Below are positions 1-64,000 of a stretch of 64,000 bases of DNA, one piece after another. Where the stretch lies: NCBI GenBank assembly GCA_946699065.1, contig CAMPDV010000062.1, positions 19,160-83,159 of the forward strand, read 5' to 3'. The number at the start of each line of letters is the position of its first letter. The first letter of the stretch is position 1. The position numbers and the translations under genes are program-made. The notes under the pieces were generated by a model. The model made no database searches and was not told where the DNA came from. It worked only from the letters and a program-made list of their open reading frames with translations. The stretch is from Loxodes magnus. Taxonomy: Eukaryota; Ciliophora; Karyorelictea; Loxodida; Loxodidae.

Positions 1-1085
1 TAAATAAAATATAGGAAAGCTTATAAATGAGACATAGAGAATTAACAACTAAATTAGTTTGTGTCTAAACAATAAAAGGATATTAACTTCTATTTTTAAA
101 TTTATAGTCTGATAAAAGAAACTTTGATAATCTGCTATTAATATAAAAACAATACTTAATATAAATTTTATAACTAATTTAGGAATTTAAATAATATATA
201 AATTTAGTATTCTTAGTAAAAGAATATTACTAGAATATACAAGTACTTAATCATAAAATATTATTACTATTACTTAAAGTCAATAAATTAAAAGTAGAAT
301 ATGTTTATTTAAAGCATTATAAGATAAATAAGCAAAATTAGAAAATAAGAAAGTTTAAACTAAAATTATTATAAAAGCTTACTAAATGTAACCCCTAACA
401 TTTAGTATTCAAAGAAGAAAAAGTTTTAAGTATGTAACTTAATTAAAATAAATTGAAGAAAGTAACACAAGAACAATAAATTAGGAATCAAATTAAAAAT
501 AATCTAATTATTTGAAGAATGGATTGAAAAGCTAACAAAATTAATAAAAGATAGAAAGAAAATAGAAATATAACAATTAAACATTTATTTTGTAAATGCT
601 ATCATTTATTAAATTAATTATATCTCTTCTGACTACTTAAAAGTAGATTTAGCAGCTGTTCTTGGATAATAAATCCTAATAAAACTAAATAAATGAAGAC
701 TCTATGGATATTAAGAAAGAGCAAAAGTTAGTTTACATTTATAATTAGAGACTTATATTAAGATGTTGATTCTGTAAAAGGTTAGTATACGTGGCAAAGC
801 AGTGCCGATAAATAAAAAATTTCGATAATAGAAGAAAAAAGACTAGGGAACAAACAGTGTTAAATATCGCTCACGAGAAAGTTAAATTTAAAGAAGAAAA
901 TTTCACTATGAAATAGAATTACATAAATCAAAAAGGAAAAAAAATAAGATACCAATGAAGAAAACGATAAAAAGAGTTACAAGTAGAATATTCTTAAAAA
1001 GAGCTAGAAGAGAACAGAGCTAAAAAGAAAGAATAAAAAAATCTATCAACAATTTAGGAATCAACAAGATACATTTCATAAAAAA
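1..1085. other. AT-rich stretch, no firm gene
   Basis: I see no recognisable gene. With TAA/TAG read as Gln one plus-strand frame around 560-1060 has plausible composition, with Lys/Arg-rich segments towards 830-1060, but no motif or start could be assigned. It may be an eroded element ORF, since the next 2.5 kb is made of element copies. Confidence 0.3.
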
Positions 1086-1129
1086 CTAATTAATAAAACT
1101 TTTATACTTAATTAATTAATAAAATTTAA

Positions 1130-1945
1130 CCTCTGATTTTATGTTAAAAAGCTGAGAGGGATCTGTCTACATTATTGTTAAAGGCAAAGTTCCTCTTGGA
1201 GTTGCCAGTTTCTTGAATATTTTTTCCCTGTAGAATTATCTATTCGAGTAATATATCTTGGTTAGTCTCTTCCATAATTCTCTTGATTTTTTATTTGCAC
1301 TTTTTGAACTCTAAACATTGTCTTATTAGGTGATTCGTCTACATACAGTAATAACATCTTTTGAGCACTCTTTTTTGTCTTGGCTGTTGTTCTTTAGGTT
1401 TTTTTTACAGCAAGGATGGAAAATATTGCGATATGTTTCACGTTCATCTTGTCCAGCTGAATCTAAGGTTGAAGTTGGAGTTGAGGTTGGAAATTAGCTG
1501 TCACTCCAGGAAACTCCACTTAGGATTCTTTCATCTTGGTGATCTCTTCCTTAAGTTAATAGATAACAGTTTACATTTATTGGAACTCAAATGGTTCTTG
1601 CGAGATTTGTTCAAGTCTCTCCCGCTTTTGTACATTCTCAAACCTGAGAGCTCCCACTAGCTTATGTAGTTTTTCGACGACGTAAGGGACATCCCATTCT
1701 TCGTAGTCAATTTGGTAATAATCTTCCTCTTGTGCTTGAAAGGTCTGATTTTTTAAGTTAATTAGGTTTGGTTAAATTTCTATTTCTTCAGGACTTTGTT
1801 TTAGGTTAATCCTGCTTCATAGTCGTGTTTCTAAGGCTTGTGCGGAGGAGTTACTTAATGAGTCCCACCGAATCTTGGCTTCTTTAACTCCTGGCATCTA
1901 GAAAGTATTTTCTTATTCCTACCATTTTTAACTGTATATTATTAT
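1130..1945 (-). mobile_element. ORF1-only LINE-derived unit, copy A
   Basis: The minus strand carries one long frame (TAA/TAG=Gln) starting at ATG 1925 or 1897 and running to about 1140. Visible parts include PGVKEAKIRWDSL, DVPYVVEKLHKLVGALRFEN, a Gln-rich helical stretch and a segment matching the KDVI-V motif of copy C at 11.2 kb. The 5' end begins MVGIRKYFLDAR, resembling the starts at 11850 and 39017. GC content is well above the flanks and TTA/TAA microsatellite-like sequence lies beside the 5' end. No reverse transcriptase follows, so this is a short non-autonomous unit or 3'-truncated copy. At least one frame change near the start is needed to join the conserved N-terminus to the rest. 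The family call rests on the shared starts and the coiled-coil body. Confidence 0.6.
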
Positions 1946-2589
1946 TAATAAAAGTTAACTAAAACTTTGATGATCCTATTAAAGGGGAAATCCGATAATT
2001 GATTATGATTATAATTGATTAAATATTATATTAAGAATTACTTTACAATTAATAGCAACAAGTTTGCTTTTGTAGAAATAAAAATTAAATAAATAGCATT
2101 TCCAAATCTTAAATAATACCAAATTAAAAAACATAAGAAAATAAAAAAGGAAAATTCTTTTACAAATAGATCAATTATAATATTTATTCTAGCTAAAATT
2201 TTAATACATTTAGAAATAAGATTAAATAAATTGAAAATTATGAATATTATTTATTTATAAATATAAATAAAGTAACTGTTTAACTAATACTTTATTACCT
2301 CAACATACATACAAAATTTAAATTATTCAAATATAACAATTTCTTAATTCCTTAAGAATAAAAATCTTCCTTAACTTTACACTTTAATCATTCTTGACCT
2401 TTAATTTTTTAATTATTTTAAACTATAATAAATATTTATTAATTATAGATAAATTTAATAGATAACTATTATAAATTTTTAAATAAACGTATGTTGCCTG
2501 GTGAACAAAAAATTAGCAATTTAACATATTTTTTTTAAAAGTCTTGTAAAATGTATTAATAATGAGATTTTATACTTTCTAAAAATAAT

Positions 2590-3570
2590 AATAATAATAG
2601 ATGAAGTAAAAGTCAAGAAATATTTTTTCCGGTATTTCACCTCTTATTGATTAACGCCTTTTCCTGCTAAAAGACAAGAGGATTTTGCTGGTACTCCAAC
2701 CAGGAGGTAGGTCATCAAAATCAAGAGGATTAGGATTTTCATAGAATAAATTTCTTATTCAAACTTATGGTTCTTGATTCTGTCTGGACGGCTTTTTTAT
2801 AGAATCTCCCTTAAGCGTAAAATATGTCTTATCGCTTTAATATTTTTACTTTCTTTCCCGTTTCTCTTGCTAGTAGAATCTAGACCAATATTATTTCTAC
2901 CTTCTTAAAAATTCCGGATAATTGAGATAGAAGTACCCAGTTGAGCAATATGTGTAACATTTTATTTTCTTCTTAGTCTGAGTCTTTTTGAGCTGGGGAG
3001 TTGAGTTTCAAATTTTTGGAGCGATGAGAGTTTTCCAGCTCCATTAGGTCTATTTCAACTATGGAAGTTTAAGGAAGAGATTGCTACTTTGGCTTTTTTG
3101 CCGTTTCATGTATCATATCCAGTTTTTTTTTGTTCGGAAATAGTTTGCTTGGCTGTCGCCAACTCTATCTTCAGAGTTGCAAGCTCATCTCGAAGTAACT
3201 GGATCTCCCGTTCAAATCGATCTCTATTCTTGCGGAATTTTGCATGTTTTTACCTAATAATTGCTTTTTCATATTTTTTTCCACCTTGAGATTCTGCACC
3301 ATCTCGGTTAACTATATCACTACTATTAGCTAGTCTTTCTCTTGTGATTGCGGGATCTAGAATTGACTAAACGATTTTTATTATATTAGATTTTGTTTTT
3401 TTTACTTTTCGGCGATCGGGGGAGTATCTTGCTAGGTGTAAGGGTGCTTAATGAAAGGTCTGAAGGTTTTTTGCTACTAGGGTTGGTTATAGCATGCTAG
3501 ACTCCTTCAATTTTCTTCTCCTCCTTAGGAAAACTTTGGTGTGTCCTTCTTTATCCTTCCATTTTTTCTA
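2590..3570 (-). mobile_element. ORF1-only LINE-derived unit, copy B
   Basis: The minus-strand ORF begins MEGQRRTHQSFPKEEKK at ATG 3562, with the same ATGGAAGG context as copy C. After a Ser/Lys/Arg-rich segment and one frame change it enters a clear coiled coil (NRDRFEREIQLLRDELATLK, about 3140-3240). It ends near 2620 beside an (ATT)n run at 2585-2600, which looks like a microsatellite tail on the 3' side of the element. A second ATA/AAT run lies at 3575-3590, just beyond the 5' end. Size and arrangement match copy C. I infer a coiled-coil RNA-binding ORF1 protein; no catalytic domain is present. Confidence 0.6.
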
Positions 3571-3574
3571 TTCA

Positions 3575-5850
3575 AATAATGATAATAATATTAATTTTAA
3601 TTATATTTGCTAGTCTTAGTTTTTATCTTAAAAATTTATGAATATCTTCTTCTTATATTATTTTTCACTGTAACATGAATCTTTCAATATAATATAAATG
3701 CTTCTAATTAAATTTATTTTTATCAATAAGCTTTTTAGTTATTATTAATAAATATTATAGATTGACTATTTAAAAAATGGAATTAATTTCCAAATATTTC
3801 TACTAGAAAACATTAAATTATAAAATTACTTTTCAAATTGTCTTTAAGGTGTGTGTTTTCTTATTCGTTTTTTGTAAAAAAGAATATTATTTCTGTAAAG
3901 AGAAACTAAACTTTATGGGATTTTGAACTGTATTTTAATTTTTGCAATTTGGTAAAAAAGAAAATCAAAATTATTAAAAAATTAATCTTCACTTTGATGC
4001 ATTTTATTCTTAATTTTAAGATTAAAAATGTATTAAATTATATTAAGTGTGAATATCTTTTTTAAGTTAATTTACACAAAAATGAGAAATTAACATTCTT
4101 ATTAGTCAAAATTTTAGAGATTACAAAACTTATTGAAATGCTATTTATCTTCAACTACTAATAAAAAGATATATTTAAAATACCGTTCTAACTAAATTTT
4201 TACTCAATGGTGAACTTTAAAAAGTTTCTTCATTCTTATACTTCATAGAAAAGTCCTAAATAATGAAGCTATATAAGAAATAAGTCATAAAGCTAAGAAT
4301 TTGTAATGTCTTTCTTTCAATTGCTGAATTATTACTTACTCTAAGTTCGTTATTTAACTTTTTCATATTTGATTGTAAACTTAAAAAAGATATTTAGAAA
4401 ATTATTTTATTTTAATGCATTGAAAATTATTTTTATTTTTAAACCTTTAATAAATTTAATATTTATTTAATAGTAACTAATATAATAAAGTTTCTATTAA
4501 TTTGAAGTTGTAAAAATAAAAATGATCAACTATAAGTTTTCAATTTATATTTTTGTATAATTTTAAAATAATTAAAAAATTATTTTTATTATAAATATCA
4601 AAAAAACTTTTGATTATTTTGACATTTTTTAACCCTGCGTCCATAAATCTTTATTGCTTGAATTTTATTAAAAAAATTTTTTTTTCCAAAATTTAAGGGT
4701 TTGCCTAGTTATTTTTATAATTAATTTTCATTTGTATATATTCCTTTTTTTCTATTGTCTTTTTAGACCATTACATTAAAGCTTTTTATTTTCCTTATAC
4801 TTTTTTCAAATTGCCTTACTATTTTGATCACTTTTTTAATTATAATTTTTTAAGGATAAAAACTTACAGAATTTTATGTATATATTTTTCATCGAAAGCT
4901 CTAAATTAATTTTTTCTTTTTTTTATTATTATAATTAATATTTTCTATTTGCTTTCATCCATATATTTAACTTTGACTGTAAAATAATAAGTTATTCCTT
5001 TTACAGATTAACTATTTTGTCTATTTGTGCATTTCGATATTCGCTTTCCTTAAACTAGATTTTAGATTGGTTAGTTTAATTTTATTGCTAGTTTAATTAT
5101 TTATTTAATTATCTTTTTAAGTTATAAATCTTGAGTCTGTTTCTTCCTATTTGCAAGATATTTCATAATTATTTCTTATTGACCTACTGATAGTTCTAGC
5201 TAAGATTTTCTTACTTGTGTCGAATTAATAGCTTCAAAAAGCTACTATAAAATTTGTATACAGGAAAGCAAAGAGTAATTTTTGTGGCACCTGAGTTAGA
5301 TATCTAAATTAAATTAGAAAATTTAAATTTTTTATCCTTGCCACTTTTTAATCCTTTTATATAAAAAGTTATTTCTTAAAGAATAAAACTAATTTTAAAT
5401 ATTAAAATTTTACAGAAAGTTAGTTCTTTAATGATCATATAATGTTTATTTTAATTTATTATATATTTTTATTAATTTTTAAATAAATTTACTATATTGC
5501 AGTTTAATTTATTTTTACTTAAGTACTTTAGTTATATATACAAATATCTTAATTATTCTCAATCTTAAATTATCTTTAGTTTTCTTCTTTTCAGTTTGAG
5601 TTATATTATATAATTATAGTCTGACTTTATAATTTTTAGTTAAATTTAAAATATTTGTATCTAAATTTATTTATTATTTATATAATTTAATTGATAATTT
5701 ATTTCCTTATTAATATATTTATTATGTAATTTTTATTATTCTTTTTTAATCTAATTTGCATATTTTTTTACTTTATATTATATCTTTTTCTACTTTTAAC
5801 TAATTTTGATTATAAAATAGCTTATTTAAATTTTTAATTTAATTAAATTA
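3575..5850. other. AT-rich intergenic DNA
   Basis: About 2.3 kb of very AT-rich sequence with long T and A runs. No frame with convincing composition, no motif and no repeat array was recognised on either strand. Confidence 0.5.
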
Positions 5851-5869
5851 ATCTGAAGGGAGATTTTTT

Positions 5870-8800
5870 GCTAAAAGGTGTTTCATGTCTATCTATCTTT
5901 CGAAGGGCTTTTGTTCAGTTTGCTTTTCTGTGCAATACTCTTAAAGACTGTATGTTTTTTTAACTCTCCGCTAGGGCGCAGAATGACCTGTACTATCTCT
6001 TTTTTTTACGCCAATTTCCATCAATTTTATAAAAATGCCAACCACTTCCCAAGAAATAAAATAACTTGGGTCGGCCCTATAGTTAATACATTCCTTCAAA
6101 GAGCTAATCATTAATATTACTGTAATGACTATATATTGGAAACTAAACACTTTATATTTATTAATTTAATAATTTCTAGGCCCACTACGATCAACTAATC
6201 ACGGATCATATTCCTATATCTGTGATTCTAGCTTATAATGCAGCCACAAATATTCCAAAATAGCAGCCATTACTCAATAAGATAGATAAGCTACTTGATC
6301 CAATGAACAGATAAAATTACTAAAATCAGTTTTAAGCAAATTTTTCTTGATTTTTTACTGTAGATTAAGACATCTTAGACTCATAATGTAGTTTCATCAC
6401 AACTTACTTTAGAATAATACAATGAACACTATAGGAAGTCATATTAAATAATAATTACAATAAATTCCCTTAGGATATCATTATGAAATATATAGCTGCT
6501 AAAAGAGTAAATTAGGAGTGCAAGAGATTGCTATTTATATAAGAAAGAATCAATAAGTGGTAATAGAAGCTTATTCTATATCTAGAAAACTTAGGAACAA
6601 ATTTATGCAATCTTATTGGAAGTGGAAAAAGCTTCAGGCTAAAGGCAAATTCTCAAACTCAATAAAAACAACTAAACAATTTCCTGTTATGCAAAAAAGA
6701 TTATCAACCCTAAAGTAAGAAACTAAATGTTTTTTAACAAGAAATATAGGACTCATTTATTGAAATTGAGAAGCTTTTGTGTTAAAAACATAAAAAAATT
6801 ACAAGAAATAATTTAGCTCAGTAAGCGATAAATAGAGCTCATTTATAGAGATCCTTAACTTATCAATTGCCCATCTTCTCACTTATAAAATTTTAAACTT
6901 TTTCAAATTTAAGAAATTCAAAAAATCATTAAGTATATTCCAAACGACAAGGCAGCATGACTAGATGAAATAAAGAGTGAATTCATCAAGTGTGCTGGAG
7001 AAGAGATACAATTAATAATGCACTGTTTTATCAATAATATGCTAAAACTCTAAAGAATTCCATAAAAGATGAAAACTTCCATCATCATCCCTATCTTCAA
7101 AGAAGGTAATAAGAGTGTTTGAAAAAACTGAGGACTAATTTCGTTTATTAATACTATACTGAAGATCTTCTACAAGGCTTTAACAGAAAGTACTTAAAAA
7201 ATTCTTTAGTCCATAACCTCATACTTCCAGCTTAATTGGGATTCCTCAAAATGAAACAGCAGTATCTAAATATGATCATTGTAGAAGATTATTGACTTCT
7301 ATTATAGAGGAGGAAAAGGCTCAACAAAGATCTTTGACACTTTTATTTATGTCGAAAAGATGTTTGACAGCATTGAGAGAAGGGCATTTTTTCAACATCT
7401 TAAGAGATTAAAACTACAGCTGGGATTGATACTGGCACTAGAGTCTTTCTACAATAAAATTAATTTCTCTTTCTCATAGATTACAAAGATTCTTGCAGAC
7501 TTCATTATAACAATGGAGTTATGCAAGGAAGTTCATATGGTCCTGTATTCTCACTCCTATTTTATGATATAGTAATCAAACATTTGCAGAAAAAAACACA
7601 CAACAAAGCAACAATCTGCATAATATAAACTTCGTATGGAGAGCATGGGTAGATGACCTTACACTCCATTCTTGTTCTGCTTAGAGGATGTAATAACTTA
7701 TAGATTAATGCATCTTAACTTTTCGGTGGATTTTTCTATAAATAAATACTAGTAAATGTGAAATACTCCAATTTTTTCAAAAAATAAGAGGTGAAAAATT
7801 GAATTTAATTTGAAACTGGAAGGTTAGCGCATCAAATAGAAGAACCAAATGATTTACCTTGGAGTCCTAATACAAGAAGATGTTCATTTGATCTGCCACT
7901 GTAAATAAAGGACTTAAAATTGTTTAGAATCGGTAAGAAAATGCATTTATATTTCAGTAGATACGAGAATATTACTCTCTAGCCCTTCAAAATACTCTGT
8001 CGCATACATACACTGCCTAAGGCTATGTACAGTGGGGAGATGGTTCCTTGAACTGTAACGAGAGGTTTATAGAGTACGAAAGAGAAGAAAAAAAATGCAT
8101 ATAATGACGAGGAAGGCTTTAAGTCCCCTATTATTATCTTTATTAAGGTTTGTTACATAGACTTTAACCGACTACCATTTGAACATATAATGGCTAAACA
8201 CTTTTTCCAATTCTACTTTAAAATACGAAACGAAGCTAGGACTTATCTAGAATCCGATATATGTAGACTCTTTGAATGGAATTTAAGCAAAAATCTTAGT
8301 ACTTTTACTAAGTATAAAAGATAATTTAGTTTTATGGAATTAATAATGACGATTAAATTATGTTTTCTAACTAGCTTTCAATTGAGAAACTTTTCAAAGA
8401 TATTACAAGAAATTAATCCCATTAAGAATCAATTATAAGCTATAGAGACATACCCACTGCATAGATATTCAGAGAGCAACTTGAAAGAATTTAGAAATTT
8501 TTGGCTATAAATTACACTAAAATTAACAAGGAATACATGAAAGAAATAATTTAAATCTTTAAGTTGCGCAATATGATTCATGTACGCAATTTTATCCAGT
8601 GAAATACATGCTCTATTCATGCAGAAGTAAAGATTCATTTAAGCATATATTCGAATGTGTCTACTATTTGGACTTATTTATAAGATTTTCTGATAAAATT
8701 CCTTGAAAAAAATTGAAAAAACTAGTAACTTATGATCAACTCTACATAAACTAACGATTCATTTCTCAAAAAAAATGAATGCAGATCCTAAAATTAGAAA

Positions 8801-9530
8801 TTTCCACAGGAATCTTAAAAATAATGTAAATTGAAGGACAAATTACAAATAAATATTTGGAGTTTAAAAAAGAACAACAAGAAAGTTCAAGAAGCAATGG
8901 AGATAAGTTGGAAGATAAAAAGAACGATACTTGAACTTTATGAACATAATTAAAATCAAGTAACCGATTTATATCAATAACTTCATTTCATTAACATTTG
9001 TATTTAAGTGATTTCTTCTTCACTCCAATTTATACATATACTACTGATAAGAAAAAACTTCTTACAGCTCTAGTTTTGTGAATAGCCAAATAAAGGTGAG
9101 GAAACTTTAATTCTATATTCAATTAAAAAATGGATATCGGCCACGGTCAGGAAAACTAGTAGGCAATCGGTAAGTTTATACTATATTGGAGTAATCTAGG
9201 AAAGGGGAAGGGTGAATTAGCTCAGAAGAGACAAATCCAACTTGCCCGAGGGTTCTCGATAGCAATATGAAAGTTTGACGGGTATGCTAATGACAAATTA
9301 CTAATTCTTATTGGACTTTATTTAAGAAGATTGGAGAAATTGATTCAAGATTTAAGAATAATTTTTAATAAGAATATTCCCCATTTGAGAAGCTGAAATG
9401 AATCATTGAATGAATAGAATGAAAACAGGAATCATGAGAATACTTTTTTTAATATTTAATATTAATACTGAAAGAGCTATGGCCAAACAAGGTGCTACTG
9501 TTCAATAATCATCTTAATTTATTTTATTTA
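5870..9530 (+). mobile_element. Old plus-strand LINE (APE/RT type)
   Basis: Degenerate non-LTR retrotransposon. From 6204 the frame reads DHIPISVILAYN, the usual C-terminal SDH-type motif of AP-like endonucleases. Around 6915-7190 is RT domain 0-1 sequence: PNDKAAWLDEIKSEFIKCAG, then MKTSIIIPIFKEG. Motif A-like VEKMFDSIERR lies near 7350, NGVMQGSSYGPVFSLLF near 7510, and the catalytic box AWVDDL near 7647 (VDD rather than the YADD of the other LINEs here). A Cys/His motif (SCRSKDSFKHIFEC) is at 8605-8650. Several frame changes separate these blocks, so it is inactive. The end at 9465-9530 shares the hairpin-AATCA-(ATTT)n terminus of the LINEs at 26.3 and 33.6 kb, though that terminus may belong to a second, truncated copy. 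Confidence 0.75.
6900..8680 (+). pseudogene. Reverse transcriptase of the old LINE
   Basis: This is the best-preserved coding part of the 5.9-9.5 kb LINE. Motifs occur in the family order: KA-W-DEI-SEF (domain 0/1), IIPIFKEG with a following ISF-NT-LKIFYKAL (domain 2), VEKMFDSI (A), GVMQGSSYGP (B), WVDDL (C), then a C-terminal zinc motif. In-frame TGA codons fall where Trp is expected (KAAW, KSVWKN). Blocks sit in different frames, with at least three or four shifts between 6.9 and 8.7 kb, so no full-length enzyme is encoded. Divergence from the two minus-strand LINEs suggests a separate lineage. Confidence 0.7.
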
Positions 9531-9652
9531 TGTTATGAAATACTTGAGAACTATAAAATAGGTTGGAAAAATAAGATGGATGGCTTCTTAGTTATTTGGA
9601 ATGAAGCCGAGATATAGTATCTATTCTGACATATATGCTTATGGAATTTTTT

Positions 9653-10434
9653 ATGGGAGGTAGTGACAAGAAAAATATTCTTGAGGAAGTAGAGGAAGGA
9701 GAGTTACGTGAAGGGATAAAGAGAGGAGAAAGAGAGGAAATACCAGAGAATTGTGTGATAGAGGAAATAATAAGGGAGAGTTGAAAATAAGAGGTTGACT
9801 AGAGAATGAGTTTAGAAACGTCATTATAGAAGTTAGAGAAGATAAAGCAAGACATGGGAGATTAGGAGATAATATAACAAGAAATGAGAGTTTTTGAGGT
9901 TTCTAAATAGCAATATATTAGATTGATTGAGATTTACTCGCTACATGCTAAGATTTAACTAGCTAATTTAAATTTTAATCAAATATAAAAAATTTAGATA
10001 ATTAGTCAAGTAATAAAAAGGAAATCAATTATGTGATGATTCCTTAGAGGATAGGGTACACAGAAAATAATTTTTTGTTATCCAAAAATTAAAAATAAAT
10101 TTTATTTTTTCGATAAAATCTAACCAAATTTTTAATATATGATTGAGGATGACCTCTATGGAAAAAATAATTAGGTGAAATTAATTAATTTAATAAAATT
10201 AGTTTGCTTCAAAAAAGAATCAAAAAAATGTTTGGAAAGGACTTATATAAAAAGCAATACCAAAGGTAAAAAATGGATTAAACAAGCATCAATATTTATT
10301 CCAAAATCTGTACCAGAAGAAGAAATGAGCGATTTCAATTAATTTGACAATACTTCAAGAGATTTTTTAAAAATAACACGTGACATGCCAAATAAAAAAA
10401 GTAAAGGAGATTTCATATTAATAAGATAGTTATA
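9653..10434 (+). CDS. Coiled-coil protein, element ORF1-like
   Basis: With TAA/TAG=Gln a single frame from ATG 9653 runs about 260 codons. The N-terminal half is strongly charged and helical (ILEEVEEGELREGIKRGERE, then LETSLQKLEKIKQDMGDQEI), a probable coiled coil at residues 5-110. The C-terminal half is Lys/Asn/Ile-rich and ends near FILIRQLQI. In-frame TGA pairs appear near 9787 and 10033. The second (MWW at the end of the coiled coil) could be the real stop, which would give a protein of about 125 aa. It lies just downstream of a LINE 3' terminus, so it may be the ORF1 of another short element. No enzymatic motif is visible. Confidence 0.45.
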
Positions 10435-10919
10435 AATTAATTATATTTATGTTATGCTTATGAATTAATTATTAAAATAATTTTAAGTTTAAGAAGCTAC
10501 TTATAAATATTTATATAGATTAATTAAAAGTAAAATATATTTTTCTTATATTTTTTATTTAATTTTATTTATAAGATTTTATATTTAAAAGTTAATAAAA
10601 GAATTTAATTCTCCTATTTAAAATATATTTAATAGAACTATTTTATATATAGTAATTTAAAATAATTTGTAGAAATTAAACTTTATTACTAGTAATTAAT
10701 TGAAATTTGCTAATACTTTGCTAGTAGAAAAAATATATTAATGCCAATGCTAATTTTTAATATTAAAGATAGGTAAAATATTGAATTAAAAAATTATTGT
10801 TTGATATTAAATAACTTATAAAATAGTTTAGTTTAAGAACGCTAATAAACAAGATTGAAAATGCAAAAATTTAAAGCTAGAAATTATTTAGAAAAATAAA
10901 AAATTAAATATTTTAAATA

Positions 10920-11870
10920 ATAATAATAATAATAATAATAAAATTAAGTTTGGCAATTTGGAGGAATTTCACCTCTTCCTGCCGATTGCCGGATTGCTCC
11001 GGGATTATATAAAAATGTTTAAAAATTTGATATCCTCTCTCTCACTTGGTCATATTGTCTTCAGTTTCGTCTTTCATTCTGTTCTGATTTCTTTCTGTAG
11101 ATCTTGCCAAGCTCATTCATATAAAGTCTTTCTCTATCTCTTCTCTAATGCAGTTGATGTTTTTTCCTTTATTGCGCTTGTAGTTTTCTTAGCTTTGTTC
11201 AGTATTAATTCTTGAAACTTAGGAATTTATTGCATCTTCTTCATAAATATACTCCCGAATTACAATAATAACATCTTTTCTGAATTCTTTTAGGTTTTCT
11301 TGTTTCTTCCTTCTCAATCACCATTGGGTCACTTCTTTGCTCATTTTAATCTATTTGTCGTTGCAGTTTCTCTTCTATTTTTCAAGTCTATTGTCCAGTT
11401 CTGTCTGTTTCTGAAGCTAATTTTGGGATTAGCTACTCTGATTTTGTGATATGTTCCAAAAAGTGCTTAGTTCTCTTTCATAGGACATGAGTCTTGATTC
11501 TATTCCTTCTGCTAGGTTAAACTGTTTCATTAGCTTCTCATTGTCCTTCTTTAGCTACTTGATCTCTTCCTGGAGATTTAGTACTACTTTGATGAGCTAT
11601 TCCATGCTCATCTGGCCAGAAGGATTAAATTCTGATACCTCCTGGTGCAAAGCAGACTTCGCCTGCTTTCTGGGTTTCTCCTGAGACGTTGGGGTGATTG
11701 CATGGGTGATTTTCTTAGATTATTTCTGTTCTTCTTGAACCTATTTTCCGGATTATTAAGAAAAAGGTTAGGGTTAAGTAAAAGAAGACTGGCTTCTGGT
11801 TTCCTCTCCTTCTTAGAGGCGGTGTAGAAACCTTTTTTGAAACCTTCCATTTTTTAATATTTATTAAATA
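10920..11870 (-). mobile_element. ORF1-only LINE-derived unit, copy C
   Basis: Best-preserved copy. ATG 11850 opens MEGFKKGFYTASKKERKPEA; a second frame, entered near 11660, reads EVSEFNPSGQMSMEQLIKVV and continues as a long coiled coil (LQEEIKQLKKDNEKL, then LEKQKRNCNDKQIKMSKEV) to about 10,960 without any obstacle other than TGA-as-Trp. It ends beside a (TTA)n tract at 10,920-10,945, typical of a retroposed 3' tail. The start resembles that of the full LINE at 39017, while the EVSEFNPSGQM block recurs in the plus-strand copy at 25.88 kb. No endonuclease or RT follows. I infer a non-autonomous family mobilised by the LINEs. Confidence 0.7.
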
Positions 11871-11879
11871 TGTTAAAAA

Positions 11880-13130
11880 AACTAAATTTGAACACTCTGT
11901 TAAGATATAATATGCATGTAGTTATATATCTATATATTTTTATTTTATAACTTACTGATTAGCTAGTGTATATGTTTTTTATCAGTAGCAAGAAATTTTG
12001 ATTTCATACAAAAACGATATGTTTTATATTTTATTTTATGATACATAAGAAATAAAAGAATTTTCAATAATGTCTAATAAGTATTAGCAGGATGTAGCCA
12101 ACGATTTTTATCGTATATTGATGGAAAAAATTAATAAGACAATTAGTGAGCTTTATCAAAGAGCTATGATTTTAATAACACTATGAAATTTTAAAATCTT
12201 AACATTTAATTTTAAGAAAGGAGTTATATTAAACCTGTCTTTATAGCAAATTTAAGGAAAAATTTCATAAACTGACTAAAAATTAGGGTAAATTTAAAAT
12301 TCTAGAAACTTTAAGCCAGAACAAATCTTTGAAAAATTAAATTAAATAGAAAATAAACCTCCAACATAAGAGTTTAAAATATGATAGCGATATAATATTA
12401 ACAAAAGTGGTCAGTTTTTATTCTTGATCTATTGATATTGGCAGATAAAAAATGCATTCATTTATCAATCATAATTGTATATTATAAATTAGACGTCTTA
12501 ATTTTTTTTCTTCAACATTTAGCATTAAATTATATTTCAAACACTTTAAATTTAAATTTTTTTTTCTAAATGTTCACCTCCATCAATGTAAGTTATTTCA
12601 TTAACTTGATATGAGGAAAGTAAAGGATCGTACCTATCCATGTAATATGATCTCTTGCTGCTTATGAGGACTATTTTCAGTACTTTTGGCTTAATGAGTT
12701 TGTTTCAGCTACTTTCTCAGAATTGAAATTTATTAAGTCTAAGATTTTAAGATTGAGGTCAAAAGTTTGAACTGCTTTAACTAAAATAAGTTTTTTGGAA
12801 AAATAGAAACTAAATAATAGAATACTTTTTTGAAAAAAGAAGAAATATAAAATAGGCTACATTTTTTGGTTAATGCGTTAATCGTGAAAAAGCAGATTTA
12901 TTTTAGAAGAAATATTATTATAAAAAACTCATTCTTTTAAAAATTTAAATGTTTTTAACAAAAAATATTAAGATTTCACTTTAAAAAAATCCAAATTTGA
13001 TTTTTTTGAACGTATTTGAACTTTGCAATTTTTTTTAAAGAAAAAAATTGCGATTAACATAAAAAGTTGAAAGATTAATTAAATAAAATGTTTCAAAATT
13101 TTTTTAGAGGATCAATCAGAATAAAAAAAT
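11880..13130. other. AT-rich intergenic DNA with a diverged repeat
   Basis: No gene was recognised. A stretch at about 12,180-12,420 is a diverged direct copy of 20,270-20,520 (shared tgaaattttaaaatct, a 'tagaaactttaag' core and a 'atagtaaatttaaggg'-like block in the same order). The rest is AT-rich. Confidence 0.4.
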
Positions 13131-13165
13131 CTTTAGAACCATTGCTTGGAAGTATACAGCTTGGA

Positions 13166-13248
13166 AGTATACCCGCCGGATTATACCCGCCGGATTATAC
13201 CCGCCGCATTATACCCGCCGGATTATACCCGCCGCATTATACCCGCCT
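13166..13248. repeat. GC-rich 14-bp tandem repeat
   Basis: Six near-identical 14-bp units with the core TATACCCGCCG(G/C)AT lie head to tail. A partial duplication of TTGGAAGTATAC sits just upstream (13,147-13,171) and a C7 run at 13,267-13,273 follows. The GC content contrasts sharply with the flanking DNA of roughly 80 percent AT. No coding frame spans it. Function unknown. Confidence 0.8.
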
Positions 13249-13439
13249 TTTTAAATAATAGCTCTCCACCCCCCCGCTCGCTTGTCTGAAAAAAAACGTA
13301 AATATTATATAAAAAATTTTAAAATCTTGATATTTTATTTAACAAAAAAATATTTAAAATAATACCATTATAAAATTATTATTAATTATAGTGAACCCAC
13401 CTATCAATAAGACTCGCCACTTTTAAAAAAAAATGTTTT

Positions 13440-13900
13440 GCTTCAATTAATCTTCATTCAAGGCATTTGTTCTTTTCTTCTTTGTTAGGCTAAAATCACT
13501 TCTTCTATAATTTCATGCCTTGCGTACGTATTTCTTCTATAAATCTTTACTTCCGCAGTGTAATATAGTTTACTTATGGTTCTTAGTAGCTTTACATTTT
13601 CTACTTTCTGCTTTTATTTGAATTGGAAGTAGTTTCTAACTTTGTGTCCTGGTCTCTTGCAGTCTCATCATCGCAGTATTTTCCTATATGGAATTTTTTT
13701 TTCAGGCTGTTTATCCACATCCATAGAATCATTCCCCTGTATATTTTGCAAAAATATGCTTTCAGTTAGTTCTGCAAATTAGTCGCATTTTTTCTCAGAC
13801 TCTTCTATCTTGTTGTTTTCTGTTTATTAATTTTCATTTTTTTTCCACTTATTAATTGTATATCATGTACTCTGTTTTTTTTTAGTTCTTGAAATGTTCT
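13440..13900 (-). CDS. Zinc-knuckle-like ORF, element remnant
   Basis: One minus-strand frame (TAA/TAG=Gln, TGA=Trp) reads KIEESEKKCDQFAELTESIF, then DSMDVDKQPEKKIPYRKIL, then a knuckle-like CKRPGHKVRNYF near 13,650, followed by a Lys/Arg-rich tail to about 13,440. This resembles the nucleic-acid-binding knuckle of retroelement ORF1/gag-type proteins. It looks eroded and no second ORF follows. The element family cannot be decided from this fragment. Confidence 0.4.
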
Positions 13901-14896
13901 TAGTAGGTTGAAATTTTCTTATTATAGCAATTGAAGTGTTTAAAATATATTTTATTGCTCGTAAGATGGATCCTTTTGAGAATAGGTATTTTACAAAAAA
14001 TTTTCCGTTTTTTTTTTTTATTAGTAATAGTTCATAGGCAAAAAAAATAGAATTTATTACATTAAACTTTAAAATAAAAACTTGAATTTAAATAGAATTT
14101 TTCAAGTAAAAAATAATTAAAACAATTATGAAAAAAATAAATAAAAAATATGTTAAAATATTTTACAAAAAACTGCTTAAATTCAAATTTTTGAATTAAA
14201 ATTATATTTAAAAAAATAAATTGCATATACAATATTTAACTATAAAAATGATAAATATAAAACTCTTCAATACATTTATAAATATATGTTTTGTTTAACT
14301 TAAAGATTGCATTTACTTTGTTTAAAATTAAAAAAAATAATAATATAAATAAATTTCATTAAACTAAAAATTGCAAAATATAATCTTATACTTCTACTTA
14401 AACTAAAAAAACACATACTTTTTATTTACTAAGGCTAAAGCCTTAAATAATAAATTTAAATTTTAAATTAAAATATTTACCTTCTATAACTATGCTTAAT
14501 ACAACCTTTATTTCCAAAAGAAACTTACCTATTTCACATTTATCATTAACATAACTATCTTATAACTTTACTTTAATAATTTCTTTTTAATTCAACTTAT
14601 TATTAAGATTAAATTTCCTACTCGATTATAGACAAAATACAATAAAATTATATTCTAAGTGTATACTTATAAATTATAGATCTAAAAAAAAAACTTATCT
14701 GACTTATTGCATATAAAAAAAGAAATACTTATTAAGTAATTTTATAAATACATACATACTTGTCTTTTTTTATATAATTCAATATTGAAGCTTCCCCATT
14801 AAATTTTTTAAAAATAATAAAGATAAATAAGATATTTGATTTTTAAATTTCTAAGTTAAATAGAGTTTTAAAAATTTTTGAAGTTCTTTCTCTCGC

Positions 14897-15077
14897 TCAA
14901 ATCATCACTACAATAACAAAATGAATCTTACGTCCTAAGTTATATTAATATTTATTACCCCCTAGTAATAATTTAAAATAGACATACATTCTGAATTACT
15001 AATAACATAAATCATACCACCTAAATAATATAAACCAGTACGATCTGAAAATTAAAAAAAACTAAACATAAACTTAC
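14897..15077 (-). other. Unique micro-exon block 3' of the array and stop
   Basis: After the last array slot (TTT, 15080-15078) come introns of 33, 21, 27, 26, 24 and 24 nt, separated by exons ATC (15044-15042), GTG (15020-15018), AAT (14990-14988), GGG (14961-14959) and GAC (14934-14932). The final exon from 14907 is TG ATG ATT followed by TGA. In phase 1 this reads YREWGLMI then stop. The introns start GTA and end TAG or CAG. TGA close to the end fits a code in which TGA terminates only near the mRNA 3' end. Confidence 0.85.
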
Positions 15078-18000
15078 AAACTTTTTTTAAATCTAACAAT
15101 CAACTTACGTTCTTTTTTTAAATCTAACAATCAACTTACCTTCTTTTTTTAAATCTAACAATCAACTTACAGTCTTTTTTTAAATCTAACAATCAACTTA
15201 CCAACTTTTTTTAAATCTAACAATCAACTTACTTTCTTTTTTTAAATCTAACAATCAACTTACGTTCTTTTTTTAAATCTAACAATCAACTTACCTTCTT
15301 TTTTTAAATCTAACAATCAACTTACGTTCTTTTTTTAAATCTAACAATCAACTTACCAACTTTTTTTTAATCTAACAATCAACTTACCAACTTTTTTTAA
15401 ATCTAACAATCAACTTACAGTCTTTTTTTAAATCTAACAACAACTTACCAACTTTTTTTAAATCTAACAATCAACTTACTTTCTTTTTTTAAATCTAACA
15501 ATCAACTTACTCGCTTTTTTTAAATCTAACAATCAACTTACCTTCTTTTTTTAAATCTAACAATCAACTTACCTTCTTTTTTTAAATCTAACAATCAACT
15601 TACTCGCTTTTTTTAAATCTAACAATCAACTTACTCGCTTTTTTTAAATCTAACAATCAACTTACTTTCTTTTTTTAAACCTAAAAATCAACTTACTCAC
15701 TTTTTTTAAATCTAACAATCAACTTACCTTCTTTTTTTAAATCTAACAATCAACTTACGTTCTTTTTTTAAATCTAACAATCAACTTACTTTCTTTTTTT
15801 AAATATAACAATCAACTTACTCACTTTTTTTAAATCTAACAATCAACTTACAGTCTTTTTTTAAATCTAACAATCAACTTACCAACTTTTTTTAAATCTA
15901 ACAATCAACTTACGTTCTTTTTTTAAATCTAACAATCAACTTACCTTCTTTTTTTAAATCTAACAATCAACTTACGTTCTTTTTTTAAATCTAACAATCA
16001 ACTTACGTTCTTTTTTTAAATCTAACAATCAACTTACTTTCTTTTTTTAAATATAACAATCAACTTACTCACTTTTTTTAAATCTAACAATCAACTTACA
16101 GTCTTTTTTTAAATCTAACAATCAACTTACCAACTTTTTTTAAATCTAACAATCAACTTACGTTCTTTTTTTAAATCTAACAATCAACTTACCTTCTTTT
16201 TTTAAATCTAACAATCAACTTACCTTCTTTTTTTAAATCTAACAATCAACTTACGTTCTTTTTTTAAATCTAACAATCAACTTACGTTCTTTTTTTAAAT
16301 CTAACAATCAACTTACTTTCTTTTTTTAAATATAACAATCAACTTACTCACTTTTTTTAAATCTAACAATCAACTTACTCACTTTTTTTAAATCTAACAA
16401 TCAACTTACAGTCTTTTTTTAAATCTAACAATCAACTTACCAACTTTTTTTAAATCTAACAATCAACTTACGTTCTTTTTTTAAATCTAACAATCAACTT
16501 ACCTTCTTTTTTTAAATCTAACAATCAACTTACGTTCTTTTTTTAAATCTAACAATCAACTTACGTTCTTTTTTTAAATATAACAATCAACTTACTCACT
16601 TTTTTTAAATCTAACAATCAACTTACAGTCTTTTTTTAAATCTAACAATCAACTTACAGTCTTTTTTTAAATCTAACAATCAACTTACCAACTTTTTTTA
16701 AATCTAACAATCAACTTACGTTCTTTTTTTAAATCTAACAATCAACTTACCTTCTTTTTTTAAATCTAACAATCAACTTACGTTCTTTTTTTAAATCTAA
16801 CAATCAACTTACGTTCTTTTTTTAAATCTAACAATCAACTTACTTTCTTTTTTTAAATATAACAATCAACTTACTCACTTTTTTTAAATCTAACAATCAA
16901 CTTACAGTCTTTTTTTAAATCTAACAATCAACTTACCAACTTTTTTTAAATCTAACAATCAACTTACGTTCTTTTTTTAAATCTAACAATCAACTTACCT
17001 TCTTTTTTTAAATCTAACAATCAACTTACCTTCTTTTTTTAAATCTAACAATCAACTTACGTTCTTTTTTTAAATCTAACAATCAACTTACGTTCTTTTT
17101 TTAAATCTAACAATCAACTTACTTTCTTTTTTTAAATATAACAATCAACTTACTCACTTTTTTTAAATCTAACAATCAACTTACAGTCTTTTTTTAAATC
17201 TAACAATCAACTTACCAACTTTTTTTAAATCTAACAATCAACTTACGTTCTTTTTTTAAATCTAACAATCAACTTACCTTCTTTTTTTAAATCTAACAAT
17301 CAACTTACGTTCTTTTTTTAAATCTAACAATCAACTTACGTTCTTTTTTTAAATCTAACAATCAACTTACTCGCTTTTTTTAAATCTAACAATCAACTTA
17401 CTCGCTTTTTTTAAATCTAACAATCAACTTACTTTCTTTTTTTAAACCTAAAAATCAACTTACTCACTTTTTTTAAATCTAACAATCAACTTACTCGCTT
17501 TAATCATATATTTGTTGAAACCAATAATTACAATCTGATCGAAACGATGAAAATTTATTTTACAGTCTAAAAAAGTATATAAACACTATAATACTATCTA
17601 AAATATTATTTTTTATTCTTACCCCCTGGAATAATATAATTAAGGCTTACATCCTTTAAGAAAAAAAACGTAGTAAATCTTATACTTACCTTGTTCTTTA
17701 TTTAGATTAAAAACTGTTTACTATCTATATTATTTATAAACGGCGAACGTTAAATTTGAACTTACTGAATTCCATTTGTAAGTTCTCACCATTCAAAATA
17801 TTATAACTATCTACTGTTTAACTGTCATCCAAAACAACCTTATTCTTAACGATATTCAAACCGTTAGGTAATAACTAAGTTTTTTATTTAATCTATTCCT
17901 TTATCTATTCGATGGTAGTCTCTTGTTTTACTTATAAAGATACTGTTTTACCATTAGGCGATATAATAGTTATCTAGATGTTCGATGGTTTATTTTACTA

Positions 18001-18789
18001 AAGAATATTTTGAGTTTCTTGAGTTTGTTAAGGCTGATCTACTGGTGATATTTTTTACATTGAGATCAACTGCGCTTGTAGAGAAGATAACTACTATTAC
18101 TAAATTTTTACTTAATCACTTAGGTTTTGTATTTCTTTCTTCAATTAGTTATTTTCCTATGTTACTTTAGTAAGATTAAACTTGCAAGAGTCTAACTCCT
18201 CAAAAACTTTAACCGATACCTGATTGTTCTACTGGATGGTCTTTTAGGCATCAGCTACTAATTTTGTTACTTATTGCTCACTCTGATGAGATAATTATCC
18301 TTACTAAACAAACTACTACTAGTTGTTCCCTTATTTATCCATAAACTACTTTTAAATTTTGAAAATCCTTAACTATCCTTGGATTTATTTATCCTGCTAA
18401 ATTAACTATCTTTGTAGGTTGATATTTTCCTTTAACAAATAAGTGTTTACGTGCTTAATCAACTACTATATGAATTTATTTTAGACATTAGCCAATAGTG
18501 CCTACGCTTGTCGTACTCTTAAAGATTGATTCTCTAACGTCGTTCGACTTTCTACGAGGTTCTTTTGTTCAAGATGCTTGAGTAACTAAGCGTCTTTTTG
18601 TAAATTTACTGGATGAACATTATGAACTTTTTAGCAATTTTAAATAACACATTTGATTGCCTAACTTTTCTAATACTAATCATTGACGCAGGTATAGCAT
18701 ATGTTATGCTTACATGGTAGCAACATTGGGATTTTCATCTACCCATCAAAATCTCCTTGACACTAAAGACATTTAGCAATCTAGGACAT
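14897..18789 (-). CDS. RING-coiled coil-Ubl protein with micro-exon tail
   Basis: Candidate RING-type ubiquitin ligase. Exon 1 (18789-17766, 1024 nt, phase 1) starts MSQIAKCLQCQGDF. A C3HC4 RING is visible at residues 7-50: CLQC, CKH, CYTC, then CVIQNC. A long Gln-rich coiled coil follows (about 60-270), then a ubiquitin-like domain (about 275-341): ITIISPNGKTVSLQV, TIEQIKEQI, SYNILNGENLQM. Downstream, the exon/intron pattern CT...AC on the plus strand (GT...AG on the minus) repeats 92 times with internal exons of 3 nt, except one of 6 nt. The last exon gives the stop TGA at 14899-14897. The sum of exons is 1311 nt, 436 codons plus stop, with no other in-frame TGA. The tail reads FNKQGWDNYSMKTT, then tandem KKQQELDL octads, then FVEQEQIDQELYREWGLMI. 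Exon 1 has no frame break. Splicing is inferred from sequence only. Confidence 0.85.
15078..17497 (-). repeat. 31-bp tandem array of 3-nt exons and 28-nt introns
   Basis: Seventy-nine 3-nt slots separated by 78 spacers that are nearly all 28 nt. On the minus strand each spacer starts GTAAGTTGATTGTTAG and ends AAAAAAAG. The spacers are almost invariant (minor variants with TTAT for TTAG, GATTTTTAGG, and one 1-nt deletion near 15,430), whereas the slots vary: AAC, AAG, ACT, TTG, AAA, CGA, TGA and one TTT. Variation is thus concentrated in the three bases between AG and GT. Slots 24-74 follow a higher-order cycle of eight units (about 248 bp): AAC AAC AAG AAC TTG ACT TGA AAA in minus order, with occasional single-unit duplications. 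Read in phase 1, set by exon 1, the slots encode KQQELDLK repeats and the TGA slots are split across codons. Confidence 0.95.
17498..17765 (-). other. Unique micro-exon block 5' of the array
   Basis: This part is not tandemly repeated yet has the same architecture. Introns on the minus strand are 41, 26, 36, 25, 25, 28, 29 and 34 nt; all start GTA and end AG. Exons between them are ATA (17724-17722), AACAAG (17695-17690), GAT (17653-17651), GGG (17625-17623), ATA (17597-17595), ACT (17566-17564) and ATT (17534-17532), leading into CGA (17497-17495), the first array slot. Joined in phase 1 they read NKQGWDNYS. Eight unrelated intron sequences all leaving exons of 3 or 6 nt is the strongest argument that the array slots are exons. 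Confidence 0.85.
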
Positions 18790-19055
18790 TTCAGATTACA
18801 TTATTAATTTTAAAAAAACTTTTCCTTATAAACAAAATACACGTATGTATACGTTAAATAATAATAATAATAAATAAAAAAAAAATATAATAAAAAAGTA
18901 ATTTAATATAATTAAATTATTTTAATTATAAATATTTTAAATTAATTAATATTTATAATTTAATTTAATAAAATGAAAAAAAATTAATGTAATTTTATCT
19001 GCAAACTATATAAAGAATTAATAAAGTATAAACCTTTTATATAAAAATAATTAAT
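18790..19055. other. AT-rich upstream region of the RING-Ubl gene
   Basis: About 270 bp of AT-rich sequence with AATAAT runs (18,856-18,872) lies directly 5' of the RING-Ubl start and presumably holds its promoter. I recognise no defined element. Confidence 0.3.
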
Positions 19056-19059
19056 TAAT

Positions 19060-19349
19060 TTTAAACTTAAAGAGTTTTGGACTGTAACTTCTTGCAGTTT
19101 AACGACCCCAACACTCCCTTCATGGGATAACGGGGATATCCTGTTGCTTTCGAAAAGCAGCTGCCAGGGAGCTCCGTCGCTATGTGCAGCTAGGCTTCAA
19201 GCCCCTACCAGGAGTGGATAATCAAAAGGAAGGCGTTCCTTGCAAAGATTAACTTTGACCAAGGACTTTCTCAGCGACAGGAAAGGAACTTGTTCCTAGC
19301 CATAAAACCAGAAAGTATGATTCAGAAGGTCAATCTCAGCTCCCACCAT
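19060..19349 (-). CDS. GC-rich island with a 97-codon ORF
   Basis: A sharply bounded GC-rich segment in AT-rich surroundings. The minus strand has an ORF from ATG 19349: MVGAEIDLLNHTFWFYGQEQ, then VPFLSLRKSLVKVNLCKERL, PFDYPLLVGAWSLAAHSDGA and so on to about 19060, one TAG=Gln and one TGA=Trp inside. The start context (AAAAAGATGGTGGGAG) resembles the ORF1-only units. The far edge (CCAAAACTCTTTAA) matches the edge of the element at 24.15 kb (CCAAAACTCTTAAC). I infer a short mobile-element fragment of the same broad group; the protein is not recognised. Confidence 0.4.
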
Positions 19350-19359
19350 CTTTTTAATT

Positions 19360-20670
19360 ATTTTATATAAAAATATGAATATTTAAAAATAATTAATAAA
19401 AATATATAAATATCTCATAAAAATATATTTAAAAAAATTAAAAAAATTAAAAAAATTCATAATAAAAAAATTAAAAAAAATACATTTAATTAAAAATTAA
19501 AAAAATGATTTTTTTAAATATATAAATAATTCTACTTCTAAAATATATATTAAAAAAGATTACAAAAAAAATTAAAAATAATCAATATTAAAGATATAAA
19601 AAATATAATCAAATTCTTTAAATAAACCAAATTACTTAACTAAAAAATTAATAAAAAATATAATCTAACTAAATAAAATAAAATTCCTTTATAAGCATAA
19701 TACAAAAAGATAAAAAAGCTATTTTTTTATTTTTATTCAAAACTCATAAATGAAAAAAAAAATTTTGAATTAAAAATAAATTTAAAAATATCTCGAAAAA
19801 AGCAAAATAAACAACATATTAGAATAAAATAAAATCTAATATTAAAGATATTTGTTAGAATTACATAATAATTATCTGAATCTAGCAATAGACAAATTTT
19901 ATACTTTAATTTACCCTTTGGCAAAATATTCGTAGAAAGTTGTAAATCGCTTTAAATACATTTTATGACTAAAAATTAAGAAAAATAAGTATTATCATGA
20001 ATTTTTCTACTCAAACAAATTCCGAATTCTTTTTATAACTTCTCATGTTAAAATATCATAATAAAATTTTTAGAATATAAAATATGTAGATTTTTCAATT
20101 TATTCTTAAAAATATTTTAATTCTTCCTTTTTTAAATCTGAATTAACAAATGAACTCTCAAGCTTTTAAAAACTAAATTTTATACAGCAAAAATGAGAAA
20201 ACGATTTTTGCTTTTTTTAAGATGTTCAAAAATTAAAAAATATTAAAAATAATCATTTCTTTTTTAACCTAAGATTTTTTAAGCTTCGAATGAAATTTTA
20301 AAATCTAAAAACTTAATGGTAAGATAAAACATACCTATAAACCGTCATTATAGTAAATTTAAGGGATAATTTTATAGACATAAAATATCGTAAGAAAAAA
20401 ATTAAAAAATTAGAAACTTTAAGAAAGAAACAATCCTTAATACCGAACAATTTACAGGAGTTAGAACTAAAACTATACAAATTATATTCATTAACAAAGA
20501 AAAATCATTTACTATCTATATGAAAAATATTTGTTCATATAAAAACTTAATAAGCTTGTTGAAAGATGTTGAAGAAGGACCTTATCAGTAGCAAATTTAA
20601 ACAAATGAAAGAGTTTGGGAACGAAACTAACTTAAAACGAAAATAAATCTTAATCTTCTCCTAATTAATG
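19360..20670. other. AT-rich intergenic DNA
   Basis: Very AT-rich; no convincing gene. 20,270-20,520 is a diverged direct copy of 12,180-12,420, so an old dispersed repeat lies here. Confidence 0.4.
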
Positions 20671-21290
20671 GTCACATTCGATATCTGGATGGGTTGACAT
20701 TGTTCGGAAGGCACGTTTGAAAGAGAAGTTTCGCCTTCCATTTCAGATGAAATTACATCTAGCAGAATCTACCATCCTATATTAACACTATAAAGAGCTA
20801 GAGGCAGAACTGGAGTAAGAGCTGATATATGTGCTGGGCCACAGTCTCAGTACGCCCTCAGGAATTAAGGGATACATATCGTAAGATAGGAAAATAGAAT
20901 ATCCAGGTCTTAGCAAAAGTGAGCTTTTCAACTAAAACCAGAACGAATGATTATTGGTCAAGTCATTGTGCTCTTTCTGCTCCTGGCCGCCTTCTTTTCA
21001 CCAGTCAACACGATCATCACCTGAATTAGAACTGAAGTTAGAGGATGACACTACCGTTCAAATGTAAATATTGGATAAATCGAGAGAAGTTTGACGTTTA
21101 TTGAGCTAACATAGAGGAATTTGATCGCTCTATTTGACGGAATCTATTAAGGGAATAAACTTCCTTTTTTATGTCAAGAACTTATACATGAACTGTAAGT
21201 TAACGAGGATGAGTACAGGACTGAAGGAAATCAGAAGAAGAGAAACCCGCCAAAATTTATAAAAAGTAAAACGTACTCTATAGCGAATTA
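20670..21290 (+). CDS. Unrecognised ORF in a GC-richer island
   Basis: A GC-richer segment with two competing plus-strand frames. One, from ATG 20,671, reads MVTFDIWMGWHCSEGTFERE and includes a hydrophobic run MIIGQVIVLFLLLAAFFSPV near 20,950. The other, from about 20,745, reads KELEAELEQELIYVLGHSLS and continues into charged helical sequence to about 21,250. Which is real, or whether a short intron joins them, cannot be settled by eye. Composition and sharp edges suggest a mobile-element insertion. No known domain was recognised. Confidence 0.35.
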
Positions 21291-21299
21291 TCTAACTCT

Positions 21300-22130
21300 C
21301 TGCATCATAAATAATAACATAACATCTATTTGCTTTTTATCTAAATAAAGTTTTTCTAGTTCTAGCGGAAAAAATTAAAACATTTTAAAATATAGATAAA
21401 GCTAAAAATATATTCAGTAATTGAAACTTTATATTTTTTTAAATCCCAAATAGTTTTGAAAGATTTAATTTTTAAATAATAAATAATAAGAGTAAATATG
21501 AAAAAATAAAATAATGTATTAATTAAAAATAACAATCTATTAGAAATAAATTAAACTTATAAATTAAAAATATTTAAATTATTTTTAAGCTTATTTAATA
21601 CAATGTAATTTTTTAACTATGAGATTAAAAATTTTATAAATTAAAAATTATTTTCTAAATATTAAAAAAGTATTATATGGCTTATAAAGTAAAAATATTA
21701 GAAAAAATAATATAAAAATCAGATTAAATTTTAATAAAAATAAAATGCTAAGTTAAACAATTTTAAAACTAAAAGTTTATTTTAAACATAAAGTTTTAGC
21801 TTATTTTTAAATTCTGATTTTATGACTATTTAAATTTGAAATTTTTTAGTAGAATATAAGTATTAAAAAATAAATAAATATATTATATTTAAGATTGAAA
21901 ATCAATATTCTTAACTATTAAAATACTAAAAATAAAACTTTATTAATATGAAATTGGTTTGATTTTATGCCAAAATAAGAAAAAATATTAAATAAAATTT
22001 ATTTAAAACTATAAGTCATAAAATACTTTTATTTTATGTAAATAGCAAGCAGCAAAAATAAATATTATTTATATCTTAAAATTAAAAAAATTTTCACTAT
22101 TTCTAAAGTATCAGCTAGGATTTTTAATTA
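21300..22130. other. AT-rich intergenic DNA
   Basis: Low-complexity AT-rich sequence; nothing recognised. Confidence 0.5.
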
Positions 22131-22189
22131 AGTAATTTTTCTCTCTTTGTATATGTATCTATATTATTTTTATTTATTTTTGTCTTTAG

Positions 22190-24100
22190 TTAGAGATAAA
22201 TAATTTAAAATTATTATTCTAAAAGATAGATATATAATATATTAACTATCTTATTTCTTTCTTTATTTTTCTCTTTTTCAGCTTTGTTTATTTTACCTAC
22301 TTAGAATTAGGTTTAATATTTTCTTTGTTTAATTTATGATTTAATATTTGATTAAGCTAATATGAGTTTACGTCTTAAAATGAATGAGTTTTATATAAAA
22401 TGCTTTTATCTTCTCTATTCATGTTAATTGACCCTAAAATTTCTTTTCATCCTTAACTTTTCCAAAATTAAATTTCTAGATTTTGCTTAAGTTTTCTTAT
22501 ACTTAATTCTTTTACTCTTATTATTGCTTTCCTATAACTTTAAAATGCTTCAGCATCCTCTGCCTCGTATATTATGTAAATGTATTTGATTTACCATATG
22601 ACAGATCTCCGCACTACTTTCTTATAAAATTTTAGCTTCTTAATGTTGTCTATCTCCTCCTCCACACTCTTGTACAATTCATTATAACAGTAATCTCTGA
22701 ATCTTTATTAATTTTTTGCTTCGCTGCTTTAAGTACTCTATTATTCCAAATTTTAAAGTGCTATCCTTCATAAAGCACTCTAAATAATTTATCAGATAAA
22801 TATTAAATTTTCATTAATAAATTAGTCTTTAATTCATCTACAAAGCTTTCAGATTGAAATGTGTTTGGATCATCTAAAAAATAATTAGAGAGTAGCTTCT
22901 TTGAGATATTTTATTATTAAGAAAGAGACTTCAGAATTTAGTTCTTAAATCTTTTCTAAAGTCATTTACTCTATCACTAATAAGTTATTCTCTTGCATAG
23001 AATTGTCTTACCTACATTCATAAGTAAGACCTGATTAGTCTTATTTACTATTAACAGTTGAAAAACGCAAAAGCTTCTAAAGCCAACTTCAGGGAAGGAA
23101 AAGAAAGTTTCAAAAATCTCTTTAAATAATGTTTATCCAATTAATTTTTATATCCATTATAATCGTTAAATTATATTTAAAACCTATAGCAAGTGCATTT
23201 GGTTATAGGAATAATTTATATTTATATGATTTATTTGTTTATCCGCTAGTTAATTTGATATTTCTTAATTACATTTATGTAATAAGACTTCATATACATT
23301 TTTTCTCCTGCCTGCATATTAAATAGTAATCTGAGATGAATAAGGTCAATTAATTATAGTGGACGAATATAATTGTTTTTCTTCCCTAAACTCTGATTTA
23401 TTCTTTTGTCTCTGCTTCCAAGTTACTGCTTTTGACTATTATTTTACTTTTTATTTCTATATCTTCTTTAAAACTTCATTTTCTCCTTTTTTTCTAATTA
23501 TTGAGACTGAAAATCTTATATTTTCACCATTTATATTAAAATGTTGAATTTTTCTTAAAGTGTAAGATTTATTTTTCTCGGTTATATTCTTCCTACTAAT
23601 ATTAATTCTAAAAATTGTTTATATCTTACTGATATCTATATTAACCTTTAGCAAAGACGAAATCCACTCTTAAAAAATAACTTTATACATTCTTATTTAG
23701 CTAGTTTTTTTGTATAATTAGATAGTTGTATTTGGATTTTTTTAATGCTTTAATTCCTGTTTTCTTTAACCATCAGATTAGTTTTAAAGTATCACATTCC
23801 TCTTGTTTAGCTGTGAGTATAAAGCTTGATTTATTGAATTTAGATATACATGCTTTTAAGTAAATTCTGCTAAAGCTAAAAAGGATTAGATACTAATCTT
23901 TGTAATTTACGTTCTGAATTATAGATATTTCGAGTTCTTCCCAAAAGTTCTTGCTGTTAATTAATATTTTTACATTATTAGTTTTCTTTATTTTGCAAGT
24001 TAATGCTCAGATTTCATGACAAATTTGTATTCTTAAATTATGGAATTTTGGTACAAGATAGTTGCTTCTATTACTACCAAATACTGACCTTTTTTTCTAT
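22190..24100 (-). CDS. Minus-strand element-like ORFs, unrecognised
   Basis: Two blocks of coherent minus-strand coding (TAA/TAG=Gln). The block at 22,190-22,720 reads FRDYCYNELYKSVEEEIDNI, then RRSVIWQIKYIYIIYEAEDA and a basic tail. The block at about 23,230-23,815 reads KQEECDTLKLIWWLKKTGIK, then a Tyr/Gln-rich segment. Frames change between them. Strand and position downstream of the coiled-coil ORF at 24.4-24.9 kb suggest one decayed element, but no endonuclease or RT motif was found, so the family is open. Confidence 0.35.
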
Positions 24101-24149
24101 TTTTCGTATTTAAACTCACTGATATTTATTAATAATAATAATGTAAACT

Positions 24150-24943
24150 AAATGTTAAGAGTTTTGGAGTTCTTCGGGATTCCAACCGATTTCGCTCCGC
24201 CTTTTTTTTAACGTGGATGTATACCACGGCCTTTTTTTGAATGTGGGTGGCTACCACAATGAATTTTCCATGTTACCACTAAATAATTTCTATTTATAAA
24301 TTCCTGAGTCGGTTATTCAAAGTTTGTTTAACATCCTTCATGTTTTTATTTCTTCTCTTTTTTTCAATTTTTATAATTTTTAACAATTTTTTAATAAGTG
24401 ATATTTCGACCTACAACATCAACAATTTTTTGTCTATTTTTTTTTATTCAACTAAGGCAAAACTAATTTTTCTATTTGTTCTATTCTTTTAATTAAACTT
24501 TTATCAACATTTTATTCTATATTTATTTCTTAATCTTTTGCTTAAGAAGGGAGGATTTCAATATTCATGTTTACCCCTTGTTTGAAATTATTTTAATATT
24601 GAGTATAGAGCTATTGTTCTGTCACAATATTGTTTTATATAAGCTATTTCCTAAGAATTAATAGTTCTTTGTGTTGATCCACAATGTTATTCATAAGCTC
24701 TCTAATTCTTTCTCCTTGATTATATGTTTCCTCTTCATATTTAGAAATTAATTTTTTCATCTTTTCCATTTAAATTGAAAGCGAAGTGCTCTCATTAACT
24801 TGTCCAACCATTACGTTGCCTTCTGAAGAGGAGCTTTATAAGTGTTCCATTTATTTCTACTTCTTCTCTAGTTCTTTGTTAGCTCTTCTTCTTGCATTCC
24901 TTGCCTAATTTTTAGATAGTCGAATATTCTATTCCATTTCCAT
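24150..24943 (-). mobile_element. ORF1-only unit with coiled coil, copy E
   Basis: From ATG 24943 one frame stays open for about 190 codons if TAA/TAG are Gln: MEMEQNIRLSKNQARNARRR, a coiled coil around KMKKLISKYEEETYNQGERI, then RIEQIEKLVLPQLNKKK near 24,440, where TGA pairs follow. It is Gln/Glu/Lys-rich, helical, with no catalytic motif. The 3' end near 24,155 carries two short hairpins on the plus strand (GTGGATGTATACCAC at 24,213-24,227 and GTGGGTGGCTACCAC near 24,243), a plausible 3' recognition structure. Size of about 800 bp fits copies A-C, but the sequence is clearly diverged from them. Confidence 0.5.
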
Positions 24944-25254
24944 TTTTTTTCCAACTGATATTTATTTTGATATTTATACTAATAGTAAAAAGTATTAGAT
25001 GCCTATATGAAGGATAATATTTTGAAAAACTGAAATAAGATCCCTTATACTTGCATAATTAGAATTAAATTGATACTAATTATCTTATTTTTAATAATCC
25101 AGATTATTTCTTTATTCTCAACTTTTTTATCTTAAAAAGACAGAAAAATAAAAATGTAAACTAAAATAAATTTAAGCTAAGAATAAGACTTAAAGAACTT
25201 ACAAAGTAATTGAATCTAAAAAGCTTTACGTTTTAAGTTTTTTGCAAGATTAAG

Positions 25255-25372
25255 TGTTTAAGGTATGTTTAAAGCATGTTTAAGATATTTAAAGAGTATA
25301 TTTAAGGTATGCTTAAATTATGTTTAAGATATGTTTAAGATATGTTTAAGATATGTTTAAGGTATGTTTAAG
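25255..25372. repeat. Short tandem repeat, ATATGTTTAAG type
   Basis: About ten tandem, partly degenerate copies of an 11-12 bp unit (RTATGTTTAAG) fill this stretch, most regular at 25,318-25,370. It lies in AT-rich non-coding DNA. Probably replication-slippage repeat. Confidence 0.75.
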
Positions 25373-25751
25373 AGTTTTAGAATTATTTAAAATAAAAAAA
25401 TATAAAAATAGAATTTTTAATAATAAAATTGAAAAAATAAAAGTAAAAAATTAATTATTATATTTTAACAAAATTAAAATATGATAAACATTTAATTAAA
25501 ATATTAAGTTTATTAAAAAATTTTATTTACTTAAAAATTAAAAAAACACACCCAACATAAAAAACTATGACTCAGAAATTATAAGATTAAATAAACATAA
25601 ATAATTAGAATTACTAAAAATATTATAAAAATAATTAAAATAAAAAAAGAAATTAAAATTAAATTTATAGTGGATTAAATTGCTTGTAATAAAAAGAAAA
25701 TTAGTAAAAGTCAAATAATTATTTATAAAAATGAGAAAATATAATAAAAAA

Positions 25752-26285
25752 ATGGCGGACTTAAAGGAATTTTTTCCTATTCTTAGGAGCCCGGTATGTA
25801 GCAAAATTACAAGGAAAATAAATATCCAGAAAGTTACTCAAACACCAACATCACAAGAGAAATCTTGAAAGTCCGTACCTAAGAGGTTTCAGAGTTTAAT
25901 CCTTCCGGTCAGATGTGTATGTAGCAGTTTATTAAAGTAGCGCTAAACCTTCCGGAAGTGATTAAGAAGCTACCGATAAAGAACTCGAAGCTATCGGAAC
26001 AGATTCAACATGGACTTCTCTTTAGACCTCAGAAGGGATAATCAGGAGTAGCTCGATACATTATGGAAATACTAGTCAGAACAGTTTAGCTAAACGAACT
26101 TCCAAGTACAAAAGATTTAGGACTAAAATGAATAGATTTAAAACTACTTACAAAGCTAAAAGAAACTCCAAAGTTAAAAAAGCTAATCCAATCAACGAAA
26201 ATTAATAGATATAATAGAAATTAAAGAAAAAGGGTCACAGAAAATTTATCCTTGAGGAAAAAAAAGAAAAAAAAGAAAAAAAAAA
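25752..26285 (+). mobile_element. ORF1-only unit, copy D (plus strand)
   Basis: ATG 25752 opens MADLKEFFPILRSP; a second frame from about 25,878 reads EVSEFNPSGQMCMQQFIKVA, a near match to EVSEFNPSGQMSMEQLIKVV of copy C at 11.6 kb, and continues as basic helical sequence to about 26,230. An A-rich run (26,255-26,285) follows and abuts the 3' terminus of the inverted LINE at 26,292. One frame change lies between the two parts, at the same place as in copy C, which hints at a short intron or a shared ancestral frame change. Confidence 0.6.
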
Positions 26286-26349
26286 CTTTGATTAAAGTGC
26301 GCGTAGCGCCACAATGGTGCGCAGCACTATAAAAAGTCAATTGAATACA

Positions 26350-29300
26350 AATTCTTCCTCCAAGATCCCTTGTGGTAATAAATATTCCTCTATTATTTCG
26401 TCAATCTCTTGTTATTCTTCTTCTTCCTTCTACTACAGTATTTCGCTATTTATTATTCTTCTTTTTACTATTCCCTCACTATAAGCCTTTTGAATTTTAT
26501 CTTATATTTCCATTTCATTATTATTTCTATATCTTTTTCTTTTTATTAAGTTTTTATATATTCAAATGAATTATCCTTTTCCAGCCCTATAATCTTTTCC
26601 AATTTCTTTCTTTCGATCAATTATTCCTTCCTGATATCCTTTTTTCCTCTGCTTTAAAATTGTACTTATATAGTCTTTTACTATTTAATCTACTTATGTT
26701 CTATGTTTTATTTCTTATTTTCTTATAAATTCCTATTCAATTTAATTACATTTCTTCTAAATTTCTTATGCACTTTTCTCTTCCATCACTGTATTCTTCA
26801 CATTCTTCTATTATATGTCTTTCATCTACTTTTGATTTATTGCACATCGGGCATTCGCTTTTTTTCACCAATTGTCTTTCTTTAAGCAATCTTGACTTCC
26901 ATTGTATCTTGCTCTTAGTCTAAAAATATAGCATATTTCATCTTTTCTGTATTTGTTATATCTCAGATAATTTGCTGGTTCTTTAATATATTTATCAAAC
27001 CAATACACTCTATATTATCATTTCGTTACCATTTAATCCATTCTCCATCTGTCTTCCATATTTGTACGATATTCTCATATATTTTTACTAATTTTTTCTT
27101 TCCCTGTTTTATTGTTGTTTCCGTCATCTATAAACAGCTCTACATCTTTGATTTATATCTCTTCTTTTATTAACGTACAATACTATTCAAATATAAAATT
27201 CTCTTCTCTATTTATCTCAAACATTATCCCATCCAATGTTTTCCCTTGATTACCTATTAGTTTACTTCTTAATCTTAATATTTTTTATCATAAATAATGT
27301 TTAAACTTCATAAATTGCAATTCGTGTTCCAAAATCTCATTTTCCACACAAAATGGGGCATCCATTATTGCTCTCAGTGATCTTCTTTATAGAAATTCTA
27401 ACTATTCCATTGTTTGTTTACCAATAAACTATTCACAATATGGAACCATTTCAGTACCATAACTGAAAACTGAATTCACAAACGCTTTTATTATCATTCC
27501 TGCATTAAACGGAGCCAATCCCTTATTTATTGTTATTTTTCCTATTGCCCATGCTTGTATCTTTTACGCTATCTCAAGTCTATTATCCATATGTTTAAGA
27601 TAACTAATATTCTCTTCTATTATATGTCCAAGATATTAAAATTCTTTTACCCTTTATATTTATAATTAACCTATTTGAATTGTATTGCTAATATTCATTA
27701 ATTCCTTATTTTCTTCGTTTTTCACACCATTCATTTCGTCTTATCTGCTATTTTCAAATTATATTTTCCTGCTCATTTCACTAGTGCATATATAACATCT
27801 TCCTTCTTTTCCATTTCACTTACCAATGCTATATCATCCGCATATGCAAAACATCCTGCAAATACTTTTTGTGTCTACCCTTTTTGATTCCTATATTATA
27901 TACTGATGCCTAATTTTCTCTTTTCTAACTTATGTAATAATTTTCTCATTATTATATTAAATAGTTATGGTGAGGTTGTGCTACCTTATTTTACTCCTTT
28001 GTTTGTTGAAAATGCTTCTGCAATTGTATCATTAATTTTTAAATGAATTTCTTCTCCGCTATAGAAGTTTGCTAAAAGTTTAATTAATTATTCTGGTACC
28101 TGTAATTCATTTAATATTTCTCATATATCACTCCTCTATACTGAATCATAGGTTTTTTGAATGTCTACAAATAATACAAATGCAATTTTATTGTTTTTAT
28201 TATCCATTCCTAGACTGTTCTTAGATTAAATATTTGTTATGCACAAGATTTCTCTTTTCTAAACCTATATTAGTATTCGCTTTCTTGGTTATGAAGGTAT
28301 GATTAGATTTTTTATAAAATCCATCTATCTATAGTTTTCAAGGCGTGATTTAAGAGAGAAATCGGTCTTTAATTTAAGGGTTCTAATTATCCTCCTTTTT
28401 TATATATAAAGTCTATATATTGTTATTTCATTTCCTGCGGTATTGTACCTTCTTCTAAGATTTTAGCTATCATCTTGCAGGTTATTTCTATTAATTTTTA
28501 GCCTCCTGCTATAATTGTGCCGGTTTGGATAGTATCCGGCCCGGCCGCTTTTCACTTGGCATTTTGTTAGAGGCTTTCCCATATTTCGTACTCATTAATT
28601 TCTATTTTGTTTTTATTTTTATATGCTTCCGGCAATGTGTTATCTCCTTCTTCATATAATTTTCGTCACACTTCTTTGAATCTTTATATATCTTCTTTTA
28701 ATAGCGGTATTCATTAGTTTTTTTTCTTTTGATTTAATAAATTTTTTATCTTTTTTCACATTTCTGTTAAGTTTTCTTTATTACATTATCCATAAAGATG
28801 TTAAATTAGTTCTTTTAATCCTTTTTCCTTGCATTAATGTATTCCTTTATTACTCTTTAAAATTCCAAATAAACTTCATCTGTACTAATTTCTTCGAACC
28901 TTCTGCCATTTTTAATCATTGCTTTCACTTTTTTGCTGGATTATCTAAAACATTTATGTCATAATTTTGTTGATTCTGTGTACTGGATCCTTTTCTTACC
29001 TTCTTTTATCTCCTCACATATCTGTTTTACTCTACCTTAAATTTGATTTTTTCATCACTTATACATTTCTTCCCCATTCATATATTTCGTTTCCTCTACT
29101 TAAATACTTTCTTGCATAAATTCAGAGAATTTTAATTATATTTATTTTCTTTTCAATAGTTCAAAATTTAGCTTCTTTTTATATTCTTGTTTATTTATAT
29201 CTTCGCTAATTCACAATTACATTATTCCTGGTCTGTGGTCTCCTATTACGTATGAATAATAAAAGTCGCTTTTAATAATATTTTCTTTCATTGATTCTTC

Positions 29301-29898
29301 TATTATAAAATAGTCTATTTTATACTCCTTATTTTGGTAGACATACGTACCTAGATTGGCTGGGTCTATGCATATCAGATTGTTTTACTGCATGTACTGC
29401 GTAAGTCTCCTACCCGCCGAGTTTGTTTCTCATGGAGGTCACTTCTGCATATGCGCATTTCAGTCCCCTACCATTATTATATCAAGTCCTTTTTCTTACG
29501 CTTTTAGTTTCATTTCATTTACTACATTATAAAAAGGTTCATATTAATCAGTTTCATTTGCTACTGAGCATATACATTTATAACTGCTATCTTTTTTTAA
29601 CTTCCATAGCAATCACACGAGCTCCTCCAAACAGTGTCATTTAATTTGCTTCACTTTCTATCTGCCTAACTTCTTTGCTCAATTCATTTTTGATATAAAA
29701 GGCCACTCCTTTTCCTTTTTTGGGGCCTAATTTGGTTACGCTTTTATATCCTGCAATCCTGCACATTTCATTTTAATTTTCCAGTTGAATTTCTTATATC
29801 GCCATGATAGAAATATCTTTATAGTTCATAAAAGTGCCTAAAGCATTTTTTGCGCTTATTATTCCCCTTACATTTGCCGTACCAATCTTTACTATCAT
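26350..29898 (-). CDS. LINE 1 ORF2: endonuclease and reverse transcriptase
   Basis: The N-terminal AP-like endonuclease starts MIVKIGTANVRGIISAKNAL, with IMAIQEIQLE (metal-binding Glu) and, near 29,450-29,480, MVGDWNAH, whose Trp is TGA. RT motifs: VLFVDIQKTYDSV (A, near 28,170), KGVKQGSTTSPQLFN (B, near 27,960-28,000), FAYADDIAL (C, 27,825-27,860). A C-terminal zinc motif ECPMCNKSKVDERHIIEEC lies near 26,800-26,860. The product would nick target DNA and copy the element RNA at the nick. It is largely open under TAA/TAG=Gln and TGA=Trp, with a few frame changes near the C-terminus. No RNase H was noticed. Confidence 0.85.
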
Positions 29899-29899
29899 T

Positions 29900-31526
29900 T
29901 TTTCCTAATCCAGACTATTTCCTTTTTCAGATGTTTTTTCGCTCTTTACTCCATTTATTTCTTCCTATGCTTTAATTTAAATTTAGCGCTACTTCACCTC
30001 TTCTTATTAGTTTGTTTCCTTCTCCTTAGATTTTTCTTCATTTCTTTATTGCTTTTCTACGGCCTCTATATTTTTTGATCTTTTTGCTCTATAAAATTTG
30101 ATTATAGTTTGTTATTTTCATTATCTTCTGTTCTCCCATATCTTCCTTGCATGCTCTTCTCTTAATTCTTAATCTATTTTAACTTCCCTTTAATTTTCAT
30201 CCATTTACTTGCTTTTCACAAACTTTGTCATGTTACTTTATTTCTTATCACTTTCTCTTTGAATTACGTTCTATCTCTACATCTTTCCATTTGACTTTGC
30301 TTATAGTTCTTATCTCTTTATCTTTTATATCTATTTTATCATCTCTGTGTCTCAGCTTCTTGTAATCGGCCAGTCCCATAAATGAGAGTAATAGTATTTA
30401 AACAGTCTTTTGGAATAAAAAATTATTTCTTTTAATTTAGTTTACTTATTTTAAAGTTTGACTTAGTTTTCCACTTACACTTACCCTTACACTTCACCTC
30501 TATCCTCATTTTGTTCCTCTATGATCATTTTGTCCTCTACAACCATTTACTTGTCTTCTGCTTGACTTTTTCTAGACCTGGCTTATTAAAAACTAACTCT
30601 ACTTCTGCTCTTTATTTTTCTAATTATTTTAGATATTTCCTTTTTTCCTTTGCTGCTTCTACTCTTCTGCACTATTTCTCTGTATGTCCTTTTTTTCCAC
30701 ACTGATTACACTTGCACATCATTGGATGATATAGCCTCATTTTCATACCGTGCAGATTTATTACTTCAGGTATATTGTTCGCTTCTTCGTTATTTTATAG
30801 TTCCACATAGACAACACATTTTCCTGTCAGTATCGTGGTGTTTTCAAACGTGTGTATTAAATCTCCTTTAATCTAACCATATTATGCCAAGACCTCTTTT
30901 ACTTCATGCATATTTGAGTACTCATTTAGCGTAAATTGTACTGGGTAGTTAAGGAAGTCGAAATACTATTCCATATCCTTTGCCACTATTGCGATAACTG
31001 CTCCTTGATATTCCCATTGTCTATTTTTTTAAAGATTTTGTATTTTTCTTTGTTATTAAAGATCACATAGACGATTCCATTTGGTTTAACTGTGAACCGA
31101 GCAATTGCTTATCCATATTCTTATCATAATCAAGCCCTAAATTATTTAATCACTGCTTACTCGCCAGCATTTTAACCATCTCATCCTATGTTATTCAAGT
31201 ATTGATTAAAATAGATTCCTACCACCATATCCGATAGGTCATTTAAGCATTTTCGTATACTTAGATTATTTAATCTTTGGCAACTCTCGCTTGCAGTGTT
31301 TCTCTGTTCCGATGTTGCATGATTATCTGCGTTTACTCCTTCTTCTGCAATCTTCCTACGTTTTTGTTTCCTCTCCCTTTTCTTTGTTCCATACCTGCTT
31401 TTAGTTATCTTATCAGTATAAATTTGGTTTCGGAAGCTTGTCCTATCTGATTGCCCTTTCTGTGCATCCAGGTAGTGAAATTGGTTCTCATTAACCAGGA
31501 TTTGTTTGTTGTAAGTGCAGCCTCCA
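29900..31526 (-). CDS. LINE 1 ORF1: RNA-binding CCHC protein
   Basis: Starts MEAALTTNKSWLMRTNFTTW at ATG 31526. After one frame change it shows a region conserved with LINE 2: VVGIYFNQYLNN, QEYGQAIARFTVKPNGIVYV (an RRM-like strand-rich segment), and after another change NYPVQFTLNEYSNMHEV. A zinc knuckle CNQCGKKGHTEKQC lies near 30,670-30,720, followed by a basic Glu/Lys/Gln-rich tail reaching the ORF2 start. The role by family analogy is binding of the element RNA in the retrotransposition particle. At least two frame changes break the ORF; one falls in an A7 run near 31,030. Confidence 0.75.
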
Positions 31527-31534
31527 TTAAAAAA

Positions 31535-31625
31535 ACTATTTATAATATTAAATATTAATATTGAAAGAGCTGCCCACTATTGAGGTGGTACGCGCTCTAT
31601 AATCATTTTTATTTATTTATGTAGA
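31535..31625 (+). mobile_element. Plus-strand LINE 3' terminus remnant
   Basis: The segment AATATTGAAAGAGCTGCCC and onward, with the hairpin arm GGTACGCGCTC, TATAATCA and (ATTT)n, matches the 3' termini at 9,465-9,530 (plus) and, inverted, at 33,582-33,612 and 26,292-26,325. It touches the 5' end of LINE 1, which lies in the opposite orientation, so LINE 1 landed in or beside an older LINE end. Confidence 0.7.
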
Positions 31626-31639
31626 AACAAAATTCTCAT

Positions 31640-32405
31640 CCATTGTAATATCCATCTACTCAGCTTTTATAGCTACCATCTGTATTACTATAATCATGAA
31701 CCGTTAAAATTGATAACTCGTTTTAACTTTGAGAGGGTGTGTCTGTTGCATTTAGAGGTAAGATAATATCTTTAAATATTTCAACTTTATAATCCTCTGT
31801 ATTTCCTACTTAAATTAGCTTAAATTTCAAGATGTTATATGTCTTGAACTTAATACTAATCAGTTACTTTTAGTCTATTTAATTTAAAGAGATCTAATCT
31901 AAAACTGAGTTTAAAGATAGCTCTAAACAATAAAATTAATATTTTATCTCACTCAAAGTCACTCTATCACCGAACTAGAATCATTAAAACTAATTTTTCC
32001 AAAGACTGCCAGAATTTCTGTAGCTAAGGATTAAAGTAAATCCCTTTTTGTAGTTTTAAGAATAATAGACTATGGTCTAAATCCTTAAAGAGTAATCTTC
32101 GTTAATAAGTAAGAAAAGCTTAGTGACTCCATATTCTACTATAGTTGATGAAATGTTTTCTTTTAAATTCAAGGACTTTTTTGGGAAGGATTCTGAAAAA
32201 TTGTTAATAGTTAAATCCCGTTGAAATACTGACTGCTTCATTGTATAATTAGATTCAGTTAAAAATGGAAGATTTGTCCAGTTGTAGTATTATATAAAAG
32301 CAAGCAAAGAGTTGAATTTTCTTAATCAGAAGGAAGTAGTATTTCTCCATTAGCGTTATAAACTGGTTTATTGTAGTCTGAATTAGTTATAGACTTCTGT
32401 TCCAT
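31640..32405 (-). pseudogene. Truncated host gene between two LINEs
   Basis: Minus-strand coding from ATG 32405: MEQKSITNSDYNKPVYNANG, GEILLPSDQENSTLCLLLYN. Then, in shifted frames, KQSVFQRDLTINNFSESFPK, LFLLINEDYSLRIQTIVYYS, YRNSGSLWKNQFQWFQFGDR, and near the end SILTVHDYSNTDGSYKSWVD. The strand-rich, Asn/Ser/Tyr-rich style resembles an extracellular beta domain, but I do not recognise a family. It ends where the LINE remnant begins (31,625), so the 3' part may be lost. Frame changes could be short introns; whether it is expressed is unknown. Confidence 0.45.
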
Positions 32406-32419
32406 TAACTTAGAGATAT

Positions 32420-33575
32420 AAAAACTAATCTGCATTGATTAATTATGTAACATAGTGCTGTCTCATATCTAAAGCCTCTCTTCTATTTAACTGTATTTAC
32501 TTGCTTAAGCAATGTTTTGACAATTTGAAGTAAGGAGAGTGAATTAGGTTTTAAGATAGGAAATATTGTGGGAGTACTTGAATCTATGATTTACATAATA
32601 ATGAGGATGAAAAGTGCATATATTGATTTTATGATGGTAAATGGAAATTTGCATATAAATATGAAATTAAAAGCTATCTTTGATGATGTTAAATTTTGAA
32701 GCCTCTAAGATTAGGTTTTGCTTTAAGAATTTGATGTATAAGTCTAGAGACTTAAAGTCTGTTATGTGTTTTTAAATTTAGGGTTTTAAGTTTGTATTAA
32801 TGTTTTTTATAGGTACTTATACTTATTGGGTTAAAGTTTGTTACTCCAATTTAAGAGAGTTTATGTTTAATTAAATCTTAATTTTCTACTCATAGTTTAA
32901 AGGAGATATATCGAATGAATTTTAGTTACTCAATACGAAGATACGAGGTAAGAATTGCTTCTATTTATTTAATTAGCTTCCCTTTTAATCATATGATTTC
33001 CATCATTGTCTTAAATCAGCTATTAGCTCCATAGCTTCTGTTAAATTAAGGATTTACAAGAATAAAAGTAAAAATAAGGAGTAGAAGTTTTAGCTTTATA
33101 AGAATAATTGGAAGAAGAACTTAAATGTTGGACCTATTTTACAATAACGAATATCTAATTATACTCTTTTAATTCTTATTGGCTAAGGCTCAAAGAAGGG
33201 GAATATTCATCTTTAACCTTTCTAAAAGATTTATTTATTTAAGCAAGTTTTTTAAATGAAATTGATCAATTGAAGTTAATTAAGTACCTGCACTATAATA
33301 ATATCTCTTACTTTTTTATGGATGGTTTCTTTCGCTTTATATAGAGAATATTTACTTTTTTCCACTTTAGATTAAACTAGTAGAAAGATATTAAGGAACT
33401 ATAATCTGAAATCAGTTTGTCTATCATAGCAAGAAAAATAAAAGCTGAATGTTTTTGTGAGTCTTTTTTTGATTGGCACAAGTAATTTGTAACAGTTTTA
33501 GAAATAAAGATATCTTACTCTTGAACTAGTTTCTATGCTTGTTTTAATCCAAGATAAATAAATAAATAAATTTGA
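32420..33575. other. No gene recognised
   Basis: Moderately AT-rich sequence between the truncated host gene and LINE 2. No motif or repeat was recognised on either strand; it may contain the upstream part of the 31.6-32.4 kb gene. Confidence 0.4.
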
Positions 33576-33639
33576 TTATAGAGCGCGTAGCACCTCGTTG
33601 GTGCGCACCTCTTTAATAAATGTTTCAATACATGTCTAT

Positions 33640-36600
33640 TTCTTCAAGTAAGCCTTCAGGTAATAAAAATTCTTATCTTATTAGTTCCATATCTTCATCA
33701 TTTTCTTCTTCATTATCTCTTGTTCTTCTGTCTTCTATCTATCTACGTTTTATTGATTCTTTGTTACAAGCATCCATTATTTTTTCTTACATACTTTGCT
33801 AATTTTCGTTTCTAATTATTTTCTTCTTAATCAAGCTTTTATAAACTCATAAAAATTATCCTTTTCCTGTTCTATAATATTTTCCTATTTCTTTTTTTCA
33901 TTCGGTTTTCTTTTCTAAGTATCCTTTTTTTCTTTTTTCTAATATGTTTTTGATATAATCTTTTATTATCAAGTCAGTTTTAGCTCTTTTTTACTCTTCT
34001 TAGGTTCTAATGAATTTTTCGAATTTTGCCGTACCTCATATTATATCAAATAGTTCCATTCCTTGTCTCTCTACTCCTATTGTTCTTAACTTTCTAATAC
34101 ATATTTATCTACTTTCTTGGAATCTGAGCATTTTTCTATGATATGCCTTTCGTTTTCTCTTGCATCATTACAGAAAGAGCATTTGCTTGTCGCAACTAGG
34201 TGTCTTTCTTTTAAACAATCCTGGCTCCCATTACATCTCGTTCTTATTCTAAATATGTAGCATATTTCTTCTTTTCTATTGTATCTCAGGTAGTTGGGTG
34301 GTCCTACTACATATTCATCAAATCATGTTTTTCTATACTGTAGAGTTGTTATCATTTACTCCATTCTTTCTCTATCTTCTACGTATACTCTATGTTTTCA
34401 AATTGCCCGATTAATGTTTTTCTTCCCTTTTGATTATTATTACCATCATCTATAAATATATTTTTGTCTTCAATTTTTAATTCTAATTTTATTGTCGTGC
34501 AGTATTGTTCAAAAATAAAGTTCTCTTCTTTACTTAGGTCGAATATTAATCCATCTACTGTTTTTCCTTAGTTACCTATTAGTCTGTCTCTTAATCTCAG
34601 CGTTTTCTGCCATAGGTAATGTTTAAATTTCATAAACTGTAACTCGTATTCTATCATCTCATTTTACACTTAGAAAGGGGCATCTATGATTGCTCGTAAA
34701 GATCTTCTCTATATTATTTCTAATTTTTCCATCACTTATTTTCCTACAAATTATTCACAATATGGGATAACTTCTGTCCCATAGCTGAATACTGAGCTTA
34801 CGAACGTTTTTATCATTATTCCTGCATTATATGTTGTTAATCCCTTATTCATTGTTATTTTATCCAGTATTCATGTTTACATCTTTTATGCTGCTTCTAG
34901 TCTGTTCTCCATGTGTTTTTCAAAGCTGATGGTCTCTTCTATTATATGCCCTAGGTACTAAAAGGACGTTACTCTTTCGATTCTTAAATTTCCCACCTCA
35001 ATAGTATTGCCTATATTTTCTCAGTTTCTATTTTCTGCTGCTTTTCATATCATTCATTTTGTTTTATCTGCAATTTCCAGTTTGTATTTTTCTGCCCATG
35101 AGGTTAAATTTTTGATTACTTACTCTAATTATTCTCATTCACTTATTAAGGCTAGGTCATCTGCATATGCAAAACATCCTGCATATATTTCTTGTGTTCA
35201 TCCCTCTTCGTTTTTAAAGTCTATCGTAATTCCTAGCTTTTAATCTTCCAAGCTATGGAGGAGTTTTGCTATTATTAAGTTAAATAGTCTTGGCGACGTT
35301 ATGCTTCCCTGTTTTAGTCCTTTATTTGTCGCGAATGATTTCTATTTGTTCATTGATTTTAAGTTTAATTTCTTCTTCACAGTAGAAGTTTGCTAGGAGT
35401 TTAATTATCTATTCCGGTACTTTTAGATCGTTTAGGATTTATCATATATCTTTTCTTTGCACCGAGTCGTACGCTTTTTTAATATCAACAAATATTACGA
35501 AAACATCTTTTTTGTTCCGTATTGAACATTCCTATACTGTTCTTAGGTTGAAAATTTATAGTGAGCATGATTTTCCTTTTTTAAAGCCATATTAATATTC
35601 GCTTTCATCATTATGCAGATATCCTTATAGTTGCTAGAAAATTCATGCATCTACTATTTTTAAAGCATGATTCAGTAAAGAGATTGGTCTATAATTCATC
35701 GTGTCCATCTGTCCTCCTTTTTTGTGTATTAATATTATGTATTATTATTTCATCTCTTAAGGTATTACTCCCTCTTAAATCATCTTAACTATCATTTTAC
35801 ATGTTACTTCTGCTAGTTCTTTCCCGCCTGCTAATATTGTGCCTACTTGTATTTCATCAGGTCCTGCTGTTTTTCATTTCGCCAATTAGTTGATGATTTC
35901 TCAAATTTCATATTCGTTTACCACTATTTATCTCTTGTTTAAGAATTTAGTTGGTAGCGTATTATTGCCATCTTCATACAGTTTCTATCATTCATCCCTG
36001 AAAGTATTAACATCTTCTTTTAATAAGGGTACTCATTAATTATTTTTTCTATTAAGTAAGTTTTTTAGTTTCTTCCACATATCTGTTAGACTTCCTTTAT
36101 TTACATTGTCCATAAATAGGTTTAGTTAATTTCTTTTATCTTTTTTTCTTGATTAAATGTATTCTTATCTTACTCTTTGGTATTCTCTTTGATTCTCGTT
36201 TTATTGATTTTCATTTATTTGTTCTCTGTTCTTTACGCTTTATTTTAATCGTTTGCTGCATTTTCTAAAGATTTTATTACACTATTTTGTTGTTTCTGAA
36301 TATTTATATATCTTAAAGTTTTATGTTTTAAATTTTCCACATAACATTTAAACTCCTTCTTATATCTTTTTCTTTCATCATTTATAAGTCTATGTGCCGT
36401 TTAGGTTATCAATTTCTTTTTCTTAGAGATTTTCTTGTATAAATCTTTCAAATTTTTATCTCTTTTTTCTTTAATAGTAGGCAGTTTATTTTTGCTATCT
36501 TTTATGGCTTTCTTACTTCTTTACAATCTTTATCTATATAATACCAGGCCTATGGTCTCCTATTACGTATGAGTAATAAAAATCACTTTTTATCACCTTT

Positions 36601-37216
36601 TCTCTCATTCTCTCTTCGATTAAAAAGTAATCTATTTTATACTCATTGTTTTAGTGAATAAAGGTACCTATTTCAGTTGGGTCTAGGCATATTAAATTAT
36701 TCTGTTCCATAAACTGTGTCATTCTCTTTCCTGCTGAGTTTGTTTTCTTTGGCGGTCATTTTTCCATGTGCGCATTTCAGTCTCCTATTATCATTATATT
36801 AAGTCCTTTTTCTATTGCTTATAGTTTAAATTCATTCACTAAATTATAGAAAGGCTCATAATGTTCGTTGTCATTTGCAACAGGAGCGTAGACATTTATT
36901 ACTGCTAGTTATTTCATTATTTCTATTGCCATTACTCTCGCTCCTCCAAAAAGCGTCATTTGGTTTACTTCATTCTATATCTCTCTAATCTCCTTGCATA
37001 TGTCGTTTCTAATATAGAATGCTACTCCTTTTCCTTTTTTTGATCCCACATTTATTAAGTTTTTATATCCTGCTATATTACACATATCTTTTTAGTCTTC
37101 AATCTAAATTTCTTATATTGCCATTATGTGGATACTTTTTTGAGTCATGAATTTGGCTAGTGCCTCTTTTGCACTTCTTACTCCCCTAACATTTGCTGTC
37201 CCTATTTTTATGACTT
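33640..37216 (-). CDS. LINE 2 ORF2: endonuclease and reverse transcriptase
   Basis: Endonuclease: VIKIGTANVRGVRSAKEALA, IMAIQEIQIE, VINVYAPVAND, MIIGDWNAHMEKW (catalytic-loop Trp as TGA, near 36,770) and IGDHRPGII (36,540-36,560). RT: a motif B region near 35,310, FAYADDLALIS at about 35,150-35,185, and family-typical spacing to a C-terminal zinc motif KCSFCNDARENERHIIEKC near 34,130-34,190. Function as for LINE 1. The two ORF2s are clearly homologous but well diverged, so they are separate subfamilies rather than recent duplicates. Confidence 0.85.
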
Positions 37217-37229
37217 ATTCTTATGCTTT

Positions 37230-39017
37230 TTTTACACTCATTCCCTCTACTTCCTCTTCACCTTATTCTTCTTTTTATTCATCTTCCTTCTCCACCTTTT
37301 CTTCTTCTTATCTATCATTCTATGCTTCCATATTATTTCCTTTATTAGTTCTTTCCCCTTTTTTATCTTTTTCATCTTATTTTTATCTACCTTTTCATTC
37401 TTCTTATCTATTCTAATCTTTTTCCTTTTCCTATTAGTTGAAGTCGGATAATTGTTCATTTTTGTTTTTCGGTTTCTTAGCATAGTACATTCTCATTGAA
37501 GTTTGCTTCAATTTACTTCTTTCTTCTCATTTTTATCTTGCATCTTATTCTTTTTCTTCTTGAGTTTGTTCTATTTCTTTTTGCTTTTTTTCTTTATTTA
37601 CGCTTTTCCTGACATACTCCATTATACTATTTTGTTTATTTCTTATTTCTTCTGTTAGGGTTTATCGTTTTAATCATCACTTATCCTATCCTTTTCCCTA
37701 TTTTTCTTTATGGTATATTTTATTATTTAGTTGATTGTTTTCTATTTTATTTAATTATTTGAACATTTCTCTATCCCTCTGTCTTACATATGTCCAATTC
37801 CATTTTGATGAAAAATAATTTTTATTTATTCTTTTAGCATAAAAAACTTTTTATTATTTAATTGTTTAGTTGTTTTAATTATTTTTCTATTCTCCTCATT
37901 TTATTTCCTTCTCTTCTTCCCTTGATTCCTCTATAATCATTTATTCTTCTTCTCCAATTATCCTCTTATTTGCTTGATTTTCTTCAAAATCTGGTTTGTT
38001 TATTGTTAAAATAACTTCTCCTTCAAGCATCTCTAATTCTCTTGTATGTAGCTTTTTCCTTTTTGGTGCTTCTACCCTTCTGCATTGCTGGTCTGTGTGC
38101 CCTTTCACTTTACATAGGCAACAGATAAAATTTACTGGGTGTTATATTCTCATTTTGTTTCCATTCAAATCTATTACTTCTGGTATTCTCTTTGCTTCGT
38201 CTACATCCTTTAAATCTAGGTAGACTACACTGCTCCCTGTTAGCATTGTTGTATTTGGATATATGCTATATCTCTCCTCTTGATTTTCCATATTATCTTA
38301 TTACTTCCTTCATATTTGAGTATTCGTTAATTATGAAGTAAATTGGGTAGTTATGAATGTCAAAATATTCCAATTAGTTTCTAGCTTAGATAGGAATTCT
38401 AACTCCTTTGAATGTTCATTCCCTGAATTAAGTGAAATGTTAGTATCTTTTTTCATTGCTAAATACCAAGTATACAATTCCGTTTTATTTCACTATGAAC
38501 TTCGCCACTGCTTGTCCGTACTCCTTCCATATTTGATTTCTAAACACTTGTATAACTTCTTAGTCTTTGGCCTTTTTCTCTACTAAATCAGTGTTTTCCA
38601 AGTAATGGTTAAAGTAAATTGCGGCCACCATTTCTGATAAATCATCATAGGCATTTTAGTAGACCCTTTACATTTATTCTTAAGGGACGTTGGCTGAAAT
38701 GAGTTGTTCATTATTTTGTTAAATTATTACTTAGGTTGTTTACTTTTTTTACCACATTCCTTTCTTATTTTGTGCTCCTCCTTTTAGTAAAGTCCGACCA
38801 ATCATGGGTATATTGCTATTTTTTTTCTATTATTTCGTGTTCGTTCGGTCAGTTAGTTTGATCCTGCGTAGTCTGAGGTCTTGTATTATTAGTCTGGTTT
38901 CCATGCATAATAAAGAAGGTTGGAATAATTGAAGTTAAGATGTGGTAAAAGAAAGTGCTTCAGGTTTTCTCTCCTATTCTGAGGAGGTGGTATAAAATCC
39001 CTTCTTGAAGCTACCAT
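37230..39017 (-). CDS. LINE 2 ORF1: RNA-binding CCHC protein
   Basis: The leader frame reads MVASRRDFIPPPQNRRENLK. The conserved body, in another frame, reads YDDLSEMVAAIYFNHYLENT, IWKEYGQAVAKFIVKQNGIV (RRM-like, matching LINE 1), then EYFDIHNYPIYFIINEYSNM. The zinc knuckle CCLCKVKGHTDQQC lies near 38,085-38,130. A low-complexity Lys/Lys-Met/Arg tail (37,240-37,480) leads to ORF2. The N-terminal 60-70 residues differ completely from LINE 1 and instead match the ORF1-only family, which suggests recombination or 5'-leader exchange between elements. Confidence 0.75.
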
Positions 39018-39029
39018 TTTTTAATATAT

Positions 39030-39790
39030 ATGAATTTTTCTAATTTATATTAATAAATAATTAGGGTTGTCTATTATAAATTTTATGTATTAAGTAAGAT
39101 AATAGATCCTTAAGTTTATCAGTTTACTTTTTATAATTATTGATTATTCTTCATAAACCCTTATATTAGAACATATAAGTACTATTAAGAAATACACATT
39201 AAATAAATTTAAAATCAAAGCTTAGATGTTCGCATGTTGCTAGTTAATGATGAAATATCATATTCATAAACTACTTAAGATGATTGAGAAAATACTTTAA
39301 TTGTAAAAATAAAAGGAAAACTGAATATAATTTTAAATCTTATGCACTTAAAGGAATATAGTATTACTTTGTTTGATTAAGTATTAATGAGTACAATTAT
39401 TTTCCAGATTTGTATATAAGGCATAAGCCATTATTTTAGTTAAAGGGCTTAACTTTTCATATAACTATATGAATTAAATAATAGATTTAACTACAATCAA
39501 ATTAGAATCATAGTATCACATCAATTTAATTTCTAGTATTATATAGTTCAATTTATTAATTATATCTATTTCTTACTTATAGCTCAAATAAGTAATAATA
39601 GTCGTTCAAAACTAAATATAATAGCCATGGGCTTGATATTAAAAGCTAAATTATAAATAAAAATAAGTTTAAATTAAGGTTTAAATAACTGAGATATCTT
39701 AGAAGTAATAATATAAATATTTTAAATTATTTATTAAATGCTGTTTCTCTGATAAGCTTCAATTTAAATATCTAATAAACTCAAAAGCTT
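39030..39790. other. AT-rich intergenic DNA
   Basis: About 760 bp of AT-rich DNA upstream of the receptor gene, presumably including its promoter; nothing specific recognised. Confidence 0.4.
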
Positions 39791-39793
39791 ATA

Positions 39794-42700
39794 ATGAAGC
39801 TGTTCATTGCTTGCTTTTTCTTAGCTCGTTTGTCTTTTAGCAAAGCATATTCTGGGAATCATTTATTCTGATCAAATCCTTGATCAAGCTTGAAGTTTCA
39901 AAGGTGAATTAACCAAAATCTAAATTAAATCTTCTTAGTAGAAGAATTGAATGCTACAAACTAATTTCAAGCTTTTGATTAAATAAGCGACTGAAATAAA
40001 AGCGAAGATGGAGTTATAGGAGTTATAGATATAACGAACTCTCAATTCTTCAACCTGCTTATAGGAAAAATATGTAAGAAATTCTAAAGTATTCATATTT
40101 TTATTTCTTACGAAGAACTAAGTCAAGTTTTACTTCCTTTCTCTATTAATCTTACTCCTTCAAACCAGGACTTAGAAGTAGCCACATATAATGTGCTAAA
40201 GCAACTAGGTTGATAATACTATTGCCTTATTTAGGGATGACTTCGATGATAAATGAATGGACAATTTTAATGAAAGTAATATTAAATTACGAATGATAGC
40301 TTCAAGTCATAAGAATGAAGATAGAACTGAAACGATATAAAAGGAACTATAAAAACTGAAGCTGGAAGAGTTTTCTTAGTTGGGTAAGCTTAAGACTTAC
40401 ATAATTTACTTTGATTGGATTAAGATATATTAGACAATCAAATAGTAGTAGCAACTAGAAATAGTTACTTACTCTATAGCAAATAATCTATCTCATAGTA
40501 AAGCTATTATAATGGGTTACTTATAGTAAGTAAAACTTTACTTAAACCATAAGTCAAACTATTGCTTTTTTCAGAAGTTGTGAAGACAGAAATAAGCAAT
40601 GCAAGTAAGGAGATTTAAGTGATTAATTACAAATGAATAAGTTCTGATTATACAATATCTAAAGAAATACCATTAAAGCTGTTCAGTAAATTACTAAGAA
40701 TTCTACAATTTAAAACTCTGATTTAGTGTTTATGGGAAACAGGAGTAAAACTTAAATAGACACTAAGAACAATATTACCATTTCTTATATGAATTCTAAA
40801 ATTGCTTCAGATGGAACTGCAACTGAGTGAATTTAAAGTGTTATAGATGGAGCCAGAATTATTTTTTAGCCTAACTAACTAAAGAGATAACAAGAAAACT
40901 AAATTATGCATTTCCTTATCAAATTACTAAATAGAGAAGTTTGGGATACTAAATAAATCATAAACTAAATAAAGAATAATTAGAAAAAGAATATAATCAA
41001 ACTAGAAAAGATTGAGGTGTGGCTTCTTTAGGAACTTATTCTTCTAATACAACAATATGATTATTAGATTATATGAAGAGTAAAGGCGATACTTTACCTG
41101 TAATGTGCTGGAACAATAAAATTAATAGAACTTTCTGATAAGCAGAATTATAAATTTTTCGCTAGACCTATTATGTCTAACATCATAAATATCGATGCTT
41201 TAAGAGTTATTTAAAATAGTTCTCATGAAAAAAAATGAAAATCTTAAGAGATGAAACAAGTTGGTCTAATGATACAGCTTATAATTTGATAGATATGGCT
41301 AAAGAGAATAGTATAGAGATAGATAACATAAACACTGAATACAAATTGAGAGTGGAATAACAGATCATATTAAAAAGGGCAGTGATTGAAAATGAAAACC
41401 AATGGTATGGCAATTTTATAAAAGCAGAGCAAATGTTGGGAATTTGTGCTTGCTAAAAAGATGATGCATGATAAATATTTAAGTTCCTATATAAATTAGG
41501 TGTAGAAGCTGGAGATTTAAATTGACTAGCGAATGATTGAATAATGTCAAATTTGTTAGAAATTAAGAATGAACAAAAGCAACTGAAGTAATAAAAGGAG
41601 CACTTTAATTCAATCCAGAAAGTTTTGTAGGAGAATTGGGCTAGATAGTAAAGGCTTAAATTAACTAAAGGTTAATAGGAACCTAGCTGAATGGCTGCTT
41701 TTAATTTTGATTCTGCTCTATTAGTTGCATATGCAATAGAATAACTAAATGATTAAGGCTCAGTTTTAAGAATAGCACTCAATTAATGGATGCAATAAGA
41801 CTTGCTTAATTCATAGGAGCTACAGGTTTAGTGCAAATAGAAAAGAATTCAAATGATAGAGCTTTTAAAAAATTCGATATAGTGAATGTTTAATGAAATA
41901 AAATTTAATGATAAGATGTTTAAATAGGAACCTTTTGTTTAACATGCTCAGAATTATGCATATAAACGAACGCAATTTCATTATCTGGAGTAATGGCCAA
42001 AAAACTAACTAAATAAACTGAAAAAACATTCCACAAGATACGATTCAAGATATAGAATGTCCATTTAGATCAAGACAAATAGAATATCTATAAAATGGAT
42101 AAAAACATAGAAACTAGCATCTTGGCTTTATTTATGGAATAATTATAATTACTATAGCTTCTATTTTCACGGTTATGGGTTATAATCATTGGAAAAACTA
42201 TTAATTCGAACTTCTTTATTATAATAATCTCTAAAATTAAGAAGCTTTAAAAAGGCAGAAAATACATAAAAGAAAGTAAAAACAAATTAGGAGATAAATA
42301 TGGCAGCATAATAAAAATAGCAAGAATCCGAATCTGATATGGATATAGATGTTGAGTATGGCATGAGTAAAATAAATAAAGACGCAAAGATAGAATATAA
42401 TGCAACAGACGGTATAAAAATACTTTGCTTGCTAATTGAGTAATTCTAACTTTTAGCTATTGGAGTTGATCTTAGTCCTTATCATAAGATGATAGAAGAT
42501 GTTCTTAGACATTTTTCTCTTTGATGTAGAAAAATATGCTTCATCTAGGAAGGGAAGACTTATCTTGCCTTTTATGTAATTTCATTGTTTATTGCCTTAC
42601 TATGGTTGGGTTTTAGCTCTAAAAATAATATTTTAATTGGAGAATCAATAAAAAAAATTAATAACCAATATAAGTTTCTGACTAGTTCCTATAATGTAAC

Positions 42701-43900
42701 AAATATTCTTTATTCCTATAGTTTGAATAATGTATGACGTTTATTTTTGTGATCATGCCATTTCCTATAACTTAAATAGAAATTTATATTAATCATAAGA
42801 ATATATGAAGAGTGACTGTAATCAGAAGTGTTGGGAAGGATATCATATGGCTCTAGTAGTTTTAAGCTCTTTAGTGTTATTGATTTATGTTCCTTTAGTT
42901 TGCTACTTAAGACCTATTTTTGAATATGCTTAGAAAGTTCATATCTAATAAAAAGCTTCATTCTTATCTATAAAGACGCTTATAATGCTACTCTTCGTAG
43001 TACTAAACAAAACCTTAGGCACAGTGAATGGCTAGCTATATGGATTAATTTATCTAATAATAACTTGCTCTTTTATACTAATCACTTGGAAAATAAAAAA
43101 TGCCTATAACTTTAGATTAGTAGATGCTTTATAAATTATAGTTCTAGGTATCATTTTATGAATCTCAGCTTTTGCTTGAATATTAGGATTCTGAATTGAA
43201 GCTCAAACTTATACTACGTTTAACTAGTAATTTTAGTGATAGTTTCACTTTTGATATTAACTTATGGAGTTTATTATATTTAATGAGAAATAGAAAAAAA
43301 TAGCTAATATTTTAACTTTCTAAAGACTCTCAACGAAGAAACCGAATAAAAGTTTAAACTCTATTTTGGAAGTAAAAACTAAGAACTGTTCGAAATAGAA
43401 AAAAAGAAAAATGAAAGATTAAGGAAAAAGAGATTAAGAAGCTGTAATAAAGTTAAATAACACAGATAAGAATAAATCAGCTAATAGAATAATAACATTG
43501 ACTATAACATTTCACTTAGAAACTAAGAGAAGTAGCATTCTTCTAAAAATACCAATCATAAAGTAATCCAAGAAGACAGTAATTAGATATACCCATTATA
43601 AGGAAAAATAGAAAAAACAATACCAGCTTAGGAAAATACTAATTTAAAAGATAAAAACTAAATATAGCAAGCAAATCTAGAATCCTTTTTTTGCAAAAAA
43701 TGTGGATAAAACGTTAAGAAAAGAGAACAAATCATAATGGAGTGTAACCATTTTATGTGTCATCCTCTTATTCAATAATATTAACCTTAACTATTACTTG
43801 AATGCTAACTTCGTTAAGCTAATACAAATTAAAAGTTTGCTAGCAATGCTACTAAAAGTTTATATCCACTACATAACTACATATATTAACCATTTAGTCT
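39794..43900 (+). CDS. Receptor-like multi-pass protein, PBP-I fold ectodomain
   Basis: ATG 39794 opens with a signal peptide, MKLFIACFFLARLSFSKAYS. The ectodomain shows features of the type-I periplasmic-binding (ANF/class C receptor) fold: LTPSNQDLEVATYNVLKQLG then W, GRVFLVGQAQDLHN, VASLGTYSSNTTIWLL and FIGATGLVQIEKN. In-frame TGA is Trp (QLGW). Hydrophobic segments near 42,125, 42,570, 42,850, 42,970, 43,040, 43,130 and 43,230 imply about seven membrane passes. A frame change at 40.6 kb is resolved by a 23-nt GT-AG intron at 40619-40641; others remain. The cytosolic tail holds a RING-like CKKCGQNV...CNHFMCH zinc motif near 43,690-43,770. It probably senses an extracellular ligand; the exact receptor class is uncertain. 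Confidence 0.6.
40619..40641 (+). other. Predicted 23-nt intron
   Basis: GTGATTAATTAC...AATAAG lies in the receptor gene. Its removal joins SNASKEIQ to FWLYNIQRNTIKAVQQITKN and restores the frame that continues as NSDLVFMGN. Length and GT-AG ends agree with the introns of the RING-Ubl gene. Confidence 0.55.
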
Positions 43901-44916
43901 AATTTTAAGAACCAATAAAATGAGTAAAGAGAAGATAAAAAAGGAATTATAGGATTTTATAACTAATCTAACAAATATTCCTTTGCTAATACTACTTTAC
44001 AGTGTCTGTTCTCTATTCCTAACTTCGTGCAAAGTATTTTATAAGTTGAGAATCATATAAAAAATCCTTAATAAATAGAAAACACGAAGCTTATCGAAAG
44101 TATGAAACTAATTCACTTCGAAATGGATAATTAAAGGGAAGAAGAAGGTTTAAAATATAGATGGATTCCATGATGAGATCGATAAAATTATTATAGCGAT
44201 TTTGAATAAAGTGAAGATTGCTACGAGTTCATTAAGAGGTTCCTTTAGTAATTGATGTTTGAAGAAACAGGATAACTTAAATAAATGATAGTAGGAGAAG
44301 CATCAGCTTAGAAATATTGAGATGAATGGAACTAGAAGAATACAAGTTTAGTTCATAAGCTATTTGGAGGTTTATTTTAACTGCATCTTAATTGCAAAAA
44401 CTGCTAATTTAGTTCCATAATGTATTAATCTTTTACTGATTTGAAAATATAGCTAACTGAAAGAGATTTAGAAAAGGTTTGAAGCGTTATCAAGAATCAG
44501 AAATTTTAGATACAAAACTGACTTGTAGAAACTGCTTATAAAGATTGACTAAGAAGACTAGTATTTTTATAGGTCCTAAAGTACTTTTCATTAGTATTGA
44601 AAGATTTATAAGGAATCAGTAAAACACAACTAAAATAATAGAAAACGTAAAAGTAAATCCATAGCTTTATTTATAAATGTAAGCTATTATATAAAAAACA
44701 AATGATATTAAGAAGTATGAACTGAGAGGAGTTATAATACATAGTGGTTAAGATTTGAAATCAGGACATTATGTTTGCTACGGAAAAAAGAGGAGAGAAT
44801 TGGTATTATTTTGCATGATGAAAAGTGAAAAAGTAAGTGTATGATTCAGAGTCGACATAAAAGAAATTTAGTATTGTCAAGCTTTTATTCTGTTTTATGT
44901 TGAGAAAGAAAGTTGA
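43900..44916 (+). CDS. Ubiquitin-specific protease (USP/UCH) domain
   Basis: Cys box region GFYNQSNKYSFANTTLQCLF at 43,952-44,010, QEF-like SEDCYEFIKRFLQQLM, a first CxxC pair (LNCKNCQFSS) and FTDLKIQL. A second CxxC (LTCRNC) then gives KVLFISIERFI, and the His box YELRGVIIHSGQDLKSGHYV lies near 44,720-44,780. The order is that of USP deubiquitinases. At the catalytic Cys position of the box there is Ser (YSFAN for the usual CYAN/CFMN), so activity is doubtful. A 1-nt change lies in an A run near 44,474. A 20-nt intron (43924-43943) would join this domain in frame to the upstream receptor tail, so it may be one fused gene. The likely stop is TGA 44914-44916. Confidence 0.75.
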
Positions 44917-44919
44917 TAA

Positions 44920-45920
44920 GCTCTTAAATATTTTTGAATATTCATATCTTTTATCTAAATAATCTCATATATAAATGACAATCTAATCTAATATTAGTTA
45001 TAGTGTTGACTCTTAATAATAAGGCAGGAATTTAAAATTTGATAGTTAATTAAAATTTTAAGCTATATGATCTATCTTAAAAGATACCTTTTTGTATCTA
45101 GTATCTTTGCTAATTATGATTATTTTAAATTTATTTAGTTTAAGATATTTATATTTAGTTTATTTTAAATTTAAGATAAGTATTTTCTTAATTTATGAGA
45201 TAAAGGATAATATTTAAATAATTTTAGTACCAATGTAGACTTTTAAAAGTATATAATTCTACTAAATGCTCTGGTAAAGCTTTCGTTTTTTATTGTTAAT
45301 TATACTTATAGCAATATCTATTTCTTACTATCCTTCTTATATCTTGCTTATATCTTGTCTCTTTTCTTGTCTCTTTACTTTTATTAATTCTTTTCACTTA
45401 AGAAATTGTTATTTTTAAATGAAAAATCTACCTTAAGAATTTATTTGTTATTTTAATACAATTAGCCATTAATTTTCTGCATTTAGAAGTCTTATTAAAG
45501 TTATAACTAAATGTATTTTAAAATAATATTTAAATTTAAAAATGTGAGAATTACTTATTAATTATGTCTTCTAATTATTTTAATTCAATTTATTTAATAA
45601 ATATCATATTATTATTTATATCCAGTTAAGCTTCATTTATTCAGAAATTAAATTATCTTATTAAGACTCTCATTACTAATGAAACTAAATTTTTGCTTTA
45701 TAAGCTTAAATTAATTCAAAGAAATCTAATTAGAATAATTTAAATAATCACTTAATTTATTTTTTAATTTACTTGCTTAATTTGGTCTGGAAAGGTAATT
45801 ATTATTTATTTTTATATCATCTAACTTATTTTAGCTCGTATGGGAATAAAAAATAAAAGCTAATCTAAGTGATTTAATTATAGAGAATTGTATTTAATTA
45901 AATTAGAAATTATTAAAAAT
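44920..45920. other. AT-rich intergenic DNA
   Basis: About 1 kb of AT-rich sequence; no gene, motif or array was recognised. Confidence 0.5.
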
Positions 45921-45926
45921 ATAAAA

Positions 45927-46717
45927 ATGGAGTCTTAAAATCTTGTTCCCGGCTTTTTCTTGAGCAAAGAAGAGAAAAAAGCTCTAGAGAAAAAGCAGGC
46001 ATAAAAAAAATATCAAGAGTCTTCTCTCCCTCACTTACAAAACTAATAAAGAAACTAATAACTATAATAAACACCTCCTAAAGTAATAAAAAGAAAGGAA
46101 TCTAATATAATAACAGGAAAAGAACTTCCATCAAAGATAATTAAAAAGGAAATCAATATTTAACAGTTTGTATTTGAAATATCCAATCTCTAGAAGAGAT
46201 TAAAGTGCTTAAGTAGGAAAATTAAGAACTAAGAAACTTATTATCGCTTGGGTAAGATAACTTAGAGATTAGAATTATTAATTAAGAAAGGGAACTCCAA
46301 GCATATTCGAACATTTAAACTGAACATAGATAAGAAACAGCAAGGCTTGGAAATATCGTATAAAAACAAGAGTTGGAGTTTATTAAGCAAAAGAATATTA
46401 GCCACAAACATAACTAATTAGATGGAGATAGAATAAAAAGAGGTTATAAATCGAAAACCAATCAGATAAGTAAGGAAGAAATGCTACTATTGTAAGAGGT
46501 AAGTGACATCTGTACAAGAATTGCTAAAAATTTTAGAATTTCAAGAGAAAATTTTGGCGTAAAGAATAAGAAAAATACTAGAGGCTCTATTGTAACTAGC
46601 ATGGAGATATTTACAGAAGAAAATGATATGAAGTACCTTTTGAAATAATAAGAACAAGAAATCAAAGAAACTGAGAAGACCTTAGTGAAGATAATTTCAT
46701 TAGAAAGTCAAGAATGA
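45927..46717 (+). CDS. Coiled-coil protein
   Basis: ATG 45927 starts MESQNLVPGFFLSKEEKKAL, a Lys/Gln-rich N-terminus, with TPPKVIKRKES near residue 57. After one frame change near 46,170-46,200 comes a heptad-rich coiled coil (VLKQENQELRNLLSLGQDN), then NFRISRENFGVKNKKNTRGS, and finally a second helical segment ending KIISLESQE with tandem TGA TGA (46715-46720). A 29-nt GT-AG interval (GTATTTGAAATATCC onward) could remove the frame change, but it would end in GAG, so this is uncertain. Asn/Leu spacing in the coiled coil is leucine-zipper-like, but no clear basic DNA-binding region precedes it. Function unknown. Confidence 0.6.
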
Positions 46718-46724
46718 TGAGAAG

Positions 46725-47470
46725 TGTTGCTGATAAAACAACTATTTTAAACGGTGTCCATATTGGCACTGTTGAACATTTTAATTTCGTTATTATTATT
46801 ATTAAATTAGAAATTTAGTAGAGAAAGATTCTATTATTAAGTCTTTATTATTCATTTTATTTATTCATCAATTATTCATTTTCTCAAGTGGAATATTAAA
46901 GCATAGCTGAGATCATTAATAACATATGCAACTTTAATAAGCTAAATTAAATTTGTATATATTCCATAAAAGTAAACTTAAAAGCGAGAATTTTAATTCT
47001 TAACAGAATATGAAACTTAGGATAAATATAATTAATAGAGGGATATCTAAATAGTGAAGAATGAAATAAGCTAATTAAATCAAAATTATTTATTTAAGAT
47101 AACTAAAAGCAATCACATTGCATATGCAAAAAATCCTCAAACTTAAACTAAAATAACTTGGAGATAAGAATAAATTTTGTTTACCATTATTTAAAATATT
47201 AGATATAGAGTTAGTTTATGGTTATTATAAGCATAAGCTTTATATGGTTATTTAAATATATAATAAAGCAATGAATTAATAGCTATATAAATTAAGAAAT
47301 ACGATATTTTGTTGTTAAATTGAAAGATTTTAGCTTCAGGTTGTATAATTTGCTAAATTGTTATAAATTAAAAGAGTCTCATTATAATTAATTAATAAAC
47401 TACTATTAATTTAAATTCCGAGTATCTGAATTTGATTCTTCATTCAAATAGTGCTAAATCTACTTTTATT
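46725..47470. other. AT-rich intergenic DNA
   Basis: About 750 bp, AT-rich; nothing recognised. Confidence 0.45.
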
Positions 47471-47475
47471 ATAAT

Positions 47476-47811
47476 ATGACGCTTAAAATAGTCGTTATTG
47501 GCTTGCTTACAATTTTCGCTTTTGTACAGGCCTAAAATGATACGATAAAGGACGCGGCAGCTGAATAAGTTAAAGAAGAAGTTAAAGAGGAAGTAAAAGA
47601 AGCTGTTGAAGAAGTTAAGGAAGATATAAGTGATGCTTGGGATAAAGCTAATGAAACATTAAAAATTGGACGGGTGATACTGAGAAATACATGGAAGAAA
47701 AAGGAATAACATGGGACTCACGTTATAATAGTATTAGCAATATTAGTTGTCGTTTTGGTAGCTATTGCTTATGTTGCAGAAAGAAAGAAGAAAATCATTA
47801 CTTAAGAATGA
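47476..47811 (+). CDS. Small single-pass membrane protein
   Basis: One intact frame of 111 codons under TAA/TAG=Gln, ending at TGA 47809-47811. It has a signal peptide (MTLKIVVIGLLTIFAFVQAQ), an acidic helical region of repeated VKEE/VKEA units (residues about 25-55), a basic stretch, then a transmembrane helix (HVIIVLAILVVVLVAIAYVA, about 80-100) and a short basic tail KKKIITQE. The organisation is that of a type I membrane protein. No family was recognised. It is useful as a clean example that TAA is sense and TGA terminates here. Confidence 0.75.
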
Positions 47812-47819
47812 AAGATTAA

Positions 47820-50525
47820 AAACTTTAAAAATTTCCTTTTATTCTAATTGGCTTAGGGTCTAATTTTTAGTTTTATTCCCTTATTTATCTTCTATAAAAC
47901 GAGTGGACTAAATTTTTCTTTATAAGCTTATTTCAAGATACAATAATGAAGTTTCCAATAATTATTTCCATCTTATATTTAAAATTTTATCACTTGTATT
48001 TTTATCTTAAAAATTAAAAAAAAGCCATATAGCTTTAGTAAGCTTTTAAATAATAAGCAACTTAGCCACACTTTTATTAATTTAATTGATAAATTGTAAA
48101 TGGTATGTAGGCTCTTTGCAATGAGACCTAAAGCCTAAATGATTATATTTTATTAAAAAAGCTGTTTAATAGTTATATCATGTAATTAGTTGCTCTTGCT
48201 TATTAAAAAGCTGCTTATCTTTTCATAAAAAATGTAACTATTTACTCTTGGATTCATTTAATATGCTTTTTAAATCATAAACCACTCAATTAAGTCTTTG
48301 AAAGCTATTTATCGCATTATTTAGATAAACTTTCGCTTTTTTAATTTTTAATTTGTAATATATAAAAACCATTAAACTATAATGGAAGGATAATCAAATA
48401 ACACATTGCTATATAAGAAAATAAAAATTAACATCGATAGTTAAAAGATGAAAGCTATCCAAATTGTTATTTCAATTATTATAAATGCTAAGCTTAATAA
48501 TCAAAATATGAATTAAATTAATAAATTAATAAAACTATAATCTTAATTTAGTATAATCCTATGAACTTCATATATCTAATTTAATAAAATTTAATATATA
48601 AAAGAGAAAAATTAAATACAAAATATATAAATATATAACTATAAAAAGGTGTTTTATATCATTTTTTATCTTTATACTTCTATTAACAGTTTACTAAATT
48701 TTTATCATTAAGCTTTTTTCGTATTTCCCAATTATTTTAAACAAATAAGTAAAATACTAGGATTTTATTAGAATTTAAATATTATAGGTTTTATAATTTA
48801 AATATTAAAATGATTATAGAAAAGATATTAGATAATTTAATTTATTTAAATACAAATAAGCTTTTTGTAATTCAGTTTAAATCAAATTTCTATATTCTCG
48901 CCCTTCTTTTTTGATAAATAGTATAAATCAGATATTTAATCATTAATTTTATAAATTACAACTGCTTTTCTTTATTTTCCTTAATATACTCAATCCCTTT
49001 AAGATAGAAAAAATTAATTTAACCTGAAATAAGACATTTTTAATTTTAATAATGACGAAAAAAATTAAATTAAGAAAAGAAAAATTAATATAAATTAAAT
49101 AGATTATAATAAACTTAATACTCAATTTATAAAGCAAAAGAAACTTAAAATATAATAAATAAAATTTATTTATTCAAATCTCTTTTAAGACAGTAAGTTT
49201 ACTTTAATTTAATTTAATTTAATTTAAAAACTTTTATTATAAAGATTAAATTAAATTTAGACAAAATGTATTAATAAAAAATAAGTAATCATTTAAGCTT
49301 TTAGTTTTGATATATTTTAAACTTTAATAACTTAATTATCAAAATAAATATTTATTATCTTAATGTTTTATTTTATTTTGCTAGCTTTAGAATTTATAAT
49401 AAATTTATAATTAAATTTAAATATAAGAGTATTCAAATCTGCTCTTTCAAGTTTTTAAGAGTATGATTTATTCCAAATTTAAGTAAAAAAAATCTAAATT
49501 TTTCTTTTATAAAAATAATTTTTTAATAATTTTTTATCATTATATAATAAAGATAATAGTTAAATAAAAATATTCAATTTTTACATTAAAAAATAAAAAT
49601 TTGAAGATGATTAAGAAAATATAGAATATTCAGAAAATCAAATCTAAGAAAGAAGTTTTTAATTAAAAAAAACAAAAATTTTCAAAAGAAAAACTTAAAA
49701 ATAATAAATATAATGCTACTTTATGAATAAATTTAGAAAAAAGAATCAATATTAATTTAAGCAAATAACGAAATTTGAAAAATTTTAAGAGTGAGTTGAT
49801 TCTACAGACAGTTGTTTTTTTTAATTTAATTAAAGTTAAATTTAATTAATTTACAAATAATAGATTAAAAATTTTATGAATTACAAGAAATTTATAAAAG
49901 ATAATAAATTTTATTTTTTTCTTTTGCTTGGAAATAATTTAAATAAAATGAAAATTCAGGCACCAAATAATTTATTACTTAGATTTTTTCCCAAATTAAT
50001 TTATCTAAAGGGAATTTCCTGTTTTCAAGAGAAAACAAAAAAAAAGCGCTTAATATTGAATTCCATTTTCCACCCTATAAACATAATTATTAAAATGAAT
50101 TTATGATTTTAAAATTTCATTTATATATTCTTTTATAATTATATATTTTTAACTTATTAATAAGATATAAATAATTGCATCTCAGCAAAATTATGATTTT
50201 TATACGATATTAATTCAATTTATTATAAATATTACTTAAAAAGAATGATTTAATTCTTTTTAAAGTTAAGGATTTATTTAATTTGTTTTTAAGACTTAGA
50301 GTCTTTAATGATATACTTGAAAATAAAAATAAAAATTTAAAAATATACAAAAAATCAATATTTTTCCCTTTTTAAATTTAATAATTTGCTTTATATTTTT
50401 ATAAAATTTTACTATCCTTTGTGCTTAAAACTAAATTTAAAATGAAAGGTTTTATTAAATATATTTCTTTTATGATATTTTAAAACTTTTTATTATGTTA
50501 TAAATAATTAAAATGATAAGGTAGG
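47820..50525. other. Long AT-rich stretch, no gene recognised
   Basis: About 2.7 kb of extremely AT-rich DNA. A short plus-strand stretch at 49,876-50,106 has normal-looking codons (MNYKKFIKDNKFYFFLLLGN) but no supporting motif. Nothing else was recognised. Confidence 0.4.
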
Positions 50526-50530
50526 TCTTT

Positions 50531-53500
50531 ATGATAGCTACCATATTTATTTTTATTTCTTAAGCTCAAGTCTATTTTCTTGAAATTCTTGATCCTAATA
50601 TCCCAACTTATATCTCTCATGAAAATTGAGTAAAAAATAAAAGTTTCTATAGTTATGGATTGCAGTTCACATCTTAAAATAATTATAGCATTTCTGTTTG
50701 GTTACAATTTGATGAGAACTATTAGCATGAATGATGAGGATCATTTTTAATAATCAAAAACGGAGATTTTTATCTTGAGTTAGCTTTAAGATAAGATAAA
50801 AGTAGCTTGTAAACTTCTTTTTGAATAAGGAAATAAAGCCCTAAAAGACTAAGGTAATTGTTTGTATATTACAATTGTAAGTAATATTTGAGTATTTTTT
50901 TCGATGAAAGGGAGTATAAGTGGATAATTTGGACTTATGTTGACTCATTCAAATATAAATAATTAATTTATAACTAAATAATGAACTTTTTGATGACTTT
51001 TTAAATTTTGATGATAGTTGGATAATTTATGAAGGAAGTTACTCTCAAAATTTTAATTATAGAGGTTGAATGTACTCTTTAAGGTATTATTACACTTATT
51101 ATTTAAGTACTGAAGACATCATTTATTTTTTATAACTAATATAATATTAATTGCTATGTTCTTTGCACTAATGCTATGGAACTAACTAAGACAATTGCTT
51201 ATAATGTTAAAGCGGTTGAAAATTAGGATAAGATTAGTGCTACTGGTGAAAATAAACTTTCAATCGAAGGTGAATGTTCCTAATACTGTCCTGCTACTCA
51301 GCAAGATATTGATAGCAATGGATTGTGTGATTGATGTAATAAACTCTTAATTATTGCTTATAATGTAATTAATCAGGTCTTATGTGCACTTAATGCTAAC
51401 CTAGTTATTTTGTTTAAGAAGGATAATGTATCTCTTGCTAATCTTATAGTGAATTTTGTGAAAATTGTAATTAAACTTAATGCCTTAGATGTGAATCAAG
51501 TAAAAAACTTACTAATTTTACTTGCAGTGATGATTGCATAAGCAATGAATAAGATTACAATTTAGATAAAATATGTGAACCTTGTGGTAATCAGTGAAAA
51601 TTTTTGCAAGTTCTGCAGTAATTACTAATGCTCAGAATGCTAAAATGGCTATTACTTAGAAGGTATTTAATGGCTATGCATGTAACTAGAGTATAAATAA
51701 CTGTAATCAATGCACTTAAGATGGAAAATATTGCTATAAGTGTGATTAGAATAAAGGCTTAAAATTGACAAATAATACATGCTAAAATGAATGTACATAA
51801 TTTTAATAAGATTATGATTCAGATGGAATTTGCTTATAATGTAGCTTGTCAATACAAAACTGTCTAAGATGTACTAAAAACTACAAAATCTGTTAGCAAT
51901 GCATTTCTTATGAATATTACTTCCTATAGTAAGAAATTAAATGTGATTTTTGCTATAATAAAATTGACTAATGCTAAAGATGTAACTTATAAGGAAATAT
52001 TTGCAAATTATGCTTACCTACTTTTATTCTTTTTGATAATTCTTGTTTAATAAAATGTCCAAATAACACTTATTTTGAATATAATCAATCCTGTTATTAA
52101 TGCGAGAAAGAAATATGAAATGTGATTAATGTTCTTCTTATGGAGACGTATGCTTAAAGTGCTAATAAGGTTATTATTTACTCTAAAATTAGTGTGTTAA
52201 TTAATGTCCTTAAAATACATACTTCGAGTATAACTCTACATGCTAACATTGCAACTAAAGTATTTAGAATTGCCTCTTTTGTACATAAAAAGGAGAGAAT
52301 TGTACCAAGTGTGAAGTAGACTATTATTTATTTGAAAACTAGTGTGGTTTCAGAATGCCCAAGATAATATTGATAAAGTGAGAGCAATACTTGTGAAAAG
52401 TGCGAAAAGAAGATCCCAAAACTGTGAGGGAATGCACAAGAGAAGGAGATGTATGCATTTAATGCCTACAAAATTATTTTCTATAAAATGAAAATAATTC
52501 TATATTATGGTTAGTTTGCCAATTGAAATATTATTAAATCGACGGAATATGTTACTAATGCAATTTCAGTTTAGAAGTGCAATTAATTTTATAATTTCTT
52601 AGGGATAAATGAATGCGATATTTGTCCTAACAATGTAGATTTTATTTCAAAAAATGAATGTTTTAAATATATCAAAATAATGATACAGAGCATAATGAAA
52701 ATAAAGAAGACACTAAATCAAAAAATTAGATAACATCTTTTTAAAGTTTAGATGATTTTAGTATTTCAAATTCTTAATAAGTGATTATAAGTGCTACAAA
52801 TTTTCTTTAGTCTTCAGGAACTTATTCAGTGGTTCTGGCAATATAGTAACATTAGTTTTTAGTGCTTTCAGTTAGTCTGCTACTTCTAGTGGAACTTTTT
52901 TTCTATTATAAGCTCTTTTAACTACTTAACTTATCCTAACGAATGCATATATAGATGTTTTAACGATCTGAAGACATAAATGCATATTTTTTTTAGAATT
53001 TTAATAACAATTAACCAATAGGAGGGATAAATAACAACGATTTATTCAACTTTGACCTAGACTCTGATAAATTAAAAGCCGAAAAATAAATTTATATTCT
53101 TATGAACTATTAAAGTTATACTTTATTAGCCAATTTGGTATCTGCTCTTATTCCTCTTTTTCTTTTACTTTCAATTGATTTAATACTAAATTGCTAGGAA
53201 AAATTACATTAAAAAAGGGATAGAATGAATAAGAAGTAACTTTACAAATAGAGAAAATGTAACTCTTATCTATGTTCTTAAGACTCTTTAAATAAATATC
53301 GCAGCAATGCTTTAATTATATCATTTTAGTTTCAGTGATTTTTACACTGCTATTAATTCCTTGCTTGCTATAATTGTCTTAGATAGTCACTAAATACAGA
53401 TAATATAGATTTCTTGCATTATTCACTCATTTCTTATTGCTAGAAAATATTTCAAACTTAAGACCATTTATAAAAAAATAGTGAAAAAGAAATCGAAGGA

Positions 53501-54139
53501 CAGCTAGCTTAACTAAGGCAGAAATATATAATTTTCTTTGACTTAAAGGTATAAAATACCTTTATTTAAAGCTTATACTAACTTTCTTTTTACTAAGAAG
53601 ACTTTTCATTTCAATAGTAGCAGTTATGCTTGTTGAAAATTAGATTGCATAAGTGATTAATTATTTGATTCACTGCCTCTTTTGATTATTTTATATTTAC
53701 CATAGCAGACCTTTAGAGTGAAATTAGCTTATTTATTTGAAATAATAAGAGAGCTTATTTTAATCTTTATCTACTTTTTTAACTTTTATTATCTAGCATC
53801 CAAGATAAGTAACTTACTGAGGATTAAATAAAAGAAAAAAATAATTTAGGAGTTTGACTTGTTGCAGTAAGTTGCTGCTATTCGTTTGCAATGATAATCG
53901 TTTCGTTAATATTAACTGTATGCGATATTATTAAAGAGTGCAAAAATAGATAAAAAATAAAGTTCTAGTAATAGGGAAATAAAGACAACTTAAAAAATAA
54001 AGAAACTATTTTTCTTTAATTTTAGTCTTAGAATTAGAACATCAACTATTTTAATACAAGAGATTATTCAAGTAATTACTTAGGAAAATCTTCAGTTGAG
54101 CTTTTAAAAGAATCTTCAGTGGTTGGAGTGCAAAAATGA
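50531..54139 (+). CDS. Cys-rich multi-pass surface protein
   Basis: ATG 50531 opens with a signal-like MIATIFIFISQAQVYFLEIL. The N-terminal part (to about 51,160) is beta-rich, with KNGDFYLELALRQ, suggesting a lectin/LamG-like fold. From 51,270 to about 52,670 are many furin/EGF-like Cys repeats with CxxC spacing (CISCQSYSEFCENCNQTQCL, CTQCQPSYF, CLKCQQGYYL, CNQSIQNCLFC). Several hydrophobic segments follow between 52,850 and 53,930 (for example LLANLVSALIPLFLLLSIDL), so the C-terminal part is multi-pass. It ends KSSVELLKESSVVGVQK at TGA 54137-54139. Multiple frame changes occur along the repeats; short introns or decay could explain them. Similar Cys-rich multi-pass proteins form large families in ciliates. 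The ligand is unknown. Confidence 0.6.
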
Positions 54140-54144
54140 CTTAA

Positions 54145-55285
54145 TTTATAAGATCTTCTACTTGAGAAAAAAAAATCCACAAAATATAAAAAGACGACAA
54201 AAATAAAGCATCTGAAGATTATAACTTGACTACATGATTTAATTCTTATTTTAGATTTAAGCATAAAATTAAAATGAAATATTCTACTTATAATATTCAA
54301 GCTGCTAAGCAAATCTTCTATTTTAGAAAATGAACCACTTACTAAATTAATAAATATTTATACAATAAGTTTATTAAAAAGGATTAAGAGTCAAATAAAT
54401 AATAATATATATAAACATTTCTAGCTTTCGAGAAAAATTCTAATCTCTTTGATTTTTGTCATATTTTAGCTCTTAATTTAAAAATAAGAGAATAATTTAT
54501 TGATTAAAGCTGACTATATATAAGATTTTATTTAAGTAGAATTTAGAAATATTTAATAGGCATGAATAATAATAATAGCATAGACTTAATAACTTGATTC
54601 ATATGAATTATTATTAATGATAAATAGGATTTATAAATATATTAAGAATTTTACTTTTTAGAATTAATTCATTCAAATAGAATTAATAGTTAAATAGGTG
54701 TTAAGTTAATTTAGCTATCAAGTGCTAAAATTGTTTAATAAGTTAATAGTTTTCTACTATTATTAAACAATAAATTGGCGCTAAGATTATAATTCCCCTT
54801 TAAATAAATACTTCTTTAGATATTATTAAATTAAAAAAACTTAGGTGCTTAATTATATAAATTAGATTAAGATTGGGAATTAACTTATTTCTCTTAAAAG
54901 TATATTATCACTCTGATTTCTATTTATTTTCCTACTCAAATGCAAATTCGTTTGAAGCTGTAACTAGACTATCTTAATTATTTTAATATAATGCACTCAA
55001 ATTAGAGTCTTTGCTAACAAGATCATTTTTATCTTTTTTTGCTGAATATTACTAGGAATCCAAATTTAACTGAGCGACTTGAATACTTGAAACCTTATGC
55101 TAAGGATTCATTTAAGACGATGAAACATTTAGGTCTTACACTTATATTTAAGAGAAGCCAAAGTTAACATTTTAAAGCTAGTTTTTTTCGATAATTTTCC
55201 TCATTAATGAACTTTATTGTAAGTTGATAGAAGAAAATTATATGCTTTCATAAGCTTATTCTTCCAAAATTTTTTTAATTAGAAA
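54145..55285. other. AT-rich intergenic DNA between convergent genes
   Basis: The Cys-rich gene (plus) and the receptor kinase (minus) converge here. AT-rich; no gene recognised. Confidence 0.45.
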
Positions 55286-55292
55286 TTAAATT

Positions 55293-57584
55293 TCATATGC
55301 TTATGGTCGCTCGCTTGGTTAGTGGCTGAAACATTTTAAAAGCATATTCTTTAAATCTCCCATTAAAAAAATTACAAATTTCAGGATATTTTGAACTTGT
55401 AAGACTCGAAATTATACTGAATGAATTCATACTTTCCCATGGTCTTTTTTCTGCGAAAATTTCATTAATAATACACCCAAGAGCTCCATATATCTACAGC
55501 AGTTCCTATTCCTTTACTTTCGAATTATTCAGGAGGACATATAATTGCAAGTTCCAACCATTTGGCTTGCAAACTGAGCGCTATTCGAATGATTGTCTAT
55601 AAATCTTGCCATTCCTAAATCGCATATTTTTACATTATAATCCTTATCTAGTAAAATATTTTCTGGTTTAAGGTCTCTATGAATTATCTTTTATTAATGT
55701 AAGTAAGAAATTCCTTCACATACTTATAGGATTATCGTTAACTTTTAGCGCGTTGCTAAGGCTTAAGTTTTCTTTTCTGAATATAATAAATCGAAAAGAG
55801 ATTTTTCCATAAGTTCTGTGATAATGCAAAATGGTTGAAACTCTTCAATACACACTCCTATTAAACTTATAAATCTAATATGTTTAATTTATAATATGGC
55901 TCATAGTTCTTTTAATAATAAGTTCAATGACTCTTCATCACTCACGTTCTAATTTAAAATCTTGATTGCAACAGGCTTTTATCTTAAACTTCCTTTATAA
56001 ACTTTCCCAAAAGATCCTTTTCCAATCAAATTTTTAATGGAAATTTTTACTTCTTTGAAGTCTAAAATTCAAATCCCTTTAAGCTGCAATTTTCCCAGTT
56101 TTTTTTGTTTATCTTCTTTAAGATCTGAATCATTTAAGAGAGTTAAAAGCTTCTATTGTTTCTTTTTGCTTCTTCTTTTCTTAATATAAATTATTATTAA
56201 TACTACTAATAAAAGTATTAAGCCAGCACATAAAAACCAGAATATATTATCTCATGATCAGCTGTCTGAGTTTTATGTCTCTAAAAACATAAAATTCTAT
56301 CCTAGAATTTATTGTTAAGAGTTATTTTTTCACAAAAGCTAGAATAAATTTTATTTAATGCTTAAAGCATAAACTCCTGCCTTTTCAGTTCTATTGTCTC
56401 CTAATAAATTAATCAGCTTGTTTTCAACATTGTCACTTAAGTAATAGCGAATTTAATGTTAAGGGTTATCTTCATTTATTCTTCGCTTCATACTATTATA
56501 AATTTATTGTCTTGCAAAGCAGTTAAGTATCATGAATTTATACTTCCATATTGAACTGTTTAACTTTAAGCTTCAGATGTATCCGATTTCTAAGAGTTAA
56601 AGATATAATATTTGATATAGTTATTTTAAGGGCTTTAAGAGGAAATTTGAAATATTACGCGAAGATAATTTGACGATTTTCTTAGAACAGTAGCTTGAGA
56701 AAGTTCCACTAAAGATTACGAATTATGGCTGATTATAATTTCTTTTGTACTTTGCTGCAAGTTTTTATATTCGATTGCGTAATATCCACTGTGAAAATCA
56801 ACTGCATACCCATACAAAATAATAACTGAATTTTCTTCTTAATTCTTAACTATTGGAAACATAGCATATTGCCAAGAATTATAATTCTGCTTCATCTCTG
56901 CGGTTCCAATTAAAGAATTATTACCGAAGCAGTTTGATTATTAGCATTCAAATAACTACATTTGAATATAGAAATAATCTTATTTGTTCATAGCATCATA
57001 CACTAAAATTATCGTAGATCTATTATACCAATCTGCACTAAAACTGGCTTTGTAATTTTTTGAAAGCAATAAATTTTAACAGCCATAAGGACCAGCATTA
57101 TTAAATGCCTATCAGTATATATAAGTGCTATTAGTTTAATCATCAAAGTTATTCCAGAGTAAATAAAAATCCTAGCTGTCAGAAAGTTAAGGCATATACT
57201 TCAAAATAAGAAATAGGTAAACTATTATTAACTTCATAGAAAAGATCTTACTAGTTTAGTTAAGTGTCGTTTTCTATATCGAATATTTAGTACTAAAAAT
57301 ATTCTTAAGAGCAGGATGAAATCACCAACTATAAATTAGGTTAAAGCTGAATCTTCAATTAGAGTAGACTTTACGTTGTTAAGGCATTTTTATTTATCTT
57401 ATATTAGAGTAATATAATCAGATGTGCTAATTACATCGTTCTCGTCGTTTTAGAGATAACTTTCATTCTGCAGTTTGCTCATATAATTTTCAAAAGATTG
57501 TTAAATTTATCCATAAGGAAGAATATATTCACTTGATTTAATTTCCTTAACTATGATGCTTAATAATTGTAATATAATCAGCAT
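55293..57584 (-). pseudogene. Transmembrane receptor protein kinase, possibly broken
   Basis: ATG 57584 gives a signal peptide (MLIILQLLSIIVKEIKSS), then a long beta-type ectodomain, in which one frame runs well over 200 codons (for example YYAIEYKNLQQSTKEIIISH). A transmembrane helix lies near 56,200 (NIFWFLCAGLILLLVVLIII). The kinase has GKGSFGKVYKG (P-loop), VAIKIL (Lys), [11 protein letters not shown] (catalytic loop) and CDLGMAR (DLG for DFG), TKL-like in style. TGA encodes Trp in KGIWILDF and KELWAIL. After MVGTCNYMS the frame changes twice by 1 nt within about 60 bases (55,510-55,570), where the APE and DIW-LG motifs lie. No intron fits there, so it is a pseudogene or carries sequence errors. 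The likely end is TGA 55293-55295. Confidence 0.7.
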
Positions 57585-57589
57585 TTTTA

Positions 57590-58185
57590 ATCAAAGAAAT
57601 AAGTTTAATTGGCTTGAAAATTAGATCTAAAAGGGGTATAAAAAATCCTTTTTTATAATTAAAAACAATTGCATACCATTGCAGATTCTTATTACTAAGA
57701 TTTTCAATGCAAACTTAAAGGAATCTTTATATTGTAATAAATCCTTTCTATTCCAACTATCGACTCCTTACTTGCTAAATAAAATTTTCAACATTGAGAT
57801 AAACTTAGATAATATATTATAATAGAAGCATCTAACCAAATTACAACTCTATCGAGAAAATAAAAAAAGGCAGATATTTTCAAAAGGTTATAATAAGCAG
57901 GAGATAAGATTAACTAGATAATAAGTATATTGAATTGCACCCTTATTAAATAGTGCTTATAAAGATTATCTACCTAATCAGTGGATTAAAGTAAACTTGA
58001 TTTAGTTATAGATTAATTTTTATTTTAGCATATCTTTAAGCACTCTCTATTCATAAGATTTGAGCTAGAAATATCTTAATAAGCTTTACTATTTAAATAT
58101 ATCGATATAGTGATATAGTGATTTAATAAATACCTTAGATCTAACTACTTTATTTTAAATTTTTAACTGAATTCTTCTATTTATT
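57590..58185. other. Divergent intergenic region
   Basis: About 600 bp between the kinase (minus) and the Gln-rich gene (plus); it should hold promoters for both. No recognisable element. Confidence 0.4.
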
Positions 58186-58188
58186 ATC

Positions 58189-59035
58189 ATGGAGGAAATC
58201 AACGTCTAGAAGACTTCATTTTGAGAATTGTACTAGTAATATACTGCTTTAGAACTTGATAGTAACATATAGCTTTCTAGTGATATGTCTGAAAGAAATA
58301 AATAATTTAGGCAGAATTCTAAACTTTTTGAGAAGGATATCAAGGAATAAATTATCAATAAGTATGTAAATGAAGGATTTTAGTCCACTCTAGCCTACTT
58401 CAACTTAAATGAATCAGTGCTCAAAAAGTTCTTGATTAAAAATAAATAACAAGTTATGGAATAGCAGCAGTTGAAGTTCAGAGACTTAAATGAAGAAAAA
58501 AAGGTATTGTAGTTTTTTACGGCTAATTAATTTTACGAGGCATTTGGGCAATGGAATTTAAATGTAATAAGAGCCCTAGTAAGAAATAGAAATGGCTAAA
58601 ACTTAGGAAGAGTAGCAAATTCCTTTATAATAGAATATGGAATAACAAATTGAGTAATAATAAACTTAATAAACAAATTAAAGTCAAATAACTGATCAAA
58701 GCAGTTAGAAAAGCTAATAAGAACTATAAGCTCAGAAGATATAAAGCGAGCAAGATGCAATATAGCAATAAAAATAAGATTAAAATTATTAATTATATTT
58801 AAGAAATATCGAAAACTTTTATAACAAAAAGTATTCAGTATAAAATCCAAGCGGAGATATCCAGTGCGAAATATTATTAGTTGCATTAGAAAAATTCAAA
58901 AAGCACCCTCAAAATTTCAACTTAGATTAATTAATTAATTTATTCTCCTAAATTGCTTTTATAAAAGAGAAGGTCAAGTATTTGCTTAATTTCTTTTAAA
59001 TTGTTACTAATTTAATTTTTTAAATTATCAGGATA
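58189..59035 (+). CDS. Gln-rich helical protein
   Basis: ATG 58189: MEEINVQKTSFWELYQQYTA, then SERNKQFRQNSKLFEKDIKE and FYEAFGQWNL near 58,530-58,560. After a frame change the best frame is extremely Gln-rich (AKTQEEQQIPLQQNMEQQIE and onward, mostly TAA/TAG codons) and leads into a conserved-looking helical end: NIENFYNKKYSVQNPSGDIQ, LLVALEKFKKHPQNFNLDQL. The Gln tract is invisible in the standard code. The end is uncertain, since no TGA follows soon. No family recognised. Confidence 0.5.
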
Positions 59036-59039
59036 TTAT

Positions 59040-60490
59040 ATTAAAAGTTCAAATCCTTTAAAGATATTTATATATTTAAACTACTTGTAATTTAATTAAA
59101 TCCAAATTAAGTTTAAAGTAGATGCAGTCAAATTTTATAATCTAAGATTCTTAATTTAAAAGGAGTTTAGAATGCTTTATTAATTTAACCAGTTTAATTA
59201 TCTAAGTTTCCTTTTGATTCTTTAACATTTAAAAATTCTATCTTAGCTATTATAATGATATATCATATAACTAGTCATATGTATAATATCCTTTGTATTT
59301 AATTATTCTAATCAAATTAAATAAAGTTATCGATTTAACTCTCAATAAGCATAAGCTAGGCTTAAAGGATATAACTAAGTAATAAATTTAAAAGTTAACT
59401 ACTAATTAAGAAGATATTAATTACTATAGAAGAACTATCTTACAGGATTATTTAGTCTTGTGCTTATGGATATAAATTAGAATTATTTATCTTAAAATAC
59501 TAACACAAAAAGGGAAAAGTTTAAAGGCTTATGTGTTTTAGTTAAATAATTAGAGAATATGATAATAATAAGTCTTTCTAAAATGTATTAAGATAGCTTG
59601 CTTATATGAATAAATTATCATATCTTAATATATTTTTAATTAAGATAATCCATTTTAAATTAATTTTCTTGTTCATTCATTTGGTTTCTACTCTTCTTAG
59701 AGTTTATAGCTAAATTTCATTAGTTTAAGAATATTTATGCTATATACCTTTTATTTAATGATGATTATTTATAATCAATTTAAAGAAGTTAGAATATTAG
59801 GGATTGCTAGCTCATTATAGGTATGGAAAAAATCATAGTAAAGCAGATTAATTATAAACATATAATTATTCTACTATTTAGCACAATCGTTATAAACTGC
59901 TTAGAATTTGCTTTGCTTTAGTTATTAAGTCTATAGTACAGGAATTAAAGACTTGATTTATTGTAATAAATAAATCTTAGTTAAATTAAAAAGAGCTATA
60001 ATTAAATAATTACATGCTTATCTATAAATTTGAAATAGAGGAATGATAATGCTAGGTAAAGCATTCTAAATATAAAGCAAAACTGAAAAATAACCAAAAT
60101 TAATTTCTTAATTAATAGGAAAGATCTGATTTTAAGCATTACTCTTGACAGTCTTTTAAAGAACTACAATAAAATTAAATAAAGTATAAAATATTTAAAT
60201 CTTTGAATTGTAATTAAAGGTTTAAATGAATATTCAATTATAGATAAACATTATTAATTGAATAATTAAAAATAAGCAAGTACAGCTAGTATAAATATTT
60301 TCTTATATGAGAATTATATTTCTAAGTAGTATGGTAAACATTAGTAATATATCTCTTATCTTTCACAAATAAGCGAATTATAAAATAATTAATTTTAGTA
60401 GTTTATCTAATGTAATTACCTTTTTTTCTTACTATTTAAAGTTATTCTTTAAATTTATCTCTCTTTTTAATGAAAAAATTCAGATAATAA
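59040..60490. other. AT-rich intergenic DNA
   Basis: About 1.4 kb of AT-rich DNA; no gene recognised. The 3' end of the Gln-rich gene may extend into it. Confidence 0.4.
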
Positions 60491-60499
60491 TAATAAATA

Positions 60500-63400
60500 G
60501 AAATGGAGCCTTAAAAATTTTAAGGACAATCCTAGTTGCCTTTCCCTCTAAGTATCTGTTTTTCTTGTTGAAATGCAGTTTCTTTAAGTGGGATAAATTA
60601 ATAGGATTCAGTCAGAAATTTTAGTTTCTAAAATTTTTGGAAGAGTTCTTATATCTAAATAGTCTACTTTACTACAAAAATTTTATATTAATCCCTACCC
60701 ATTAATGACATTCTCCCAACTTTTAAAAACTTATTTAATTTCAAAAAAATCGAGTCGAGGAGATCGTTTGATTTATATTTGACTGGAATATTCTGAATAT
60801 AATAAAATATTTTATTTATGGGCAGATATATATATAATAATCAGAAAATACAGCAATAAATAAACTCATCGCTACATACCCAATTCATTACTAAAATATT
60901 ATATATTTTCAAACTTTTCAATCCTTATAAAATTTAAATTATTTCATATTCTAGAAGCTAAGAATGATTTAGCAAAATATCTATCTAAAAATGATTTTAC
61001 ATTAAAACTAAATATTTTCTGAAAAAGCTTAATTATTCTTTTTCAATTAGGTGCTAAAATATCTTTGAGATAGATCAGAATGGAAAATATTAGTCAAGAT
61101 ATTCCTTAATAAAATAATATTTCTTAAAGTTTAATTAGCTTTAGTCTTTTTAGTTGATAGATAATTATTATATGACTCATTATAAGTTTTCAAACTTTAT
61201 AACTAAAACAAACTATCTAAATAACATACTTAGATACTTATGTTAGTCGAAAAACAAAAAAATATCCAAATATAAAGAAAAAATAATTATAGAGATATAT
61301 AATTTAGTTAAAGCCTTAAGTTATATAATTTTGATATGAACATACTTGCCACTCTTATTTAATATTTAGAAGAATATCATTTTTAAATTAAAGATTATAC
61401 TATTAACTGGACTTCTTTTGAATGAAAAGAAACTAAATCTTTTTATAAAATGTTGTTAGATATACCTTTAATTTTTAATTTAATTTGACGAGATTCTATT
61501 AGCAAATTTAATAAGAATGGGATTATTTTTAAACAGTGAAGTGGAACCAATTATGATGATAAAATAGTAGGACAATCAATAAATAATTAAATAAAAGCTT
61601 ATTGATAAAAGTTAATTATATAAGCATGTAATCTATTATTTCATAATAATCATATTTTTAAGTATATCAACCAAAATCAAATATATTATAAGGAAAAAAT
61701 AATTAATTTATCTTATAAAAATAACTAAAAATAAAAGGAAAAAACTCATATAAATCAAAAAATAAATTTAAAGGTTATTGTAAATAACTTATTGAGCTAG
61801 TGTAAAATAAAATTTGAAGATATATTTAAAAATAAAAATTAATAGATATAAGATATTTACAATTAATAATAAAACTATATATAACAAGTTTTAATACTGG
61901 CAACTAATGTAAAAAGCTAAATTATGAAATCTCTTATAAATATTAAAATTATTTTTATAATGAAAAACTTATTAATACTTTAATTAAAAAAATATTTATT
62001 TAATATAGGATAATCATAATTTAAAAATCAAGATATTACTAAAGTCAGCTTATCTTTTAAATAGAGATTATTAATTATTAATTAATAAATCTAAAGGATA
62101 GAGTCTTTTAAATTTCAATGACTAAATTTATAAGATAAAATGTTCATAGATTAAATATTTTAAATGCTCTAGCTTAAAAAAAGGAATTTGATATATTAAA
62201 ATAAATTATTATATAAGTTTCATAAAAAATTTTATATAAGAAAATGTAGCTGCAAAAACAGTTTGAACAAGTAAAATGACTATATAACTCAATTAAAAAT
62301 AATAAATCATCAAAAATTATCACCAGAAATTTATGAAATTCTATGAAGAATGAAATTCAACTTTTAACTTTAAAGTTTTTCACTAATAATATGAAAAAAG
62401 AGAATAAAATTGTTAAATTAAGTTTATTTTTATTTTAGATCTTATAAATAAAGCAACTAAATTAGCGATTTTAACTAAATTTATTTAGATATTATTTCAT
62501 AAATTAAATCATATATAAACAATATTTTCTTTAAAGAGTTGTAAGATTTAAAATTACTAGAAATAGAAATGTATTATCTATTTTAATTTTATTAGATCTA
62601 TTTAGAACTGGAAGCATTAGAATTTTATCTAATAGCTTTTAGTTTAAATCTTAAAACTAAATGAGATTTTCTTATACCTTTAAATAGAAATTTCTTAATA
62701 AATAATAAATTATGATTAATGCTTAATTTTAAGCTGCTCTATGCTTTAAACTTAGAGGTATTTTACTTAATCAATCTTTGATTATATTTAATGAAGAATA
62801 AAAATTTGATTGTAGTACTAATTTGATGTTTATCGGTATTATCGTAGATTAAAAAGGGATTATAGATAACTAATAGCCCAAAAGAAGGAATTAAGCAAAA
62901 CTCTAGAAGCTAAAAGCAAAATGTATTTGAAATAATTGAATTAAAGCATTCAGATAATTTAAGTTTATTACTTACTTTGAGTAAGTGTATTAGTAGAAAT
63001 GCTTATAAATATAATTTTCCTATTGATTTTCTTAAAAGCATATAGAATAAAAATAATTAATATAGCTCTAGAACTATTAATATATATTAAGCTAGTTAAT
63101 TACAAGATATATTTATAATAAAATTGAAAGAAATTAGACTAAATAATAAAATCTATAATAGATAACTTTTAAATTATTACAACTATAAATAAGTAACTAC
63201 AATTTTTAAATCTATGAAGTTCATGAAAAATTCAAATTATATTAGCTAATCTTTCAAATTGTTTTATGACCCTCTTTTTTAATATTGGCAGTTGAATATA
63301 AGATAGTTAGCTTAGTAAAGAGCAAATAAGTTTAAAAAGCATAAAATAAATGTTTATTTAAATATTTTAAAGAAAGAAACAAAAGGATTCATCTATTTCA

Positions 63401-64000
63401 TAATAAAACTAAATTTACAAGGGTGGATTGAAATTAACTTCATAGCAGTTAAATTAGAAATATACACTAAATATAACTAGCATTTCCAACTATTTTTATA
63501 ATATAAGTAAAGCAAGAATAAAATATAAAAATATGAAAAAAGTTTTGTTTCTTTAATAAGTTGATAAGATATAACTAAATTTATATAAGCAATAATCTTA
63601 TAAGTAAAACTAGTAATTATTGAGAGTCATATGGATAATCTCATAAAACTAAGAAAAATAGATTTAATAAGGTTATCTATTTTTTAAATAAGGTTAGCAA
63701 ATTATATGCTTTCAATGAAAGCTATTTTATGATATACAAAATTTTATTAAATAACTTTAAATTTACATTTTACTAAATCTTAATTCGAGGAATTGTTCTA
63801 ATTATCAAATCAGATAATTTAAAATATTTATTATACCGTTTTACAAAAGCCTGAATCTTAACCTCTCTAATAATGATAAATATTAAGTATAAAGATATTA
63901 AGTAAAAATTAAGGAAATATTATTTAAGAGAAATTCAAATTAAAAGCTTTAAGTATTATACTCTTTTCACTTCATTTATAAATAGGCTGTTCATTTTGAT
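60500..64000 (+). CDS. Large helical protein, partial at window end
   Basis: ATG 60500 starts MEPQKFQGQSQLPFPLSICF. A sequence rich in Leu, Ile, Lys, Asn and Gln continues in mostly consistent frames to the window edge, more than 1,000 codons. Examples: LYLTGIFWIQQNILFMGRYI, then MNILATLIQYLEEYHFQIKD and SISKFNKNGIIFKQWSGTNY (61,340-61,560), SLLLTLSKCISRNAYKYNFP near 62,960 and FEELFQLSNQIIQNIYYTVL near 63,790. The style is an alpha-solenoid or another large helical protein. At least one frame change lies near 61,330. In such AT-rich DNA with almost no stop codons, gene extent is hard to prove, so confidence is modest. The 3' end lies outside the window. Confidence 0.4.

Follow-up and report, generated by a model that had tools for sequence, protein, structure and literature searches.

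A candidate ciliate gene with a tail predicted to be spliced from ninety single-codon exons

Can the end of a protein be encoded in a long series of exons that are each only one codon long? This question is raised by a locus on the minus strand of a 64,000-nucleotide stretch of Loxodes magnus DNA, which was analysed as a whole (the window). The reading that we favour, and hold to be probable though well short of certain, is that the locus codes for a protein in a karyorelict-type ciliate. Spliceosomal introns of 21-41 nt would divide the sequence for the 95-residue C-terminal tail into 90 exons of a single codon, one of two codons and a short final exon. The parts of the locus are listed in Table 1.

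Table 1. Layout of the predicted gene in the window.
Feature	Position	Strand	Size or basis
Exon 1: RING-like finger, Gln-rich middle, ubiquitin-like domain	17766..18789	minus	1024 nt; Pfam matches
Chain, 5' flank: 8 introns of 25-41 nt; exons 7 × 3 nt and 1 × 6 nt	17495..17765	minus	parse and null models
31-bp tandem array: 78 introns (28 nt in 77 cases, 27 nt in one), 3-nt exon after each	15078..17494	minus	TRF, parse, triplet order
Chain, 3' flank: 6 introns of 21-33 nt; exons 5 × 3 nt, then an 11-nt last exon with the terminal TGA	14897..15077	minus	parse and null models

Read in table 6, exon 1 contains no TGA across 341 codons and ends after the first base of codon 342. A Pfam search of this exon returned ubiquitin (PF00240, 3.5e-9) above the cut-off and zf-RING_UBOX (5e-5) 1.5 bits under it. 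Downstream, starting at 17765, 92 successive introns of the form GTA...AG were parsed, 21-41 nt in length and 2582 nt in total. The array holds 78 of them (17494..15081), and 14 lie in its flanks. The internal micro-exons that remain number 91; 90 are 3 nt long and one is 6 nt, so that all are multiples of 3. All 92 introns interrupt the frame after the first base of a codon. The predicted spliced coding sequence comprises 1311 nt, or 437 codons, and its terminal TGA ends at 14897. The parse demands GT and AG but not the A after GT, which is nevertheless present in all 92 intervals. In the flanks the donor is GTA in 14 of 14 introns, and the acceptors are TAG (7), CAG (4) and AAG (3). Splicing is here predicted from sequence, and the parse reported is the one that maximises the number of 3- and 6-nt exons. 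The initial annotation had described 92 GT...AG intervals, 90 exons of 3 nt with one of 6 nt, a TGA end and a RING/Ubl exon of 1024 nt, and all of these figures were recovered exactly. Its exon sum, with the terminal TGA as the only one in frame, was recomputed with the same result. Before its end, the tail frame inherited from exon 1 is free of TGA; the alternative frames of the tail contain 11 and 10. As TGA probably also encodes Trp here, the lone in-frame TGA is weaker evidence than had been assumed. In the 500 nt past the 3' end of the chain, after the terminal TGA, the GC content is 16-20%. What the letters themselves establish is the chain, its frame, the GTA/AG ends, and a 3-nt spacing that persists despite varied intron sequence and length.

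Because a single 31-bp unit with GT..AG and 3 nt makes the parse of the array automatic, the array was set aside and the flanks were tested for chance chains. With GTA donors and one exon size allowed at a time, the flank chains reached lengths of 6 and 5 for 3-nt exons, and no other size from 0 to 12 gave more than 1. When exons of 3 or 6 nt were allowed, the flank chains with GTA donors reached 8 and 5, compared to at most 4 in second-order Markov simulations (20,000 per flank). With GT donors and the same exon sizes, the 5' flank chain of 8 was found in none of 20,000 dinucleotide shuffles (largest 6), and the 3' flank chain of 6 in 2 of 20,000. The longest chain in the rest of the 64-kb window was 2 with GTA donors and 4 with GT donors, the latter scan leaving aside six exon 1 starts (17875-17807) from which the parse continues into the chain itself, two of them also giving 4. 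The similarity of flank introns to the array intron was no better than that of their own shuffles in 11 of 14 cases and somewhat better in three (chain numbers 0, 1 and 86). The 14 introns outside the array had been called unrelated in sequence yet spaced by 3 or 6 nt; the spacing holds, and by this shuffle comparison the lack of relation holds for 11 of them. The flanks thus appear to have kept donor, acceptor and one codon while most of their sequence diverged, and selection on splicing would be the likeliest reason.

The flank chains also bear on whether the region is spliced at all. Quite unlikely, in our view, is a non-coding or decayed minisatellite next to a RING gene whose frame stops earlier or continues into the first interval. 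The 31-bp unit, with putatively phased A-tracts, could persist for DNA shape, 31 bp being about three helical turns. Read on without splicing, exon 1 remains open as far as 17464 (table 6), and frame breaks are seen by eye in the neighbouring kinase and ubiquitin-specific protease sequences. Low-complexity tandem repeats are abundant in L. magnus genomes (231-359 Mbp annotated; PMC11441545). The flank units argue against such a minisatellite: at 24-44 nt they lie outside any helical phase and still keep GTA, AG and the 3-nt spacing, and their chains go beyond chance by shuffles and simulations. Ubiquitin homology gives a mixed answer. The Pfam score shows no preference for the spliced form: it is 42.0 bits with exon 1 alone, 41.1 with the spliced sequence and 41.4 with the unspliced one. 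In a PDB search, the spliced form aligned to the last ubiquitin residues and the unspliced form mostly only to residue 68-72. In the best chain the spliced form scored higher by about 2 bits for each domain, the two queries differing in length as well.

Within the array, TRF reports a 31-bp repeat at 15081-17495 with 77.9 copies. The introns are identical in 68 of 78 units, the other 10 falling into four variants, and all 78 keep GTAAGT and the terminal AAAAAAAG, with the variants lying between those ends. The spliced array translates mostly as KKQQELDL octads. In 71 of the 78 units an in-frame TAG is present at intron nt 16. With this TAG as the acceptor, introns would be 16 nt and exons 15 nt long (ATTTAAAAAAAG followed by NNN), the exons encoding Lys-rich pentads (LKKEH and the like). 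Apart from the flanks, only a few array units would then have single-codon exons. The two acceptors lie 12 nt apart, and both may be in use. A parse of this kind stays open, with a coding sequence of 2163 nt in which 71 exons have 15 nt and 19 have 3 nt, and introns of 16-17 nt would be near the L. magnus mode (PMC11441545). We judge it unlikely. None of the 78 units has lost the AG at nt 28, compared with 6 that have lost the TAG at nt 16, which favours 28-nt introns without settling the matter. Moreover, the 12 nt between the acceptors would be exon, yet their seven A and AG are constant while the next 3 nt vary. No comparable second acceptor is present in 12 of the 14 flank introns, which have no other AG at least 15 nt from the donor. 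About ninety 3-nt exons in a row, as initially proposed, stand as the best reading, carried by the 14 flank introns, but not as the sole reading of the array, given the 15-nt exons possible in those 71 units.

If the tail does consist of serial single-codon exons, it may have grown by copying of a codon-plus-intron unit. Since each unit consists of a codon and an intron, slippage or unequal crossing-over would add or take away codons whole and leave the frame intact. Counted from TGA triplet to TGA triplet, successive blocks hold 10, 9, 9, 7, 1, 9, 8 and 4 units, followed by an irregular end block of 21. These sizes differ by whole units, as would be expected from slippage or unequal crossing-over of such units. 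The order of triplets is highly repetitive, with 44 distinct 4-grams of 75, where the minimum in 5000 shuffles was 66. An eight-unit order is modest by lag identity (0.40 at lag 8 and 0.42 at lag 26; shuffle maximum 0.417 in 2000 shuffles).

Codons and introns of the array have not changed at the same rate. In comparisons of neighbouring array units, 134 of 231 exon sites but 22 of 2100 intron sites differ, a 55-fold gap per site. Among 15 change events along the array, 10 are exon steps (p = 1.4e-7 if all sites are equal, a rough value as the events are non-independent). Plain duplication of codon-plus-intron units would give equal rates for codons and introns and does not predict the 55-fold gap. 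Were whole units duplicated, the codons would have to be under very strong selection, or the introns copied separately, to produce this gap. Another possibility, which we consider improbable but worth keeping in view, is that intron sequence was copied or replaced independently of the codons, in an introner-like or intron-templated manner. Introns would then have been placed 3 nt after the last acceptor, and the spliceosome would again handle about ninety serial 3-nt exons. Introner-type multiplication would be recognised by near-identical introns at many non-homologous sites; here 68 of the 78 array introns are identical although the codons between them differ, and all lie in one tandem array.

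How could a chain of single-codon exons be processed? We propose that each intron would be recognised as a unit (intron definition) and that the introns would be excised one by one from the 5' side. After joining, every 3-nt exon would become the tip of a long upstream exon, and exon recognition would be unneeded. Ordered removal is proposed because introns only 3 nt apart could hardly carry two spliceosomes simultaneously. Intron definition would be natural in L. magnus, since its introns average about 19 nt (mean 19.3, mode 17 nt, 93% of at most 25 nt, 3n lengths relatively depleted; PMC11441545). As the micro-exons are all 3n and the introns share one phase, skipping would lose codons and keep the frame; the length of the tail may thus differ between transcripts through micro-exon skipping. 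The intron lengths count against this model. Only 5 of the 92 introns are at most 25 nt long, versus 93% in L. magnus, and 3n lengths, relatively depleted in that species, are not rare here, with 6 of 14 in the flanks (PMC11441545). In length, the chain introns accordingly differ from typical L. magnus introns, which are mostly of at most 25 nt and depleted in 3n. Elsewhere in the window no introns were established when the neighbouring kinase, ubiquitin-specific protease, Cys-rich and coiled-coil genes were inspected by eye for tiny introns. In the ciliate Stentor, with introns of 15-16 nt, excerpted literature places the branch adenosine about 5 nt before the acceptor.

The intervals might instead be internal eliminated sequences (IESs) cut from the DNA in macronuclear development, which we regard as very improbable. 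IES excision is generally TA-bounded or pointer-bounded, and the interval ends, which are the intron ends GTA...AG in 92 of 92 cases, do not fit either rule. Precise removal of many short DNA segments is known in ciliates, with a minimum of 26 bp in Paramecium (cited in PMC11441545), but canonical IESs are reported absent from L. magnus (PMC11441545). Coding on the plus strand was considered as well and rejected. A TGA-free frame of 865 aa crosses the array on that strand, the unit containing no TCA. Since the 31-bp period runs through all three frames and TGA may encode Trp, an open plus frame says little.

Micro-exons had initially been taken to occur only singly among long exons. This is contradicted by schistosome micro-exon genes (MEGs), with 10-20 serial short exons, and by the aphid megacycle gene, with more than 100 micro-exons. 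The MEGs resemble the present locus in having many very short serial exons, mostly 3n, so that skipping is frame-neutral (PMC10526429). Their exons are fewer and longer, 10-20 per gene and mostly 15 bp (range given as 3-81 bp in one place and 6-81 bp in another), their introns are long (0.1-5 kb), and no chain of 3-nt exons is described in the excerpted text (PMC10526429). Aphid bicycle and megacycle genes share the long single-phase runs of micro-exons (PMC9168663). The megacycle gene, in contrast, encodes about 2000 aa in little over 100 micro-exons, so that its exons are far above one codon, and bicycle genes have phase 2 and animal introns, whereas the break here falls after the first codon base (PMC9168663). 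The locus is predicted to have a long series of short same-phase exons (n = 91), as genes of the MEG and bicycle type do; the resemblance lies in the way of working, and membership of a family is not claimed.

Tetrahymena LRR genes are likewise ciliate genes that grew by tandem copying of exon plus intron in one phase, with LINE-like elements nearby; their 90-bp exon encodes a structural repeat, unlike the codon here, and in T. thermophila the introns of the young genes generally measure about 257 bp (PMC6564038). Inclusion of exons of 1-6 nt by splicing is shown elsewhere, but those described in the excerpted text are isolated and form no unbroken series (PMC4674806). Published L. magnus data agree with the locus in very short introns, in TAA/TAG as Gln and TGA as Trp or stop, and in a LINE-rich genome; they differ in that introns are mostly of at most 25 nt, and a micro-exon chain goes unmentioned in the excerpts (PMC11441545). 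The further remark that no described gene of this kind is known agrees with our search of open-licence PMC literature, which turned up no run of single-codon exons in any gene. The array unit had 0 matches in viral_contigs, and the peptide pattern of exon 1 gave 24 matching stretches, none of them a relative.

Micro-exon genes are already known, but a splicing specialist should find the predicted unbroken run of single-codon exons surprisingly extreme. If confirmed, the chain would mark an extreme of serial exon size and provide a hard test of the smallest exon that splicing can handle. It would also mean that exons need no recognition of their own where introns are defined as units. The locus would offer a natural test of ordered splicing and a coding minisatellite that grows codon by codon. 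We would further expect genes of this kind to be missed by RNA mappers and gene finders with the usual exon anchors.

The genetic code of the window is probably the karyorelict code (table 27), in which TAA and TAG encode Gln and TGA is Trp or stop. Within coding sequence, TAA and TAG read as Gln and TGA probably as Trp. This use of TGA, together with the short introns, points to a karyorelict; Tetrahymena was considered as a source and set aside. Two LINE-type retrotransposon copies lie on the minus strand at 26300-31800 and 33600-39000; a frame at 35175-38297 (1041 codons) gives reverse transcriptase and endonuclease matches when TGA is read as Trp. Among 26 TGA columns between the two copies, 8 have TGA in both, 5 pair it with TGG and 13 with another residue, some of the alignments being out of frame. 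Columns with TGA in both copies or paired with TGG include conserved-looking sites such as FKHYL-x-QK and AK-x-KxAGPD, and the longer LINE frame has 15 TGA versus 3 TGG. In-frame TGA also occurs within stretches that match Pfam, once in a kinase (4.3e-39) and four times in UCH (4.8e-12).

The kinase gene lies on the minus strand at 54900-57600, its domain covering 176 codons; further on the frame is, by eye, broken several times by single bases, which may reflect a decayed copy, sequence error or another cause. A ubiquitin-specific protease gene on the plus strand (43264-44900) consists of two overlapping frames (4.8e-12 and 1.7e-15), and the usual catalytic-box cysteine seems absent there. 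A gene for a Cys-rich, probably membrane-bound protein follows on the plus strand at 50980-53340, with several frame shifts by eye; three pieces of it gave no match in Pfam. No Rfam family reached the gathering score in the window, and no tRNA was found in it. The Tetrahymena chromosome-breakage motif has one match with 2 mismatches in the window, which is at chance level. A GC-rich 14-bp tandem repeat, TATACCCGCCGGAT, is present in 5.7 copies at 13168-13247 within the AT-rich window, and a 30-bp repeat, GC-rich in part, occurs in two copies at 24199-24257.
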